A stretch of DNA of 64,000 nucleotides from Methanosarcina horonobensis HB-1 = JCM 15518 (GTDB lineage: Archaea > Halobacteriota > Methanosarcinia > Methanosarcinales > Methanosarcinaceae). The position numbers were made by a program, and so were the translations under genes. Positions within the stretch are counted from its first letter, which is position 1; the number at the start of each line of letters is the position of its first letter. The stretch is from assembly GCF_000970285.1 (NCBI RefSeq), contig NZ_CP009516.1:2707036-2771035 (forward strand), written 5' to 3'. The notes beneath the pieces are model-generated. The model was not told the origin of the DNA and made no database searches. It was given only the letters and a program-made list of their open reading frames with translations. Below, one piece after another: positions 1 to 64,000 of the stretch.

Positions 1-49
1 AGTTTTGCCCAAAAGAAAGAGCCTGCTATCAGCAAATCAGGTTGAGTGA

Positions 50-1066
50 GTGGGTGATATGGTAATCTGGAAAGACCACGGGGAACTGTTTGTAAGATAT
101 AAAAAGAATCCTATACTTACCGTTGAGGATTGGCCTTACCAGGCTAATTCGGTTTTTAATCCTGCAGCCGTAATAGTTGATGGTAAAACTTTATTACTTG
201 TGCGTGTAGAAGACCACAGGGGTTTTTCTCACTTTACAATAGCCAGGAGCAATAACGGGGTAGATGGCTGGGAAATTGATACCGAGCCAACTTTTGCCCC
301 GGATCCTGTAAACTATCCTGAAGAGATATACGGCATTGAGGACCCGCGTATAACTTACATAGATGAGATGGGAAAGTGGGCTGTAGCATATACGGCTTTT
401 TCGGATTCCGGCCCCTTAACATCCCTTGCATTTACAGAAAATTTCCGTACCTTTGAAAGAATGGGGCCTACCATGCCTCCAGAAAACAAAGATGCTGCTA
501 TCTTTCCTGTAAAATTCAACAACAGGTGGGCAATGTTACACAGACCTGTATCAAATATTGCGGGTGCAAAAGCAAATATCTGGATTTCTTTTTCCCCGGA
601 TATGAAATACTGGGGAGAACATGAGGTTCTTCTGTATGCCAGAGAAGGAGGATGGTGGGATGCGCGTAAGATAGGTTTATCCCCGCAGCCGATCCGTGTG
701 TCTGACGGATGGTTAATTATGTATCACGGGGTACGCCAGACAACATCCAAAGCTAGTTACCGCCTTGGGATGGCTCTTCTTGACCCTGAAGATCCCAGGA
801 AAGTGCTCCACAGGTCAGAAGGCTGGGTTTTCGGGCCTCGTGAACTCTATGAGCGCAGTGGAGATGTTAATGATGTTGTTTTCCCCTGCGGATGGGTCCT
901 GGTAGGTGATGAGATCCGTATTTATTATGGAAGTGCAGATACCTCTGTATCCCTGGCAACCGCAAAAGTTTGTGATGTCCTGAATTATATCCATCAATGC
1001 CCTGAGGAGCAGTGCCCTGAAGATTACTGCAGATTTTTTGAAGAGCACAAGCATGTTACACCATGA
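50..1066 (+). CDS. GH130-type glycosidase / mannosyl phosphorylase
   Basis: This 338-residue protein has the five-bladed beta-propeller pattern of glycoside hydrolase family 130: FNPAA near residue 37, LLVRVEDHRG near 49, GIEDPR near 95, and late GWWDARKIG, YHGV and IYYGSADT blocks. The family mostly makes phosphorolytic or hydrolytic cuts in beta-mannosides. There is no signal peptide, so it acts in the cytoplasm. It lies just upstream of a glycosyltransferase fused to a mannose-6-phosphate-isomerase-type cupin, which suggests synthesis or turnover of a mannose-containing oligosaccharide. The start is uncertain: GTG at 50 or ATG at 59, and a GGTGAT sits directly before the ATG. The family is clear; the exact substrate is not. 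Confidence 0.85.
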   Translation: MGDMVIWKDHGELFVRYKKNPILTVEDWPYQANSVFNPAAVIVDGKTLLLVRVEDHRGFSHFTIARSNNGVDGWEIDTEPTFAPDPVNYPEEIYGIEDPRITYIDEMGKWAVAYTAFSDSGPLTSLAFTENFRTFERMGPTMPPENKDAAIFPVKFNNRWAMLHRPVSNIAGAKANIWISFSPDMKYWGEHEVLLYAREGGWWDARKIGLSPQPIRVSDGWLIMYHGVRQTTSKASYRLGMALLDPEDPRKVLHRSEGWVFGPRELYERSGDVNDVVFPCGWVLVGDEIRIYYGSADTSVSLATAKVCDVLNYIHQCPEEQCPEDYCRFFEEHKHVTP

Positions 1067-1132
1067 GTAAAAGTTGGAGAATTGGGAGCATATGAATAAT
1101 AAAATACTGGGGGGATCTTTGTCAGAATTGCT

Positions 1133-2473
1133 ATGTTATCTCCGATTGCCTGGAGCACACCGCCTAAAAAGTACGGTCCGTGGGAGTCAATGGTATCCTT
1201 ATTAACTGAAGGACTGGTAAAAAGGGGTATTGACGTTACACTTTTTGCAACAGCTGATTCGCACACTGCAGGCAAGCTTCATGCAGTGTGCCCGAGACCA
1301 TACGAAGAGGATAAAAGCATTCTTGTGAAAGTGTACGAAGGCCTGCATATCTCAGAAGTTTTTGAAAGGGCAAATGAATTTGATATAATCCACAATCATT
1401 TTGATTATCTACCTCTTACTTACAGTAAGCTTGTGGACACGCCTGTCGTAACGACCATACACGGCTTTTCTTCGCGAAAAATTCTGCCTGTCTATAAAAA
1501 GTACAATAACAGTACCTTTTATGTCTCCATAAGTGACGCCTACAGGTGTAATGAACTGGATTATATAGCAACGGTTCGGCATGGAATAGATACCGAGACT
1601 TTTCCTTTTAATGACAGACCAGAGGATTATCTTCTTTTTATATCACGCATTCACAGAGATAAAGGCACAAAAGAAGCAATAGAGGTTGCAAAAAGGTCAG
1701 GAATGAAGTTAAGAATGGCTGGCTTTATTGCTGACCCTGAATACTTTAAAAAAGAAGTCGAGCCCCATATAGATAACGAACAGATAATTTACGAGGGGCA
1801 CGTATTCCAGGTGCGCAAAAAAGAGCTTCTATCAAACGCCCGTGCTCTTTTGCATATGATCAATTATGAAGAAGCCTTCGGGCTCGGTGTGGTTGAAGCC
1901 CTTACCTGCGGGACGCCTGTAATTGCAGTAAACAAAGGTGCAATGCCTGAACTGATTATGGACGGAGAGACCGGATTCCTTGTAAGCGGCGTAGATGAAG
2001 CTGTAAATGCTGTACAGAAGCTTGGTTCCATTTCCCGCAAAAAATGCAGGGAAAGTGTGGAAAAACGCTTCTCCGTTGACAGAATGGTAGAGGATTACAT
2101 TAAAGTATACGAAACAATCCTAGAAAAACGCAAGCGTGAAGAAAAAAGACCCTGGGGCTTCTATGAAATACTTACCGAAAGACCGGGATATAAGGTCAAA
2201 CGTATAACTGTCCTGCCTCAGGAAGAAATCTCACTTCAGCGTCATGCCCATAGAAACGAGCACTGGTACATAGTTAGTGGCGAAGGGCTTGTAACTAAAA
2301 ACAGCGATCAGATAAGGGTACTTACCGGAGATTCGGTTGACCTGCCGGTAAATGAGATACACCGTGTTAGTAATATAGGTGGCCAGAACCTGGTATTCAT
2401 TGAGATTGCACAGGGAGATTATATGGGAGAAGACGATATCGAAAGGTTTGAAGACAAATACGGGAGAGCATAA
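1133..2473 (+). CDS. GT4 glycosyltransferase fused to mannose-6-phosphate isomerase-type cupin
   Basis: Residues 1-335 form a GT4 (GT-B fold) glycosyltransferase: an N-terminal YGPWE block, the acceptor-side HNHFDYLPL block, and the donor-site EAFGLGVVEALTCGTPVIA near 245. Residues 340-446 form a type II phosphomannose isomerase cupin beginning RPWGFYE, with metal-binding HxH and E in QRHAHRNEHW near 367 and a later His in NEIHRVSN. One chain therefore combines glycosyl transfer with a sugar-phosphate isomerase-like domain, next to a GH130 gene. The ATG at 1133 probably misses the real N-terminus. Another ATG at 1092 follows GGAG elements but is in a different frame, separated by a run of six G at 1109-1114. 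Adding one G would join it in frame as MNNKILGGIFVRIAM. Confidence 0.85.
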   Translation: MLSPIAWSTPPKKYGPWESMVSLLTEGLVKRGIDVTLFATADSHTAGKLHAVCPRPYEEDKSILVKVYEGLHISEVFERANEFDIIHNHFDYLPLTYSKLVDTPVVTTIHGFSSRKILPVYKKYNNSTFYVSISDAYRCNELDYIATVRHGIDTETFPFNDRPEDYLLFISRIHRDKGTKEAIEVAKRSGMKLRMAGFIADPEYFKKEVEPHIDNEQIIYEGHVFQVRKKELLSNARALLHMINYEEAFGLGVVEALTCGTPVIAVNKGAMPELIMDGETGFLVSGVDEAVNAVQKLGSISRKKCRESVEKRFSVDRMVEDYIKVYETILEKRKREEKRPWGFYEILTERPGYKVKRITVLPQEEISLQRHAHRNEHWYIVSGEGLVTKNSDQIRVLTGDSVDLPVNEIHRVSNIGGQNLVFIEIAQGDYMGEDDIERFEDKYGRA

Positions 2474-2482
2474 AAAAGCTTA

Positions 2483-2501
2483 TCCGAATTTATTATTCGG
2501 A
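2483..2501 (+). terminator. weak hairpin after the glycosyltransferase gene
   Basis: TCCGAAT at 2483-2489 pairs with ATTCGGA at 2495-2501, ten bases after the stop codon of the glycosyltransferase. It could end that transcript. The stem is short and there is no strong T tract. Confidence 0.35.
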
Positions 2502-2691
2502 CCTATTTCGACTAAAACCTTAATAAGCTAACTACGATTCAGAGTTGATAATAACTTTATAGCTAAGGCAATGATACTTATCTGAACTCCAGATCAACCC
2601 GAGTATCAAAGTATCAGAGCCTTTTTTCAGTTTGATTCTTGTTTATTTCTTTTCCTTTTTTCTTTTCCTTTTTTCCAGTTCCATCAGGTTT

Positions 2692-3036
2692 TCAGGAAGG
2701 ACATTCGGAGTCTTCATATGCCTGTCTGACCTGGACTGCAACATCTTTACCCAGCCTTTCGGATACATTTTCTACGAAGAGAACGAAATAATCAAAAGGT
2801 ATGCAGCCCAGGCTTTCTTCTCCTGACAGAATGAGCCTGATAAGGTATTCAAGGTCATATCTGGACAGCAACTTGATCCTTCTCAGGAAATCGTCTGCAT
2901 CTTTTGAGTAATGGTTTGCCAGAGGTGGAAGGATAGAACGGTAATTAACTCCTGACCCTGAACATAGATACCCTTCGCACTCCGGAGCAACCGTCTTTAA
3001 GATTCCGATATCTGTTTCTGAAAGTATTCTTGCCAT
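2692..3036 (-). CDS. conserved hypothetical protein, about 114 residues
   Basis: I do not recognise this small soluble protein. It begins MARILSETDIGILKTVAPEC and is predicted mainly helical, with no signal peptide or membrane segment. I place the start at the ATG at 3036 because GGTGATCATA lies directly before it, a good match to the archaeal anti-Shine-Dalgarno sequence with normal spacing; reading back to the GTG at 3048 would consume that site. It is convergent with the glycosyltransferase gene and appears to be transcribed alone. Such lineage-specific proteins are common in Methanosarcina. No function is proposed. Confidence 0.65.
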   Translation of the reverse strand: MARILSETDIGILKTVAPECEGYLCSGSGVNYRSILPPLANHYSKDADDFLRRIKLLSRYDLEYLIRLILSGEESLGCIPFDYFVLFVENVSERLGKDVAVQVRQAYEDSECPS

Positions 3037-3183
3037 TATGATCACCACATTTAAGCAAAATCTGGTTTTATGAGATATTCCTGAACAAAAGATGATCTAT
3101 GTTTCTGCTATTTAATAGATGAGGCTGCGGAGCTTTCTGTTTCTCCTGCCGGCTTTGACGCTTAAAGGTTAGAATATCTTTAT

Positions 3184-3528
3184 TCATTCTGTTTCAGCAA
3201 GAATGGATCTGAATAAAGGAATAAGAGGGGGAACATCCTGCTGTACAGTATCCCATAAAATTATCAGATCTACGCCAAAATAGCCATGAATTAGCCTGTC
3301 TCGCATGGTAGCCATATCTCTCCATGGAATAAAACTGTATTTCTCTCTCATCTCAAGGGGCAAATTTTTAGATGCTTCCCCTATGATTTCTATGGCTCTG
3401 ATCACAGCATATTGTGTTTTTCTATCGTTGACAAACTGGTCATAGGAGTATTCGGCGGTGAAATCCTCAATATCGAGCAGAGCACTAAGTATATCTTCTA
3501 TATAGTCTCCCGTTTCCCTGCTTTTCAT
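3184..3528 (-). CDS. hepT: HepT-like ribonuclease toxin (DUF86)
   Basis: This 114-residue all-helical protein carries the HepT active-site signature RX4HXY as R76, H81 and Y83 (RDRLIHGY). In characterised MntA-HepT systems HepT is a HEPN-family RNase, and its partner nucleotidyltransferase neutralises it by adding AMP to the tyrosine of this motif. Its ATG overlaps the stop of the upstream MntA-like gene by four bases, as expected for a translationally coupled toxin-antitoxin pair. Length and motif agree with the family, so the toxin should be active unless modified. Activity is inferred from the motif. Confidence 0.88.
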   Translation of the reverse strand: MKSRETGDYIEDILSALLDIEDFTAEYSYDQFVNDRKTQYAVIRAIEIIGEASKNLPLEMREKYSFIPWRDMATMRDRLIHGYFGVDLIILWDTVQQDVPPLIPLFRSILAETE

Positions 3529-3833
3529 ATCTCGACTACCTCTGAAAGAACACGTCTACCTATTCTGGGTTTCAGGGCAGTTTTTGATACAAGATCAACC
3601 TTGACCCCTAGCTCATCCGATAATTCATTCTCAAGCCTGGCATAACCCAATAGTGTGATGGACCCATTAAACTCCACCAGAATATCCAGATCGCTTGATG
3701 GACTCTGCTCTCCCCGGACATATGAACCAAAAACTCCCATATATTTAATAGGGTATTTTTTTTTCAATTCCGGAAGAATTTCCTGCAGTTTTTTGATATA
3801 TATGTCAACGTCATGCTGGTTCTGCAGTCTCAT
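3525..3833 (-). CDS. mntA: MntA-like minimal nucleotidyltransferase antitoxin
   Basis: This 102-residue minimal nucleotidyltransferase has the signature GSX10DXD: G36-S37, then D48 and D50 within GSYVRGEQSPSSDLD. In the known pairs this enzyme AMPylates the HepT tyrosine and so acts as the antitoxin. It is the first gene of a two-gene operon and overlaps hepT by the sequence ATGA. No clear ribosome binding site precedes its ATG at 3833, so it may be translated from a leaderless message. The pair could serve phage defence or element maintenance; the sequence does not decide. Confidence 0.88.
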   Translation of the reverse strand: MRLQNQHDVDIYIKKLQEILPELKKKYPIKYMGVFGSYVRGEQSPSSDLDILVEFNGSITLLGYARLENELSDELGVKVDLVSKTALKPRIGRRVLSEVVEI

Positions 3834-3843
3834 AGTATTTTGA

Positions 3844-4177
3844 ATTTATGGACGTTTGTATATAAATTAATGGTTGAGGATCCTTCATCCTTTTAACCAG
3901 TAAGTAAATCTCTTAAAAACACGCTTAATTATTTATTTTTTTATTAGGGAAGCTCTAAAGAATTTATATGAGTGTCTTGGAAAGAGAAGAAGATGAAAAT
4001 TAATTTTTGAGAAGTCCATAATTTTCTTATTATTCTCGATTCTCTTCCTTTTAGTCCTGCTCATCAAGTGTATAGCTCTAAAGTGAATTAGTCCTCTTGA
4101 GCGAAGCGAAAAGGACAGCGCACTGCAGAGCCGCAACTCTGCTGGCGAAGAAAAACTCGGAAAGAGAAATTAGGGCT
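3844..4177. other. intergenic stretch with two hairpins
   Basis: No gene was recognised. There are two adjacent inverted repeats. GTCCT at 4091-4095 pairs with AGGAC at 4111-4115 across a GAGCGAAGCG loop. GCAGAG at 4125-4130 pairs with CTCTGC at 4137-4142 around CCGCAA. They could be terminators for the minus-strand hydrolase gene at 4178 or the remains of a structured element. Confidence 0.4.
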
Positions 4178-4933
4178 TTATAGTTCAAGCCTCATGAGGT
4201 CTTCTGCAAGGATAATTTCGCCTTCAACATAGTCCTTGAGGCGGTGTATTGCTTCTTTTTCGTGCCCTCTCATTTCGGGGTAGAAGTGGGTGAGGCAGAT
4301 ACTTCCTATCTCGTTGTTATAGTCCTCAAGCATTTCAGCCAGAGTACTTGGAGTTGTATGATTTGTTACTTTTGTACCGGCAGGGAATGAACACTCGTGA
4401 ATAAGAAGGTCAGCTTCAACTGCCAGGTCCATTATATCCCTACAGGGTGCAGTATCTCCTGAGTATACGAATTCTCCGTCTTCTGCAGTCACGCGGTATG
4501 CGAGAGTAGGAACACTGTGGTCAGTAGCTGCGCAGGTTATTTCGCAGTCAAATCCCTCAGGCGTGAATTCCTTCCCCGGTGAGAGCTCTATAACGTCCAC
4601 ATCAACTCCATCCAGGATATACTCGTAAGCCCCAAGCACCCTCGAAAACCAGTCTTCTGTCCCGTCGGGCCCATAGACCCTCATATCAGTCTTTCCTCTA
4701 AGCCAGTTAGCCTTCAGGAGGGGGATCAGGTCAGCTACATGGTCAAGGTGAAGGTGTGAAAGAAGTACGGTATCAACATTCGTATGTGAGACTCCGGCGT
4801 CGGGAAAACGGCTCAGAACGCCGCTTCCGCAGTCAATAAGCAGAGGTTTTTCCTCAAGACTGACAAGTACTCCGGACTGTACCCGACCCTTCTGAGGGAT
4901 CGCAACTCCAGTGCCAAGAAATGTAATCTCCAT
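4178..4933 (-). CDS. metallo-beta-lactamase-fold hydrolase, ribonuclease Z-like
   Basis: This 251-residue protein has the RNase Z/arylsulfatase-like metallo-beta-lactamase fold. It begins MEITFLGTG and carries the dinuclear zinc motif as H60-L-H62-L-D64-H65 in SHLHLDHVADL, a further metal ligand in YSGDTAP, and a late HFYPE. It is shorter than full tRNase Z (about 300 residues) and I see no exosite arm, so it is more likely a general phosphodiesterase-type member than the tRNA 3' processing enzyme. It is cytoplasmic. It is divergent from the tRNA-Leu gene, and an AT-rich TATA-like stretch near 4950-4965 lies between them. The fold is certain; the substrate is unknown. Confidence 0.85.
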   Translation of the reverse strand: MEITFLGTGVAIPQKGRVQSGVLVSLEEKPLLIDCGSGVLSRFPDAGVSHTNVDTVLLSHLHLDHVADLIPLLKANWLRGKTDMRVYGPDGTEDWFSRVLGAYEYILDGVDVDVIELSPGKEFTPEGFDCEITCAATDHSVPTLAYRVTAEDGEFVYSGDTAPCRDIMDLAVEADLLIHECSFPAGTKVTNHTTPSTLAEMLEDYNNEIGSICLTHFYPEMRGHEKEAIHRLKDYVEGEIILAEDLMRLEL

Positions 4934-5030
4934 AGGGTAAAGAATAAACTTTAAATATTTTAACTTTATTTAAAGCATGTCCGCGTAACAAACTTTTTGC
5001 GGCTCAAAACCAGCCAGCTTTTTTCCAGGC

Positions 5031-5115
5031 GCGAGGGTTGCCCAGCCAGGCCAAAGGCGTCGGACTTAAGATCCGATATCGAAGGATTTCGTGGGTTCGA
5101 ATCCCACCCCTCGCA
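5031..5115 (+). tRNA. tRNA-Leu (anticodon UAA)
   Basis: The 85-nt gene folds as a class II tRNA. Acceptor GCGAGGG at 5031-5037 pairs with CCCTCGC at 5108-5114, with discriminator A at 5115. The anticodon arm is TCGGA-CTTAAGA-TCCGA, so the anticodon is TAA. There is a long variable arm, and the T arm is GTGGG-TTCGAAT-CCCAC. CCA is not encoded. The last four bases, CGCA, are the start of the casposon target-site duplication, so the element inserted at the 3' end without damaging the tRNA. Confidence 0.96.
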
Positions 5116-5125
5116 TCTGTTTCTA
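5112..5125 (+). repeat. left target-site duplication of the casposon
   Basis: The 14-bp sequence CGCATCTGTTTCTA covers the last four bases of tRNA-Leu(UAA) and ten bases beyond. An identical copy lies at 24291-24304, just outside the right terminal inverted repeat. A duplication of about this size at the 3' end of a tRNA gene matches casposase-mediated insertion as reported for archaeal casposons. Confidence 0.95.
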
Positions 5126-5156
5126 GGGTTATAGATATAAGGAAAAAAAGCAACGC
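5126..5156 (+). repeat. left terminal inverted repeat of the casposon
   Basis: These 31 bases are the exact reverse complement of 24260-24290. The outer end is GGGTTATAG and the inner end is AAGCAACGC. Identity stops at position 5157, which fixes the repeat length. It is expected to be the casposase recognition end. Confidence 0.96.
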
Positions 5157-5631
5157 ATGTGTAAGATTTCTGCACAACCTCTAATTTTAAGAATTTGCCT
5201 TAACAAAAAAACTACGATTTTCATAAACTGGATTTAATAAAAAAATCAAATTTTAGTATGTTGTTTTATGAGAGTTTTGCACAACAATTGATTTTTTAGA
5301 TTTTGTTTAACTTATTTGTTGTTTAACTCAAAAATACAAATTATTTATATCCATTTATTTGAATAATTATCTCGAATTTTTTTTGTATCTATTTGTGTAA
5401 AATAAGTGGTTATCAAAAGTAACCTTTCAAAAGATTTCCTGTGCAGATTGTTTTGTTATTTATCACTTGATTTTATTTCAATAATAATGTAAGGGCACAA
5501 GAGAAGGAGTAATTTTCTTTAGGCAAATTTTAGTATATGTCCCAAAAAATAGCAGTTAAAGTAAATATAAATAGCATGTTTATTGAAAATAAGTAAAAAT
5601 TAATATATAAGTTTAATCTTTGAATAAATAT
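5157..5631. other. casposon left subterminal region
   Basis: No gene was found in this AT-rich stretch. It holds GCACAACC at 5172-5179, which recurs inverted near the right end at 24235-24242, and a related TTGCACAACAA near 5278-5288. It also holds a paired GTTTAAC element at 5303-5334 that recurs at 12562-12593. A TATA-like TTAATATATAAG at about 5599-5610 probably drives the next gene. Confidence 0.6.
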
Positions 5632-6336
5632 ATGAATTCTAACCTAGAAACTTTAAAAAGAATAAAAAATAAAATTTGTGTTCTTCACTATTCTTCTTCT
5701 GACATGAAAAAGCATCCAGTGAAAATATCTGCCATCACATTATCAGAATATGGTAATGATGAAGCTATAACTTATTCAAGAGCATCTAAAACAGAAGAAG
5801 AAATTCTCTCTGCTTTTTTTAAATACGTTGAAGATAATCCAGACAAAATTTATGTTGGTTGGAATTTAAAGAACATTTCGTATGGAACACAGGTTCTTGA
5901 AAGAAGATATAAGGAGTTACTAGGAAAAGAACCTCCGATAATTAAGAACGTTTTTGACTTAGATGGAATTATAGAAGAAAGATACGGCAAAAAATACATT
6001 GGGCATGAGCCTCAAGGGAAATTGTACAACTTGTTAAGTTTAAATAATGTATCTTGTATTTATTTTTTACAAGGAAAAACTGAGGCTGAATTATACGAAA
6101 AAAATGACTTTCGGGAAATAGAAATGTCAAATTCCTGCAAAGTTTTAGGAATAAAAAAAATATTAGAGTTAATATTTGACAATAAACTTAAAACAAACGC
6201 AAGTTTATTATGGAAAATAAATTACAAAATTGATAACAGTCAGTTTTTAAAATTCGTAGGATTTTTCTTTGCAGTTGCAGGTTTTTTTATTAGTTTTTTT
6301 GGATTAATACTAACCCTATATGCAATGTATAAATAA
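5632..6336 (+). CDS. casposon cargo: degenerate DEDD-exonuclease-like protein with C-terminal membrane segment
   Basis: This protein of about 234 residues has a soluble N-terminal part and one hydrophobic C-terminal segment (FVGFFFAVAGFFISFFGLI) that should anchor it in the membrane. The block YVGWNLKNISYGTQVLERRY, followed by FDLDGII and YIGHEP, resembles exonuclease or RNase-H-like proteins and a family of uncharacterised proteins I recall with WNMRD-YG-type blocks. The first Asp-Glu pair of a DEDD site is not visible, so catalysis is doubtful. The TTG at 5620 could also start it, but the ATG at 5632 lies about 26 bases after a TATA-like box, which favours a leaderless message. Role unknown; carried as casposon cargo. 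Confidence 0.6.
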   Translation: MNSNLETLKRIKNKICVLHYSSSDMKKHPVKISAITLSEYGNDEAITYSRASKTEEEILSAFFKYVEDNPDKIYVGWNLKNISYGTQVLERRYKELLGKEPPIIKNVFDLDGIIEERYGKKYIGHEPQGKLYNLLSLNNVSCIYFLQGKTEAELYEKNDFREIEMSNSCKVLGIKKILELIFDNKLKTNASLLWKINYKIDNSQFLKFVGFFFAVAGFFISFFGLILTLYAMYK

Positions 6337-6828
6337 GCTTCTTACCTTTATTTTCATTGTACAACTTAAGGTTAATTTTTTTGATTTTTTTGTTTTTAAC
6401 AAATTTCAGTCAAAAGACGGGTTTTCATGATAAAGCGGTTCCAGTTAATATTAATGCTTACTTTATATTTTTTAATAAATTTAAGTTTAATTTTTTAATT
6501 TTCTATCAAATTTATGCATCACCGCCTTTTTCCTAAAATGCCTTAAATCTAAATAGATATTGTTATTATAACCTGATTTATATAACATTCAAAATTTTTG
6601 TACTTTATTTTAAGGATAATGTATAAGTATTATTTTTCAAAATTTTCTCCTTAAAATAAAAGTTTTTTAATAAATAACCTAGATTTTAGGATGTTATTAT
6701 AATCTCTTACATTTTTTGAAGATATTCTAAATGCTTTTTAATTCATATATTTTTTAAAAACGTCCTTATTCTTGGATTCAAACTATTTAGGAATGTTTTT
6801 AAAGAAAAAAATTAAACTTTAGAGCTGT
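6337..6828. other. AT-rich intergenic region in casposon left arm
   Basis: About 490 bases of very AT-rich sequence separate two plus-strand cargo genes. I see no ORF with coding character, no RNA gene and no clear repeat. Confidence 0.6.
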
Positions 6829-8391
6829 ATGTGGAGAGAGGATTTAAAACAACATATTAAACCTATAATTCTCGAAGTTATTATAGGAATTTTTCTAATA
6901 TTAGTCTCTGTTTTTGTAATTGAGTCATATAACGATAACCTAGAAACAAAACAGGAAATTGATTATCGTTTTGATCAAGCAAATCTTTTTTCCAATACCA
7001 AACAACTTGAAAAAGCAATTGAACAATATAACGATATTCTTAAAATATCATATAAAAAATTTCCTTCCGATTATGCAAGGGCTCAAAGTAATCTTGGGCA
7101 TATATATCAGGATTTAGCTGAGGTTAGAGATAAGGAAAATAATGCTCAAAATGCTATTAACGCATATCAAAAAGCTCTAGAAGTATATACAGTTGAGAAA
7201 TGTCCTTATAACTATGCACATACTCAAAATCGTCTTGGGAATGCATATAGATGTTTGGCTGAGGTTAGGGATCAAGAAGCAAATGCTCAGAATGCTGTTG
7301 ATGCATACCAAAAAGCTCTAGAAATATACACGTTAGATAATTATCCACTTGACTACGCCATGGTACAAAATAATCTTGGAAATGCATATATACGTTTAGC
7401 TGAAGTCAGAGATAGGAGCAGTAATGTACAAAATGCTATTGATTCCTTTCAAAAAGCTCTAGAAATATACACGTTAGATAATTATCCACTTGACTATGCC
7501 ATGGTTCAAAGTAATCTTGGAAATGCATATCTGTACTCAGCTGAGGTTAGAGACAAGGAAAAAAATGCTCAAAATGCTATTAATGCATACCAAAAAGCTC
7601 TAGAAGTATATACAGTTGAGCAATATCCAGTTGATTATGCGGGGTCTCAAAGCAATCTCGGATATGCATATTCTATTTTGGCTGAGGTTAGAGACAAGGA
7701 AAAAAATGCTCAAAAAGCTATTAATGCATACCAAAAAGCTCTAGAAATATATACAGTTGAGAAATTTCCAATTGATTATGCCATGGTTCAAAATCATCTT
7801 GGGAATGCATTCGGGTGTTTGGCTGAAGTAAGGGATTATGAGAATAATTCTCTAAATGCTATTAATGCTTTTCAAAAAGCTCTAGAAATATATACTTTAG
7901 ATAATTATCCACTTGACTATGCCATGGTTCAAAGTAATCTTGGCGACGAATATAGGTGTTTGGCTGAGGTTAGAGATCAAGAATCAAATGCTCAAAATGC
8001 TATTTATACTTGTCAAAAAGCTCTAGAAGTATATACAATTGATAAATATCCACTTGACTTTGCAAATACTCAAAATCATCTTGGAAATGCATATAGATGT
8101 TTAGCTGAGGTTAGAGATACGGAAAATAATGCTCAAAATGCTATTAATGCATACCAAAAAGCTCTAGAAATCTTTACAATTGAGGAATATCCACTTGACT
8201 ATGCACATATTCAACATAATCTTGGGAATGCATATAGATGTTTAGCTGAGGTTAGAGACAAGGAAACAAACGGTCAAAAAGCTATTAATGCATACCAAAA
8301 AGCTCTAGAAATCTTTACAATTGAGGAATATCCACTTGACTATGCAGAAACTCAAAAGGATCTTGAAACAGCAAAAGGATTTTTTCTTTAA
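6829..8391 (+). CDS. casposon cargo: membrane-anchored TPR protein with 47-residue repeats
   Basis: The 520-residue protein starts with a short cytoplasmic segment, one transmembrane helix at about 13-32 (IILEVIIGIFLILVSVFVI), and then nine nearly identical repeats of about 47 residues plus a partial tenth. Each follows the pattern YA-Q-NLGNAY-LAEVRD-NAQNAINAYQKALE-YT-YPLD, a TPR variant frequent in Methanosarcina. The repeats are also very similar as DNA, for example CAAAAAGCTCTAGAA, so the array expands or shrinks easily and is homogenised. TPR arrays bind protein partners, so this is probably a membrane-bound scaffold. It neighbours another large TPR membrane protein on the opposite strand. 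Function unknown. Confidence 0.8.
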   Translation: MWREDLKQHIKPIILEVIIGIFLILVSVFVIESYNDNLETKQEIDYRFDQANLFSNTKQLEKAIEQYNDILKISYKKFPSDYARAQSNLGHIYQDLAEVRDKENNAQNAINAYQKALEVYTVEKCPYNYAHTQNRLGNAYRCLAEVRDQEANAQNAVDAYQKALEIYTLDNYPLDYAMVQNNLGNAYIRLAEVRDRSSNVQNAIDSFQKALEIYTLDNYPLDYAMVQSNLGNAYLYSAEVRDKEKNAQNAINAYQKALEVYTVEQYPVDYAGSQSNLGYAYSILAEVRDKEKNAQKAINAYQKALEIYTVEKFPIDYAMVQNHLGNAFGCLAEVRDYENNSLNAINAFQKALEIYTLDNYPLDYAMVQSNLGDEYRCLAEVRDQESNAQNAIYTCQKALEVYTIDKYPLDFANTQNHLGNAYRCLAEVRDTENNAQNAINAYQKALEIFTIEEYPLDYAHIQHNLGNAYRCLAEVRDKETNGQKAINAYQKALEIFTIEEYPLDYAETQKDLETAKGFFL

Positions 8392-8942
8392 AGATAATTA
8401 AGACGTTAGGTATGTTGATTGTTATTTTTTATTTAAGAGTAAAAATATATTATATTTTTCATTTTTTGGCGTTGAAATTTAACTTTTTGTTTTTTTATTT
8501 TTCTTATATATTTTATATCGCTTTTACTAATTCCTTTTTTATATTTTTTCGGGTGTTATTGTTAAAGCTTTCTGTTTAATTTCTTCCATATTAACAAAAG
8601 TCTGTGACTTGATTATATTCAAAAGGCTGATCTTCAATATTATTAGCTTCCTTTCCAATGTAGATCAGCCCAACAACCCAAACCTGTTTTCTCCCTAAGA
8701 CTCCAATATCATCCTAGAATGTGTGCTTAAAATTTTGGGTGAGTAAAAACAAAATTAAAACAATAAAACTGCTATAAATTAAAGTATTTTTAGGTTTAAG
8801 TGTTCTTCTAACCTTCTTTTATGGTTGTAATAATTAGTTATAAGTTCTGTGGTTTTACATGACGAAAAATAGCTGGGTTTATAAAAGAACACCTTAAGTA
8901 CTGAGGAAAATATTTTACCGTTTTGGGTTAGATCTAATGATC
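8392..8942. other. intergenic region between convergent TPR genes, holding a polB relic
   Basis: This stretch lies between the two convergent TPR genes. It contains the decayed polymerase fragment described separately at about 8470-8725. The remainder, 8726-8942, is AT-rich and without recognisable features. Confidence 0.7.
8470..8725 (-). pseudogene. decayed 3' fragment of a second casposon polB gene
   Basis: Read on the minus strand, this stretch matches the 3' part of the intact polB at about 18683-18950. Shared blocks include GATATTGGAGT, CTGATCTACATTGGAAAGGA, AATAATATTGA and AATATGGAAGA. The implied peptide GLIYIGKEANNIEDQP is the same as in the intact protein, but the frame breaks soon after. 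It has no start, several frame changes and no upstream polymerase motifs. By eye it is roughly three-quarters identical to the intact gene, so it is a diverged copy, not a recent duplicate. Confidence 0.88.
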
Positions 8943-11900
8943 TCATGGCTTGAGTGCATATTCAAGGTCTTTAAGTTGCTTTTCTATTAGACTTGGAGTT
9001 AACTCAAATGTAGGAGGAGGGCGCACTTCAATTTCAAATTGGCTACCTTTGAAATGTTGAATATTGGGTGATGATAAAATAAAAAGTAATATTAGAGTTA
9101 GAAACGTTAACTGGGTTGTATTTTCTTTCCAATCGATTGCAGAAAAAAAACTACTCGCGAAAAGCTCGCCAATTTGAGCTGGTAATAAAAGTCCAATTAA
9201 AGAAAGTGTAAGTATTATAAATGTAACCCCCTTGAAGAAACGGTTTGTTGGAGAGTACAACCACCATTTCCAAATTGAAGGTCTTATTTTACTATTCCAA
9301 ATATTATCTAGAGTATCACTAGCCAATTTCTCTATTTTCTTATCTGGAGTTAAACTTTTGCATTTCTTAAGATAATCAATTGCTGTAAAGTAATCATTAA
9401 TTTTGTAGTAAAAGCATCCTAGAAAATAATAGTTATAAGCTGTAATTGTTGACCTTTCCAATTTGGTTAATAGTGGGTTTATCTTTTCTACCAACTTTAC
9501 CGTTGATTTCTCGCTCATATCAAAGTAAATTGCAATTTTCTTTATAAGTTTTAGTAAATATATGCCCAAAATTTTTAATCTGCGAGGAACTATCTTTATG
9601 TTTGTACTATATTTTTGAGAATAGTAGATATCTACCTTTTCAAGTTCTCTTATGATTGCAAGTATCATATCTTGGTATTTTTTTTCATCCGATGCAAGTT
9701 CTGATTCTGCCATTAAATATTTTGCATAAGAATGCCACAGAAGGTATCTTGGGTTTCTTAAATTAACAGAAATAGCTTTTTTAAAATACTCCATTGAAGT
9801 GGCATAATCATGTTCTTCAATTTTGATCTTGCCCTTTATACACAAAGAGGCATCATTTTTTTTATCTATTAACAGGGCATTTTCTGCATATTTGGAAGCA
9901 TTTATTAGATCTCCAAACATCAAATAATATTCAGCTAAAATATAAGATATTTCAGCATCTTGAGGGCTAAGATTTAAGGCTTGTTCTAATACTTGCAAAC
10001 ATTCAGTGTATTCTTTGGCAAAATAAAGGGCTACACCTTTACTTATCCATGCACGAGTATTTTTCGGGGAAAAGGCTATTACTTCATCATATGCTTTTAA
10101 TGCACGACTGTAAATTCCTAAATAAGTCAGTAAATTGCCTTTGTTAATCCACGCATCCACATTTTCTGGATCAATTTCTATTGCTTTCTTATATGCTTCT
10201 AAAGACTTTTCGTATTCTCTCCAGGTCCACAAAATCCAAGCTTTATTAATCCAATCATTTACTTTTTTCGGCTCAATTGTTATTATCTTTTCACGGGCTT
10301 CCGAATAACCCTTATACTCTCCCCCCATACTTAATAAAATACGTTCTTTATTGATCCATGCATCTATATTTTCAGGTTCAATTTCGTTTACCTTTCTATA
10401 TGCTTCCAATGCTTCTTTACATCTTTTAAGATTTTTTAGAATATTTCCTCTTTTAAGCCACAGATCTGCATTTTTGGGTTCAATTGATATTGCTTTATCA
10501 AAAGCTTCAAGAGCATCTTCATATCTTTTAAGATAATATAGAGCATTCCCTTTTTTAGACCATACATCTTCATTTTCTGGGTCAATTTCTATCGCTTTAT
10601 TAAAATCTTCAAGAGCTTTATTATACTCCTTGAGATGAATTAAAACGTGACCTTTATTGACCCATGCTTTTGCATTTTCAGGCTCAATCTTTGTTACCTT
10701 TTCAACAGCTTCTAGTGCCTCATTGTATCTTTCAAGGTTATCTAAAATGGCCCCTTTGTTAACCCATGCTTTAGAATTTTCTGGCTCAATTCTTATTGCC
10801 TTTTCGTATGCCTCTAAAGCCTCTTCACACCTTCTAAGATAAATTAGAACAATTCCTCTCTGAAGCCAATTATCTACAATTTCGGGGTTTATTTCTATTG
10901 ACTTATCAATGACTTCTAGAGCCTCTTCGTATCTTTTAAGATCAATAAGAGCACTTCCTTTATTTGTCAAAGGTACCAAATTATCTGGGTCAATTTTTAT
11001 TGCTTTTTCATACGCCTCAAGAGCCTCTTCATACTTTTTCAGCTCAAAAAGAACATATCCTTTATTGATCCATACATCTACATTTTCTGGGTCTATTTCT
11101 ATTGCTTTGCTAAAAGCTTTTAGAGCCTCTTCACGCCTTCTAAGAAATATTAGAACAGTTCCTCTCTTAAACCAAGCACCTGCATTTTCAGGTTCAATTA
11201 ATATTACTTTGTCAAAAGCTTCCAAAGCTTCTTTATATCTTTCAAGGTAAATCAGCGCATATCCTTTATTGAACCAAGCTTTTGCATTTTCTGGCTCAAT
11301 CAATAGTAACTCGTCAAAAGCTTCCAGTGCTTCTTTATACCTCTTAAGTTCGTTGAGGATATTCCCTTTATTAAACCATGCATCTACATTTTCAGGTTCA
11401 ATTTCTATTACCTTTATGTATGCAGTTAGGGACTCATCAAACTTTTTGATATGGCTGAGAACAGATCCTTTATAAATCCATGCATTTATATTTTCAGGTT
11501 CAGTTTCGATTACCTTTCCATATGCTTCCAGAGATTCCTTATATCTTTTAAGATAAAATAAAACATTTCCTCTATGTATCCGTGCATCTGCATTTTCCGG
11601 ATCTATTTCTATTGCTTTGTCAAAAGCTTCTAGAGCCTCTTTATATCTTTTAAATTCATATAGAAAATTTCCTTTATAAAGCCAAACAGTTACATTTTCT
11701 GAATCTATTTTTGTTGCTTCATCAAAAACTTCAAAAGCCTCATTATATCTTTTTAGAGTACTTAAAATAATCCCTTTCTGTAGATGCAAGTTTACATTTC
11801 TTGGTTCAATTTCTGTTTGCTTTTCAATTACGTTAAGAAATTCTTCAAACTTTTTAAGAGAGAGTAGAATTTTCCCTTTACTAGCCAATATTTCTTTATT

Positions 11901-12329
11901 TTCAGGATCAATTTCTATCGCTTTGTCAAATGCTTCCAGAGCTTTTTCGTATCTTCGAAGGTCTTCTAGAATACACCCTTTATTGATCCATGTTCGTACA
12001 TTTTCAGGGTCAATTTTTATTGCCTCTTCATACGCTTCAAGAGCTTCTTCATACCTTTTGAGATAAAAAAGAACATACCCTTTATTGTTCCATATATCTA
12101 CATTTTCTGGGTCTATTTCTATTGCTTTGCTAAAAGCTTTTAAAGCCTCTTCTAATCTTTTAAGGTATATTAGAACAATCCCTTTTTTGAACCATATCTC
12201 CGAATTTTTAGGCTCAATTAATAGTGCTTTTTCAATTGCTTCAAGAGATTCTCTATACTCCATCTGAAGTAACAATATATCTGCTCTATTAATCCATGTA
12301 GTTACGGTTTCTGGTTCATCATAGTCCAT
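8943..12329 (-). CDS. casposon cargo: giant TPR membrane protein
   Basis: This 1128-residue protein has about 25 TPR units of 34 residues covering residues 1 to roughly 890. The common pattern is AWINKG-L--LKRYEEALEAFDKAIEIDPEN. A helical segment follows, then two transmembrane helices near 1020-1095 (FIILTLSLIGLLL and LTFLTLILLFILS) and a short soluble tail. The topology suggests a large cytoplasmic TPR superhelix tethered to the membrane by its C-terminus, the mirror image of the N-terminally anchored TPR protein on the opposite strand. The ATG at 12329 has no obvious ribosome binding site. I infer a scaffold or sensor role; no enzyme domain is visible. Confidence 0.82.
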   Translation of the reverse strand: MDYDEPETVTTWINRADILLLQMEYRESLEAIEKALLIEPKNSEIWFKKGIVLIYLKRLEEALKAFSKAIEIDPENVDIWNNKGYVLFYLKRYEEALEAYEEAIKIDPENVRTWINKGCILEDLRRYEKALEAFDKAIEIDPENKEILASKGKILLSLKKFEEFLNVIEKQTEIEPRNVNLHLQKGIILSTLKRYNEAFEVFDEATKIDSENVTVWLYKGNFLYEFKRYKEALEAFDKAIEIDPENADARIHRGNVLFYLKRYKESLEAYGKVIETEPENINAWIYKGSVLSHIKKFDESLTAYIKVIEIEPENVDAWFNKGNILNELKRYKEALEAFDELLLIEPENAKAWFNKGYALIYLERYKEALEAFDKVILIEPENAGAWFKRGTVLIFLRRREEALKAFSKAIEIDPENVDVWINKGYVLFELKKYEEALEAYEKAIKIDPDNLVPLTNKGSALIDLKRYEEALEVIDKSIEINPEIVDNWLQRGIVLIYLRRCEEALEAYEKAIRIEPENSKAWVNKGAILDNLERYNEALEAVEKVTKIEPENAKAWVNKGHVLIHLKEYNKALEDFNKAIEIDPENEDVWSKKGNALYYLKRYEDALEAFDKAISIEPKNADLWLKRGNILKNLKRCKEALEAYRKVNEIEPENIDAWINKERILLSMGGEYKGYSEAREKIITIEPKKVNDWINKAWILWTWREYEKSLEAYKKAIEIDPENVDAWINKGNLLTYLGIYSRALKAYDEVIAFSPKNTRAWISKGVALYFAKEYTECLQVLEQALNLSPQDAEISYILAEYYLMFGDLINASKYAENALLIDKKNDASLCIKGKIKIEEHDYATSMEYFKKAISVNLRNPRYLLWHSYAKYLMAESELASDEKKYQDMILAIIRELEKVDIYYSQKYSTNIKIVPRRLKILGIYLLKLIKKIAIYFDMSEKSTVKLVEKINPLLTKLERSTITAYNYYFLGCFYYKINDYFTAIDYLKKCKSLTPDKKIEKLASDTLDNIWNSKIRPSIWKWWLYSPTNRFFKGVTFIILTLSLIGLLLPAQIGELFASSFFSAIDWKENTTQLTFLTLILLFILSSPNIQHFKGSQFEIEVRPPPTFELTPSLIEKQLKDLEYALKP

Positions 12330-12771
12330 ATAACTATTTTAGTTAAAATTAATAGATATCAAACTTTCGAAATTTAGTTTTTAGCTCGTGATAAACATCA
12401 GATGATTAAAACTAAACTCTATATAATTTTTAATTATAGATAGTTAACATTTTATGGGAAAAAGAAAACTTATTCCTTGAATTTTCTCTTTTTTACGTTA
12501 TATTGTCTAAAATATAATATATAGTCGAATTTGGAAGAGAACTAACAAGATATAAATATCGTTGTTTAACTTCAATGTTGTTTAACTCAAAATTAGGAAA
12601 TTCTTGGTTTTAACGCTTATTCCATTTACAAACTGTTCTTTTTGATTACAAGAATTCATGAATAACTTGTCTTGAATTTTTTGGAAAAACAATTCTTTAA
12701 AAAATGTTAAAAAGCTTTGAAAAAAAACATTTATTTTTCGCTAACTCCCTTAACTTTAGAACTTAAAACTT
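12330..12771. other. intergenic region between TPR gene and casposase
   Basis: This AT-rich stretch of 440 bases has no gene. At 12562-12593 it contains a double GTTTAAC element (TTGTTTAACTT then GTTGTTTAACTCAAAA) almost the same as 5303-5334 near the left end. It could serve as regulatory sequence for the TPR gene or mark an old boundary. Confidence 0.6.
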
Positions 12772-13998
12772 TTAAACCTTAACCTGCCCCCCAGAAACTA
12801 AGTTTTCCCAAGCTTTAACTCTCTCTAAAACATGGCTGTTGAGCGTGAAAGGCTTATCATTTTTGGCATTTTGCTTCATGTAATGTAAAGTTCCTTTGGA
12901 AAAACCTAGTTTTTTCCAATCAACATAAGAAATGTTAAGGATTTTTTGCCTTATTTCTTGAGAATCAACCCTAAAAACCCCAAACTCAGGATTAACAAAT
13001 TCAAGTCTTTTGGTTTTTCCTGTTAAATAATGGCTTAACTCCCTGGTTTTTAAAAGTAAAACAGACCCCCAGGTTGTTTGTTTATTATCATAACTCACAG
13101 TTTTGTTTAACATATTAGAAAACTCATTAACTATTTTTTTGGCCCCAGAGCTTCTTAATTTTAAATTATAACTGTCAGTTATAATAAAATCTTTCTTATC
13201 CATCGTGTTATTTTCTATTAGGTTGATAACAGCCAGATCCACAAGGAATCTAAAAGGCTCCTGAAGGTCATAGGCTAAACTGTTCTTGCTAGGGTTCATT
13301 TCGTGTAAAAACCCTACATGAGGATCTAACCCGACTGAATTAATGGCTCTCAAGCATTCAGCTTCAAGCAAAGCATAGCCATAATTAAGCATGGTGTTTA
13401 CCATATCTCCTGAACCCATAGGCCTTCTATACTGATCTATTCTTGAACAGAACTCATACTTTTCTGGGATTGCTTTTGAAAACTCATTCCAGTATCTCCA
13501 GGCCAAACCCCCTTCAACTCCCATAATTTCTTTAACGGCCTTGACTCTTTCTAATTTTTTGAGTTCATCTGATACATCAAAATTAATTTCGGGATATCTT
13601 AATTTAAGATAATCAAGGACTGCCTGAGATTTTTTAAATTTGGCTTCGATGAACTTTTTTGCGATCTCAACCCTTTTTTCCTGATCTTCAAAAGCATGGT
13701 ACTGAGCGAATTTTGTTTTCACATTGGTACTTTCAGGAGGAAGCATTGTTGTCAAAAGCTTACCATCCCAATTAAGAATGGAAATCTGAACATTGTGCTT
13801 AATCAGCCATCGAATAGCATCTAAGGTAAGATTTCCTTTTCTGCCATAAATGATAATACTATCAATGTCTATCCTTTTTGGAAAGAAAACATATTCTTTA
13901 GGCTCTTCACATGTTGAGGACCTGCCTTCTTTAATGTAAAGCTTACCCCCATCAACACGCATATCTATGCCATACCCATCCAATAACAGAAGTTTCAT
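12772..13998 (-). CDS. cas1: casposase (Cas1-family integrase with C-terminal helix-turn-helix)
   Basis: The 408-residue protein has the Cas1 beta-strand domain at 1-90 and the helical catalytic domain after it. The active-site residues expected for Cas1 are E212 in NYGYALLEAE, H232 in GFLHEMNPSKNSLAYD and E247 in LQEPFRFLVD. A C-terminal extension with YVDWKKLGFSKGTLHYMK is the helix-turn-helix typical of casposases. It integrates the casposon ends and generates the 14-bp target duplication. The open frame runs back to 14187, but the start is the ATG at 13998: a GGGGGGTT ribosome binding site lies just before it, and the upstream part overlaps another gene out of frame. It follows the putative regulator gene with a 52-base gap. 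Confidence 0.95.
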   Translation of the reverse strand: MKLLLLDGYGIDMRVDGGKLYIKEGRSSTCEEPKEYVFFPKRIDIDSIIIYGRKGNLTLDAIRWLIKHNVQISILNWDGKLLTTMLPPESTNVKTKFAQYHAFEDQEKRVEIAKKFIEAKFKKSQAVLDYLKLRYPEINFDVSDELKKLERVKAVKEIMGVEGGLAWRYWNEFSKAIPEKYEFCSRIDQYRRPMGSGDMVNTMLNYGYALLEAECLRAINSVGLDPHVGFLHEMNPSKNSLAYDLQEPFRFLVDLAVINLIENNTMDKKDFIITDSYNLKLRSSGAKKIVNEFSNMLNKTVSYDNKQTTWGSVLLLKTRELSHYLTGKTKRLEFVNPEFGVFRVDSQEIRQKILNISYVDWKKLGFSKGTLHYMKQNAKNDKPFTLNSHVLERVKAWENLVSGGQVKV

Positions 13999-14050
13999 TT
14001 TTAACCCCCCATGTCTTTGTATTGGGCCAAAAAATTTAAGCATTTTTACT

Positions 14051-15100
14051 TTATTTTTTATCCCAATATTTTTTGAGCCCACCCATATTTGGTTTTTCGC
14101 CTGTCTCGCAAGGTCCAGACTTAAAAAGTTCATCCATTTCTTTTTGTGTTTCAGGTACCTCCTCGGCCCAGTCTCTAAGGTCAGCAAGAATATCTGCGGT
14201 TTCTGTGTCTCCTTCTCTTCTCAGACTATTTTCCAAGTTAAATAATTTTATTTTTGATTTTTTAATGACCTTAGCTGTAGTCCAATCAAAATAGTCATTT
14301 TTAAATTCTGATAAATTACCTACTTCACAATCTTTAATCAACTGTTCAATAACAGCATTATCATCATAATCTCCAAGAAGCCGGATAGCGTAAGTTCTTA
14401 TCATTGTATGTTTTTTATGTCCTTCAGGATATCTTTCTAATACTTTCTTTAATTTTTCCACCAAATCCTCTTTATTTTGTGGTTTAATTTCCTTTTTCGT
14501 AATATATTCATGAAGAATACGCAAAAAACCTTCAACTAATTCAGCATCTTCAGTATCTAATTTCGATGCCAAAGCATCAAGTTGATTTGGAAGCAAAATA
14601 TATCTTTTGCAACGGTTTATTTCACGTAAAATCATTTTTTTATCAAGATCATCCCCTTTAATGTGACTATCAATTATCTTATCTAATTCGCCATCCCTCT
14701 CGATAGTTTCTTTTAGAACAAGGTATTTGGCTCGGCCATCTTTTTTCTGTCCATCTGTGATCTTTATCCCATACTTTTTGAGTTGCTTTTCTGTTAAAGC
14801 GGCAATTATACCGTCTTTTTTTAACTTTTGAATTCTTCTCTGAATTGTTCTCTTACCTTTCTTGTTCTCTTCATTCACCTTGAAATCTATTTCCTTACTC
14901 TCACTTTTCTTAGAATCTTCTTTTACGATTCCGTTATTCTCGGCGTTTGTATCTTCATTAAACTTTTTATCTTCTTTACTCTCACGCTTCTTTGGGCCCT
15001 CTCTTGCAAAATTGGCAATAATCTCTATAGACTGCACATAGGGCCTTCCCCTCATGAAATTTACAATTTGAGTGTCAGTATCTGCGTCATTTTCGTTCAT
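14051..15100 (-). CDS. casposon core protein, putative DNA-binding regulator
   Basis: This 349-residue protein is highly charged. An N-terminal segment (IVNFMRGRPYVQSIEIIANF) and a later RTIQRRIQKLKKDGIIAAL segment look like two halves of a winged helix split by a low-complexity Lys/Glu linker at about 35-80. The C-terminal two-thirds are helical and unrecognised. It is the first gene of a two-gene operon with the casposase and is divergent from the ribbon-helix-helix gene across an 89-base region with an inverted repeat. I infer a transcriptional or transposition accessory role. Confidence 0.65.
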   Translation of the reverse strand: MNENDADTDTQIVNFMRGRPYVQSIEIIANFAREGPKKRESKEDKKFNEDTNAENNGIVKEDSKKSESKEIDFKVNEENKKGKRTIQRRIQKLKKDGIIAALTEKQLKKYGIKITDGQKKDGRAKYLVLKETIERDGELDKIIDSHIKGDDLDKKMILREINRCKRYILLPNQLDALASKLDTEDAELVEGFLRILHEYITKKEIKPQNKEDLVEKLKKVLERYPEGHKKHTMIRTYAIRLLGDYDDNAVIEQLIKDCEVGNLSEFKNDYFDWTTAKVIKKSKIKLFNLENSLRREGDTETADILADLRDWAEEVPETQKEMDELFKSGPCETGEKPNMGGLKKYWDKK

Positions 15101-15124
15101 TATTTGCCTTCTATATAAATGAAT

Positions 15125-15157
15125 GATGTCATAATTGATGTATAATTAGATGACATC
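15125..15157. promoter_or_regulatory. inverted-repeat operator candidate between divergent casposon operons
   Basis: GATGTCAT at 15125-15132 and ATGACATC at 15150-15157 are perfect inverted copies separated by 17 bases. They lie between two outward TATA-like elements: CTATATAAA at about 15111-15119 on the minus-strand side, and TATATATAA at about 15160-15168, some 22-25 bases before the start of the ribbon-helix-helix gene. This is what a binding site for an autoregulating ribbon-helix-helix repressor would look like. Confidence 0.6.
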
Positions 15158-15189
15158 GTATATATAACATTTTACCTTTTTAGTAGTTG

Positions 15190-15339
15190 ATGACTAAGAA
15201 AAAAACCAAACACAGAATTGTGATAACAATTCCTCCTTACCTTAAGAGGAAACTTGCACAGAAAGCAGAAGAATTCGGTTGCTCTCAAGCTGAAGTCCTG
15301 AGAACTTCTTTTATCAGGCTCCTGGAGGCTGATAAATGA
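15190..15339 (+). CDS. small ribbon-helix-helix protein
   Basis: This 49-residue protein reads MTKKKTKHRIVITIPPYLKR, then KLAQKAEEFGCSQAEVLRTS and a short tail. The beta-strand HRIVITIP followed by two helices, with SQAEVLR opening the second helix, is the ribbon-helix-helix DNA-binding fold. Its TGA overlaps the ATG of the next gene by four bases (ATGA), so the two are translationally coupled. The message is probably leaderless, since a TATATATAA box lies about 22-25 bases upstream. It is the best candidate for controlling the divergent casposon promoters. Confidence 0.8.
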   Translation: MTKKKTKHRIVITIPPYLKRKLAQKAEEFGCSQAEVLRTSFIRLLEADK

Positions 15340-15974
15340 GTCGGCCAAGGTTCTCCAAAGACCATAGAACATACGGTGGATGGAAGAAAGCACAGCCCAG
15401 AGATTCAAAGTATGCTAAGGAAATCATCCGAAAACATGAGTATTTTCCTGACAGAAGCCTGAGTCAGCTTAGAAAAGCCAGGATAGAAGATTATGAATTA
15501 AGCAAACGTGCTTGGGACAGTCTTTCAGATCAGGAGAAGACAGATAGGCTACTATCTCTCGAAGTTTTAAGGGGACTGCGAAAAGGAGAAAACCTTTCTT
15601 CTGTACTTGAAAAAATGGGCTTAAGAACAGAATTTGCACTCAAACATCTTGGAAAGAACCTGTACAAATCAGGAGGAACTTGGAAGGTTACAAAAACAGA
15701 TTCAATTCAGGCAGAAATGAGGATCTATTCCACTGAAGGCCTGATAAGTATTGTAACGGCTAATTCAAAGGATAGATCCTTACTCGCTCAATATCCTAAC
15801 AGGGTAACTAGAGCGTTAAAAAACAATGATCCTTCAATACTTGACAAATTCAAAGATTTAAAAATCATTGATGCTAACGGCAAAGAACATAGGTTTGAAA
15901 CAGATCTCCAGGCCCTTTATGAGATCATGGAAGCTCAAGAAGAGCCCGAATTTCAGGAACTTTATGTACACTAA
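15336..15974 (+). CDS. conserved casposon-type protein of unknown function
   Basis: The 212-residue protein is basic and mainly helical. It begins MSRPRFSKDHRTYGGWKKA. The middle contains LRGLRKGENLSSVLEKMGL, which resembles a helix-turn-helix, followed by ALKHLGKNLYKSGGTWKVTK and a region beginning RIYSTEGLISIVTANSKDRS, a pattern also seen in proteins encoded by mobile elements. It overlaps the ribbon-helix-helix gene by four bases and is 12 bases from the HNH gene, so it belongs to the polB operon. A DNA-binding role is likely; replication initiation would be a guess. Confidence 0.65.
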   Translation: MSRPRFSKDHRTYGGWKKAQPRDSKYAKEIIRKHEYFPDRSLSQLRKARIEDYELSKRAWDSLSDQEKTDRLLSLEVLRGLRKGENLSSVLEKMGLRTEFALKHLGKNLYKSGGTWKVTKTDSIQAEMRIYSTEGLISIVTANSKDRSLLAQYPNRVTRALKNNDPSILDKFKDLKIIDANGKEHRFETDLQALYEIMEAQEEPEFQELYVH

Positions 15975-15986
15975 ATAGGTGAAAAC

Positions 15987-16343
15987 ATGAGTAAAGAAAT
16001 TTATCAAAAATGTGTAAGAGAAGATATAAGGAATGGAATATCGGTTCCTCGTTGTGTAATGTGTGGAGAAGAAGATCAAGTTGTATTAGAGAAACATCAC
16101 AATTTTACAAGAAATGCTTCCGAAGAGATAGTATTACTCTGTAAAAACTGTCATGCCAAAATCACCAACGAACAAAACAAAGTAAGCCCTAAATCCAGGT
16201 CAACAGATGCTTCATATCTTGAAAAGATTGCTTATCAGCTAGTTACCATTGGAGCCATGTTAAGGGATACTGGAAAACAGTTAATCAAAATTGGCCACGA
16301 GTTGATACATTATGTCCAAAATTGTAGTTCGAAGCTTTACTAA
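15987..16343 (+). CDS. HNH endonuclease of the casposon
   Basis: The 118-residue protein contains the HNH nuclease core: the zinc knuckle CVMCG near residues 25-29, the catalytic EKHHN near 38-42, and the second knuckle LLCKNCHAKIT near 56-66. A helical tail follows. HNH nucleases are standard members of casposon gene sets; their role in transposition is not settled. It lies in the polB operon, and its last 32 bases overlap the start of polB in another frame. A clear ATG follows AGGTGAAAAC at about 15977-15986, a good ribosome binding site. Confidence 0.85.
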   Translation: MSKEIYQKCVREDIRNGISVPRCVMCGEEDQVVLEKHHNFTRNASEEIVLLCKNCHAKITNEQNKVSPKSRSTDASYLEKIAYQLVTIGAMLRDTGKQLIKIGHELIHYVQNCSSKLY

Positions 16344-18966
16344 AAAAGTTAAAAAGCCTAAGGGACCTAAAATTTATGGACCTCTAAAACATTCAAGAAT
16401 AATGGCCTTTGACACTGAAACTGTACCAGACGAAAAACAAAATCTTAAAATTGGGTCCTTTAAGATTTCGCAGGATGGCTATTATTACAAGGGCTTATTT
16501 TATGATCCTTCTGCTTTGAATGAAAGGGAAATAAGCATTATAGAAAAATACGCTAGGGAGCACGATATAGATCTTTATCTCAGGGATGAGTTTGTAGACA
16601 ATGTATTCTATCCAGAAGTATTCTCGAACCATACTCTCTGTATAGGATTTAACTTACCTTTTGACCTTAGCAGGATAGCAAAAAGATCAGGAGATTCAAG
16701 AGGAAGAAATAGGGGAGGATTTACCCTCTCCCTTTCAGATAACCCTTTCAATCCATCCATAAAAATCAAAAAGCTTGGAGAAGCCTACAGCTTCAGTTTT
16801 TCAAGAACCAAGCAGAACAAAGGAGAGAATTATTTCAAAGGGTACTTCCTCGATGTTCAAAATTTTGCTGAAGTTCTCCTTAAAGAAGATCGGATTTCTC
16901 TGGAAGAAGCTGCAAAGAGGCTTAACACTCCTACACAGAAGATGAAAGGGGTTGAGCATGGAAAAGTCACTGAAAAATACATTGAGTACAACATTATAGA
17001 CGTTCAAGTTACTTGTGAAGTATATGAGGCACTTGTTAAGGAGCTTGAGGTTTATCAGATTGACATACCTCCAACGGAAATCTATAGCTCTGCTTCCATT
17101 GGAAAACATGCTCTTGAGCAGTTAGGAGTAAAACCATTCCGGGAAATTAACCCAGACTTTCCGGAGCAAGTTATTGGACATATAATGACCTCTTATATTG
17201 GGGGAAGAACTGAATGTAAGATCAGAAAAGTACCAACAAAGGTTACAGTTCTTGATTTTACAAGCATGTATCCTACAGTTATAATGTTAATGGGAATCTG
17301 GAAATATATCACAGCTGAAAGTTTGGAGATCCAGGAGGTTACAGACGAAACCATAGAGCTCCTTTCAAACCTGAAACTTTCAGACCTACAGAATCAGGAT
17401 ATATGGAAAAAACTTGTAGTCATGGTTAAAATTCAACCAGATGAAGATATTTTGCCTGTTAGGAGGGACTACAAAGAGGATAATTCAGTGTATAACGTAG
17501 GAGTGAATTATCTAACTTCCAGTTATGAAATGTGGTATTCGTTGCCTGATATTGTAGGGTCCTATCTTTTGACTGGTAAGGTTCCCAAGATCATAGAAGC
17601 TGTGAAATTTGTTCCTGAAGGAGTACAGAAGGAATTAAGGAAATCCAAGATTCTTGGAACTGATATTGATCCAAAAAAAGATAATGCTGTCCAGATCCTT
17701 GTAGAAGAAAGGCAGAAGATTAAGGAGAAATTAAAGAGTATAGATAAAAATCACCCTGAGTATCAGCATTTATCGAGCAGAGCCCAGGCTATGAAGATCC
17801 TTGTAAATGCTCTAGGCTATGGCATCTTCATTGAGCTTAATCCCGAAGATCAAAAAAGTGATCTTGAGGTTTATGGGCTTAAGAAATTTGTTACTAAGGA
17901 AAACAGATATGAAGAGCCAGGGAAGTATTTTCATCCTCTTCTCGGAGCTATGATAACTTCAGGAGCCAGGCTTTTCTTAACAATGGCTGAAGCCAGATTA
18001 AAAGAGCTTGGAACTATTCACGCTTACATGGATACTGATTCGGTGTTCGTGCCTCCTGAAAAAGCTCAAAAGATTGTGGATTTCTTTCAGCCACTTAACC
18101 CATATAGTGTCAATATTCCATTACTTAAGCCTGAAAAAGAAAATCTCTGGTTTTATGGGATCTCTTCTAAAAGATATGCTCTGTACTATTATGAGAATGA
18201 GAAAATTAGCTTTATGGAAAAAAGATCTTACATGCTTCATGGGCTTGGACATTTAACAAACCCTTTCCATAAAGTAGTTAAGGATTGGCATGGTGAAATC
18301 TGGCAAGATATACTTAAACTGCATTATGGTCAAACAACTGAAGATGACATTGAAGAGAAGTATTCTAGCTTTTCTGCAATCTCTCAGCTTACAGTTACCA
18401 CTTCCAATGTATTGAGAAAATTCAAGAAACTGAATAAGGGAAAGCCCTGGAAAGAGCAGATTAAGCCTTTTAACTTCTGCCTTGTAGGCACTCACGCATT
18501 TGAAGAAAATGGTAAGGTCGTCAAGCCTTTAGCCCCTTTCACTAAAAATTCTCAGAAGATAGTACATGAACCATTTATTGATTATGAAACAGGAAAAATC
18601 AAACAAGGTTCCCAGTATTTTAAGGCTCTAAGTAGAACCATCTTACAGTATATTGAGCATCCAGAAAGCAAATTTGATGGTGATATTGGAGTTTTAGAGA
18701 GAAAACACATTCAGGCTACTGGTCTGATCTACATTGGAAAGGAAGCCAATAATATTGAGGATCAACCTTTGGATGTAACTAAGCCACAGGTTTTCAACAA
18801 TATGGAAGAGGTTAAGGAGGCAATTCTACCAATAACCCCTGAAGAAGCCAGAAAGAAAGGAGTTAAGCATAGGAGTACATTGAAGAGGGTGAAAGATAGG
18901 ATTAAGAAAAAGGGAACTATAAATTTGAAAACAAAAGCGGTAAAGAAACTTCTGAATGCTAAATAA
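16312..18966 (+). CDS. polB: casposon family B DNA polymerase
   Basis: The 884-residue polymerase has a complete 3'-5' exonuclease: ExoI FDTET with D34 and E36, ExoII FNLPFDLSRIA near 112, and ExoIII YIEYNIIDVQVT near 222. It also has a complete polymerase domain: motif A DFTSMYPT near 314, motif B KILVNALGYG near 495 and motif C YMDTDS near 572. A C-terminal extension beyond about 700 contains IQATGLIYIGKEANNIEDQP. It should copy the casposon, either in transposition or as an extrachromosomal form; priming is presumed to be of the self-synthesising-transposon kind. The ATG at 16312 lies within the end of the HNH gene, typical of tight operons. Part of its 3' end is duplicated as a decayed fragment near 8.5 kb. 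Confidence 0.95.
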   Translation: MSKIVVRSFTKKVKKPKGPKIYGPLKHSRIMAFDTETVPDEKQNLKIGSFKISQDGYYYKGLFYDPSALNEREISIIEKYAREHDIDLYLRDEFVDNVFYPEVFSNHTLCIGFNLPFDLSRIAKRSGDSRGRNRGGFTLSLSDNPFNPSIKIKKLGEAYSFSFSRTKQNKGENYFKGYFLDVQNFAEVLLKEDRISLEEAAKRLNTPTQKMKGVEHGKVTEKYIEYNIIDVQVTCEVYEALVKELEVYQIDIPPTEIYSSASIGKHALEQLGVKPFREINPDFPEQVIGHIMTSYIGGRTECKIRKVPTKVTVLDFTSMYPTVIMLMGIWKYITAESLEIQEVTDETIELLSNLKLSDLQNQDIWKKLVVMVKIQPDEDILPVRRDYKEDNSVYNVGVNYLTSSYEMWYSLPDIVGSYLLTGKVPKIIEAVKFVPEGVQKELRKSKILGTDIDPKKDNAVQILVEERQKIKEKLKSIDKNHPEYQHLSSRAQAMKILVNALGYGIFIELNPEDQKSDLEVYGLKKFVTKENRYEEPGKYFHPLLGAMITSGARLFLTMAEARLKELGTIHAYMDTDSVFVPPEKAQKIVDFFQPLNPYSVNIPLLKPEKENLWFYGISSKRYALYYYENEKISFMEKRSYMLHGLGHLTNPFHKVVKDWHGEIWQDILKLHYGQTTEDDIEEKYSSFSAISQLTVTTSNVLRKFKKLNKGKPWKEQIKPFNFCLVGTHAFEENGKVVKPLAPFTKNSQKIVHEPFIDYETGKIKQGSQYFKALSRTILQYIEHPESKFDGDIGVLERKHIQATGLIYIGKEANNIEDQPLDVTKPQVFNNMEEVKEAILPITPEEARKKGVKHRSTLKRVKDRIKKKGTINLKTKAVKKLLNAK

Positions 18967-19147
18967 ATTAGTTAATATCCGGATTTAAAAACAAAACAAA
19001 TTAAATTAGAGAAATCAGGTACAATATGCGAAGGGTAATATAATCCCTTCAAATTTTTATCAAATAGCAAATTCTATCTAAACTATGCCAAAAGTTATAA
19101 GCCTATCACTATTTAAACCGATAGAATTAATGGAGTAATTCAATAAA

Positions 19148-22100
19148 ATGTCTATACAAGATGTGGCTAGAGAGCAAATAGAAACCACCAAAAAGGTTTA
19201 TCTTCTAAGTCCTGAACGTATGTTTTCCGAATATAACGGTGAAAAAGAAAATGTAAAAAATTATAATGGACGCCAGTTACTTGAAATGATTCAAAATGCA
19301 GAAGATGCGGCCATTGAAGCAAAAGGAGAGAAGAAGGTACTAATTAAACTTCAAGAAAACCAACTAACCATAGCAAATACAGGTTATCCTTTTTCAAATG
19401 ACGGCTTGATTTCCATTTTCCATAGTCATCTTAGTCCAAAACAGGCACAAAAAGATCAAATTGGGAATAAAGGTTTAGGGTTTAGGTCTATTTTAAGTTG
19501 GGCGAATAAAGTAACCATTAAAAGCCACGATTTATGTGTAGCATTTTCGAAGGAGTACAGCAAAAAAGTTTTAGATGACTTGTTAAGAAATCCTGAGTTT
19601 GCAAATAAATGTAATAAATTTAATGAGCGAACTAAGGAAGCACCAATTCCTACTTTAGCTTGTCCGGAAGTAATTACAGCTGACACCAACAAATATGTAG
19701 CCTATTCAGAATTTGACACCATCATCCAAATAGATTTGAAAGAAACAGCTCTAAAAGAAGTAAATCAACAAATTGAAAAAGATATAGATGGAGAAGTATT
19801 GATATTTCTGAATCATCTTGAAAGAATAGAATTGAATATTAACGGCGCTATCACAATATATGATAAAAAGATTTTTGGTTCGTTGGTTAGACTTACAACA
19901 ATAAAAAACAGCGACACACCAATTATACGGTTTTGGAATATTAACACACAAAGTGGCAAGTTTGAAGACTTAGATAGAGATTACCAATTAAGTGTAGCGT
20001 GGAAAGATGAACTGGATGATAAAAAGGATATTGTTTACTCTTACTTCCGAACTAAAGTCCCATTTCATTTTTCAGGCATATTACACGGCACATTTGACTT
20101 AAATGCTGATCGTAATGACATTATCACTGATGAAGAAGGGTACAATCAAAGATTAATAGATTTAATACCCGATTTAATAGCAGATACGGCTGAAAAAATC
20201 GCAAAAAAAGAAACACAAGTAAATTATAAGGCAAGAAGTTTTACGATTTTCGAAAATAATGCTTTACCAAAAATTATACAGGAATCAGGCTTTGAAAATA
20301 AACTCAAAGATGCACTATATACTAAAGAAATATTTCCAACCATTTCCAATAAGTATATTTCATTAAAGGATAAGCCTGTATATTTCGAGTACGGCCATGA
20401 CGTTTTCGCAAAACTCCTCCCAAAAGATGTTTTTCCAAACATACTAGTATTCTGCAACGAAGAAAAAATTAGGAAATACTTGCCTAAATTTAAAAATGAT
20501 ACCCATGCCTTTCAATCATTATGCAGTGCAATATCTGCAAAAAGAAAAGAGTATTCAATGGAAGAAAATGCTTTATTAATTAAGGTATTTACTGAACTTT
20601 TTGATACAGTTAAAGACAGTGATTCATGCTTATTTTTTGATTCGGAGTTTAATCCATTACCATTTAATAATAATATTTTCTTACCTCCTAAAGGAAATGA
20701 ATATGTGTTGCCACCAGAGATTGGCATTCAAATAATTCATCCTGAGCTTGCCAAAAAATTGGAAAAGGCGTTAGTAGCTAATAGTTATGAATCGTTATCA
20801 TCTAAACTCTATAAGTTTCAAATAAAAACATTTGATTTCACTACAACTGTTAAGCTATTGATAAGTCATTACTATTCCAAAAATCCCAATAAAGCGGAAA
20901 TTGAAGACATAAAAAAACTAAACCAAATCATTTTTAGGTTATATCAAAGAGAAAAGTCACAATCAACAAATTGGCAAGGACCAGTAGTTCCGTTAATTAA
21001 TAAAAATAATAAAATTGAACTTGCTAACAAGCTGTATTTTGGAAAAGAATATGGAAATATCACGACAGAAGCAATTTATAATTACAATAAAAGTAAGTTA
21101 GTTAATTCGCCAAAAGGATATGGGATTGATGAGAGTGACTTCAAAACATGGAATTTTTATTTGAAATGGCTTGGAGTTGCTGAGTTTCCACGAAAAATAC
21201 AAGTAGAAGGTACAGAAGAATTTGCTGAATATGCCATGAAGCATTATAATTTTAAAGACCCAATAGACGGTCAATACTTTAAGGATTTTAGTGAATTTAA
21301 AAATAATCTAACCTTATATTCTGAAATAAAGGTCACTAGTGTTGATGACTTAGATTTAATTTTAATAAATAACAGTAGCGAAAATATACTTTCATGGTTA
21401 AATTCAGACAGTGAATTATTGAGACAGATTGACAAAGATGAAGAGAGTCCGACAAGTAAAATTTCCTTCTTTTTATACAGAAAGATAAACATTAGGATCC
21501 TCCAAGGGCTTAAATTTAGAAATTTCTTAAAATGGAAACTGTCAAATACTGCCTGGTTAAACACAAAAAGTGGAGTTAAACAATCTCCTCGCTTATGCAC
21601 TACATCGGCTACTATAGCAGATGAACTTAGCCCATTCATTGAAAAACCTAATGTTGATTTTGATGCTACAATCTTTAGAGGCAATAAGATCAGACGTGAC
21701 AAAATAGATTATCTGTTGAACTTGGTAGGAGTCAATAAAACTATCTCTTCATTCTCAACAAATACACTTTACTCAATTTTATTAAAACTTCCTGAAAATG
21801 ATCCAGAAGGAAAAAAAGCAAAGTCTTTCTATCGGGAGTTATCGGCAAATTATGAAGAGAAGAATTTGGATACCACCGATGATGAGTATAAAAATTTTTT
21901 ATCAAGAGGTCTGGTCTTTTGTAAAAAGGAAGGAAAAAATAGTTACGAAAAAGCAAGTAATGTATTTTACGTAAATAACAAAAGGTACGGCGAAAGTATT
22001 ACAAAACAATTCTTCACCCTTGAAGCTGATCGCAGAAGAGGGATAAGAAAGATTGAAAAAATCTTTGGTGTGAAGCCGCTTAAAGGTTTAGAATTAAATT

Positions 22101-23989
22101 TAACTGGTCAACCAAACTTTCACAACTTGAATAGCAGATTTGAACAGGAAATTGAAGCATTTAAGCCTTATGTGTATATTTATAGGCAACATTTAGATAG
22201 TACAAGAAGAGAAAAAAATCTTATAAAAGATGTGAAGTTTAAATTAGTAAACACATTAAATATCTCATTAGAGCTAGAAAATAAAAGTTTGGAGATTAAG
22301 TTATCAGATTATGAATATTTTTACCAACATGACACTAATACTTTTTTTATAAAAACTCCCATATATTTGGATACAGAAAAGGAACTAAAAAATGATATAA
22401 ACTTTTGCTCTGCTATAGCTGAAGCATTTTCAGCCTTGATTGATGTAGATGCACAAAGACAGCAAATAAGAGAGCTGTTTTCAAACTCCTCAACTAACAG
22501 GGATGACATTATCCGTGAAGAATTTGATGACAGGCATCTTGAAAAACTAATATCAGCTAAAGATAAGCTAGGCATAACAAATGATACAAAATGGAATTTT
22601 TGGAAGTCTTTTGTAAAATGCTTCCCTTCTAAAAAAATTAATCTATCATGTGACGCTGACGAAATTTTGTTAGAAGAGTTAAAACGCCTTTTCCCCGACA
22701 ATAGCGAACAAATAATTATAGCAATGGATAAGATTAACTATGATAACTATAACGAAGAAAAATCGTTACGTTTAATAATCGAACTATTGAAAAAAACCGG
22801 TTTATCCATTGATGATTTTAATGAATATGTTTATCCTTCGATTGATATTTCTGAAATATATGAGCTCGATTTTAAAAGGATAAAAGATAGCAAGAAAAAA
22901 GAATTTAAGCAAGTTTTTTATTCAAGTTTTATAGACTCTGAAAAAGACAAAATGGAATTTTTAGACGGAATAAATAAATACGATTCAATTAAAGGGTACT
23001 CTAGAAACACAATTGATTATAATGTTGAAGAAGACCTAGTTTCAAGAGTGAAAGATCTATTTCAGCTCGATTTGCTTAATGTAAAATCTGATTTAGATAT
23101 CGAATCTATATATTTTAACAATAAAACTAAATACGAAAAAAGAGTTGAGGAAGAGCAAATTTCTAAAGAGCTTGGTAGTCGCTTTCTCTATGAAAATTCA
23201 AATTTAGAAAGCTTACTATATTTTAAAGACGAAATCGAGAACCTGATAATACGTCTTAAAGAATGGACTCCAGTATCTAGCAGTACTAGTTCATCTAAGA
23301 GCAATAATGGATTGGAAAAAAATAATAGTTTAATAATTGGTGATACTACCTTTCTTTATAACGATTATTGTGAGTTATCTCATCAATTAAAAACTGGTTT
23401 CGACAATGGCAATTTTCAAATAAATCTCTCAAAAGTTGAGATTAAAAAAGCTGATATTTCTGATCGAAAAAATGGAAAAGGCAATTATTTAATGAATTAT
23501 TCCAAAACCACCAAAAAGCAAAAAGAAGGCCTAGGTTTTTTGGGTGAATTCTTGGTCTATAATTACCTCCGCAAAACAATAAGCATTAAGGAAAATGTCA
23601 AATGGGTTTCCGAGTATGCAAAAGTAGCCGAAATAAATTTGGATGGAAAAGATGGTAAAGGATATGATATTGAATATATACCAGATGGTGAAGAATACCC
23701 AAAATATGTAGAGGTCAAAGTAGTAGGAAAGGACAACGCTTTTCATATTACTTCAACTGAAATTATAGAAGGGGAGAAACTGGGAGGACGTTATGAAATA
23801 TTTATGGTTAGAAACATAACCGATCATGAAAATATTTCGATTGAAGTTATTCAAGGCCCATTTGATTATAAAGGTCAAGAAAGCTTTAATGATAATAAAC
23901 TATTCACGGTACTAAATGACAGCTTTATATTGAAATTTGAAAAAACAGATGAAAATAACAAGAAAATCTTATCATCTTCATTTAAGTAA
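19148..23989 (+). CDS. sacsin-like HSP90-type ATPase with C-terminal DUF3883 nuclease-like domain
   Basis: This 1613-residue protein begins with a GHKL/HSP90-type ATPase: N-box LLEMIQNAEDAAIEAKG near 46, ANTGYPFSNDG near 77 and the glycine-rich IGNKGLGFRSI near 104, as in sacsin-type proteins. A very long helical middle region follows. Residues of about 1450-1585 form a DUF3883 (NOV C-terminal) domain: GFLGEFLVYNYL, then GYDIEYIPD and YVEVKVVG, whose D and ExK spacing resembles a PD-(D/E)XK nuclease. An ATPase sensor coupled to a nuclease-like domain is an architecture common in anti-phage genes. It is AT-rich and codon-wise unlike core Methanosarcina genes, which suggests acquisition as cargo. 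It stands alone in the right arm. The defence role is inferred. Confidence 0.85.
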   Translation: MSIQDVAREQIETTKKVYLLSPERMFSEYNGEKENVKNYNGRQLLEMIQNAEDAAIEAKGEKKVLIKLQENQLTIANTGYPFSNDGLISIFHSHLSPKQAQKDQIGNKGLGFRSILSWANKVTIKSHDLCVAFSKEYSKKVLDDLLRNPEFANKCNKFNERTKEAPIPTLACPEVITADTNKYVAYSEFDTIIQIDLKETALKEVNQQIEKDIDGEVLIFLNHLERIELNINGAITIYDKKIFGSLVRLTTIKNSDTPIIRFWNINTQSGKFEDLDRDYQLSVAWKDELDDKKDIVYSYFRTKVPFHFSGILHGTFDLNADRNDIITDEEGYNQRLIDLIPDLIADTAEKIAKKETQVNYKARSFTIFENNALPKIIQESGFENKLKDALYTKEIFPTISNKYISLKDKPVYFEYGHDVFAKLLPKDVFPNILVFCNEEKIRKYLPKFKNDTHAFQSLCSAISAKRKEYSMEENALLIKVFTELFDTVKDSDSCLFFDSEFNPLPFNNNIFLPPKGNEYVLPPEIGIQIIHPELAKKLEKALVANSYESLSSKLYKFQIKTFDFTTTVKLLISHYYSKNPNKAEIEDIKKLNQIIFRLYQREKSQSTNWQGPVVPLINKNNKIELANKLYFGKEYGNITTEAIYNYNKSKLVNSPKGYGIDESDFKTWNFYLKWLGVAEFPRKIQVEGTEEFAEYAMKHYNFKDPIDGQYFKDFSEFKNNLTLYSEIKVTSVDDLDLILINNSSENILSWLNSDSELLRQIDKDEESPTSKISFFLYRKINIRILQGLKFRNFLKWKLSNTAWLNTKSGVKQSPRLCTTSATIADELSPFIEKPNVDFDATIFRGNKIRRDKIDYLLNLVGVNKTISSFSTNTLYSILLKLPENDPEGKKAKSFYRELSANYEEKNLDTTDDEYKNFLSRGLVFCKKEGKNSYEKASNVFYVNNKRYGESITKQFFTLEADRRRGIRKIEKIFGVKPLKGLELNLTGQPNFHNLNSRFEQEIEAFKPYVYIYRQHLDSTRREKNLIKDVKFKLVNTLNISLELENKSLEIKLSDYEYFYQHDTNTFFIKTPIYLDTEKELKNDINFCSAIAEAFSALIDVDAQRQQIRELFSNSSTNRDDIIREEFDDRHLEKLISAKDKLGITNDTKWNFWKSFVKCFPSKKINLSCDADEILLEELKRLFPDNSEQIIIAMDKINYDNYNEEKSLRLIIELLKKTGLSIDDFNEYVYPSIDISEIYELDFKRIKDSKKKEFKQVFYSSFIDSEKDKMEFLDGINKYDSIKGYSRNTIDYNVEEDLVSRVKDLFQLDLLNVKSDLDIESIYFNNKTKYEKRVEEEQISKELGSRFLYENSNLESLLYFKDEIENLIIRLKEWTPVSSSTSSSKSNNGLEKNNSLIIGDTTFLYNDYCELSHQLKTGFDNGNFQINLSKVEIKKADISDRKNGKGNYLMNYSKTTKKQKEGLGFLGEFLVYNYLRKTISIKENVKWVSEYAKVAEINLDGKDGKGYDIEYIPDGEEYPKYVEVKVVGKDNAFHITSTEIIEGEKLGGRYEIFMVRNITDHENISIEVIQGPFDYKGQESFNDNKLFTVLNDSFILKFEKTDENNKKILSSSFK

Positions 23990-24259
23990 ATTTATATGTA
24001 ATTTTAAAATTTAGCATTATACTAGAATAAACACTTAGAAAATTGTGCTGTAAGTTTATTACAAATACATACTAAAAGTTTAACTTATTTTTAGTCAGAT
24101 TGTATAACGATTTATCATGTTACTTTACCAAAACGTAATATTACTTTTTTATAGTCTATAAAAAAATTAATTTTTCATTAAAATACCATAACAAAAAAAA
24201 TGCTTTTTGGTTGAGGCTACTTTAGGATAGAATTGGTTGTGCGTTATTTATACAAAATA
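23990..24259. other. casposon right subterminal region
   Basis: No gene was seen here. GGTTGTGC at 24235-24242 is the inverted copy of the GCACAACC found 15 bases inside the left terminal repeat; here the gap to the terminal repeat is 17 bases. The rest is AT-rich. Confidence 0.6.
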
Positions 24260-24290
24260 GCGTTGCTTTTTTTCCTTATATCTATAACCC
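24260..24290 (-). repeat. right terminal inverted repeat of the casposon
   Basis: These 31 bases are the exact reverse complement of 5126-5156, ending outward in TCTATAACCC. Immediately outside is the second copy of CGCATCTGTTTCTA. Confidence 0.96.
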
Positions 24291-24304
24291 CGCATCTGTT
24301 TCTA
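24291..24304 (+). repeat. right target-site duplication of the casposon
   Basis: CGCATCTGTTTCTA is identical to 5112-5125. The following bases, AAATCC, would be the original sequence downstream of the tRNA-Leu(UAA) gene before insertion. Confidence 0.95.
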
Positions 24305-24774
24305 AAATCCTGTTTCTTTATAGATAACATCAAGTCAATACTCCTTTAGTGAGTAATTCCAAAACCAGATTTTTTAATTAGTGGTTTTGTATACTGCAGT
24401 GCATTAGATCACGTTTATCAGCTATGAACGAAATAGTATGACAATATTTAACCAAATTCTTTTAGTATGTAATAGGAAAAATTTTAGTGTTATGTTATTT
24501 CCTCAATATTCACAAAAATCAATGTCATTTGGCTTTTGTATCCAAAAAAATTACAGACTTTGCATCATAAAATATAGTATCTTTATGTGCTAAATTACCA
24601 GAAAAGGTTGAGTTTATTAAATGACTAATATTAACTCTTTCATGAGGTCATTTTAATCTGATTAGTTCAAATGCAAAAAAATGCGTTTTATCCAGTACCA
24701 CCCGTAACAATAAACTCAAGATATAATCAGGAAGACTAGTGAATAGTTAGACTAATCAGATAATTTGGCAACAG
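24305..24774. other. intergenic region right of the casposon
   Basis: About 470 bases of AT-rich sequence would have followed tRNA-Leu(UAA) before the insertion. I see no ORF, repeat or RNA gene in it. Confidence 0.6.
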
Positions 24775-24857
24775 ACGGGAGTAACCAAGTGGTTAACGGT
24801 GTGCGACTCAAAATCTTATTGCGCAGGCGTTAAGGGATTAGAATTCCTTCTCCCGCA
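24775..24857 (+). pseudogene. degenerate tRNA-Leu (anticodon CAA)
   Basis: A class II tRNA shape is evident. Acceptor ACGGGAG at 24775-24781 faces CTCCCGC at 24850-24856, then A and an encoded CCA to 24860. The anticodon loop is CTCAAAA, giving CAA (Leu). Defects are visible: an A-C clash at the first acceptor pair, a C-T clash in the anticodon stem (TGCGA against TCTTA), and a T loop of TTAGAAT where TTCGAAT is expected, losing the invariant C56. It is most likely a decaying tRNA gene; a functional but odd tRNA cannot be excluded. Confidence 0.65.
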
Positions 24858-24860
24858 CCA

Positions 24861-25424
24861 AAACATAATAATCTTTTCTATTACTGTCTATTCTGCTTTT
24901 TGCTCAATATCTCATATCCTATTTGGGTATATTCTAGCCAAATTCTGATCAATTTCTGTATTAATTACTTCATATGTTTGAGGCCTCAATTTTAATTTCT
25001 TATGAATTCAAAGATTCTAAATTGAAACTAAGTTTTGAAGACTGAGAACAGAAGAACCAAGGACAAATATATATGGATTTTCAGATATTTTCACATTAAA
25101 TTACTCTCTAGAGATTCCTCATTATAAAAAAATATTGATTTTTGTTTTAAAGTGGATACATTTCCAAAATTTCTAAATACCAGTTGATCAAACCTCAATC
25201 GGTAAGTTCTCCCTTATAACCCACTTCTTCAAATGCCGCAGCTCAGAAGAAACATAAAAAGCTGAAAAATAACTAAGTTTTTTCACCATACTTATTGTAA
25301 TAAATATTTATTGGTAGCTATATCTTATTTTAAGAAAGTTATAAGTTAAAGTTGAATAAATTAAGCTTTAAAACTCTTTCTTTTCTGTTCAATTTTGTTA
25401 TATAAATTAGCTAATTTATTTTCA
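24861..25424. other. intergenic region without recognised features
   Basis: This AT-rich stretch of about 560 bases lies between the degenerate tRNA and the end of the secreted-protein gene. Nothing convincing was seen on either strand. Confidence 0.55.
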
Positions 25425-26252
25425 TCACTCTTTTTTAATATTAACAAGTTCATAGGTTGTATGTGAATTTATAGGAGTCTCCCGATAGAGCTTTTCTAAT
25501 CCAATTTCTTCATACAGATCAGAATAATCTGTTTTTACTATTTCCTTTGTGTCGTATTCTGATTTGACTAAAAATCCACCTTTTAGGTCTACCCAACTCT
25601 CCCCCAATGTATTTCCAGTTGTGTTTACATAAATAGTTTTATTTAAGGCCATTGTTGCCGTATTTAATGTGAAATTTGTATCACTTTTGATACCGATACA
25701 ATCAAAATATTTTGCATCGAGATAAATTGTTTTTAGACCTAAACATTCGTACTTAGTCACATAAGTCAAATTATAATTAGTTGATCCTTCATCTGATGTA
25801 TAATTACCAAATTTATCAAGAGCTGTTATCCAAGTATCATCTTTTTTAATTTCTTTCTCAGGGTATGTCAATGTGTTTGGTAACTCTGAATGTATTATTG
25901 GTATCGTCGAGTTTTTAGAGCTTAATTCCATAGAACTTCCATGAGATGTCATGTTTATATAATAGGAATCTTCAGTTTTATTTCCATTTATCGTGGCAGT
26001 TGATATTGCTTGAATAGTGATATGGTTTTTTCCAACATCTGAAACTAAAATGTCTATGTTTTCTGAGATTGTATTTTTTGGCTTTTCGATTGAAGATACG
26101 CTTTTGTAGTTGAATTTGTCACCTTTCTCAAAGTTATATGTTAGATTATAACTAGTTTGTGGGCTTTTTTGAGTATTAACAGTGTAAGCAGCTCCCACTA
26201 ACGATATTAGAATTACTACTGCGAGTACAAAGATTTTTAAGTTCATAAACAT
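25425..26252 (-). CDS. exported protein of the halocin-like cluster
   Basis: The protein of about 275 residues starts with a signal or anchor helix (LKIFVLAVVILISLVGAAY) and continues as a beta-rich, Asn/Ser/Thr-rich extracellular domain with many N-glycosylation-type sites, such as NLTYNF, NGNKTE and NTTGNT. I do not recognise the family. Its start overlaps the stop of the preceding membrane-protein gene (TGATG, with the ATG at 26252), and another ATG lies at 26246, so it is coupled to the cluster that begins with the halocin-like precursor. It may act in export, immunity or release, but that is only inferred from position. Confidence 0.7.
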   Translation of the reverse strand: MFMNLKIFVLAVVILISLVGAAYTVNTQKSPQTSYNLTYNFEKGDKFNYKSVSSIEKPKNTISENIDILVSDVGKNHITIQAISTATINGNKTEDSYYINMTSHGSSMELSSKNSTIPIIHSELPNTLTYPEKEIKKDDTWITALDKFGNYTSDEGSTNYNLTYVTKYECLGLKTIYLDAKYFDCIGIKSDTNFTLNTATMALNKTIYVNTTGNTLGESWVDLKGGFLVKSEYDTKEIVKTDYSDLYEEIGLEKLYRETPINSHTTYELVNIKKE

Positions 26253-26620
26253 CACATCGATATCATAGATTTTAAATGCTTAATATAATCTAATGTAAAA
26301 ACTATAAGCACTGCAAGACCCAATACCGCAAAATACTGGTTTTGTATGAGAATTGCCTGCACAAAAACTGCTAAAACAATACATAAACCAGCCGCAAATC
26401 GTAGTATAGGCAGATCTTTTTTTGCACGCATTTTGATAGACGAAAATAATGCTGCAAAGCTCATCAATATGATAGCAGTAGAGTAATTGCTTTTATATAT
26501 AAGAAAGTCTAATATACCAAATGACATCAGTAAAAAAGAAAGAATGAGGCAAATATTACCCCATTTTTTCATATTAACCCTCGTATTTTGTACATTATCA
26601 ACTTTTGGCATAGATTTCAC
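26252..26620 (-). CDS. small membrane protein, immunity candidate
   Basis: This 122-residue protein has about four transmembrane helices: ICLILSFLLMSFGILDFLIY, STAIILMSFAALFSSI, FAAGLCIVLAVFVQAIL and FAVLGLAVLIVFTLDYI. It lies three bases downstream of the halocin-like precursor and is coupled by overlap to the next exported protein. Small multi-helix proteins directly after a bacteriocin precursor are often immunity proteins, so that role is plausible. No family is recognised. Confidence 0.7.
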   Translation of the reverse strand: MKSMPKVDNVQNTRVNMKKWGNICLILSFLLMSFGILDFLIYKSNYSTAIILMSFAALFSSIKMRAKKDLPILRFAAGLCIVLAVFVQAILIQNQYFAVLGLAVLIVFTLDYIKHLKSMISM

Positions 26621-26623
26621 CCA

Positions 26624-27238
26624 TTATCTGCAAATATTGTTATACGAGTTACAAGCGGTAGAATATCCTGCTGCACAGGCACAATCATAGCAAGGGCATA
26701 AAGCTATAGTTGCTGCAGCTACTATGCAGGCTACGCAAGTGGCTCCCATAGTAAGAACTCCCGAGCTTACACAAACTCCAGTACAACCAATGCCACCGCC
26801 TACAATTATTGCAAGACATTCAGCACATGACCAAGCTCCTGTCACTACTAATGTCTCGTCAGTCTTCGTATTGTAGGCATAACTTATCTCTTTAGTCTCG
26901 TAATTAGATGATTCAAATTGAAGTGTAACAACCTGAATATCAGTTACAGACCCATCTTTTAATGTTACAGGTAAAGTATACGCTTCGATGTTTTTTTGCT
27001 TAAATCCTTCTTTTTCCAATTCTTCTCTATATTTTTTGACTTGGTCATTTTCTTGAGCTGTCTTAATCAGTTTATCCTTATCTTCGTTTGTTAGTTCTAC
27101 AGGCTTCCCAACACTTGAGTCATTCCCACAACTTGTTCCTGGTGGGCACGCTAACACAGGCATAGTCAATACCATACCTATAATAAGAGTTGTCATGACA
27201 AGCCCGCTTATTCTTTTAGCTTTGCTATTTAATGTCAC
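26624..27238 (-). CDS. halocin-C8-like cysteine-rich antimicrobial peptide precursor
   Basis: The 204-residue protein has an N-terminal signal segment (ISGLVMTTLIIGMVLTMPVL), a charged propeptide at about 31-133 and a C-terminal domain of about 71 residues from G134 with 12 cysteines. Its pattern, SCAEC, GCTGVC, TCVAC, LCPCYDCAC and ACNSYNNIC, alternates with Gly/Ala-rich hydrophobic stretches. It resembles mature halocin C8, a disulfide-rich archaeal peptide bacteriocin cut from the C-terminus of a larger precursor; there the N-terminal part gives immunity. The GTG start at 27238 is supported by GAGGTGAT with correct spacing. A thioredoxin-CcdA protein is encoded upstream, fitting disulfide formation. 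Homology is by pattern recognition only. Confidence 0.78.
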   Translation of the reverse strand: MTLNSKAKRISGLVMTTLIIGMVLTMPVLACPPGTSCGNDSSVGKPVELTNEDKDKLIKTAQENDQVKKYREELEKEGFKQKNIEAYTLPVTLKDGSVTDIQVVTLQFESSNYETKEISYAYNTKTDETLVVTGAWSCAECLAIIVGGGIGCTGVCVSSGVLTMGATCVACIVAAATIALCPCYDCACAAGYSTACNSYNNICR

Positions 27239-27261
27239 CTAGTATCACCTCTAATTCGTTT

Positions 27262-27317
27262 AAGAGGCAAGAAGCAAATATTTAAATAATTTTTAGATTA
27301 TATGTTTCTTGCCTCTT
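27262..27317. promoter_or_regulatory. inverted repeat around the TATA box of the halocin-like gene
   Basis: AAGAGGCAAGAA at 27262-27273 and TTCTTGCCTCTT at 27306-27317 are perfect 12-bp inverted copies. Between them, on the minus strand, is the AT-rich TATA-like AATTATTTAAATATTT at about 27276-27291, placed to start transcription near 27255 for the gene starting at 27238. A regulator binding both arms would cover the promoter. Confidence 0.6.
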
Positions 27318-27574
27318 GGCATGTGGAGTTTAAACTTAGTTTTGGTTTCAGAAGAGATTGTTTAACTCCACAGATAAATTTAACACCACATCATATAAAA
27401 CTTTCTTATGTTTGGCTTAAATGAACTGTTCAAGAGTTTTTCCAAACTCATGACTATTCTCCAATCTTTAAACATCGAGAAGTTTGCCAATAAAATTATA
27501 TAGTTGATTTTACCTTAACAGGTTTAACTAGTGGATGCTTTTTTCCTAAAAAAGAAATATGTTCTACAGTCAAT

Positions 27575-28615
27575 TTAAAGCATTATCCAGAAACCAAGTA
27601 ATATAAGCACAAATCCGCTGATTTTCTTCAGATACACTTTATATGAACGGATCTGTTTGGACAAAGTATAGCCCCCTATCATGCCAATCCCAATAAAAGG
27701 CGTCAATACACCTCCGCTGAAAGCAAGCAATAGAGCCAGATCATTAACCGTCCCGTTTGTAATAGTCTTGTTGAGCAGCACAAGGAGCATTGGAGCAGTG
27801 CAGGGAACTTTTACAAACGAAAACAATATCCCAAGAAAGAAAACTCCACTCAGAGTGCCTGCATACTTCCTGGCAGAACTCTGAAAATAATTATCCAGAA
27901 CTAGAGGAGATTTTAAGACCCCCAGAAGGTTTAAGCCAATGAGAATTACAACGATGCCTGTAACAAAAGAAAAGCTTTCCAAATCGGGAATTGACTTTCG
28001 GAATGAAAGCAGACATAAGCCCAATAATAAGTAAGAACCCACCAGCCCTAATCCAAACACTGTTGAACGTACCATTCCACTTTTCGCACTATTGCTCGTC
28101 CCTGCAGTAAAGCTTAAAAGAAATCCAAGTATGGCCATCAGGCAGGGTGAAAAACCTGCAAAAAGTCCGAGAGAATAGGCAAATGGCAAATTCAGGTTTG
28201 TGTTTATATACTCGATTTCCTGTTCTTTTCTCGTTACCTCTTCTGTAGTATATTCAGTAATATTTTCCTCTTCCACAAGATATTCATCAATTAAAGTTTT
28301 TAACTTTTCTTCAGTAATTTCTTCTTTGGGAATTTTTGTTTCATTGTTTATCACAATAGCCGGGACTTCAAGAAAACCATATTTATTCCATTGATTAAAA
28401 CCATCAGCAGTACTAGTTTCGGTTTCTGATATAACAATAGTATTATTATATTGAGCTTCTATTCGATCGACAATTGGATCGGTTATCTCGCAATCATGGC
28501 AACCTTTTTGATGAAAGTATTGGATTGAGATAGGTTCTGCGCAGGCTATTGGTATAGAAAAGATAACTAGCCAAGAAATGCACATAATACATATTATATC
28601 AGGTACAGCCTTCAT
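27575..28615 (-). CDS. thioredoxin-like domain fused to CcdA/DsbD-type membrane electron carrier
   Basis: The 346-residue protein has a signal helix at about 5-25, an extracytoplasmic thioredoxin-like domain with the redox motif C39-H-D-C42 followed by a VPAIVIN segment, and a membrane domain from about 140 with six helices. The membrane part carries the conserved cysteines of CcdA/DsbD in GFSPCLMAILGF and VKVPCTAPMLLVLL. Such proteins move electrons across the membrane to extracytoplasmic thiols. It lies upstream of, and on the same strand as, the cysteine-rich halocin-like precursor, separated by 336 bases with a separate promoter, so it may set or reshuffle the peptide disulfides. Family is clear; substrate is inferred. 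Confidence 0.85.
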   Translation of the reverse strand: MKAVPDIICIMCISWLVIFSIPIACAEPISIQYFHQKGCHDCEITDPIVDRIEAQYNNTIVISETETSTADGFNQWNKYGFLEVPAIVINNETKIPKEEITEEKLKTLIDEYLVEEENITEYTTEEVTRKEQEIEYINTNLNLPFAYSLGLFAGFSPCLMAILGFLLSFTAGTSNSAKSGMVRSTVFGLGLVGSYLLLGLCLLSFRKSIPDLESFSFVTGIVVILIGLNLLGVLKSPLVLDNYFQSSARKYAGTLSGVFFLGILFSFVKVPCTAPMLLVLLNKTITNGTVNDLALLLAFSGGVLTPFIGIGMIGGYTLSKQIRSYKVYLKKISGFVLILLGFWIML

Positions 28616-29363
28616 AATAATCTCCCTAAGTTATACTTTTTACCCCTGACCACTTATTTTGACAATCTAGGTGCCTCAACTGTCTCACTTTTTTGCAATA
28701 AACCAAAATCCAAAAAATCTACTTATAATATAAACTAAATATTTCTATATGCCAACAGCATTCTGCCAACAGCGTCTAAAACATTAAACAGTTTCCGAAT
28801 AGATTCCTAAGTTTATTTTCTCTTTACCTTTAAATGTAGTTTTAATTTTTTCAAAAATTAAGTATTCTCTTCAAATTCTAGGGTGATTTTTTCAACCTGA
28901 AAAATATGCAACGTTTTGTAATACCGCTAGAACGTTGAACACGTCGTACAAGACTGTTTTTAGACTTAATCGAATCTTAAATTTTCAGCAAATATGTGAA
29001 ATTTACTTCTACCATACAAGTTGAGGTAGTGGTTGCGAGTAATTGAAAAACATATACATAAACACTCTCTGTATTTTTCATAACAATGGATATACTTGAT
29101 TTTTTCTGAATTTATCAATAACTCAAGTACATCCAACAATTTGAAGAGGATATAAATTTAACAATTACTTAGCCACTTAATTAATAAACAAAATACTATT
29201 ACTTGTCTTAATTTATTGAGATGTTCGTCCTTATATAAATAAGTTTCATTAATTAATATAATTTAGTCTCTTGTTTGTATTTGATTTCTTTAAGGTCTTC
29301 AAGGTATTTTACACAACATAAGTAGTTTTCAGTTTACATTTTCATCATTCTTTAAATGATCAT
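28616..29363. other. intergenic region without recognised features
   Basis: About 750 bases of AT-rich sequence between the redox membrane protein and the AbrB-like gene. I found no ORF with coding character, tRNA or convincing hairpin. Confidence 0.55.
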
Positions 29364-29546
29364 TTATTTTTCTTCTGCGTTTTCAAAGTCTACAATAAAT
29401 TTCCCAGTTTTTAGATCAATGACCCATAAAACCTTAGTTTTTCCTTTTGTAACATCAATCCCCCTAAGAAATAATAAATTCCTTGGAACAGTTGTTACAA
29501 AGGAATTTGAATTACCTCTTTTAGAGAGTGAGGTTTTTATTTTCAT
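29364..29546 (-). CDS. small AbrB/SpoVT-like DNA-binding protein
   Basis: The 60-residue protein begins MKIKTSLSKRGNSNSFVTTV and continues PRNLLFLRG, with a C-terminal VLWVIDLKTGKFIVDF strand pair. The RGNSNSF-TTVPR block and the following strands match the swapped-hairpin AbrB fold as seen in archaeal homologues. Such proteins act as transcription factors or as antitoxins; no toxin gene adjoins it here. Its upstream region contains GGAGAG at about 29566, weak as a ribosome binding site. Confidence 0.7.
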   Translation of the reverse strand: MKIKTSLSKRGNSNSFVTTVPRNLLFLRGIDVTKGKTKVLWVIDLKTGKFIVDFENAEEK

Positions 29547-29759
29547 TTTATTTTTCTGTGTTTCTCTCCTATACTTTTTTACGGGAAATTTATAATTTCA
29601 TGTTAAACACTACTAATTATTTTTTACTTAAAAACCTCAACAAACTAACAGGAAAAATTCAAAAACGCTGTCTTCAAAGCTTCAATGTTTAGAAGATACT
29701 TCAAATGAATGTACGAACAATACAAATATATAAATACAGACATTGACTAAATATTTACT

Positions 29760-31004
29760 ATGACGTTTGTGAAAAAGATAACATGCGCTTTAATAGCTAT
29801 GCTTATGGCTACTCTCTGGTCAGGTTGTGTTGAATCGGCTGAAGAGGTTACCAGTGAATCTGAAGACATAACCATAGGAGCACTTTTACCTCTTACAGGA
29901 AGCGTTGCCTCTATCGGAGAAGCAAGCCAGACGGCACTTGAAGTATCAGCTGAGGATATCAATGGCTATTTCTCAGGACTTGGTTCCGGAAAAAACGTAA
30001 AAATAATTATAAAGGATACAGAAAGTGACTCTGAGACGGCTCTGGAACAACTCAAAGAACTTGACGAAATGGGGATAAAGATCGTTATCGGCCCGCAGTC
30101 AAGCAATGAAGCGGAAGCTGTCCTGGATTATGCAACCCGGAATGGCATCATCCTTCTTAGTACTGCATCAACAGCTCCATCTTTAGCGGTCTCTGACGAT
30201 AATCTGTTCAGACTTGTACCTGACGACACCAACCAGGGAATTGTTCTGGCAAGACTGATGACAAATGAAGGAATCGGTACTGTAATCCCTATGTACAGGA
30301 GTGATATATGGGGCAAAGGACTTGCTGATGAAGTCGAGAAGAGTTTTGAGGCTCTTAACGGTACTGTGCTTGATGGAGTCAAATATGAATCCGAAAATGC
30401 AAACCTTTCCGCAGAAGTAGAGGAACTCAATGAAAAAGTAATAGCAGCCACTTCGGAAAATGATAAGGAGTCCGTTGCTGTGCTTCTCTGTTCCTATGGA
30501 GAAGTAACAGAGATCTTTGATTTAGCCCGGAACTATCCTGCCCTGTCAAAAGTCAGCTGGTATGGCACTGACGGTATGGCGCTGAACAGAGGACTGATCA
30601 ACGATGATAATGCAGCCAGTTTTGCTGCAGTAATCAGTGTCAAGGCGCCAATATACGGATACGTGGGAGAAAATGATATATATCAGGCTGTTGGACCCAG
30701 AATCGAAGAAAGGCTTGGAAGGCTTCCTGAGTCTTACGCATTGACAGCTTATGACGCTCTCTGGATAGCTACATTTGTTGATCTGGATGCCATTCCGGAT
30801 AATGATGAAAGCTTAAAAATGGCAGTGAATACTCTTACAGACACATATCATGGAATTAGCGGATGGACAATACTCAATGAGAACGGAGACAGAAAATACT
30901 GGGACTATGACATCTGGACAGTCACTGAGGAAAATGGAAGTTACCAGTGGAAAAAAGATGAAAGGGTTATTATGCGAGATGAAAAACTGATATTTATTCA
31001 ATAA
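29760..31004 (+). CDS. branched-chain amino acid-type substrate-binding lipoprotein
   Basis: The 414-residue protein has a lipoprotein signal ending LWSGC near residue 23 and the type I periplasmic-binding fold of the LivK/receptor family: ITIGALLPLTGSVASIGEA, IKIVIGPQSSNEAEAVLDYA, YRSDIWGKGLADEV and AYDALWIATFVD. It should be anchored outside the membrane and bind an amino acid or similar small ligand. No permease or ATPase genes adjoin it, so it may work with an uptake system encoded elsewhere or as a sensor. The TATA-like AATATATAAATAC at about 29728-29740 lies just upstream, and the ATG at 29760 suggests a nearly leaderless message. Confidence 0.88.
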   Translation: MTFVKKITCALIAMLMATLWSGCVESAEEVTSESEDITIGALLPLTGSVASIGEASQTALEVSAEDINGYFSGLGSGKNVKIIIKDTESDSETALEQLKELDEMGIKIVIGPQSSNEAEAVLDYATRNGIILLSTASTAPSLAVSDDNLFRLVPDDTNQGIVLARLMTNEGIGTVIPMYRSDIWGKGLADEVEKSFEALNGTVLDGVKYESENANLSAEVEELNEKVIAATSENDKESVAVLLCSYGEVTEIFDLARNYPALSKVSWYGTDGMALNRGLINDDNAASFAAVISVKAPIYGYVGENDIYQAVGPRIEERLGRLPESYALTAYDALWIATFVDLDAIPDNDESLKMAVNTLTDTYHGISGWTILNENGDRKYWDYDIWTVTEENGSYQWKKDERVIMRDEKLIFIQ

Positions 31005-31005
31005 A

Positions 31006-31023
31006 TGGTGTGTGTTCGCACCA
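31006..31023 (+). terminator. hairpin terminator after the substrate-binding protein
   Basis: TGGTGTG and CGCACCA pair around TGTT (one wobble), one base after the stop codon of the lipoprotein gene, followed by TCAATTATATTTTTATT. It overlaps the start of the decayed DUF6064 gene, in keeping with that gene being dead. Confidence 0.6.
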
Positions 31024-31469
31024 TCAATTATATTTTTATTGCCCGCCTTTTTGGCGTCCTCTTCGTGTCTCAGGGATTGATATTTATTCTTGAAGGAATT
31101 ATCAGAAATAATCTGGCACTTTCTTTTAGAAACGACTGACGTTCTGCTGCTGGTATAGTCCTGATTCTTTTTGGTTCTATCATATATCCGATTCTGGGAT
31201 ACTTCCTGGGCCATATTTACCCAAGTTCTTCGATTTTTGGTCTTCCCTGCCCGACAACTATCTTCACCATCGGTGCCCTCCTACTTGCCAGCAAACAGCC
31301 CAGATATTATGCAGCGGTAATTCCTCTGTTGTGGACAGCGATCGGTTTTCTGGCCGCGGTATCTCTGGGTGTAATGGAAGACACATCTTTACTCATAGCT
31401 GGGTTGATCGGGATTGGCGGTATTATGTTCAGACGGGAAAAGATAGCTGAAGTTAAGGAATCTATTTGA
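31012..31469 (+). pseudogene. truncated DUF6064 membrane protein
   Basis: One continuous reading frame gives NYIFIARLFGVLFVSQG, then an in-frame TGA at 31137-31139, then GSIIYPILGYFLGHIYPSS and FGLPCPTTIFTIGALL, ending at a TGA at 31467. The YP-GH-YP and GLPCPTTIFT blocks mark the DUF6064 membrane family. The 5' part and any start codon are missing. TGA is a plain stop in Methanosarcina, so this is a decayed remnant. Confidence 0.8.
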
Positions 31470-31474
31470 AGATT

Positions 31475-31897
31475 TTACTCAAGTAGATCTCTTTTCTTCA
31501 GGTCTAGTCCCAGGAACAATCTGTCATGTCCCTGCCCGTACTCATTCTTTCGGTATTCTACAAATTCAAATCCAAATTTATCACAATAAATATGACGAGC
31601 CCGTAAATTACTTGGATCAACAGTTAAAGTAACAATGGATAATCCATTCTTTTTAAGATGGAGCAGGGATTGCAATAATAGATAAGATCCGTATCCTTTT
31701 CCCTGGCTCTCTCCCTCTACTGCTATCTCAACCATATAAGCAAGTCCGGGATTGTCCCACGCCCTCATGAATATAGCAAAGCCCTTCAAGGAATTACTTT
31801 CGAAGAGACCGAAAGCCTGTCCGAATCGAATAAAAGGCACCAGTGACCAGTTACTAAGTAAGTTCTCATTGAAGGCATCACAATCGATTTTAAACAT
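31475..31897 (-). CDS. GNAT-family N-acetyltransferase
   Basis: The 140-residue protein has the GNAT core: a beta-strand AYMVEIAVEGESQGKGYG with the acetyl-CoA-binding Q-G-K-G-Y-G loop near 63-70, then LTVDPSNLRARHIYCDKFGF near 95-115. It would transfer an acetyl group to an unknown small molecule or protein. The N-terminus is uncertain: the frame is open upstream to near 32005 and encodes a plausible extension (VKLIQKSEENIEAMFKID) but offers no ATG, GTG or TTG. Either the ATG at 31897 is used or the 5' end is damaged. Confidence 0.75.
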   Translation of the reverse strand: MFKIDCDAFNENLLSNWSLVPFIRFGQAFGLFESNSLKGFAIFMRAWDNPGLAYMVEIAVEGESQGKGYGSYLLLQSLLHLKKNGLSIVTLTVDPSNLRARHIYCDKFGFEFVEYRKNEYGQGHDRLFLGLDLKKRDLLE

Positions 31898-32025
31898 TGC
31901 CTCTATATTTTCTTCACTTTTCTGGATTAATTTAACCTTAAGTTTCTGCTCGTCTATGTCACTAATAAATCCAACTCCTCCATTATTAGGAAATTGTTCA
32001 AAAGGTTAGATTTTATTTAAATTAC

Positions 32026-32646
32026 TCATAAAACATTTTCAAAAAGCCTGTTAAACTTCCAGAGTGCGTGATAAATTACTGTAGTTCTATTAATCAGAAA
32101 ATTATCCTTCAAATTTGATGATGTTATACAAGTTATATTTGCCTTATCCCCTACATTTATACCATATCTGTCGGATAGACCTCCGTTTATTTCCAGAACA
32201 TAACTGGCATTTTTCCCGGGATCAAAAGATGGGCAATAACCCGAAGTACATGGCTGAGCATTTCTTTCAATATAGACAATGTCCCGGCTTGAGTTTATCC
32301 AGATAATATCCAGAGGTATCAGGGTGTTTTTCATCCAGAAATGGTGAACTCCTTCTTCTTCAAAAAAAAATAACATCCCTTTGTCAGGATCGAGATGTTC
32401 ACGGTTCATGAGTCCATACTGTCTCTGAGATTGATTTGCTGCAATTTCGACTGAGAAGCAACTATCCTTAATACAAACCTGACCAGATTCAGTACTCTTA
32501 ACTTCAGTAGTACTCTGTCCCGGTAACCCTGCTCCAACGCTGACCACAAATAAAAGGATCAGAAATGCAATCAAAATCCATTGCTTATCTATCTGTATCG
32601 TCGTATCCTTTCGCTCCCCTAAATTAATTACAAAAAATCTAAACAA
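32026..32646 (-). CDS. DUF192 exported protein
   Basis: The 206-residue protein has one transmembrane or signal helix at about 22-42 (WILIAFLILLFVVSVGAGL) and then a DUF192 domain: RQYGLMNREHLDPDKGMLFFFE, HHFWMKNTLIPLDIIWI and PGKNASYVLEINGG. DUF192 proteins are small beta-barrel-like domains, usually exported, of unknown biochemical role. The C-terminal tail of about 35 residues goes beyond the usual domain end. It is followed by the GNAT gene on the same strand with a gap of about 130 bases. Confidence 0.85.
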   Translation of the reverse strand: MFRFFVINLGERKDTTIQIDKQWILIAFLILLFVVSVGAGLPGQSTTEVKSTESGQVCIKDSCFSVEIAANQSQRQYGLMNREHLDPDKGMLFFFEEEGVHHFWMKNTLIPLDIIWINSSRDIVYIERNAQPCTSGYCPSFDPGKNASYVLEINGGLSDRYGINVGDKANITCITSSNLKDNFLINRTTVIYHALWKFNRLFENVL

Positions 32647-32854
32647 CTAGTTCTTTCTGCAAAATAGGAAGTTTTTCTTCAGTTCTATGTGGTAGAAACT
32701 AATAAAAGACCAATCACGATAATTCACAATTTGGCTTTCTTGAGCATCTTCTAACATTTCCTTTTTAAATGCTGAAAACGATGCCTACCTATAAAAGTGA
32801 TGTGTATAACGATGATAGTCAAAGATTTGTCCTAAAAGAGTAACAATATATTCC

Positions 32855-34180
32855 ATGTCTCGTTCTATTCCCGTGTACACCACCCTCAAAGACTGGATTC
32901 TACATGAAGCGATTCCTTTCTCTATCGATTCGTCCGAAACCTTCGACACCTCCGTAGACAGGGTCATAGCCTCACTTGATGATTCAGTGGAATTGCTTGG
33001 CTTTGGAGAAGCACTCCACGGCAGCGAGGACATTCTTATACTTCGCAACCGGCTCTTCCAGCGCCTGGTGGAGAAGCATGGCTACAGCGCCATTGCAATT
33101 GAGAGCAGTTTCCCCAGGGCGCATATAGTAAACGAGTATGTGAACGGTCGAGGGCCGGAATCTTATGAAGCTGTGCAGGATACAGGATTTAGCCACGGCT
33201 TCGGCCGACTCGACGCTAATCGAGAACTCGTGGAGTGGATGCAGGAGTACAATATCGATCCTTCCCATCAGGTCAAACTCCAGTTCTATGGCTTTGATAG
33301 TCCGACTGAAATGACCGGTACAGATAGTCCACGCCAAGTCCTGCATTTTGTTCTCGATTACCTCACCTCAATTGATAGTGCCAGTAGCCAGGAGTATCGC
33401 GAACGTATAGACTCGTTTCTTGGAAAGGACTCTGATTGGGAGAACCCCGCTGCAATGACCGACCCGACTAAATCAATAGGTCTGTCACCAGCTGCAACTG
33501 CTTTGCGAATTGAGACTGAGAACCTTATTTCAGAACTATGCGTTCGCCGTCCCGAACTGGTGGCTAAAAGTAACAAAAACCGCTATCTGGAAGCTGTGCA
33601 TTATGCAACGGTCGCACGGCAATTACTTAACTATCATGCCGCATTGGCAAGAAATTCAGAGCTGGGTAAAAGGCTTGTCGAGGGTCTTGGCCTTCGGGAC
33701 CTTATGATGGCAGATAATCTGGCGTACATGGTGGCCCGTGAGCATAACCGAGGGAAAGTGCTGGCTTTTGCTCACAACAGCCACCTACAGCTTGAAAAGG
33801 CACAATGGGAACCACAGTGGGAATTAAGCACTTACGTATTAACATGGTGGCCTGCAGGAGCACATCTCCAGGAGATGCTCGGCTCTCGCTATGTCGTTAT
33901 CGGTTCGGCAGTGGGAATTTCTGATGCCAATGGAATTGGTCAGCCCGAAGCCGGCACCCTTGAGAAGCTGTTAACTGCAGCACCGGGTCCTGTGAGGTTC
34001 ATTCCAACTCATAAAGGCAGAGGGCTGCCAAGTTCGGAAATCGTAGCGCTTCCTACTCGCTCGAGCAGTATGAAGAATCCGACCTACTTTGCATTAACTC
34101 CTCAAAGCATCACTGATTTCGACTGGCTGGTTGTCCTGGATTCAACGAAATATACCCGCGGTGGACAGTCACTGCAATAA
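32855..34180 (+). CDS. erythromycin esterase-family hydrolase
   Basis: The 441-residue protein carries the family signatures: LLGFGEALHGSEDILILRNR near 47, YSAIAIESSFPRA near 77, LQFYGFDSP near 142 and KVLAFAHNSHLQLEKAQW near 303, with the active-site Glu and His residues in those blocks. Relatives open macrolide lactone rings, but many genomic homologues have unknown substrates. There is no signal peptide. The local sequence is richer in G and C than its neighbours, hinting at acquisition from bacteria. It stands alone, with no clear ribosome binding site before the ATG. Confidence 0.85.
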   Translation: MSRSIPVYTTLKDWILHEAIPFSIDSSETFDTSVDRVIASLDDSVELLGFGEALHGSEDILILRNRLFQRLVEKHGYSAIAIESSFPRAHIVNEYVNGRGPESYEAVQDTGFSHGFGRLDANRELVEWMQEYNIDPSHQVKLQFYGFDSPTEMTGTDSPRQVLHFVLDYLTSIDSASSQEYRERIDSFLGKDSDWENPAAMTDPTKSIGLSPAATALRIETENLISELCVRRPELVAKSNKNRYLEAVHYATVARQLLNYHAALARNSELGKRLVEGLGLRDLMMADNLAYMVAREHNRGKVLAFAHNSHLQLEKAQWEPQWELSTYVLTWWPAGAHLQEMLGSRYVVIGSAVGISDANGIGQPEAGTLEKLLTAAPGPVRFIPTHKGRGLPSSEIVALPTRSSSMKNPTYFALTPQSITDFDWLVVLDSTKYTRGGQSLQ

Positions 34181-34634
34181 TGAGATCCTAAACCCAGGCA
34201 GTAACACTCTCCAACGTTCTGACAGCCGTAAGTAACTCAGGAATTCGGGCCGATTGGACGAACGATCGAAACCGGACCTCGGTGGCTCTATTGAAATCCT
34301 TCCCAAAATTTCATGCTGAGACGCTCCGAAGTCTGAGACGCTCCGAAGTATCTGTACTCCTCACCAATCGGTGCCAGATTCTCGCAACGCTTCAGGATAA
34401 TAGTCCAAAACATTTCTCAACATAGCCAGAATAGCCATAGTTGAATATCTTTTTGACAAACTCTCTGATCAATAACCTTTCCATACTTATTTATCTTAAA
34501 TAGAACTTATACTTCTTCCGAAACGAATCTTGAAAAGTAGACTTTAGAAAGTCCAAATCTACTCAAAAAAAGGTAAAATTAGATAGTGGGATCAGTTATC
34601 CCTACCATCTAACTGCAACTTATTCAAATTCAGT
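34181..34634. other. intergenic region with a short tandem repeat
   Basis: No intact gene. CTGAGACGCTCCGAAGT occurs twice in tandem at about 34316-34349. The first half resembles coding sequence in composition and may be an old gene remnant that I could not identify. The last 70 bases (from about 34563) recur after the next paralogue near 37407. Confidence 0.5.
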
Positions 34635-36869
34635 TTATTTTCTTCTATACAGGAACACTCCAAGCAGCCCGAGAATACAGTAAATCATTTCGAAACCAGG
34701 TAGACCTGTTTTATTATCAGAAGTTGAATTGACTTCGGATTCTGTACCGTTTTTATCATCCTGTGTTTCAGGTTTAGGTGTAATTCCGTCTTTTATTTGG
34801 CCTATTTCATTTTCTGTCATCTTACCTGTTATTGCAAAGAATGAATAACCCGGGACGCTGGATTTGAAATACAGATATTTATTGTCTTCTCCTGAAAGGC
34901 TTGCTGGCAGCTTCTCCCATGTTTTGTTGCTGTACCTGTTTAGAGTGATTGAATCCTTATCTATGTTTTTATCCTTGATCCATGCTTTTTCAACCTTGAA
35001 GCCGATTACCGGGTTTTCAATATTCGCGGACGTTGCAAACCCACTGTTTCCTACCCAGACATTGAAGTACTTGTAGACAACTCCATCAGACAGGTTGGAG
35101 ACAAGAGTAGATTTATTTTTTAACTGCTCAACAATGGTCGTGGTCTTTCCAACAGTCTTCTTAGCGTCAAAGCCTACAGACACAACGCATGTTGCGTTCT
35201 TTGTGAAATCAAACTGTACAGCCTTACCGTTTGTGATAGATACCTGTGAAAGCTCCTTTACTTCAACGTTTCTTGCAGGTTCAGGAGAACCTCCGCCACC
35301 ACCGCCGCCACCGTTGCTTCCTCCGCTGCTCTTCCGGTCTGCGATTATCTGAGCAGTTGTTGAATTTTCACCGTTTGCATTTTTTGCGGTCAGTTTAACT
35401 GTATAAGTTCCAGCTGATGAGTATTCATGAGTTGGATTCTGATCGGTTGAACTCGCTCCATCCCCAAAGTCCCAGGTCCAGCTGGTTGCGTATTGCGAAA
35501 GGTCAGTAAAGGTAACTGAGAGAGGAGCATCGCCGCGTGTAACACTCATACTGAAGTTCGCTACAGGAAGCACATTACTTTCGTTAAGTACGGTTATTGT
35601 AGCAGTTGTTGAAGTCGTGCTGTTCAGGTTGCTTACCGTCAGGTTAACTGTATAACTTCCTGCTGCAGAATAAGTATGCTTTGGACTCTGCTCGGTTGAA
35701 TTATATCCGTCTCCGAAGTCCCATAACCAGGATGTTGGTGTCGGAAGTCCGGTTGATGCATCCGTGAACGCTACATCAAGCGGCGCAAGACCGGTTGTCA
35801 GATTACTGGTGAAATTAGCAACTGGAGGTGTCGATTGAATGACCGTAATTGTTTTAGTGATCGATTGGTTGGAAACGTCATTTGTTACCGTTAAATTAAC
35901 CGTATAAGTTCCTGGTGTTGTGTATTTATGAACAACATTTGCAGTACTGCTGTTAGAACCGTCACCAAAATCGAGCAGTTGAATGGTGTGGTTGACACTA
36001 TAATCCGCAAAAGTCACATTTTCCCCTGTATATACATTATCTGAAGAAACTGTGAAATTTGCAATTACATTAGAAAACCTGCCGGATGGAACCCAGGACG
36101 AATTACCCAGCTCTCCCATGAGATAGAATGTTCCGTTCTTCTGGTTGGTATAATTCAGAATTGATTCCAGTCTTGAGACTGAAGTTTGATATTCTCCGGG
36201 AGAATCTGAAGAATTAATCGCATGTCCGTATAATATTAATACATAATCATTATCTATTGCATAATCAATTCCATATTGTATAGACTCAAGACTAACATTA
36301 GACCGATCATCTATTTCAACACCATATACAACTCGAGCATCGTCCCACTTGTAATAAGCGTTTGAGGCATTTACATTCACTGTTTCGAAATTCGTCGATC
36401 TGAGTGTCCTGAAATATGGAGCCAGTAACGAATCAGTAGTTTCACTTCTACTTGAATAGGGATATGCAAAGGAATAAACCGGATAACCATAACCGGTTAT
36501 CTCTACGATGTTAGGGAATATTTCCTGGTTCAGCCACTCTTCAGAAGTGCTATTGTTTAGAAATGCAATTGAGTCTGTGTGATTGTACCCGTGCGCAGCT
36601 ATTTCCCATCCGGCATTGTGCAGTGCAGCCAGTTGAGCTTTTGTGCTATCTGAACTCTCATTTAATGTGTTTACATTTATAGTACAAACAGCATTATACT
36701 GCTGGAACTTTGTTAGATTCAGATAACACGGCTCAATGCTTCCTACATCGTCCCATGATAGAGCAATGCCTCCTTTATCAGTAGCTGCATGAGCATTACC
36801 AGCCAGACTAATTATTAGTAAGAGAAATAATCCATATTTTGCATATGGTTTAAATTTGTAAAGTTTCAT
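34635..36869 (-). CDS. surface polysaccharide deacetylase with three PKD domains and PGF-CTERM
   Basis: The protein of about 744 residues has a signal peptide (YGLFLLLIISLAGNAHA), a NodB-like polysaccharide deacetylase domain with metal-binding candidates in LSWDDVG and AAHGYNH, three PKD domains ending in DFGDG-type loops, a Gly-rich linker, a PGF-pre-PGF domain and a C-terminal LPGFEMIYCILGLLGVFLYR sorting tail for an archaeosortase. It should be exported, lipid-anchored and glycosylated at the cell surface. The ATG at 36869 is chosen over the TTG at 36878 because GAGGTTTGATC precedes it and the paralogue at 40667 starts there. From the last PKDs onward it is almost identical to the next gene. 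Confidence 0.88.
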   Translation of the reverse strand: MKLYKFKPYAKYGLFLLLIISLAGNAHAATDKGGIALSWDDVGSIEPCYLNLTKFQQYNAVCTINVNTLNESSDSTKAQLAALHNAGWEIAAHGYNHTDSIAFLNNSTSEEWLNQEIFPNIVEITGYGYPVYSFAYPYSSRSETTDSLLAPYFRTLRSTNFETVNVNASNAYYKWDDARVVYGVEIDDRSNVSLESIQYGIDYAIDNDYVLILYGHAINSSDSPGEYQTSVSRLESILNYTNQKNGTFYLMGELGNSSWVPSGRFSNVIANFTVSSDNVYTGENVTFADYSVNHTIQLLDFGDGSNSSTANVVHKYTTPGTYTVNLTVTNDVSNQSITKTITVIQSTPPVANFTSNLTTGLAPLDVAFTDASTGLPTPTSWLWDFGDGYNSTEQSPKHTYSAAGSYTVNLTVSNLNSTTSTTATITVLNESNVLPVANFSMSVTRGDAPLSVTFTDLSQYATSWTWDFGDGASSTDQNPTHEYSSAGTYTVKLTAKNANGENSTTAQIIADRKSSGGSNGGGGGGGGSPEPARNVEVKELSQVSITNGKAVQFDFTKNATCVVSVGFDAKKTVGKTTTIVEQLKNKSTLVSNLSDGVVYKYFNVWVGNSGFATSANIENPVIGFKVEKAWIKDKNIDKDSITLNRYSNKTWEKLPASLSGEDNKYLYFKSSVPGYSFFAITGKMTENEIGQIKDGITPKPETQDDKNGTESEVNSTSDNKTGLPGFEMIYCILGLLGVFLYRRK

Positions 36870-36878
36870 CGTGATCAA

Positions 36879-37475
36879 ACCTCTCTAATGAGATAAATTA
36901 ACCGTTTTTCCCTTAATTACTGATTTTAAAAACCTCCTTTTTTCAATTATCGCGCAATGGAATTTATTTTGACTAACAGAGCAAAGATATTCATTCTGTA
37001 GTTCATTATAACTCAAACATTATTATCCTCCGAGTATGTACTGATATAGACCCCGTTTTTGTACTTTGATATGTTTAAAAAAATGCTCCTTTAACCAGAA
37101 TATTATTCTGAAAATGTACGTACAGTCTGGTCTTGAGAGGCAATTTAACCACAAAAGAATAGTGCTTATTAGACAGAATATTATGACTTTCTAATATTTA
37201 TAGTTAAGTTAGCAACGTATAAATCATATTTATGGCGTGTTGACGAGAAATCAGCTTAAAAAAACAATATGGATGCAAGTGTAAGCGTTCATGTTTAACC
37301 GCATGATAGCTTTAGAATGTATAATGTTCTCAGCACGGAGAAAACGGAAAGACACGGAAAAACACGGAAAAACTTTCCCTGTACTATTGTGCCCACATAT
37401 ATACGAAAAAAAGGTAAAATTAGATAGTGGGATCAGTTATCCCTACCATCTAACTACAACTTATTCAAATTCAGT
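36879..37475. promoter_or_regulatory. long leader and promoter of the first deacetylase gene
   Basis: On the minus strand a TATA box (CTATAAATA at about 37196-37204) is followed by a leader of about 300 nt. It holds GTACGTAC near 37120, an AACGGGGTC block near 37050, and GGAGG (complement of 37027-37031) before a short ORF MFEL at 37006-37020. The same elements occur before both paralogues. 37221-37475 holds no gene; its last 70 bases duplicate the sequence just after the first paralogue. Confidence 0.6.
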
Positions 37476-40400
37476 TTATTTTCTTCTATACAGGAACACT
37501 CCAAGCAGCCCGAGAATACAGTAAATCATTTCGAAACCAGGCGTAATTTTACTATCCCCATCCGGTTCAATTCCTGGTTCCGTATTATCTTGTTCCTGTG
37601 TTCCCGAGTTAGGTGTTGCTTCTCCTGTATGGCTTTCATCTTCTTCGTTTGATGTCATCTTACCTGTTATTGCAAAGAATGAATAACCCGGGACGCTGGA
37701 TTTGAAATACAGATATTTATTGTCTTCTCCTGAAAGGCTTGCTGGCAGTTTCTCCCATGTTTTGTTGCTGTACCTGTTGAGAGTGATTGAATCCTTGTCT
37801 ATGTTTTTATCCTTGATCCATGCTTTTTCAACCTTGAAGCAGAGGGCTGGGTTTTCAATATTCGCGGACGTTGCAAACCCACTGTTTCCTACCCAGACAT
37901 TGAAGTACTTGTAGACAACTCCATCAGACAGGTTGGAGACAAGAGTAGATTTATTTTTTAACTGCTCAACAATGGTCGTGGTCTTTCCAACAGTCTTCTT
38001 AGCGTCAAAGCCTACAGACACAACGCATGTTGCGTTCTTTGTGAAATCAAACTGTACAGCCTTACCGTTTGTGATAGATACCTGTGAAAGTTCCTTTACT
38101 TCAACGTTTCTTGCAGGTTCAGGAGAACCTCCGCCACCACCGCCACCACCGTTGCTGCTTCCTCCGCTGCTCTTCCGGTCTGCGATTATCTGAGCAGTTG
38201 TTGAATTTTCACCGTTTGCATTTTTTGCGGTCAGTTTAACTGTATAAGTTCCAGCTGATGAGTATTCATGAGTTGGATTCTGATCGGTTGAACTCGCTCC
38301 ATCCCCAAAGTCCCAGGTCCAGCTGGTTGCGTATTGCGAAAGGTCAGTAAAGGTAACTGAGAGAGGAGCATCGCCGCGTGTAACACTCATACTGAAGTTC
38401 GCTACAGGAAGCACATTACTTTCGTTAAGTACGGTTATTGTAGCAGTTGTTGAAGTCGTGCTGTTCAGGTTGCTTACCGTCAGGTTAACTGTATAACTTC
38501 CTGCTGCAGAATAAGTATGCTTTGGACTCTGCTCGGTTGAATTATATCCGTCTCCGAAGTCCCATAACCAGGATGTTGGTGTCGGAAGTCCGGTTGATGC
38601 ATCCGTGAACGCTACATCAAGCGGCGCAAGACCGGTTGTCAGATTACTGGTGAAATTAGCAACTGGAGGTGTCGATTGAATGACCGTGATTGTTTTAGTG
38701 ATCGATTGGTTGGAAACGTCATTTGTTACCGTTAAATTAACCGTATAAGTTCCTGGTGTTGTGTATTTATGAACAACATTTGCAGTACTGCTGTTAGAAC
38801 CGTCACCAAAATCGAGCAGTTGAATGGTGTGGTTGACACTATAATCCGCAAAAGTCACATTTTCCCCTGTATATACATTATCTGAAGAAACTGTGAAATT
38901 TGCAATTACATTAGAAAACCTGCCGGATGGAACCCAGGACGAATTTCCAAGATCTCCCATGAGATAGAATGTTCCGTTCTTCTGGTTGGTATAATTCAGA
39001 ATTGATTCCAGCCTTGATGTTGAAGTTTGATATTCCCCGGTAACATTTGAAGTAATTGCATGCCCGTATAACACCAATACGTACCCATGTTGCATCGCGT
39101 AATCAATTCCGTATTTTATGGACTCAAGACTAACATTGGACTGGTCATCTATTTCAACACCATAAACAACTCGAGCATCGTCCCACTTGTAATAAGCGTT
39201 TGATTCATTTACATTTACTGTTTCGAAATTCGTCGACCTGAGTGTCCTGAAATATGGAGCCAGTAACGAATCGGTAGTTTCGTTTCTACTTGAATAGGGA
39301 TATGCCAGGGAATAAACCGGATAACCATAACCGGTTATTTCTGCGATGTTAGGGAATATTTCCTGGTTCAGCCACTCTTCAGAAGTGCTATTATTTAGAA
39401 ACTCAATAGAATTTAAGTGATTGTACCCGTGCCCAGCTATTTCCCATCCGGCATTGTGCAGTGCGCTCAGGTTATCTGTTGTACCTTGCCCCCAGGCACT
39501 CAAATTATTTATATTCATAGTACAGCTGGCATTATACGTCTGGAACGTTGCTAGATTTTCATAACATGGACCAATATTTTGCACGTCATCCCATGATAAA
39601 GCAACACCTCCGGTTCGACCCGTAGTAACTATAATTGTTTTAGTTATCGAGTGGCTGTGAATGCCATTTGTTACCGTTAAAACAGCATTATAGGTTCCTG
39701 GTGTTGCATATGTATGAGTGACATTTGCACTAGTGCTGCTAGTACCATCTCCGAAATCTAAAAATTCAGAAGTCTGGTTGATGCTGTAACCTACAAAAGT
39801 CACATCTCCTCCTGCAACAATAGTATCTGCAGAAATTGTGAAATTTGCAGTCACATTAGAGGTTGCGGAGGACCAGGACGAATTACCTAGGTCTCCCAGG
39901 AGATAGAAGTCTCCGCCCTGTGCTTTGGTATAACTTAGAATTTCTTCCAGTTTCGAGGTTGAAGTCTGATATTCGGCGGGTGTACCTGAGGTAATTACAT
40001 GCCCATATAACAGCAGTACATATTCATTAGCTATTGCGTAATCAATTCCAGCTTTTATGGACTCCAGACTAACATTGGACTGGTCATCTATTTCAACAGC
40101 ATACAGAACTTGAGTATCGTCCCACTTGTAATAAGCGTCTGGTGTGTCATTTACATTCTGTCCGTCCATAGTTTCGAATTCCGACGATCTAAGTGTCCGG
40201 AAGTATTGAGCCAATAATGCATCAGTATTATTATCTCTACTTCCGTAAGGATATGCAAAGGAATAAACTGAAAAACCTAAAGCATTTAGTGCGTCGATGT
40301 TCGAAATTATTTCCTGGTTCAACCACACATCAGAAGTGTAATTGTTTAGATATGCAACTGAATCTTCGTGATTATGCCCATGTGCAGCTACTTCCCATCC

Positions 40401-40667
40401 AGCAGAATGCAGTGCACTCAGGTTATCTTTTGTACCCTGCCCAAAGGTACTTAGATCATTTGAATTTATATTGATAGTACACGTAGCATTATACTCCTTA
40501 AATAGTTCCAAATTTTGATAACACGGATCAACACTTAATACATCGTCCCATGATAGGGCGATACCTCCTGTATGACCCGTAGCTGCATTAGCAGTACCAG
40601 CCAGACCAATTAACAGAATGAAGAATAATCCATATTTTGCACATGATTTGAATTTATAAAATTTCAT
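37476..40667 (-). CDS. surface protein with two polysaccharide deacetylase domains, PKD repeats and PGF-CTERM
   Basis: The 1063-residue protein repeats the neighbour's plan with an extra module. Order: signal peptide, deacetylase 1 (LSWDDVLS, AAHGHNH), PKD, deacetylase 2 (LSWDDVQN, AGHGYNH), three PKD domains, a Gly-rich linker, PGF-pre-PGF and a C-terminal TPGFEMIYCILGLLGVFLYR tail. Deacetylase 2 onward is nearly identical in DNA to the gene at 34635, so one arose from the other by duplication with later gene conversion. The tail just before the anchor differs (Asn/Glu/Gly-rich), showing where conversion ended. Start ATG at 40667 follows AAGGTCTGATC. Substrate unknown; probably a surface polysaccharide. 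Confidence 0.88.
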   Translation of the reverse strand: MKFYKFKSCAKYGLFFILLIGLAGTANAATGHTGGIALSWDDVLSVDPCYQNLELFKEYNATCTININSNDLSTFGQGTKDNLSALHSAGWEVAAHGHNHEDSVAYLNNYTSDVWLNQEIISNIDALNALGFSVYSFAYPYGSRDNNTDALLAQYFRTLRSSEFETMDGQNVNDTPDAYYKWDDTQVLYAVEIDDQSNVSLESIKAGIDYAIANEYVLLLYGHVITSGTPAEYQTSTSKLEEILSYTKAQGGDFYLLGDLGNSSWSSATSNVTANFTISADTIVAGGDVTFVGYSINQTSEFLDFGDGTSSTSANVTHTYATPGTYNAVLTVTNGIHSHSITKTIIVTTGRTGGVALSWDDVQNIGPCYENLATFQTYNASCTMNINNLSAWGQGTTDNLSALHNAGWEIAGHGYNHLNSIEFLNNSTSEEWLNQEIFPNIAEITGYGYPVYSLAYPYSSRNETTDSLLAPYFRTLRSTNFETVNVNESNAYYKWDDARVVYGVEIDDQSNVSLESIKYGIDYAMQHGYVLVLYGHAITSNVTGEYQTSTSRLESILNYTNQKNGTFYLMGDLGNSSWVPSGRFSNVIANFTVSSDNVYTGENVTFADYSVNHTIQLLDFGDGSNSSTANVVHKYTTPGTYTVNLTVTNDVSNQSITKTITVIQSTPPVANFTSNLTTGLAPLDVAFTDASTGLPTPTSWLWDFGDGYNSTEQSPKHTYSAAGSYTVNLTVSNLNSTTSTTATITVLNESNVLPVANFSMSVTRGDAPLSVTFTDLSQYATSWTWDFGDGASSTDQNPTHEYSSAGTYTVKLTAKNANGENSTTAQIIADRKSSGGSSNGGGGGGGGSPEPARNVEVKELSQVSITNGKAVQFDFTKNATCVVSVGFDAKKTVGKTTTIVEQLKNKSTLVSNLSDGVVYKYFNVWVGNSGFATSANIENPALCFKVEKAWIKDKNIDKDSITLNRYSNKTWEKLPASLSGEDNKYLYFKSSVPGYSFFAITGKMTSNEEDESHTGEATPNSGTQEQDNTEPGIEPDGDSKITPGFEMIYCILGLLGVFLYRRK

Positions 40668-41497
40668 TGTGATCAGACCTTCTTAAAGAAGGCATTTAAT
40701 GCCTTCTTTTTCCTAAACAAGCAATTTAAATGCCTTTTTCAAATTTAACATAAAGAAGTTCTACTTTGATTAGTGGGGTAAAATATTTTTTATGTACTTA
40801 GTTACGACTCGAACATCATTATCCTCCGAATATGTCTGGTATGAACCCCGTTTTTGGAATTTTTCATGTTTCAAAAATACTCTTTTAACCAGAATCGTAG
40901 ATTTCAAAATGTACGTACAGTCTGGTTTTGAGAGGCAATTTAATTTATAACAGAAGAATGTTAATTAAACAGAACATATTACTACATTCTAATATTTATA
41001 GTTAAGTCATTTGAATTTATGTTGAATTCAAAATAATTATATTTACAAACTGATATTATTTTGAGTTTAAGCGTTCATGCTTAAGCCGCATGACAGCTAT
41101 GTTGTTATAATGCACAACCGTTGCCTGCACGGAACTACTGAAGAGAAACGAAAAAATTGTCTCTGTACCATATGGTCATAAAGTAAGAAAAATTAACTTT
41201 ATCAAGAAATTTAAAGATAAAAGTGTCAATAAATTCTAAAAATAAAAAATTAGTGGTATAAGTCATAAAGAAACCTGGCACCAAAATAAAAGTAGAAGAG
41301 TTATAATTTTGGAGTTTTGCTTCATACTATGAATATCTCCAGAATAACCTGGCTTGTTCCAGTCAAATACAAAAAAGACTTTGAGAATGTGAAAACTTAA
41401 ATTAACCAGGAAAAAATTCAAGAGATTAGACAGCAGGGATCAGTTATCCCTACCATCTAACTGCAGTTCGTTCAGTTTATCTTCTTCCACATTCAGT
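40668..41497. promoter_or_regulatory. leader and promoter of the second deacetylase gene, and downstream flank of the third
   Basis: 40668-41010 mirrors the leader of the paralogue: TATA at about 40994-41002, GTACGTAC near 40912, CGGGGTTC near 40846, CCTCC at 40823-40827 (GGAGG on the minus strand) and the short ORF MFES at 40802-40816. From 41010 to 41497 I see no gene; the last 70 bases carry the flank shared with the other two paralogues. Confidence 0.6.
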
Positions 41498-43453
41498 TTA
41501 TTTTCTTCTATACAGGAACACTCCAAGCAGCCCGAGAATACAATAAATCATTTCGAAGCCCGGAGCACGTGTTCTTCTCACAGAAGTTCTGTTAGCTTCT
41601 GCTTCAGTATCATTTTTATCTTCCTGAGTCTCAGGTTTAGATGTTATTGCATCTTCTGTCGTCTTACCTGTTATTGCAAAGAATGAATAACCTGAGACGC
41701 TGGATTTGAAATACAGATACTTGTCGTCTTCCCTTGAAAAGTTTGTTGGCTGCTTTTCCCAGGTTTTGTTATTGTATCTGTTAAGGGTGATTGAATCCTT
41801 GTTTATCTTATTATCCTGGACCCAGGATTTTTCAACTTTGAAGCAGAGCGCAGGGTTGTCAATATTCTCGGATGTTGCAAACCCGCTATTTCCAACCCAG
41901 ACATTGAAGTATTTATAGACCTTTCCTTCAGGCAGTCCGGAAACAAGTGTAGACTTATTCTTCAACTGTTCAGCAATAGCTGTTGTCCTGCCAGCAGTCT
42001 TTTTAGCATTGAAACTAATACACACGACACATGTTGCGTTCTTTGTGAAATCAAACTGAGCAGCTTTGCCGTTTGTAATGAAAGCCTGCGAAAGTTCCTT
42101 TACTTCAACATTCCCTGCAGGTTCAGGAGAACCCCCACCGCCGCCGCCGTTGCTGCTTCCTCCGCTGCTCTTCCTGTTTACAACTATCGTATCAGTTTTT
42201 GAATTTTCGCCGTTTGCATTGGTTACGGTCAGTTTAACTGTATAAGTTCCAGCCGATGAGTAGACATGTGTTGGACTCGGTTCATCTGAAGTCGTTCCAT
42301 CCCCAAAGTCCCATGACCAGGATGTTGGAACTCCGGTTGATGTATCTGTAAATGCTACATTCAACGGTGCAACTCCAGTTGTGGGATTACTGGTGAAACT
42401 AGCTACTGGAGGTATCGGGTCAGTAACCGTAATTGTTTTAGTGATCGATTGGTTGGAAACGTCATTTGATACCGTTAAATTAGCGATATAAGTTCCTGGT
42501 ACTGAATATGTATGAGTAACGTTTACAGTACTGCTGTTATAACCATCACCAAAATCTAGCAGTTCACTGGTCTGGTTTACGCTGTAATCCGCAAAAGTCA
42601 CATTTCCCCCCGTTAACACTGTATCTGAAGAAACTGTGAAGTTTGCAGTCACATTAGAAAATCTACCAGGTCTTACCCAGGCGGAATCACCCAGCTCTCC
42701 CATGAGATAGAATGTTCCGTTCTTCTGGTTGGTATAATTCAGAATTGATTCCAGTCTTGAGGTTGAAGTTTGATAAGGTCCGGTAACATTTGAAGTAATA
42801 GCATGCCCGTATAAAACCAGTACGTACTCATTAGCTATTGCATAATCAATTCCATATTGTATAGATTCAAGGGTAATACCAGTCTGGTCATCTATTTCAA
42901 CAGCATATACAAGTTGAGTGTCGTTCCACTTGTAATAAGCGGCTGACTCGTTTACATTCACCGTTTCGAAGGCCGTCGCTCTAAGTGTTTGGAAGTATGG
43001 AGCCAGTAGTGCATCAGTAGTTTCATTCCTTAACGAGTAAGGATATGCAAAGGAATAAATCGGATAACCATAACCGGTTATTTCTACTATGTTAGGGAAT
43101 ATTTCCTGGTCAAGCCACTCGTCAGGAGTGCTATTGTTTAGAAATTCAGTTGAATTTTTATGGTTGTGCCCATGTGCAGCTATTTCCCATCCAGCTTTAT
43201 GCAGTTCATTCAATGCAGTTCTTGTACTATTTGGGCTCTCACTTACTGAGTTTATATATATAGTGCATGTAGCATTATGCTGCTGGAACATTGTTAGGTT
43301 TTCATAACATGGCTCAATATTTCCTATATCGTCCCAGCATAGAGCAATACCTCCTGTGTGATTCGTAGCTGCACTAGCGGTGCCAGCCAGACTAATTACC
43401 AGTATGAGAAATAATCCATATTTTGCATATAGTTTAAGTTTATGAAATTTCAT
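41498..43453 (-). CDS. third surface polysaccharide deacetylase with PKD domains and PGF-CTERM
   Basis: The protein of about 651 residues has a signal peptide, one deacetylase domain (LCWDDIGN, AAHGHNH), two PKD domains, a shorter Gly-rich linker, PGF-pre-PGF and an APGFEMIYCILGLLGVFLYR tail. It is the most diverged of the three and lacks one PKD domain. The ATG at 43453 is preceded by GGAGGCATGATAAC, a strong ribosome binding site, so it is chosen over the upstream codon at 43462. All three are likely exported and processed by archaeosortase. The set looks like a tandem family still exchanging sequence. Confidence 0.88.
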   Translation of the reverse strand: MKFHKLKLYAKYGLFLILVISLAGTASAATNHTGGIALCWDDIGNIEPCYENLTMFQQHNATCTIYINSVSESPNSTRTALNELHKAGWEIAAHGHNHKNSTEFLNNSTPDEWLDQEIFPNIVEITGYGYPIYSFAYPYSLRNETTDALLAPYFQTLRATAFETVNVNESAAYYKWNDTQLVYAVEIDDQTGITLESIQYGIDYAIANEYVLVLYGHAITSNVTGPYQTSTSRLESILNYTNQKNGTFYLMGELGDSAWVRPGRFSNVTANFTVSSDTVLTGGNVTFADYSVNQTSELLDFGDGYNSSTVNVTHTYSVPGTYIANLTVSNDVSNQSITKTITVTDPIPPVASFTSNPTTGVAPLNVAFTDTSTGVPTSWSWDFGDGTTSDEPSPTHVYSSAGTYTVKLTVTNANGENSKTDTIVVNRKSSGGSSNGGGGGGSPEPAGNVEVKELSQAFITNGKAAQFDFTKNATCVVCISFNAKKTAGRTTAIAEQLKNKSTLVSGLPEGKVYKYFNVWVGNSGFATSENIDNPALCFKVEKSWVQDNKINKDSITLNRYNNKTWEKQPTNFSREDDKYLYFKSSVSGYSFFAITGKTTEDAITSKPETQEDKNDTEAEANRTSVRRTRAPGFEMIYCILGLLGVFLYRRK

Positions 43454-43462
43454 CGTTATCAT

Positions 43463-44230
43463 GCCTCCTCAATGAAGACAATATTGAATGTCTTCTTCTT
43501 AAACAATAATTTAAAAACCTCCTTTTTTTCAATTTAATAACAGAACTTCTTCTTTTTGCGGATAAGACAGGATTTTCCTTTTTCATTTTGCAGCAGTCTC
43601 ATTATTATCCTCCTAGTATGTATTTATATGAACCCCGTTTTTGGACTTTGATATGTTCAAGGTTGCTCCTTTAACCAGAACACTTAACCTAAAAAATAAA
43701 CAAAGCCTGATTCTGGAAACAATCCACCTGTAAAAAGTATCAATTTATTAAGCAGAATATATTACAACGTTCTAATATTTATAACTAAGTTGTCTGGACT
43801 TATGACAGGTTGTATATGCCAGCATACAGCCTTATTGCAGTGCTAACCATATTGCCTCTTGCCAATTTACTCTATAAAAATTCAAGGCAGGTTCTCTATA
43901 AAATATCTTCTCCCTGGTGCCGGTTCGATGGGAGGGATCCTTTCCTGCTCTCAGGCCCGGTTGTGATCTGGCTCACCCCTTTATGTACCAGAAACGGGCT
44001 CACAGGATAATTCTCAAATTAAGGGGACTTATTAAAAAAGATCAGGGAAACACTATTAAAGAAATATTTATAATTTTTGTTTCCCATCGTGTGAATCTGC
44101 TCTTTTGTTTTCACACTCAGGATTAAAATATCAGATTATCTGTTTTTTTCCTGCAGGGTGATGGGCTAACTTACTTACCTTTAAGAGTAAGAGGAAATTT
44201 AAGTTATATTGATCAGGATTTATCTCTTGT
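43463..44230. promoter_or_regulatory. leader and promoter of the third deacetylase gene, then unassigned sequence
   Basis: Minus-strand TATA at about 43777-43785, CGGGGTTC near 43633, CCTCC at 43609-43613 and an ATG at 43600-43602 (complement) opening a short ORF, here MRLLQNEKGK and onward, repeat the layout of the other leaders. 43800-44230 has two short open stretches without family resemblance; I treat them as non-coding or relic. Confidence 0.55.
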
Positions 44231-44232
44231 GA

Positions 44233-44649
44233 GAAACAACTCCAGAAGGTGAATTAAACTCCGTTCTTGACGTAGGCTGCGGAACAGGGCGGCAGGCTGT
44301 GAATGTCTCGGAGATTATAGGGCATTTCGGGAAGCTCACAGGTATTGACCCTTCCTCATATCGTATTGAATTTGCGCGGAAAAAGTTTGGTGAAGACTCC
44401 ACCGGAAGCGTCCGTTTTTTTGTGGGACAGGTTGAGGATCTTATTGCCGTTCCGGACAATTCAATCAATCATTCATATTTTTGTTCCTCATTCCACTGGG
44501 TTGACGACAAGAAAACCGCCCTCAATGAGATATACCGTGTACGATAGGAGATTACTGAAGAATTCGTGAAGGTAGAGGCCCCGACAGGTGTCTATTTTGA
44601 AAACATTATGCTGTTTGCGATTGCAACAAAACCAAACGAAAGGATGTAA
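44233..44649 (+). pseudogene. decayed SAM-dependent methyltransferase
   Basis: The frame gives SVLDVGCGTGRQAVNV (motif I), LTGIDPSSYRIEFAR, DNSINHSYFCSSFHWVDD and ALNEIYRV, then an in-frame TAG at 44545-44547, then EITEEFVKVEAPTGV and ending FAIATKPNERM. The whole segment between the LNEIYRV strand and the C-terminal strands is missing, and there is no start codon after the upstream stop at 44230. This is a deleted, truncated class I methyltransferase. Confidence 0.82.
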
Positions 44650-44774
44650 ACCAATGGCTGAGCTTTTTCTCAAAGTTTTGATGCGCTGGCAGCTGATCCA
44701 TAAATTTTAACTGGCAGAATCTTAAAATCTAACATCTTAACCCGAATAGGTCCCATAAAACCGGTCTTTCTCAG

Positions 44775-45000
44775 GTCCTAACTCATTCCAAAACTTTGTT
44801 GGTAAGGACGAAAAACTTATCACTTTTGGCGTTTTGCTTCGTGTAGGTAAGTCCACCTAGAAAACCCCATTTTTTCTAATAAAAGCATTCTGAATTTTCC
44901 CTGATTTTTAAGAATCGTCCCTTAAAAACCCAGACTCGAATTAATAATATCCACTTTTTTGTTTCTACTTTTAAATTGTGAACTGATTCTCAGTTTAATA
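44775..45000 (-). pseudogene. decayed Cas1/casposase C-terminal fragment
   Basis: On the minus strand one frame reads KKWGFLGGLTYTKQNAKSDK, then FFVLTNKVLE, against KKLGFSKGTLHYMKQNAKND and KPFTLNSHVLE in the intact casposase. DNA similarity continues on both sides, for example TTTTTAAGAATCGTCCCTTA against the matching stretch near 12957. Stops interrupt the frame and the catalytic part is gone. It is the remains of a casposase or closely related cas1 gene, about 20 kb beyond the intact casposon. Confidence 0.85.
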
Positions 45001-45093
45001 TGTAATACTAAATATAATTAAAGCATAATTTAACGTAAACACCGAAAGTACCATAAACCAGGCCTAACCGGATCAACAGGTTGCTGAAAACTT

Positions 45094-45732
45094 ATGATAA
45101 AATCAGGTGGCTCTTTTTTCTATAAGGGATATCGATGCACTATCGGCGCTGTAATCTCACTAAAAGGATTGCCTTATATGGTCACAGTTTCTCATATATT
45201 TCATCGGGGAGAAGGAGATCATTTGACTGTGGATGGAATGAAAGTTGCCGTTACAAGCATTCTGAAACCTTTTGATTTAGCTTTGATAGAACTTCCTTCT
45301 AACTGCATGTTTCAGATCACAGAGCTTGGCAGTGCATCTGAGCTGGAGCAAGCTTTGCTTGTCAATGATATTCGTGCTATCAAATGCAGGGTAGTTAATG
45401 CCGGGACTTCATTGCTTTTCCTGGGCTTCCAGTGCTATAATATGCCAGAACCCGGAGATAGCGGTTCCCCTATCCTGCAGTCAGGGAAGGTAATAGGGCT
45501 TATATCCTCGATAACAATGGACAATTGCATGGGAACTGCAATTTCGTCCAGCGTTATCCGCAGTATGGAGGATTACGAAGATAAGAACAAAGACGAAACA
45601 AATAAAGTTCTTTTAAGGAAACAAAAATCTTTTAAAGAGACAAAGCTTTATAAAGGAATAAAGTCTCTTTTAAGGTTCTCCAATAATCTGCAGCACGATT
45701 TTTCTTACTATTTCAATCCTGTCAAAGTTTAG
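45094..45732 (+). CDS. trypsin-like serine protease, cytoplasmic
   Basis: The 212-residue protein has a chymotrypsin-fold catalytic triad: H34 in VTVSHIF, D61 in FDLALIEL and S123 in PEPGDSGSPIL, with GLISSITM after it. It is about the size of a minimal S1-type domain and lacks a signal peptide or PDZ domain, so it should act inside the cell. The last 50 residues are basic and helical. It sits alone between relics of a casposase and a transposase, and its own sequence is intact. Target unknown; stand-alone trypsin-like domains often serve in stress or defence modules. Confidence 0.8.
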   Translation: MIKSGGSFFYKGYRCTIGAVISLKGLPYMVTVSHIFHRGEGDHLTVDGMKVAVTSILKPFDLALIELPSNCMFQITELGSASELEQALLVNDIRAIKCRVVNAGTSLLFLGFQCYNMPEPGDSGSPILQSGKVIGLISSITMDNCMGTAISSSVIRSMEDYEDKNKDETNKVLLRKQKSFKETKLYKGIKSLLRFSNNLQHDFSYYFNPVKV

Positions 45733-46155
45733 TATAAGAATACATTAAAAAAGATTGGAGAAAAGCCCAAAGGAATTATGTTTCTTTCCCGTGCCCCCCC
45801 GAACACAGGAACTAATATCTTCTAGGCAATTCTTATTCGCACCATTAACGGTTATTCAATCGTTAGTCCTCACCCATTTCCTTTCTAAATTCAATGAAAT
45901 CTCTCTCGACCTCTTCTAGTTCGTGTTCCATTTTATACCCCCATTTTCAGTTGTGATAAAACTTACGCAGTGGAACTGAGATTAGATTTTCTCTATCTCT
46001 CCCAATTCAAATTATAATACTACTATGGTTACTTAAAATTAATTCTACAAAAAATTGCATAGTATCAAAACATCCCTTTGTATTAAAAGTTTCAAAGCCG
46101 ATGTCGAACTCTGTATGAGAAGATTACTCGAAAGGAAGAAACTATAATTGTGAGT
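45733..46155. other. intergenic region without recognised features
   Basis: About 420 bases between the protease gene and the transposase tail. No gene or clear hairpin was found. Confidence 0.5.
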
Positions 46156-46425
46156 TCATCCTAAAACTTGATTTAACATCGTTATTGCTGCTAAGATCAT
46201 AACTCCCAGGTATGATATTTCTTTGATTTCATATCTTGGAAATACCTTTTTGCATGATTCTATCCAGCTAGAAAAACTTTCTATTGCACTTTTCTTTTTG
46301 AATTCGCCCCAATCTACCTTTATTGGTCTCCCCCTCTTCTTTTTCTTTCTATTTCTTGTGTTTACTGGTATATTGGACTTTATTCCTCTTCTTCGATTAA
46401 TCTGGTAAACTTTAAAGGACATAAC
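46156..46425 (-). pseudogene. C-terminal remnant of an IS5-like transposase
   Basis: The stretch encodes RGIKSNIPVNTRNRKKKKRG, then RPIKVDW, SAIESFSSWIESCKKVFPRY and a hydrophobic LGVMILAAITMLNQVLG tail. This is the C-terminal end of IS4/IS5-type DDE transposases found in Methanosarcina, in which the E of SAIE is part of the DDE triad. The N-terminal two-thirds and the element ends are missing. Confidence 0.78.
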
Positions 46426-46575
46426 TCCTGAGCTTAACATCCACGACCCAATGCTTTTTCTGGTGGTTTTAGCCGAGATTCCAAACGGATTAAAGTCAGG
46501 TACTAAAGAAAAATTGAAAACGAAGTAGAGTAGTTTTTTGGAACTACATCAATTCAAAAACATAGAAAAGTCAGG

Positions 46576-47523
46576 TTACATGCAGCCCTTACATTTTGAA
46601 CAATCGCCGCAGGTTGTAGTTTCCGTATAATCGCCACCTGTGATTTTAAATATACATTCAGATATACTATATTCAGTTGCTCGCATACCGTCATCTATGG
46701 TTACGGAATCCTCACCAAAGAACAGTTTTACTGGCACTTTTTCATAATCTTCCATCAAACCCGGTTTCAGCTTCGGGAAGATGATTTTCCTTTCACCGTT
46801 GCTTTTCTTGACAGAAATGATGTCAAAGGTAGCAAGAGAGGTTAACCTGCCGTTTCTGTCAAAGCCCAGGGAGTTTTTATCCGCATCGATGCCCAGTGCA
46901 TTTGCATCATACACATTAATCGAGCCAATGGGAGTTTCAACAGGAACTGGTTTTGCCGGTTCTACGGACTCTATGCTTCCATCTTCAAAAAGTTTGAATC
47001 CTGTTCGAATGGGAATTTTTCCTGCAGGAGTATTAATTGTAATTGTTTCGGTAGGCCACAGGATCAGGCTTCTGACTTTTCCTCCCGGATAAAAGCGCAA
47101 CCCGATTATTTTTACATTGAAACTCCCGAACGGGAACGTAAAATCATATTTCTGTGCCAGAGCCCCTTCATCTTCTTCCGACCAGAAACCGCTGATTTGC
47201 CCGTTTAGGGGAAACAAACTATTGAGCGAACCGTCTTCAAAAAAAGTTACCAGTTCGGCAGGGAATGTTCCTATTGATGTGTTTACTTCAGTTTGCTGCT
47301 CTAAAGAAATGCTTTTAACTTTTCCGTTTTTATAGAAGGACAGAGCTTTTAACTGTTTTCTTCTGATTCCTGGATCTCCGTACTGCGGAACAAAGTCACC
47401 GTATTTTGTGTGGATCAAGTTGTAATCATTAAGCTTGCACTCATTCAGTTCGCCGTTATCATATGTAGTAAAGCTCGTTATTCCTTTGATTCCGCTTAGT
47501 TCAACAGTTGACATTGTTATCAT
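46576..47523 (-). CDS. conserved protein with repeated beta motifs and a C-terminal cysteine cluster
   Basis: The 315-residue protein is beta-rich, with five or six loose repeats of the type FYKNGKVKSISL, FFEDGSLNSLFP, FYPGGKVRSLIL and LFEDGSIESVEP, resembling YwqK/MORN-like hairpins, separated by IPIRTG and VPVETPIG turns. It ends with CGDCSKCKGCM, a likely metal or redox cysteine cluster. No signal peptide is present. The likely start is the ATG at 47514 (MSTVELSG) or codons just upstream. The family looks conserved, but I know no function for it. Confidence 0.75.
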   Translation of the reverse strand: MITMSTVELSGIKGITSFTTYDNGELNECKLNDYNLIHTKYGDFVPQYGDPGIRRKQLKALSFYKNGKVKSISLEQQTEVNTSIGTFPAELVTFFEDGSLNSLFPLNGQISGFWSEEDEGALAQKYDFTFPFGSFNVKIIGLRFYPGGKVRSLILWPTETITINTPAGKIPIRTGFKLFEDGSIESVEPAKPVPVETPIGSINVYDANALGIDADKNSLGFDRNGRLTSLATFDIISVKKSNGERKIIFPKLKPGLMEDYEKVPVKLFFGEDSVTIDDGMRATEYSISECIFKITGGDYTETTTCGDCSKCKGCM

Positions 47524-48243
47524 TCCTGATTGAAAAATAGATTCAGTTCTTAATTTTAACTCAAAAATTTACTTTAACCCAAGTTCTCTACTTTTTACTC
47601 GATGCTGAAAGAAATACTGAATATTAATAATAAAAATCTAATTGCATGTCATTAAATTTCTGGGATATACCATATATTAATGCTCCCTTCCTAATTTCGT
47701 TCGTCTGCGCGATACTTTCACATATGCAGCTCCTGCTCAGGAAAAATAATTTTTTTGAATGTTTATAGAGATCACCCCAAAATTAGCTTTATCTTCACAT
47801 CAGTAAAGTTTCATAATTATCTTCATAATCGAAAACTCAATTGTCTATTTAGAATTTGAAATTTAGAGAAGTAATTTTGAATTTCAGGATAAACTCATAG
47901 AGCTCATAGTAGCTTAATGTAAATATTTTCTAGGAGTCTTTTAATTTTTATCAGATTTTCATTTACTGGCTTTGCAAAAATCTGTTCCTGGTAGACGTGA
48001 TAATTAGTAAAATAAATATATCAATAAAACCATAACTTAATAATTAAATTATTTCAGTTGACAGATCATACTAAATCATATAAAATCGTCAGTCAAGACT
48101 CGCAATGCATATATTACTCCATAAGTGGAGGAAAAGCCATCATAATAGGGTTAGAATAAGTAATTGTGATAATTTTGGGTTATAAATTTTTATTTCTAGC
48201 GAAATAGACCAGAAAAATAAATCGGGACTAAAGGAGGGAAACT
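47524..48243. other. intergenic region without recognised features
   Basis: 720 AT-rich bases between divergent genes. TATA-like stretches are plentiful, but no RNA gene, repeat or relic was recognised. GGAGGG just before 48244 is the ribosome binding site of the next gene. Confidence 0.5.
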
Positions 48244-48663
48244 ATGACCAGAAAAACAGATGAAGTTATGTGTCCAAATCCAAAATGCGGATATTATCTT
48301 AAAGCAGAAGGAAAAGCCATAATAAAACGTGGAAAGTACAAAACCGGACATCAGAGATACTATTGTAAACACTGCAATAAGTTTTTTATGGATACAATAG
48401 GCACGGCTGTATATCGTAAACATCTGCCTAAAGAAGAAATTAGGCTTATATATCGACTTTTTCTCGAAAAAAATGGGATTAGAAGCATTGAACGGATAAC
48501 AGGGCATCACAGAGATACCATAAGCAATCTGTTAAAAGATACAGTGAAAAATGAAAAAACAGAAGAATATCTGATCAATCAAATTGGACTGACAGCTGAA
48601 GAATGCGAGAAATTGTGGGCACTTTTAGAAGTAAAGAGAAATTCTTCCCGAAAGTCTCCTTAA
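48244..48663 (+). CDS. IS1-like zinc-ribbon/helix-turn-helix protein (transposase N-terminal part)
   Basis: The 139-residue protein starts with a zinc ribbon (CPNPKCGYYLKAEGKAII and YYCKHCNKFF) and continues with a helix-turn-helix (IRSIERITGHHRDTISNLL), the layout of InsA of IS1-type elements. It has GGAGGG seven bases before the ATG. The DDE catalytic domain is not found downstream, so it is either a stand-alone DNA-binding protein or what is left of an IS1-family element. Confidence 0.75.
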   Translation: MTRKTDEVMCPNPKCGYYLKAEGKAIIKRGKYKTGHQRYYCKHCNKFFMDTIGTAVYRKHLPKEEIRLIYRLFLEKNGIRSIERITGHHRDTISNLLKDTVKNEKTEEYLINQIGLTAEECEKLWALLEVKRNSSRKSP

Positions 48664-49096
48664 AATGAAAAGACAGTATACATAAATAATTTATGTAATT
48701 CAATCCATCCAGAAGTCCTGTTCTATTACATTCTTTTTTAATTTTTTGTGGTTAAAGCACAAAGATTTGCCAAAGTAATAAGTATTTTATATAGGGCCAT
48801 ATATCCATTATGGAACTTATGCATCCTATAAAACAGGAAGATGTCCGATAAACAGTTATGGGGAGTCGTTGTATGTAAAGTGGTTTACTTTGCACCACTG
48901 ATTCTCAGCTAATCATCGCAGACACTCAAGAAGCCGGAGTGCTTTGGTTACATGTGCGCTAAAGTATTCCTAACTGAAGTGCATGAGGTTTCGAAACTTA
49001 ACATTACTAAAACACAAAATAAAACAGATCAAACCAGATAATTTTTAGGTGTAATATGTAAATAAAGGGTCAAAAATACAAAAAGGAGTTGGAAAT
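48664..49096. other. intergenic region without recognised features
   Basis: 430 bases, AT-rich, between two plus-strand genes. AGTGG near 48880 and CCACT near 48895 could form a small hairpin. GGAG at 49083-49086 is the ribosome binding site of the next gene. Confidence 0.5.
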
Positions 49097-50299
49097 ATGA
49101 GTAAAAGCACATTCTTGAGGGCAATGTCCCTATTTTTAGGGGTACTGCTTTACCTGGGGTCGATACCAGCTGCATTTGCTCAAACAGAATCAGCTAGTAC
49201 CTCGACTTCAAATGAAACCATAATACATGAAATAAGTCCCGGCTATTATGACTTGTACCTGCAGCAGGGGGAAAGCAGTAGCTTTAGTATAACTTTCACA
49301 AATAATGGTAAGAAAGCTCTTGAAATAGAACCAAAAGTTGTACCCATATGTTGCAGTTATGACTTTGACGAAAACTGGATAACCATATCCCCGGCAAACG
49401 TGGAGGTAGGACGAGGTGCAGAGCAGGAATTTACCGTTGAAGTTAATATTCCTGAGGATGCGGATGGTGGGAGTTATGAAACCTACATAGCTTTTACAGA
49501 CGATGTAGACCTTTACTCCCAGTTTATCAATGGAATGTACCTTTACATTACGGTCCCGACTTATCAAAAAATAGAGCTTCAAACATATTACATCTCTGAT
49601 TCCGTTGAGGCTGGAATAGAATATGAGTACACGGTAAAAATCAAAAACGTAGCAGCCAAAAATATAACTATCGACCCAAAGGTAACCGAAAATTACTACG
49701 ATAGCTCTTTTGATGAATTTGATATTGATGACAAAATAGAAATCATTGCACCGTCAACATTAGAACCGGGTCAAATTGCTAATATGACTATCCGGGTTTC
49801 TGTTCCGGAGGATGCAACAGGAACTTACGATGGATATATTGACATGAACGTTAATGGGAACGATAATGACGGAAATGAGCCGCAACTGGAGCTTTACTTG
49901 ACGGTTCTACAGCAGCCTTCAGTTCCTTATGTGAAAACCTTCAGTACCAAGACTGCCGACCCCATAACAATTGAAGTCTCAACTTATGTGTATAGCTCGG
50001 ATTCATGGTTGCGTATTCCACCTCAAGATGAAATCCCATCGTTTGAATTGAATCTGAAGTTTGATTCCAGTCCTGTTGATATGAGCCCTGTAAAAACAAC
50101 GCAAAGAGGCAATGTAGGTATTGGGTGGAATTATTTCCCAACCTGGTCAGAAGAAGATGGCGTAATCTATCAAAATTACGACAGGTATTATATTGAAAGG
50201 TATACAGTACCCGGAGCGATCGGAGATTGGGAACTTGAAATCCTTCCTAGAAACGCAGAAACTTTTGAATACTCGATAACTGTTGGAAACTCAAATTAA
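49097..50299 (+). CDS. secreted protein with two NEW3/COG1470-like beta-sandwich domains
   Basis: The 400-residue protein has a signal peptide ending near AAFA (residue 28). Two related Ig-like repeats follow, at about 50-150 (LQQGESSSFSITFTNNGKKA and EQEFTVEVNIPEDADGGSY) and 165-275 (YEYTVKIKNVAAKNI and NMTIRVSVPEDATGTYDGY), then a C-terminal beta domain. Such sandwiches are typical of archaeal surface proteins that bind carbohydrates or other surface molecules. No sorting tail or C-terminal membrane helix is present, so it is probably released or held by interaction. GGAGTTGGAAAT precedes the ATG. Confidence 0.8.
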   Translation: MSKSTFLRAMSLFLGVLLYLGSIPAAFAQTESASTSTSNETIIHEISPGYYDLYLQQGESSSFSITFTNNGKKALEIEPKVVPICCSYDFDENWITISPANVEVGRGAEQEFTVEVNIPEDADGGSYETYIAFTDDVDLYSQFINGMYLYITVPTYQKIELQTYYISDSVEAGIEYEYTVKIKNVAAKNITIDPKVTENYYDSSFDEFDIDDKIEIIAPSTLEPGQIANMTIRVSVPEDATGTYDGYIDMNVNGNDNDGNEPQLELYLTVLQQPSVPYVKTFSTKTADPITIEVSTYVYSSDSWLRIPPQDEIPSFELNLKFDSSPVDMSPVKTTQRGNVGIGWNYFPTWSEEDGVIYQNYDRYYIERYTVPGAIGDWELEILPRNAETFEYSITVGNSN

Positions 50300-50302
50300 A
50301 AA

Positions 50303-50385
50303 GTAACAGGTTAAAGGGAGATTACAAAAAGCTAGCAGGATCTGATTTTCTTTCTTCCAGAGTCCTGTTACCCGTTTTTGGATTT
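50303..50385 (+). terminator. nested hairpin terminator
   Basis: GTAACAGG at 50303-50310 pairs with CCTGTTAC at 50364-50371. Inside it, CAGGATCTG near 50337 pairs with CAGAGTCCTG near 50358. A T-rich GTTTTTGG follows. It lies directly after the secreted-protein gene. Confidence 0.55.
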
Positions 50386-50420
50386 TCTATTTCTCTCTAT
50401 TTAAGGGGGTAGGACTGTTA

Positions 50421-51050
50421 TTATAAGTCTCCTGCCTGCATTTCTGTAATATAAGGATCATAAGCAGCCGTTGAGCGGCCTGAAACGCGTGCATTATAAT
50501 AGTCTGCAGCAATTGAAGCCTGCTGCTCACGATTATAGTTACGAAAATGAGGTTTTGCACCAAGAACGTATCCGTATCCTTCTGTCGCTCGTGCATAAGA
50601 TGCCTCGATCATATATCTTGAGCCGACATGCTCCATCTGTGATACATGGGCTAATTCATGAATAAGCCATTTCATGTTTTGATTCCCAGGAGCAGCCTTA
50701 ATCCTTTTATTGAAGTTAATTGTACGAAAAGAGGTAATACCCATACCCGAACACTTATGTTTCTTTGCCCCCAACCAGGCAAACAGTGAATTTTCGTCTA
50801 TGCGCACTTTTCGATAATTGATACTGTCACCAAATACCTTTCTGGCCTCCTGCTCTTCTACCTGGGTTAGCTTTCGAGTACCGGGTTTTACAGTCTGCCA
50901 TAAAAAGTCCATAAACTCAGGAAAACTGCAGATGTCAAGAAGTTTTGCCATTATTCTGCCTATCAGGACAGTAAGGAACAGCAGACTCTCCCATAAACTT
51001 TTATGATAATACTTTCCTTTTTGCCCATTCCGAGTTGTTACACATTTCAA
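50421..51050 (-). CDS. putative zinc metallopeptidase (HELAH)
   Basis: The 209-residue protein has the zincin motif HELAH in WLIHELAHVSQMEHVG near residue 135, where the two His and the Glu should bind zinc and activate water, and an ASYARATEGYGYV helix that may provide the third ligand. The open frame begins at a TTG at 51050 preceded by GGTGAGATGAT. An ATG at 50951 (MAKLLDICSF) is an alternative that would remove a short hydrophobic segment (LLFLTVLIGRI). It resembles DUF4157-type peptidase domains linked to secretion or toxins, but here it stands alone. Substrate unknown. Confidence 0.72.
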   Translation of the reverse strand: MKCVTTRNGQKGKYYHKSLWESLLFLTVLIGRIMAKLLDICSFPEFMDFLWQTVKPGTRKLTQVEEQEARKVFGDSINYRKVRIDENSLFAWLGAKKHKCSGMGITSFRTINFNKRIKAAPGNQNMKWLIHELAHVSQMEHVGSRYMIEASYARATEGYGYVLGAKPHFRNYNREQQASIAADYYNARVSGRSTAAYDPYITEMQAGDL

Positions 51051-51961
51051 ATCATCTCACCCATTTATTAGCTTTGTAAAGTCATAGTTTCAGTTCTTAT
51101 AGTTTCCTCAGTTTGATATTACAGACTTCTTTCATCTTTATTCGGGTAGATAATAAATTCGGTAAGGCAGGGCAAATAAGTAAGTAAGAAATTGGAAAGA
51201 AAGGACGGAAAAGGCCAGCTCATAAGGGTAAGTGAAAATAAAAGAAGAGAAGGCAGTGTAAAGAACAGGAAAGGAAGAGAAGACAGGAAATCAAGAAATA
51301 AGACAGCAAGGGCGGAGTAAGAAAACGCCCGAAAGCACTTTGTTCCGACTGTAGCCCCCGATACAGTTGTCCCAGAGATACGCTCCCCCAAGCGCATTGA
51401 CCCGAAACAGGAACGATGACTTTCGGGCAATTCTTTTACTTACTCATTCATACCCGTTACTCACTCGTTCTATCCGTTCACTCCTGGTTGCAAATATACA
51501 ATTGACTCTTAATTATTTTAAATTAATTATATCAAAAATTACTCGCGAACGAAATATATTTTCACGCAAAATATTTCAAAACCAGAAATCGTGCTTGTTT
51601 ACACGAAAAATTTGCGTAGAAGACTATTTGTATTCGAGTTTGATCGAATAAACAGGATAAGTTAAAATATTTTAGGAATTTGAATTTGAGAAATTAAAAC
51701 AGAAAGTTTCGGCTACAGCACAAACAGAAAAATCACAAAAACTTACATTCAGGAAATTTTCTTTGAAAAACGCTTCAAAAAAGATATGAGGCATGCGGTT
51801 GTATACTTAGGTTGAGGGGAAATTAAAACAGCTTATTCCGGAGAACCTTTACAGGCAAAGGGTACGGTTCTAGTGAGAGTATAATTCCAGCCTTAATTTA
51901 GATTTACAGAATTATTGCATTTAATTTATTGCATAAATATTGAAACTACTGAGGGGCTAAT
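51051..51961. other. long intergenic region with a candidate structured RNA
   Basis: Over 900 bases without a gene. 51160-51310 is purine-rich on the plus strand. 51315-51445 holds the branched inverted-repeat structure listed separately. 51446-51961 is AT-rich with no recognised feature, ending in GAGGGG before the next gene. Confidence 0.55.
51315..51445 (-). ncRNA. candidate structured non-coding RNA
   Basis: Nested complementary arms are visible: GAGTAAG (51315-51321) with CTTACTC (51439-51445); GCCCGAAAG (51327-51335) with CTTTCGGGC (51420-51428); GTTCC (51342-51346) with GGAAC (51410-51414). Inside are two hairpins: ACTGTA-GCCCCCGA-TACAGT (51348-51367) and CGCT-CCCCCA-AGCG (51381-51394). 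On the minus strand both loops present runs of five G. A TATA-like TGTATATTTG on the minus strand near 51497-51506 would start an RNA near 51475, favouring that strand. No known family was assigned. Confidence 0.45.
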
Positions 51962-53332
51962 ATGATATTTGAGCGCATTAAGTCTGAAGGGCTGGCTCAT
52001 CTTTCTTATTTCGTTGGTTCTGGAGATGAAGCCATTGTTATCGATCCTCGGAGAGACTGTCAGATCTATTCCGATCTTGCCAGAAGAGAGGGCATGAAAA
52101 TTAAATATATTTTTGAAACGCATAGAAACGAAGACTATGTAATTGGCTCTCTGGAACTGAAGGAGCTTACAGATGCAGAGCTCTACCACGGGCAGGGAGT
52201 GGACTTCAAGTATGGAAATTTTGTTCGTGACGGGCAGGAGTTTGATTTTGGATCAATGAAGCTGGCTGCCCTGCATACTCCCGGACATACCGACGAAAGC
52301 ATGTCCTATACTCTCGCTGATCCCGATGCAGGCAAAGAACCTTTAATGGTTTTCACAGGAGACGCCCTGTTTGTAGGCGAGGTAGGGAGAACCGATCTAT
52401 ATGGACCTGAAGAAGCTCCAAGGATGGCAGCAAATCTGTATGACAGTATTTTTAATAAAATTCTCCCACTGGGAGATAGGGTAATACTCTGCCCTGCCCA
52501 TGGCGCGGGTTCGCTTTGCGGAGGGGCTATCTCCAAGCGGGAGTACAGTACCCTGGGCCTGGAGCGAATCCAGAGCCCTGCTCTGCAGAAGACTGACAAA
52601 GAAGAGTTTGTAAAGTTCAAGCTTGAAGAGAAACTCGAGTTTCCGCCTTACTTTGAGAAAATGGAGGAATATAACCTCCAGGGCCCTCCTTTGCTGAAGG
52701 GGCTGCCAGTGCCTGAAATGCTTTCTCCAGAAGAGTTCAGAACAAGAATGGAAAAGGGAGCTCTGGTCGTGGATACACGCATGTCCCACTCTTTCGGAGG
52801 AGCACATATAAAAGGTTCATATGGCATCTGGCTGAAAGGTCTGCCTTTCTTTGCCGGTTGGATTCTTCCCTACGATAAGCCCATACTTCTGGTACTTGAA
52901 GAAAAGGATCAGCTGGAAACTGCTGTAAGGTATCTGGTCAGAATCGGATATGACAATATAGCAGGCTTCCTGAACGGCGGAATTGCAGCATGGTACATGA
53001 AAGCCTTACCTGTAGACGGCTTGAATCTTATATCAGTCCAGAGTCTGAAAAAGAAAATCGAAAAGAGTGAGGAAATGATACTTCTGGACGTCAGAAGCGA
53101 CGAAGAATGGGGCGAAGGACATATTGAAGGAGCAAAACACATATACGTCGGATATCTGGAAGAGAACCTGGATAAAGTTCCCAGAGGTTGTCCAATAGTT
53201 GTTTACTGCGACTCATCACGGCGTTCAAATATAGCGGCTTCGATTCTGAAAAAGAACGGGTATAACGAAGTATACAACGTCCTCGGGAGTATGACTGCAT
53301 GGAAAAACGCAGGATATGAAATTGTAAAATAA
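51962..53332 (+). CDS. metallo-beta-lactamase fused to two rhodanese domains
   Basis: Residues 1-235 are a persulfide-dioxygenase/glyoxalase II-type metallo-beta-lactamase domain (LHTPGHTDESMSY, FTGDALFVGEVGRTDL, CPAHGAGSLCG). Residues of about 255-345 are a rhodanese domain without its catalytic cysteine, and 350-456 a rhodanese domain with it (VYCDSSRRSN). The family handles sulfane sulfur. The first metal motif is altered: ETHRNEDYVIGS stands where THxHxDH is usual, so two of the expected ligands are missing. I recall similar altered forms in other anaerobes, so this may be a real subfamily with different metal use. GAGGGG precedes the ATG. Confidence 0.85.
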   Translation: MIFERIKSEGLAHLSYFVGSGDEAIVIDPRRDCQIYSDLARREGMKIKYIFETHRNEDYVIGSLELKELTDAELYHGQGVDFKYGNFVRDGQEFDFGSMKLAALHTPGHTDESMSYTLADPDAGKEPLMVFTGDALFVGEVGRTDLYGPEEAPRMAANLYDSIFNKILPLGDRVILCPAHGAGSLCGGAISKREYSTLGLERIQSPALQKTDKEEFVKFKLEEKLEFPPYFEKMEEYNLQGPPLLKGLPVPEMLSPEEFRTRMEKGALVVDTRMSHSFGGAHIKGSYGIWLKGLPFFAGWILPYDKPILLVLEEKDQLETAVRYLVRIGYDNIAGFLNGGIAAWYMKALPVDGLNLISVQSLKKKIEKSEEMILLDVRSDEEWGEGHIEGAKHIYVGYLEENLDKVPRGCPIVVYCDSSRRSNIAASILKKNGYNEVYNVLGSMTAWKNAGYEIVK

Positions 53333-53420
53333 ACTAGCGTTTTAACCCAATTTATTTTTTTTGGTTTTCGAATTTAGAGTTTAGAAATCTTTATATCTCC
53401 TCTCTATTTTTTTATTAACC

Positions 53421-54614
53421 ATGATATTACACGTTCCTCACATTCTTCTCCCGGAGGATAACTGGAAAGAATGGGCAGTGATTGCCTGTGACCAGCATAC
53501 TCAGGACAGAGAGTACTGGAAAAGAGTAGAAGAATTTGTTGGAGATGCTCCATCTACTCTTAATTTAATTTACCCTGAAATCTATCTTCCCTTAGATGAA
53601 AATAGAGTAAATAATATTCATGAAGCAATGCACAATTACAGATCCATTCTTGTTAATCACGGACCCTGCTTTATTCTTGTAAAACGTTCTGTTTCAGGGA
53701 GTGAAAGGACAGGCCTGGTCGTTGCGGTTGACCTGAAAGGGTATGAATATAACGGGTCTGAATCTTTTATCCGGCCAACCGAAAAAACAATTAAAGAAAG
53801 GCTCCCTGCGAGGGTAAAAATAAGAGAAAACGCAGAACTGGAGCTTACCCACGTCCTTGTTTTATACGATGACCCTGACTTTTCCGTCCTTCCCAGAGAC
53901 ACGTCCGATCCTGTTTATGAAGGGAACAGGATTTATGATTTTGATTTGATGGAAGACGGCGGTCATATAAGAGGATTTAAGATCAGTGACGAAAAGACAA
54001 TTGAGGAGATTTCGGAAAGAATTCAGGCACTTGGAACCCTTCTTGTCGGAGACGGAAATCACAGCCTTGCTGCAGCAAAAAGTTTCTGGGAGAAAATTAA
54101 AGAGACAGTCCCCGACAACCATCCGGCAAGATACGCACTTGTAGAACTCGTAAACGTTCACGATCCAGGGCTTACCTTTGAGCCTATCCACAGGCTTGTA
54201 AGAAGGGTCGATCCTGAGAAACTACTACAAAAATTCAGTGCAAGAATTGTAGAATCTCCAGTCGGAAATCCGACTGCTATTTCTTCTTTTTGTAATATTG
54301 AGGGCCATTCAATCGGCTTTATTACAAAAGACAGGCAGGGAATCCTTGTCTTTGATAACCCCGTGCATGACCTTGAGGTTGAAACTCTTGATGAGATTAT
54401 TGACGATTATCTGGTTGAATACGAACATGACCCGGAAGTTGTTGAGAAACTTGGAAAAAAGCCTGAAAGTATTGGTTTTTTCCTTCCCTGCTTAAAAAGA
54501 AGTGAATTCTTTTCCCTTATAAAAAAGAAGGGGATTCTCCCGAGAAAATCCTTTTCTCTTGGAAAAGAAAACGAGAAAAGGTATTATATTGAAGCTAGAA
54601 GGATTATACAGTAA
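53421..54614 (+). CDS. DUF1015 family protein
   Basis: The 397-residue protein matches the DUF1015 family: WAVIACDQHTQDREYW near 18-33, GDGNHSLAAAKSFWE near 211 (the hallmark DGNHR/S-type block) and LVELVNVHDPGLTFEPIHRL near 240. It is soluble, with no signal peptide. The family is widespread and sometimes linked to amino acid metabolism, but its reaction is not established. The TATA-like TTTATATCTCC near 53389-53399 lies about 25 bases before the ATG at 53421, so the message is probably leaderless. Confidence 0.85.
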   Translation: MILHVPHILLPEDNWKEWAVIACDQHTQDREYWKRVEEFVGDAPSTLNLIYPEIYLPLDENRVNNIHEAMHNYRSILVNHGPCFILVKRSVSGSERTGLVVAVDLKGYEYNGSESFIRPTEKTIKERLPARVKIRENAELELTHVLVLYDDPDFSVLPRDTSDPVYEGNRIYDFDLMEDGGHIRGFKISDEKTIEEISERIQALGTLLVGDGNHSLAAAKSFWEKIKETVPDNHPARYALVELVNVHDPGLTFEPIHRLVRRVDPEKLLQKFSARIVESPVGNPTAISSFCNIEGHSIGFITKDRQGILVFDNPVHDLEVETLDEIIDDYLVEYEHDPEVVEKLGKKPESIGFFLPCLKRSEFFSLIKKKGILPRKSFSLGKENEKRYYIEARRIIQ

Positions 54615-55046
54615 TTCTTCCAGGCAATATTTTTTCCGATCGTTTCAGTAGTTTTTGTTTCCAATACTTTCATTCAGCCGTCAAGTACAAGCTGTTGCAT
54701 TAAATTCAAGAGGATTTTAACAAAATTTTTAGGTTTTAAAGATTGTATTATCGTAACCATATAGCTGATTGCTTGAAAATAAATACTAAAGATATAAAAA
54801 GCTCTTTGGGAAAATCAATTTCTGCAAAAAAAAAGCTATTAAACACCTGTTTTTTTACTCAGGGCAAAAGAAACCTTATCAGAAATTTTGAGTTTTCTGA
54901 GATAGTTATAATCATTTTACTTTCGTTACGGCAGCTCTCAAATAGATATTTTCCCAGATCCAAAGTCTTCAACCAAAGCAAGTACTAACTTTTTTGAGAC
55001 TCATGGATCTATAGTTCGTTACCGGAAATTTCAAAAACCACAATAA
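54615..55046. other. intergenic region without recognised features
   Basis: About 430 bases after the DUF1015 gene. An open stretch at 54743-54988 has no family resemblance and no ribosome binding site, and I do not count it as a gene. Confidence 0.5.
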
Positions 55047-55061
55047 TTAGTAATAGTATAT

Positions 55062-55223
55062 TTGTCCTGGCATCTTCCAGGCAAATGCGGAAAAATCTCA
55101 GGGGAAGGAAAATTCTGCAATAACTGCGGAGCATCCATTACCCTCATAAAATGCCCGAATTGCGGAAATAAAGTATCTATTGGCACCAGGTTCTGCGAAG
55201 ACTGCGGAACAAAACTGGTCTGA
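55062..55223 (+). pseudogene. fragment of a double zinc-ribbon protein
   Basis: The frame reads GKCGKISGEGKFCNNCGASI, then TLIKCPNCGNKVSIGT and RFCEDCGTKLV, followed by TGA at 55221. These are the second half of one zinc ribbon and a full second ribbon (CPNCG and FCEDCG). The expected N-terminal CPECG part is absent. The only start in frame is a TTG at 55062 without a ribosome binding site. It is most likely a 5'-truncated remnant, though a very short functional protein cannot be excluded. Confidence 0.65.
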
Positions 55224-55622
55224 AATAATAGAAAAGGGGTCCAGTTTCATGCAGGTTTGCCCCTATCTTTTGATTTTTTGACGAATCTGCTATGAAAAAA
55301 TATTCAAGTATTTTTGAATAAGAGGTTTTCTTGTTTTTATATTAACGAATATGCTACAGTTTCCTTTGATCATTTATTTAAGGTGTAATGAGCATATAAT
55401 TCGCTCAATTATAGAAACCATGAATGTAATAAAAAGTAAGGAAATAAACTAATTAAGAAAGCATGATTTCAAAAAAAATATCTTAATTAAAACGTCAATT
55501 TGCCGAATTCGGGAGAGAAAATATCATTATATGTAAAAACGAGTTACTTTGACAGTCAAATTATAAATACCTTTAATCTAATAAACAATTTATCAGTTAA
55601 ATGAACATTGGGGGAGTAAAAT
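55224..55622. other. intergenic region with the promoter of the DUF1328 gene
   Basis: No gene. TTATAAATAC near 55561-55570 is a good TATA box, giving a leader of roughly 30 bases before the DUF1328 gene, with GGGGGAG at 55612-55618 as its ribosome binding site. Confidence 0.55.
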
Positions 55623-55778
55623 ATGCCGGACTTGATCGGATTAGCAGTGGTATTTTTAATTTTAGCACTAGTTGCATACATTTTGGGCGCACGGGGAATT
55701 GCCGGTTTCTCTATGGAGATCGCAAAGTGGCTTGTTATAATCTTTGTTATACTTGCGATCATTTCGCTAATTTTGTGA
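55623..55778 (+). CDS. DUF1328 small membrane protein
   Basis: This 51-residue protein has two transmembrane helices: [19 protein letters not shown], then [16 protein letters not shown], joined by [13 protein letters not shown]. The [12 protein letters not shown] loop is the DUF1328 hallmark. In bacteria the family is often stress-induced, and its function is unknown. GGGGGAG lies four bases before the ATG, a TATA box lies upstream and a strong hairpin follows, so this is a complete single-gene transcription unit. Confidence 0.85.
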
Positions 55779-55818
55779 CGGTAATTTCCTGTAACAGTAG
55801 TGCTAAAAGACAATAAAT

Positions 55819-55841
55819 GGGCATAAAACAGCTTTATGCCC
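55819..55841 (+). terminator. terminator of the DUF1328 gene
   Basis: GGGCATAAA at 55819-55827 pairs perfectly with TTTATGCCC at 55833-55841 around ACAGC. GTCATTTTTATC follows. Confidence 0.75.
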
Positions 55842-56365
55842 GTCATTTTTATCTTAAGAATAAGAGTTTGTCTTGAGGATCAGAACCTGTTTTAAGGATC
55901 AGGAAAAAGAATAAATTAAAATATCAAATCAACTTTTTCTAATAAATATAATTTATGAATTGCATATATTCCTGAAATTTTTCAGAAGTTCGTCAAGTTT
56001 CTAAGTATCTGAGTTAAGTAATTATCAGATATTAAAAATGCATAGACATAAAATACTATTATAGATGTGAATACTCTATCAATAAACTAATAATTATTAA
56101 AACGAAAAAACGAACATAGTAGCTCAGGCAAAAAAATAGTTCATAATTTCTTGTTTTAAAAGCAGTTTTATTTTTTATCTTAATCCAAAGTATAATTCTT
56201 AATAATTTTTTTATCAATTATATTACTTCAAAATATATCTTTTTATTAATATTTATTTATATCAGTATACTTATATTGCATATTATAAGATTCTATTTAA
56301 TTAATTAATTAATTAATTAATTAATTAATTAAAGTATCACCCATACTTTTCTAACTTAAGGAGGA
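55842..56365. other. AT-rich intergenic region with a TTAA microsatellite
   Basis: No gene. Nine tandem TTAA units cover 56297-56332, just before the ribosome binding site AAGGAGG at 56358-56364 of the beta-helix surface-protein gene. Variation in unit number could change spacing between promoter and start. Confidence 0.6.
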
Positions 56366-58420
56366 ATGAGAATAAAAAAAACGAATAACATTATTGGCAG
56401 CTATTTTCATCCTGATATCAGGCTCGGGTCTCGTGACTGCAGCTGAAATTTTGTCCAGCCGGGAGATTCGATACAGACCGCGGTGAACAACGCAACCTCA
56501 GGCGATGAAATTATACTACAACCTGGGACCTATACAGAAAATATTGTTATCAGTACAGGCAATCTGATGATCAGATCCAAGTCCGGAAACCCTGAAAATA
56601 CAATCATCAAAGCCAAAAGCTCAAGTGCCAGTGTACTTTCCTTACAGGCAGATTCCATAAAAGTCAGCGGGCTTGAGATTACAGGAACAAAGTCAAGCTA
56701 TGCAGGGATCAAGTTGTCCGGGTGCGGTAACTGCGTCATTGAGAACAATTTACTTTCTAACAATGGTTACGGAATTTATCTTCTGAGTTCTAAAGGAATC
56801 ACCATCTCAAACAACGATATTACAAATAATAGTGATTTCGGGATTGTGCTTGCAACCTCAAACGATAATACAATCTCAGGCAACACAGCTTCCAGTAACA
56901 AAGGGCGTGGCATTCACCTGGGCACTTCTGATGGCAACACGGTCTCAGGTAACACAATCACCTTAAACGGCGTTAGCGGGCTTTATGTATGTCCAAGAAG
57001 TGATAATAATCTCGTTTTTGATAACTATTTTGTTAACACTGTTAATGGAGAAATTAAGAACGGGACAGGAAACGCATACAGTACTGCAAAAACCTCAGGT
57101 ACGAACGTTGCAGGCGGCCCTTACATCGGTGGGAATTTCTGGGGAAAACCTGACGAAACCGGCTTTTCCGATACCGCAACAGATGCCGACGGAGATGGTA
57201 TTGCCGATGTCGTGTACAGTTTCGAGAACAGTACTTATGCAGACTCTCTTCCTCTCGTATCTACCACCGAAAAAGCTAATGAAGAAACCAACGAAGAAAC
57301 CAATGAAGAAACCAATGAAGAAACTACATCTGTGGTTCCGGTTGCAAACTTCGAAACCAATACCATCAGTGGCCCTGCTCCTCTGTCAGTTCAGTTTGCC
57401 GACCTATCGGAGAACGCTGAAGGAAGGGAATGGGACTTTGACAGTAACGGACAAATTGACTCTATTGACCAGAACGCGGTCTATGAATACACAACCCCAG
57501 GAACCTACATTGCCAAACTAACCGTAACCAATTCAAACGGCACTAATTCGAAAACTGCTACGATTACAGTTACGGAAACGAAAGAAGATAATTCCATTGA
57601 CAATGTAAACGGCGAAAGTGAAGTTGCGGATGATAGTTCTGTAGACAGTGAAATCACAGATGATGGATCTGGAGACAAAGAAGACAGCAGTAGAAGCAGC
57701 GGAGGAAAAAGCCACAGAAGCGCAGGCGGCAGTGTTAGTGGTTCCCCTGAACCTGCAAGTAATATTGAGGTAAAAGAACTTTCCCAGGCCTTTATCACAA
57801 ACGGCAAAGCTACTCAGTTTGAATTCCCAAGGAACGCAACATGTGTCGTTTATGTGAGCTTCGACTCAAAGAAGACTGCTGGCAAAACAACAACAATTGC
57901 CGAGCAGTTAAAAAACAAATCTACCCTTGTTTCCGATCTTCCTTCGGATAAAGTCTATAAGTCCTTTAATGTCTGGGTAGGAAACAGCGGGTATGCAAGC
58001 CTAAAGAATATTGAGAGTTCTGTCATCTGCTTTAAGGTTGAAAATGACTGGATGCAGGAAAGCATGGTAGACAACTCTTCCATTACCCTGAACAGATACG
58101 ACGATGGAGAGTGGGAACAACTCCCTGTCACGGTACTGAAAGAAGATAACGAATTTACGTATTTCACGGCCGAAACAGCAGGCTTCTCTTTCTTTGCAAT
58201 AACTGGCAAAGAAAGCGGTTTTTCGGAAAATGTAACTGAATCGGGTTCTGGTCCGGAAACTCGTTCCGTAGACATGAAGGATAAGGAAAGCACAGGGTTC
58301 ACAGCTGAGATGTCAAAGCAGAGAAAAAGCACATACATCCATGGCTCTGAAGTGATTTCCGAAATTGCTGCCCTGTTTTCAGAATGGATTGAGTACATAA
58401 GAGATTGGGCGAAAGTTTGA
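56366..58420 (+). pseudogene. NosD-type beta-helix surface protein with PKD and PGF-pre-PGF domains, 5' end frameshifted
   Basis: The long open part (from 56483, 645 residues) has right-handed beta-helix repeats of the NosD type (NNLLSNNGYGIYLLSSKGI and SNDNTISGNTASSN), an acidic EETNEETNEET linker, a PKD domain (REWDFDSNGQIDS) and a PGF-pre-PGF domain. The GTG at 56483 is unlikely to be the start, because the beta-helix already begins upstream (VQPGDSIQTAVNNA). The signal peptide is in two other frames: ATG at 56366 gives MRIKKTNNI, the next frame gives LAAIFILISGSGLVTAAEI, and then the main frame resumes. Two single-base changes have therefore broken it, or the sequence has errors. The usual PGF-CTERM tail is also missing. 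Confidence 0.75.
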
Positions 58421-59619
58421 GATTTTCTCCCACTTTTTATCCTTTTTTTCACTTCTTCCACTCCCTTTTTACATTATTTATTTTGACAAATAAGTATTTA
58501 TATAATAATTCTAGTATAATAGTCTGCAATAGGGGAGCACTGTTTTGGAAATTTTCGCTTAAGATCAAAAGAATAATCATAATGATAAATTATGATGTTT
58601 TTGCGGTTTTTTTGCGTTAGTTTGCTTTTCAGGATAGATGCTTTTATCTTCTTGCCTTTATACAAAAAAGGCAAGAAAATAAGGTTCTTGAGCCCGAAAT
58701 CTCTGACATGAGAAATAAGTTTAGAGATGTCCTAAAAAGGCAAATCAGACATTCTGGACTTAAAACCGTATTTTTTCGGCTTATTTTCGGAAACAAAGCC
58801 GAGATATAGCTCTAAGTTCAACTTCTGAGTGCCGGCTTAAATCTTCGGAGTCAGCCTTCTACCCGATCTTTAGAAAAGGACATTGTAAATGACTTTTCGC
58901 TCAGGTACCAGTTTGACCCGATTATGATAACAGGACATTAGTTCCAAAATGCTTATATACTTAGTCGAGCAGGTACTTCTAATAAAATTGAGGGAAACTT
59001 TCAATTAAATTTAATAAGTTGGGATTTCTCCGATTTTAAGAAAAACAATATCAAGATTACAAAAAGTACCCTGCTGCCTTCCAGTAGCCGTCAGGTATCC
59101 AACCTGCTGTGAATGTATTGAAGCAATGGCTCAAATCCCTAAGCAGCCGTTGTGCAAAAAAGGTAGCAGCTTTCAAAAACAGATTTACTCCAATCCATCG
59201 AAAACGGAAGAGTAGATATCCAATTAAAATCCGGTGAGCCAGACCCAAAGCCACCGGTATAAAACCCAAAACCCACCCTAGACCCAATTAAGGATCCGGC
59301 GGAAAACCTGACAGGGTCCTGCCAGGATCCGGCTTCGAATTCGGTTTCGATTCGAGCTCAATCCCGATTTGTTCCAACCAATCGGGACCCTACCAAGATT
59401 CAACCCAACCTACGGGGCACTACCTGAGAAGATCCACCCAACCCACAATTTCTCGGTACTGCCATGAAGTCCAGCTATTATTGAGTGCTCAGATACTCAA
59501 CCACAAACAGAATCCCGCGGGAAATCCGTCCCGTGATTCTATCATACCCTACCTGGACTCCAGCCCCAATACAATCGAAGACCTACCTTTAATCCAACCC
59601 GAAAGGTCGTAAGCGAACC
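58421..59619. other. long non-coding stretch with a C-rich structured part
   Basis: 1.2 kb without a recognised gene. The part from about 59050 to 59619 is strikingly rich in C and A on the plus strand and full of inverted repeats: TCCCGATT (59361-59368) with AATCGGGA (59379-59386), and GAATC..CGGGA (59510-59522) with TCCCG.GATTC (59529-59539). GGATCCGGC occurs twice near 59291 and 59323. It may be a long leader or an RNA of its own. Confidence 0.45.
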
Positions 59620-60000
59620 ATGTCGATTGTTAAAGAGAAACCCCGGTTAGACCTTGTCCTGGCTCACCCTGGAGCAACTGGACAAGAATTCGAGCAAAAA
59701 GACAGACACAACGACGCACTCAAGACTTACAGCTGTTTTAAGGAATTTGAAACGGCAAACTTTGAAACCCGAAACCCTGAAATGAAATTGTTTATCCATC
59801 CCGGTACTTATTTCACTCCATCAAATGTCAGATCCCTATCTGGTAAGATATGCAAGGTTGAAGAATCAGGCTTATGTTTCCTGCAGACTGCAGAAAGAAA
59901 CTATCAGAACTTTAACCTGCTAACCGAGAGTTATTCGTTCTTAACTGGCAGGGCATCAGAACTCTGTTCTTGCCCGGAAGCCCCGGAAAACAGAAATTAA
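59620..60000 (+). CDS. hypothetical ORF of 126 residues, doubtful
   Basis: The open frame begins MSIVKEKPRLDLVLAHPG and has no recognisable domain, signal peptide or membrane segment. It contains several Cys (ICKVEESGLC, CSCPEAPEN) and ends one base before the alternative start of the flippase gene. There is no clear ribosome binding site before its ATG. Its position directly before the flippase supports a leader or a small real gene; composition alone does not decide. Confidence 0.35.
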   Translation: MSIVKEKPRLDLVLAHPGATGQEFEQKDRHNDALKTYSCFKEFETANFETRNPEMKLFIHPGTYFTPSNVRSLSGKICKVEESGLCFLQTAERNYQNFNLLTESYSFLTGRASELCSCPEAPENRN

Positions 60001-60013
60001 GGTGGGGAGTCTC

Positions 60014-61555
60014 ATGTCAGTTAACGAATCGATTAACCGGATAGTGGGCGGTTCCGGTGTAATACTTGCAGGAACCTTCCTCGGGATGCTTCTCGATATC
60101 CTGATTAAAAAAGTAATGACATCACACCTCTCGCCAGCCGACTTCGGCACATATTCCCTCGCACTTACAGTAATATCAATTTCAGGTGCAGTCGCAACTC
60201 TCGGACTTAATGAAGGAGTGCCCAGATATATTGCGTTCTTCAGGGGCAGGCAGGAGGAACAGAAGGTACATGAATTAATACTATCAGCTATACTTATGGG
60301 CATTATTGCAGGCCTGCTTGCGATTCTGGTTTCGCCTTCACTGTTCGAAAAACTGGCAGGAGAGGGATTTGATGCACAGGGCCAGATCCTGTCCATAGTT
60401 AAGATCCTGGTCTTTGCTATTCCGTTCACCATACTCCTGAACCTGACAGTAGCGATCTACAGAGGATTCGACCGTACGAATGTTAATATGTATTTCTATA
60501 ACATCATAAGGCCGGTATCCCTGCTCGGATTTGCTTCAACGGCCGTATTCTTCGGTGCTTCTCTGAAAGGAGTCGTGTTTGCAGACCTGCTTTCAATGGT
60601 ATTTACTTTCGGCATAATGTCGGTGTACTTTATAAAGAAACCGCCAGTTAAACCGGAACTGAAGTTTAAGTTCAGCGAACCAACCCGGCAGCTGATAAGG
60701 TACTCATTCCCGCTCCTGATAACTGCAACTCTGCTGAACCTCATGAGCTGGACAGATACCATAATGCTCGGCTATTTCAAGCCGGCTGAAGTTGTAGGGG
60801 TTTACAATGCAGTGTATCCTCTAGTAGGGTTCCTGTCCCTGGTAATAGCTTCCATGGGCTATGTGTATGTTCCTGTGGCATCAAAGCTATGGGGTCTGAA
60901 CGAAACTCAACCGGTTGGTTCGATCTATGCGGTAATGACCAAATGGTGCTTCCTGCTTACATTCCCTATCTTTGCACTGATATTTGTGTATCCTGAGTTT
61001 CTTATTACGAAGCTCTACGGAGCGGAATATATAGGGGGTACCACTGCCCTGCGCGTCCTTGCCATGGGATTCATAGCAAACTCATATTTCGGATTCAACT
61101 ACCACACTTTACTGGCATCCGGAGATTCTGACTTCCTGATGAAGTGTTCGGTTGCAAGTGCAGGAATTAACGTCGTAATTAATTTCACGCTTATACCTGA
61201 CTATGGCATGGTAGGCGCGGCTATAGGGACTGCCGTATCTTATGCATCGATAGAAGTCTTAATGACCTTAAGAGCCTGGAAGAAGCAGAATATGCATCCT
61301 TTCACTTCTATGTACAGAAAGCTGACCCTGGTTTGTGTCATCTTGACTGCATTCATGCTCGCTATCAAGGAAGTAATTCCGCTTTCCGGTGCAGCCTGGG
61401 AATACGCAGTCTTCATCATTGCGTACTTTGCAATCGTTCATTATGCAAACATACTGGACAGAACTGAAGTAAGCATGATAGGAGAGATAAGAAAAACAAT
61501 CCGGCAAAATGTCAGTGGCCACATTCCTCAGGCAATCAGGACACTTGCATCATAA
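60014..61555 (+). CDS. polysaccharide/oligosaccharide flippase (Wzx/MATE-like)
   Basis: The protein of about 513 residues has roughly 14 transmembrane helices and the MOP-superfamily N-terminus VGGSGVILAGTFLGMLLDIL, followed by YSLALTVISISGAVATLGL and GVPRYIAFFRGR. Such proteins flip lipid-linked oligosaccharides across the membrane for surface polysaccharide or glycoprotein synthesis. The ATG at 60014 is chosen because GGTGGGGAG lies four bases before it; the GTG at 60002 is part of that site. No glycosyltransferase genes adjoin it here, so the substrate cannot be named. Confidence 0.88.
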   Translation: MSVNESINRIVGGSGVILAGTFLGMLLDILIKKVMTSHLSPADFGTYSLALTVISISGAVATLGLNEGVPRYIAFFRGRQEEQKVHELILSAILMGIIAGLLAILVSPSLFEKLAGEGFDAQGQILSIVKILVFAIPFTILLNLTVAIYRGFDRTNVNMYFYNIIRPVSLLGFASTAVFFGASLKGVVFADLLSMVFTFGIMSVYFIKKPPVKPELKFKFSEPTRQLIRYSFPLLITATLLNLMSWTDTIMLGYFKPAEVVGVYNAVYPLVGFLSLVIASMGYVYVPVASKLWGLNETQPVGSIYAVMTKWCFLLTFPIFALIFVYPEFLITKLYGAEYIGGTTALRVLAMGFIANSYFGFNYHTLLASGDSDFLMKCSVASAGINVVINFTLIPDYGMVGAAIGTAVSYASIEVLMTLRAWKKQNMHPFTSMYRKLTLVCVILTAFMLAIKEVIPLSGAAWEYAVFIIAYFAIVHYANILDRTEVSMIGEIRKTIRQNVSGHIPQAIRTLAS

Positions 61556-61802
61556 TTTGCCTGGACGTAAAACAACCGGCATATCTCTTTGAGATATGTC
61601 GAACCCCTATTTTTCACTCAATTTTTAAAATGAAAAACTGCATGTATCCAGATGCAGCCAAATTTCAGAGTGTTACCAGCCGTTTTCTTATTCTATTTCC
61701 ACGGTTTTTTTCTCCCGATAGGTTAATCTTTGTTACTTGTTAACATACTACACATTATCATGGATTGCGAGTTAACTCGTTGATTCGACTGGAGATAAAA
61801 AA

Positions 61803-61928
61803 ATGCTCGGAATTATTGATCCCCAGATCTGGATTGCATATATCCTGTGTTTTGTTAGCGCTCTTGGATGCATTGCATATGGCATTTTGATGTGGAATGC
61901 CGGTGCTGAAGAGGAGGTTGTGCAATAA
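61803..61928 (+). CDS. symporter small accessory protein
   Basis: This 41-residue protein, MLGIIDPQIWIAYILCFVSA then LGCIAYGILMWNAGAEEEVVQ, has a single transmembrane helix and a short acidic tail. Its stop overlaps the start of the symporter gene (TAATG), so the two are translationally coupled. Small partners of this kind are encoded directly before sodium/solute symporters in many archaea and bacteria. I recall them as accessory subunits. Confidence 0.85.
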   Translation: MLGIIDPQIWIAYILCFVSALGCIAYGILMWNAGAEEEVVQ

Positions 61929-63529
61929 TGGTTGTAAGCACTCCTGTTCTCGGACTGGCGGTTCTGATCTACCTGATGGTGATATTTTACCTGGGATGGG
62001 TAGGATACAAAAAAACGAAAGACATAGACGACTACATGATTGCAGGGAGGAAGATTCATTCATACGTACTTGCCCTTTCTTATGGGGCAACTTTCATAAG
62101 CACGTCTGCAATAGTGGGGTTCGGCGGGGCAGCCGGAGTCCTCGGGATGGGGCTTTTGTGGCTCACATTCATGAACGTTTTTGTAGGGATATTCATCGCC
62201 TTCGTCATATTCGGGTCAAAAACCAGGCGTATGGGTTTAAATCTCAGGGCTGTGACTTTTCCGGAGTTAATGGGAAGACGCTTTGAATCAAGATTCATAC
62301 AGGGCTTTTCAGGGATTCTGCTGGGTATATTCATGCCTCTTTATTCCGGAATAGTCCTCATAGGAGCTGCAAGGTTCCTTGAGACTACACTTGGAATTAA
62401 TTATGATGTCGCGGTTTTAGTCTTTACAGTTATAATTGCAGCCTATGTGATAACAGGCGGTTTAATAGCTGTCATGTACACCGACGCACTTCAGGGAGCC
62501 CTAATGTTTGTAGGTATGGGAGTTTTAATGTTCCTGACCTACTCAAAACTTGGCGGCATTACGGAAGCACACAGAATGCTAACCGATATGGCTCCGCTTG
62601 TTCCGGAATCCCTTGTACAGGGAGGACACCTGGGGTGGACTGCGATGCCTGCGTTCGGTTCAACTCTGTGGTGGACCCTTGTCTCAACTCTTGTCCTGGG
62701 AGTTGGAATAGGAGTCCTTGCCCAGCCGCAACTTGCAGTCAGGTTCATGACGGTTAAGGATGACAGAGCCCTTAACAGGGCAGTCCTTGTAGGCGGGCCT
62801 TTCATTTTCATGATGACAGGAGTCGCGTTTACCGTAGGTGCGCTTTCAAATGCCTACTTCTATAAGACACAGAACCTGATCTCAATTGCAGTTGCAAAAG
62901 GAAATACCGACCTTATAATTCCCGAGTACATTAACAGCTCCATGCCTGACCTTTTTGTTATCCTTTTTATGCTTACCCTGCTTGCTGCCGCAATGTCTAC
63001 ATTGAGCTCACAGTTCCATACAATGGGCACGGCAATAGGACACGACTTTTACCGCGAGTACCTTATGAAAGGAAAATCCGGCAAAACCGTTACCATAACA
63101 AAACTGGGTATCGCAGTAACAATTCTTGCAAGTGTGATTCTTGCATATATGCTTCCGATAAGTATTATTGCAAGTGCCACAGCAATTTTCTTCGGGCTCT
63201 GTGCAGCAGCTTTCCTTCCGATGTATACAGGCGCCCTTTTCTGGAAGCGCATGACAAAAGAAGGAGCTATTGCAAGCCTTATTGTCGGGACGTTTAGCAG
63301 CCTTTTCTGGCTTGTTTTCGTGCACGCAAAAGAAGCCTCCCCTCTCGGTATCAGTCAGGCTCTTTTCGGAAAAGCTACCCTCCTGACCGGAACCTGGACT
63401 GTTATTGATCCCATACTTGTTGCAACTCCACTTGCTATACTAGCAGCCGTTGTTGTAAGCCTTGTAACCAGCCCTCCGTCAAATGAACATCTTGAAACCT
63501 GTTACGGAAAGAAGGCCATAAACAGATAA
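61928..63529 (+). CDS. sodium/solute symporter (SSS family)
   Basis: The 533-residue protein has about 13 transmembrane helices in the LeuT-like SSS pattern. Marks include YLGWVGYKKTKDIDDYMIAG near 20-42, SYGATFISTSAIVGFGG near 50-65, the sodium-site region LLAAAMSTLSSQFHTMGTA near 350, and LAQPQLAVRFMTVKDDRALN near 265. It imports an organic solute with sodium; acetate-, proline- and pantothenate-type relatives exist and the sequence does not tell me which. It is coupled to the 41-residue accessory protein, and a strong hairpin follows. Confidence 0.9.
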   Translation: MVVSTPVLGLAVLIYLMVIFYLGWVGYKKTKDIDDYMIAGRKIHSYVLALSYGATFISTSAIVGFGGAAGVLGMGLLWLTFMNVFVGIFIAFVIFGSKTRRMGLNLRAVTFPELMGRRFESRFIQGFSGILLGIFMPLYSGIVLIGAARFLETTLGINYDVAVLVFTVIIAAYVITGGLIAVMYTDALQGALMFVGMGVLMFLTYSKLGGITEAHRMLTDMAPLVPESLVQGGHLGWTAMPAFGSTLWWTLVSTLVLGVGIGVLAQPQLAVRFMTVKDDRALNRAVLVGGPFIFMMTGVAFTVGALSNAYFYKTQNLISIAVAKGNTDLIIPEYINSSMPDLFVILFMLTLLAAAMSTLSSQFHTMGTAIGHDFYREYLMKGKSGKTVTITKLGIAVTILASVILAYMLPISIIASATAIFFGLCAAAFLPMYTGALFWKRMTKEGAIASLIVGTFSSLFWLVFVHAKEASPLGISQALFGKATLLTGTWTVIDPILVATPLAILAAVVVSLVTSPPSNEHLETCYGKKAINR

Positions 63530-63580
63530 GAATACTGATAAAGGGGTACTGATTTAAGCAGGTAAGATTAGTACCGACTT

Positions 63581-63616
63581 TCATGGGCTGAATCACTTCA
63601 GACGTTCAGCCCATGA
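63581..63616 (+). terminator. terminator of the symporter operon
   Basis: TCATGGGCTGAA at 63581-63592 is perfectly complementary to TTCAGCCCATGA at 63605-63616, with a 12-base loop, followed by GCCTATTTTAAA. Its perfect symmetry would also allow it to act on the minus strand. Confidence 0.75.
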
Positions 63617-63776
63617 GCCTATTTTAAATAGTGAATGTTAAAGAACAGCTGTTTACTTTTTTTCGAGATATTTTTTAATTTCTGTTAAGTGGACTGCTCA
63701 TTGGTCTTAGCTACCAGATATAATTAAAAGTTTTGAAAATAAAAAATTAAAACTGTATTAAAATAATTAATAAGTA

Positions 63777-63818
63777 CTTTTTTTAGACATTCATGTCTAA
63801 AAAAAGAAAGATTTATAT
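63777..63818 (+). promoter_or_regulatory. palindrome directly before a TATA box
   Basis: CTTTTTTTAGACAT at 63777-63790 and ATGTCTAAAAAAAG at 63793-63806 are perfect inverted copies with two bases between them. ATTTATAT at 63811-63818 is the likely TATA box of the gene starting at 63902. A palindrome at this place overlaps the usual TFB recognition region and would suit a regulator. Confidence 0.55.
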
Positions 63819-63901
63819 GCAGTGTAAGCGTATAGAACAGTGTTAAATAATTTACAGAATCATCAAGTATAAAAATAAGAGAGTTGAAAAGGGTGGGGAC
63901 C

Positions 63902-64000
63902 ATGAAAAGAAATAAGTTTTCAGGAACCAGAAAAAAGAAAACCAAATGTACAGCCTGTATAGAATTAATTTCTTCATCAAGAATATGCTCTTTTTCAAAC
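63902..64000 (+). CDS. partial gene running off the window end
   Basis: The ATG at 63902 is preceded by GGGTGGGGACC, a good ribosome binding site, and by a TATA box about 85 bases upstream. The visible 33 residues, MKRNKFSGTRKKKTKCTACI and onward, are very basic and then Ser-rich. Too little is seen to name it. Confidence 0.5.
   Translation, partial: MKRNKFSGTRKKKTKCTACIELISSSRICSFSN

Follow-up and report, generated by a model that had tools for sequence, protein, structure and literature searches.

An old casposase gene fragment shared by several Methanosarcina species, and a genus-wide record of casposon remains

Casposases are transposon integrases thought to be ancestral to CRISPR Cas1. 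A 64,000-nucleotide stretch of the chromosome of Methanosarcina horonobensis HB-1 (NZ_CP009516.1, positions 2,707,036 to 2,771,035), referred to here as the window, contains a live casposon and, about 17-21 kb away from it, two sequences that resemble the 3' end of a casposase gene, relics A and B. Relic A raises the question of whether it records a recent invasion beside the live element, as the initial annotation of the locus had read it, or the remains of an older event. The analysis described here indicates that relic A is most probably the long-dead 3' end of the casposase gene of a family 2 casposon, which arrived before several species of the genus split and of which the rest has been lost. 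The coordinates of the features are collected in Table 1.

The live casposon carries a perfect 14-bp target duplication, CGCATCTGTTTCTA, at 5112-5125 and 24291-24304. In the length of its terminal repeats, in this duplication and in its insertion at the 3' end of a tRNA-Leu gene, it has the same layout as the published family 2 casposons of Methanosarcina mazei (PMC6977970, PMC10359463). The element also contains a polB fragment that forms an inverted repeat of 105 nt with the intact polymerase gene (8619-8723 and 18669-18773, 82%). A polB relic near relic A had been proposed as well, but the sole polB fragment detected is this one, and no match to a family B DNA polymerase (polB) was found in the window outside the live casposon. 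It is possibly the fragment that was originally meant. Among the cargo of the element, the gene at 19148-23989 has a NO VEIN C-terminal domain and scores 1230 bits against TmtA, a defence model of PADLOC.

Table 1. Positions of the casposon, the casposase relics and their neighbours in the window
Feature	Position	Strand	Description and evidence
tRNA-Leu (taa)	5031-5115	+	Target of the live casposon, at the tRNA 3' end; ARAGORN
Live casposon	5126-24290	.	31-bp identical terminal inverted repeats at 5126-5156 and 24260-24290
polB C-terminal fragment	8488-8731	-	Within the live casposon, in opposite orientation to the intact polB; search of the genome with polB
Resident casposase	12772-14187	-	Cas1 fold and C-terminal tail; Pfam PF01867, E = 1.4e-68, residues 72-357
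Resident casposon family B DNA polymerase	16312-18966	+	Pfam PF00136, E = 2.3e-5
Relic B, second piece	41290-41386	-	DNA profile E = 4e-6, profile positions 234-331; whole-genome model match E = 1.2e-5
PKD-domain/polysaccharide deacetylase gene	41498-43462	-	Between the pieces of relic B; Pfam
Relic B, first piece	44059-44192	-	Casposase C-terminal region; DNA profile E = 5e-14, profile positions 113-247
Methyltransferase pseudogene	44262-44648	+	Lacks about 315 bp internally compared with the intact gene of genome G001; alignment to G001
Relic A	44707-45008	-	Frame-broken 3' end of a casposase gene (about residues 376-471 and 22 bp beyond the stop); blastn and DNA profile
Trypsin-like gene	45094-45732	+	Pfam PF13365, E = 0.00047 (below its cut-off); synteny; adjoins relic A in each of six genomes

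When the window was compared with itself by blastn, relic A aligned with positions 12750-13062 at the 3' end of the resident casposase gene (320 columns, 66.6% DNA identity, E = 2e-28), and the alignment continues past the stop codon of that gene. A DNA profile built from eight casposase 3' ends matched relic A at 44751-44991 (E = 3e-25, 83.6 bits), and as a control it gave zero matches in 30 shuffled windows. The minus strand reads ...ECFY*KKWGFLGGLTYTKQNAKSDKFFVLTNKVLE*VRT*ERPVL, a frame interrupted by stops and indels, and no match to the catalytic (Cas1) domain was found nearby. Because the catalytic domain is expected to be absent from a fragment, relic A is classed as a casposase-gene relic and not as a casposase; its homology, which includes the C-terminal helix-turn-helix tail, places it as a pseudogene in the casposase gene of family 2 casposons. 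These results bear out the initial annotation on several points. It had placed the sequence almost exactly, at 44775-45000, and had described a minus-strand frame resembling the helix-turn-helix region of the casposase, DNA similarity outlasting that frame, a broken reading frame and a missing catalytic half.

The part of the M. mazei family 2 casposase that relic A matches is likewise the C-terminal helix-turn-helix region (PMC6977970, PMC10359463). Unlike the family 2 casposons themselves, relic A is a frame-broken piece of about 300 bp without ends, duplication, polB or catalytic domain. The only pair of terminal inverted repeats found in the window is that of the live casposon, and relic A has no ends left from which a 14-bp target duplication could be read. 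As terminal repeat, duplication and polB are all missing at relic A, we infer the insertion of a whole casposon there and do not observe it. Before several Methanosarcina species separated, a family 2 casposon would have entered the spacer that divides the methyltransferase and trypsin-like genes, or would have left DNA there. The ends, polB and the catalytic half of the casposase gene would then have been lost, and the persisting 3' end would be decaying as a pseudogene. We assign this explanation as a whole, in which relic A is a real fragment drifting without a working product, a probability of about 0.8.

Support for loss from a full element comes from elsewhere in the genus, where longer relics reach the catalytic domain and casposon ends. 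The small size of relic A, together with its lack of any end or duplication, would also fit an arrival without casposon insertion, through illegitimate recombination or the copying of a piece of casposase DNA. Such a route seems unlikely in view of the genus-wide search described below, in which 47 of 147 matches to the casposase C-terminal region had a casposon end within 8 kb on their C-terminal side and in the right orientation. Since many longer relics retain one end, a fragment such as relic A can be adequately explained by loss from a full element.

The age of the proposed insertion was addressed by comparing the same place in related genomes, as had been suggested at the outset. Of 31 Methanosarcina species genomes, 6 (G000, G003, G005, G018, G020 and G030) carry a relic at this site, with the same orientation throughout and directly upstream of the trypsin-like gene. 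The distance from the relic to the ATG of the trypsin-like gene, extrapolated to one common casposase position, ranges from 94 to 117 nt across the six genomes, one of which is that of the window, and the flank of relic A is conserved right up to the junction. In G001 the methyltransferase gene is intact and the spacer measures 112 bp, compared with 358 bp in the window, so that G001 represents the empty site; no relic was found at the orthologous place in G010 and G012. The gene order around the trypsin-like gene is retained in G020, G030, G010, G012 and G001. Within about 10 kb of the relic and the trypsin-like gene, G003 and G005 were found to have no further gene of the window, and the two may therefore have moved as a unit there. 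A tree of the casposase fragments was noisy and did not group the six copies in a single supported clade. The occurrence of relic A at one junction in six genomes, with an empty site elsewhere, means that it is older than the separation of those species or came with the whole locus. The simplest reading is that of an old event inherited by several species, and we infer vertical inheritance rather than movement with the locus.

A second casposase relic was also found in this stretch. The two pieces of relic B are contiguous in profile coordinates, which makes it probable that they are a single relic, one casposase fragment now split by the stretch that holds the PKD-domain/polysaccharide deacetylase gene. 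The methyltransferase pseudogene sits between relics A and B. Relic B is carried by G001 and G003 as well, upstream of the methyltransferase gene.

A separate and fairly recent casposon invasion beside the live element was the reading first given to the locus. In its favour, two relics lie near that element, and tandem or close insertion of casposons is possible (PMC10359463). However, relic A is strongly decayed and occupies a single junction in six species genomes, relic B is shared with G001 and G003, and relics are scattered across about 2 Mb of the chromosome to which the window belongs. A recent invasion is thus quite improbable, and the short distance between the live casposon and relic A, which is old and inherited, is no evidence of repeated recent invasion. 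The suggestion that this part of the chromosome is particularly affected holds at the megabase scale only. In single-contig Methanosarcina genomes, 47 of 54 relic loci fall within the middle half of the deposited chromosome sequence (p = 2e-8), a p-value that is too optimistic because depositors choose where a contig starts and because relics that species have in common are not independent. Overall, the initial annotation was right that this is a casposase relic and that the stretch holds a second relic; its reading of repeated invasion and its polB relic close to relic A were wrong or unproven.

A CRISPR cas1 relic had been named as the alternative to a casposon relic. In its favour, Cas1 is homologous to casposases, and the host genome has two CRISPR-type cas1 genes. 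CRISPR-type Cas1 (PF01867) has an ancestry in common with the casposase across the Cas1 fold. Family 2 casposases possess a C-terminal helix-turn-helix region in addition to this fold, and CRISPR Cas1 is without that region (PMC6977970). Both CRISPR-type Cas1 proteins of the genome align to the resident casposase only up to residues 391-394, whereas relic A spans the tail outside the Cas1 fold and the DNA past the stop. As relic A covers a tail that neither protein has, and as no array-like direct repeats were found at 40000-50000, an origin from a CRISPR-type cas1 gene was rejected and has next to no probability.

An old, decayed relic of a casposon is far from exceptional in the genus. A model of 252 nt of the casposase C-terminal region gave matches in 28 of 31 Methanosarcina genomes, about 148 in total, with 14 in the genome of the window, of which two belong to casposons whose casposase genes are full-length. 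A model of the catalytic region of equal length gave 53 matches, about 8 of which were judged to be CRISPR-type cas1, leaving about 45 that are casposon-like. C-terminal fossils are therefore about threefold commoner than fossils of the catalytic domain. Detection bias was rejected as the cause of this excess, because the two models are equally long and the catalytic block is slightly more conserved (89% versus 86% mean column identity) yet has fewer matches. Matches to polB were found in 12 genomes. Similar casposase fragments are also present in Methanococcoides and other relatives.

The position of the casposon ends is equally one-sided. On the side opposite the C terminus, an end was found for 6 of the 147 C-terminal matches; five of these are elements with full-length casposase genes and one is the locus L084 discussed below. 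Most flanks of the ends on the C-terminal side resemble the 3' end of tRNA-Leu. The part of the casposon nearest the tRNA perhaps tends to survive, deletions that reach the tRNA being putatively harmful. The idea that the dispersed C-terminal fragments are a separate repeat family with fixed borders was rejected, as their flanks share no common 5' border; on their C-terminal side, many of the fragments retain a casposon end. Immediately after the casposase stop, AT-rich repeat units of the type GTAAATTTTACAGTAAAATNGTAAAA were seen in several casposons and relics (L078, L079, L136 and L154).

Small elements with casposon ends and no usable casposase occur as well. At L084 (2602-6388, genome G030), a 3.8-kb element with a casposon end on each side and a perfect 14-bp duplication at tRNA-Leu has a casposase content limited to the C-terminal part. 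At L251 (393-2409, genome G015), an element of 2,017 bp likewise has its two casposon ends, together with a perfect 14-bp duplication; neither cas1 nor polB was seen inside it, and G015 gave no match to the C-terminal or the catalytic casposase model. Both look like natural non-autonomous casposons. In having ends without a functional casposase inside, they resemble the engineered mini-casposon that Cas1solo moves in M. mazei (PMC10359463), but the natural elements are only candidates for such movement; relic A is no such element. A third locus, L253 (224-6683, genome G020), holds an element of 6.46 kb that also has both casposon ends and a perfect 14-bp duplication and contains polB-like and HNH-like frames. 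It gave no match to the casposase C-terminal model, and its 571-codon open frame had no Pfam or PADLOC match. Our literature search found nothing linking casposons with non-autonomous elements; outside that search lies the survey of M. mazei casposons by Krupovic et al. (2016), which reportedly may describe remnants. We tentatively propose, as a possibility somewhat short of even odds, that the genus holds a dense fossil record in which the casposase 3' end and a single terminus are over-represented, and that it also has natural non-autonomous casposons which intact casposons mobilise in trans.

Taken alone, relic A is an ordinary fossil of a casposase gene; what merits further attention is the wider fossil record. 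CRISPR adaptation is proposed to have its source in casposons, and in the literature searched the history of casposons has so far been reconstructed from intact elements. The fossils that species have in common suggest a residence of casposons in Methanosarcina dating from before several of its species split, and they offer a route to study how often casposons arrive and decay.
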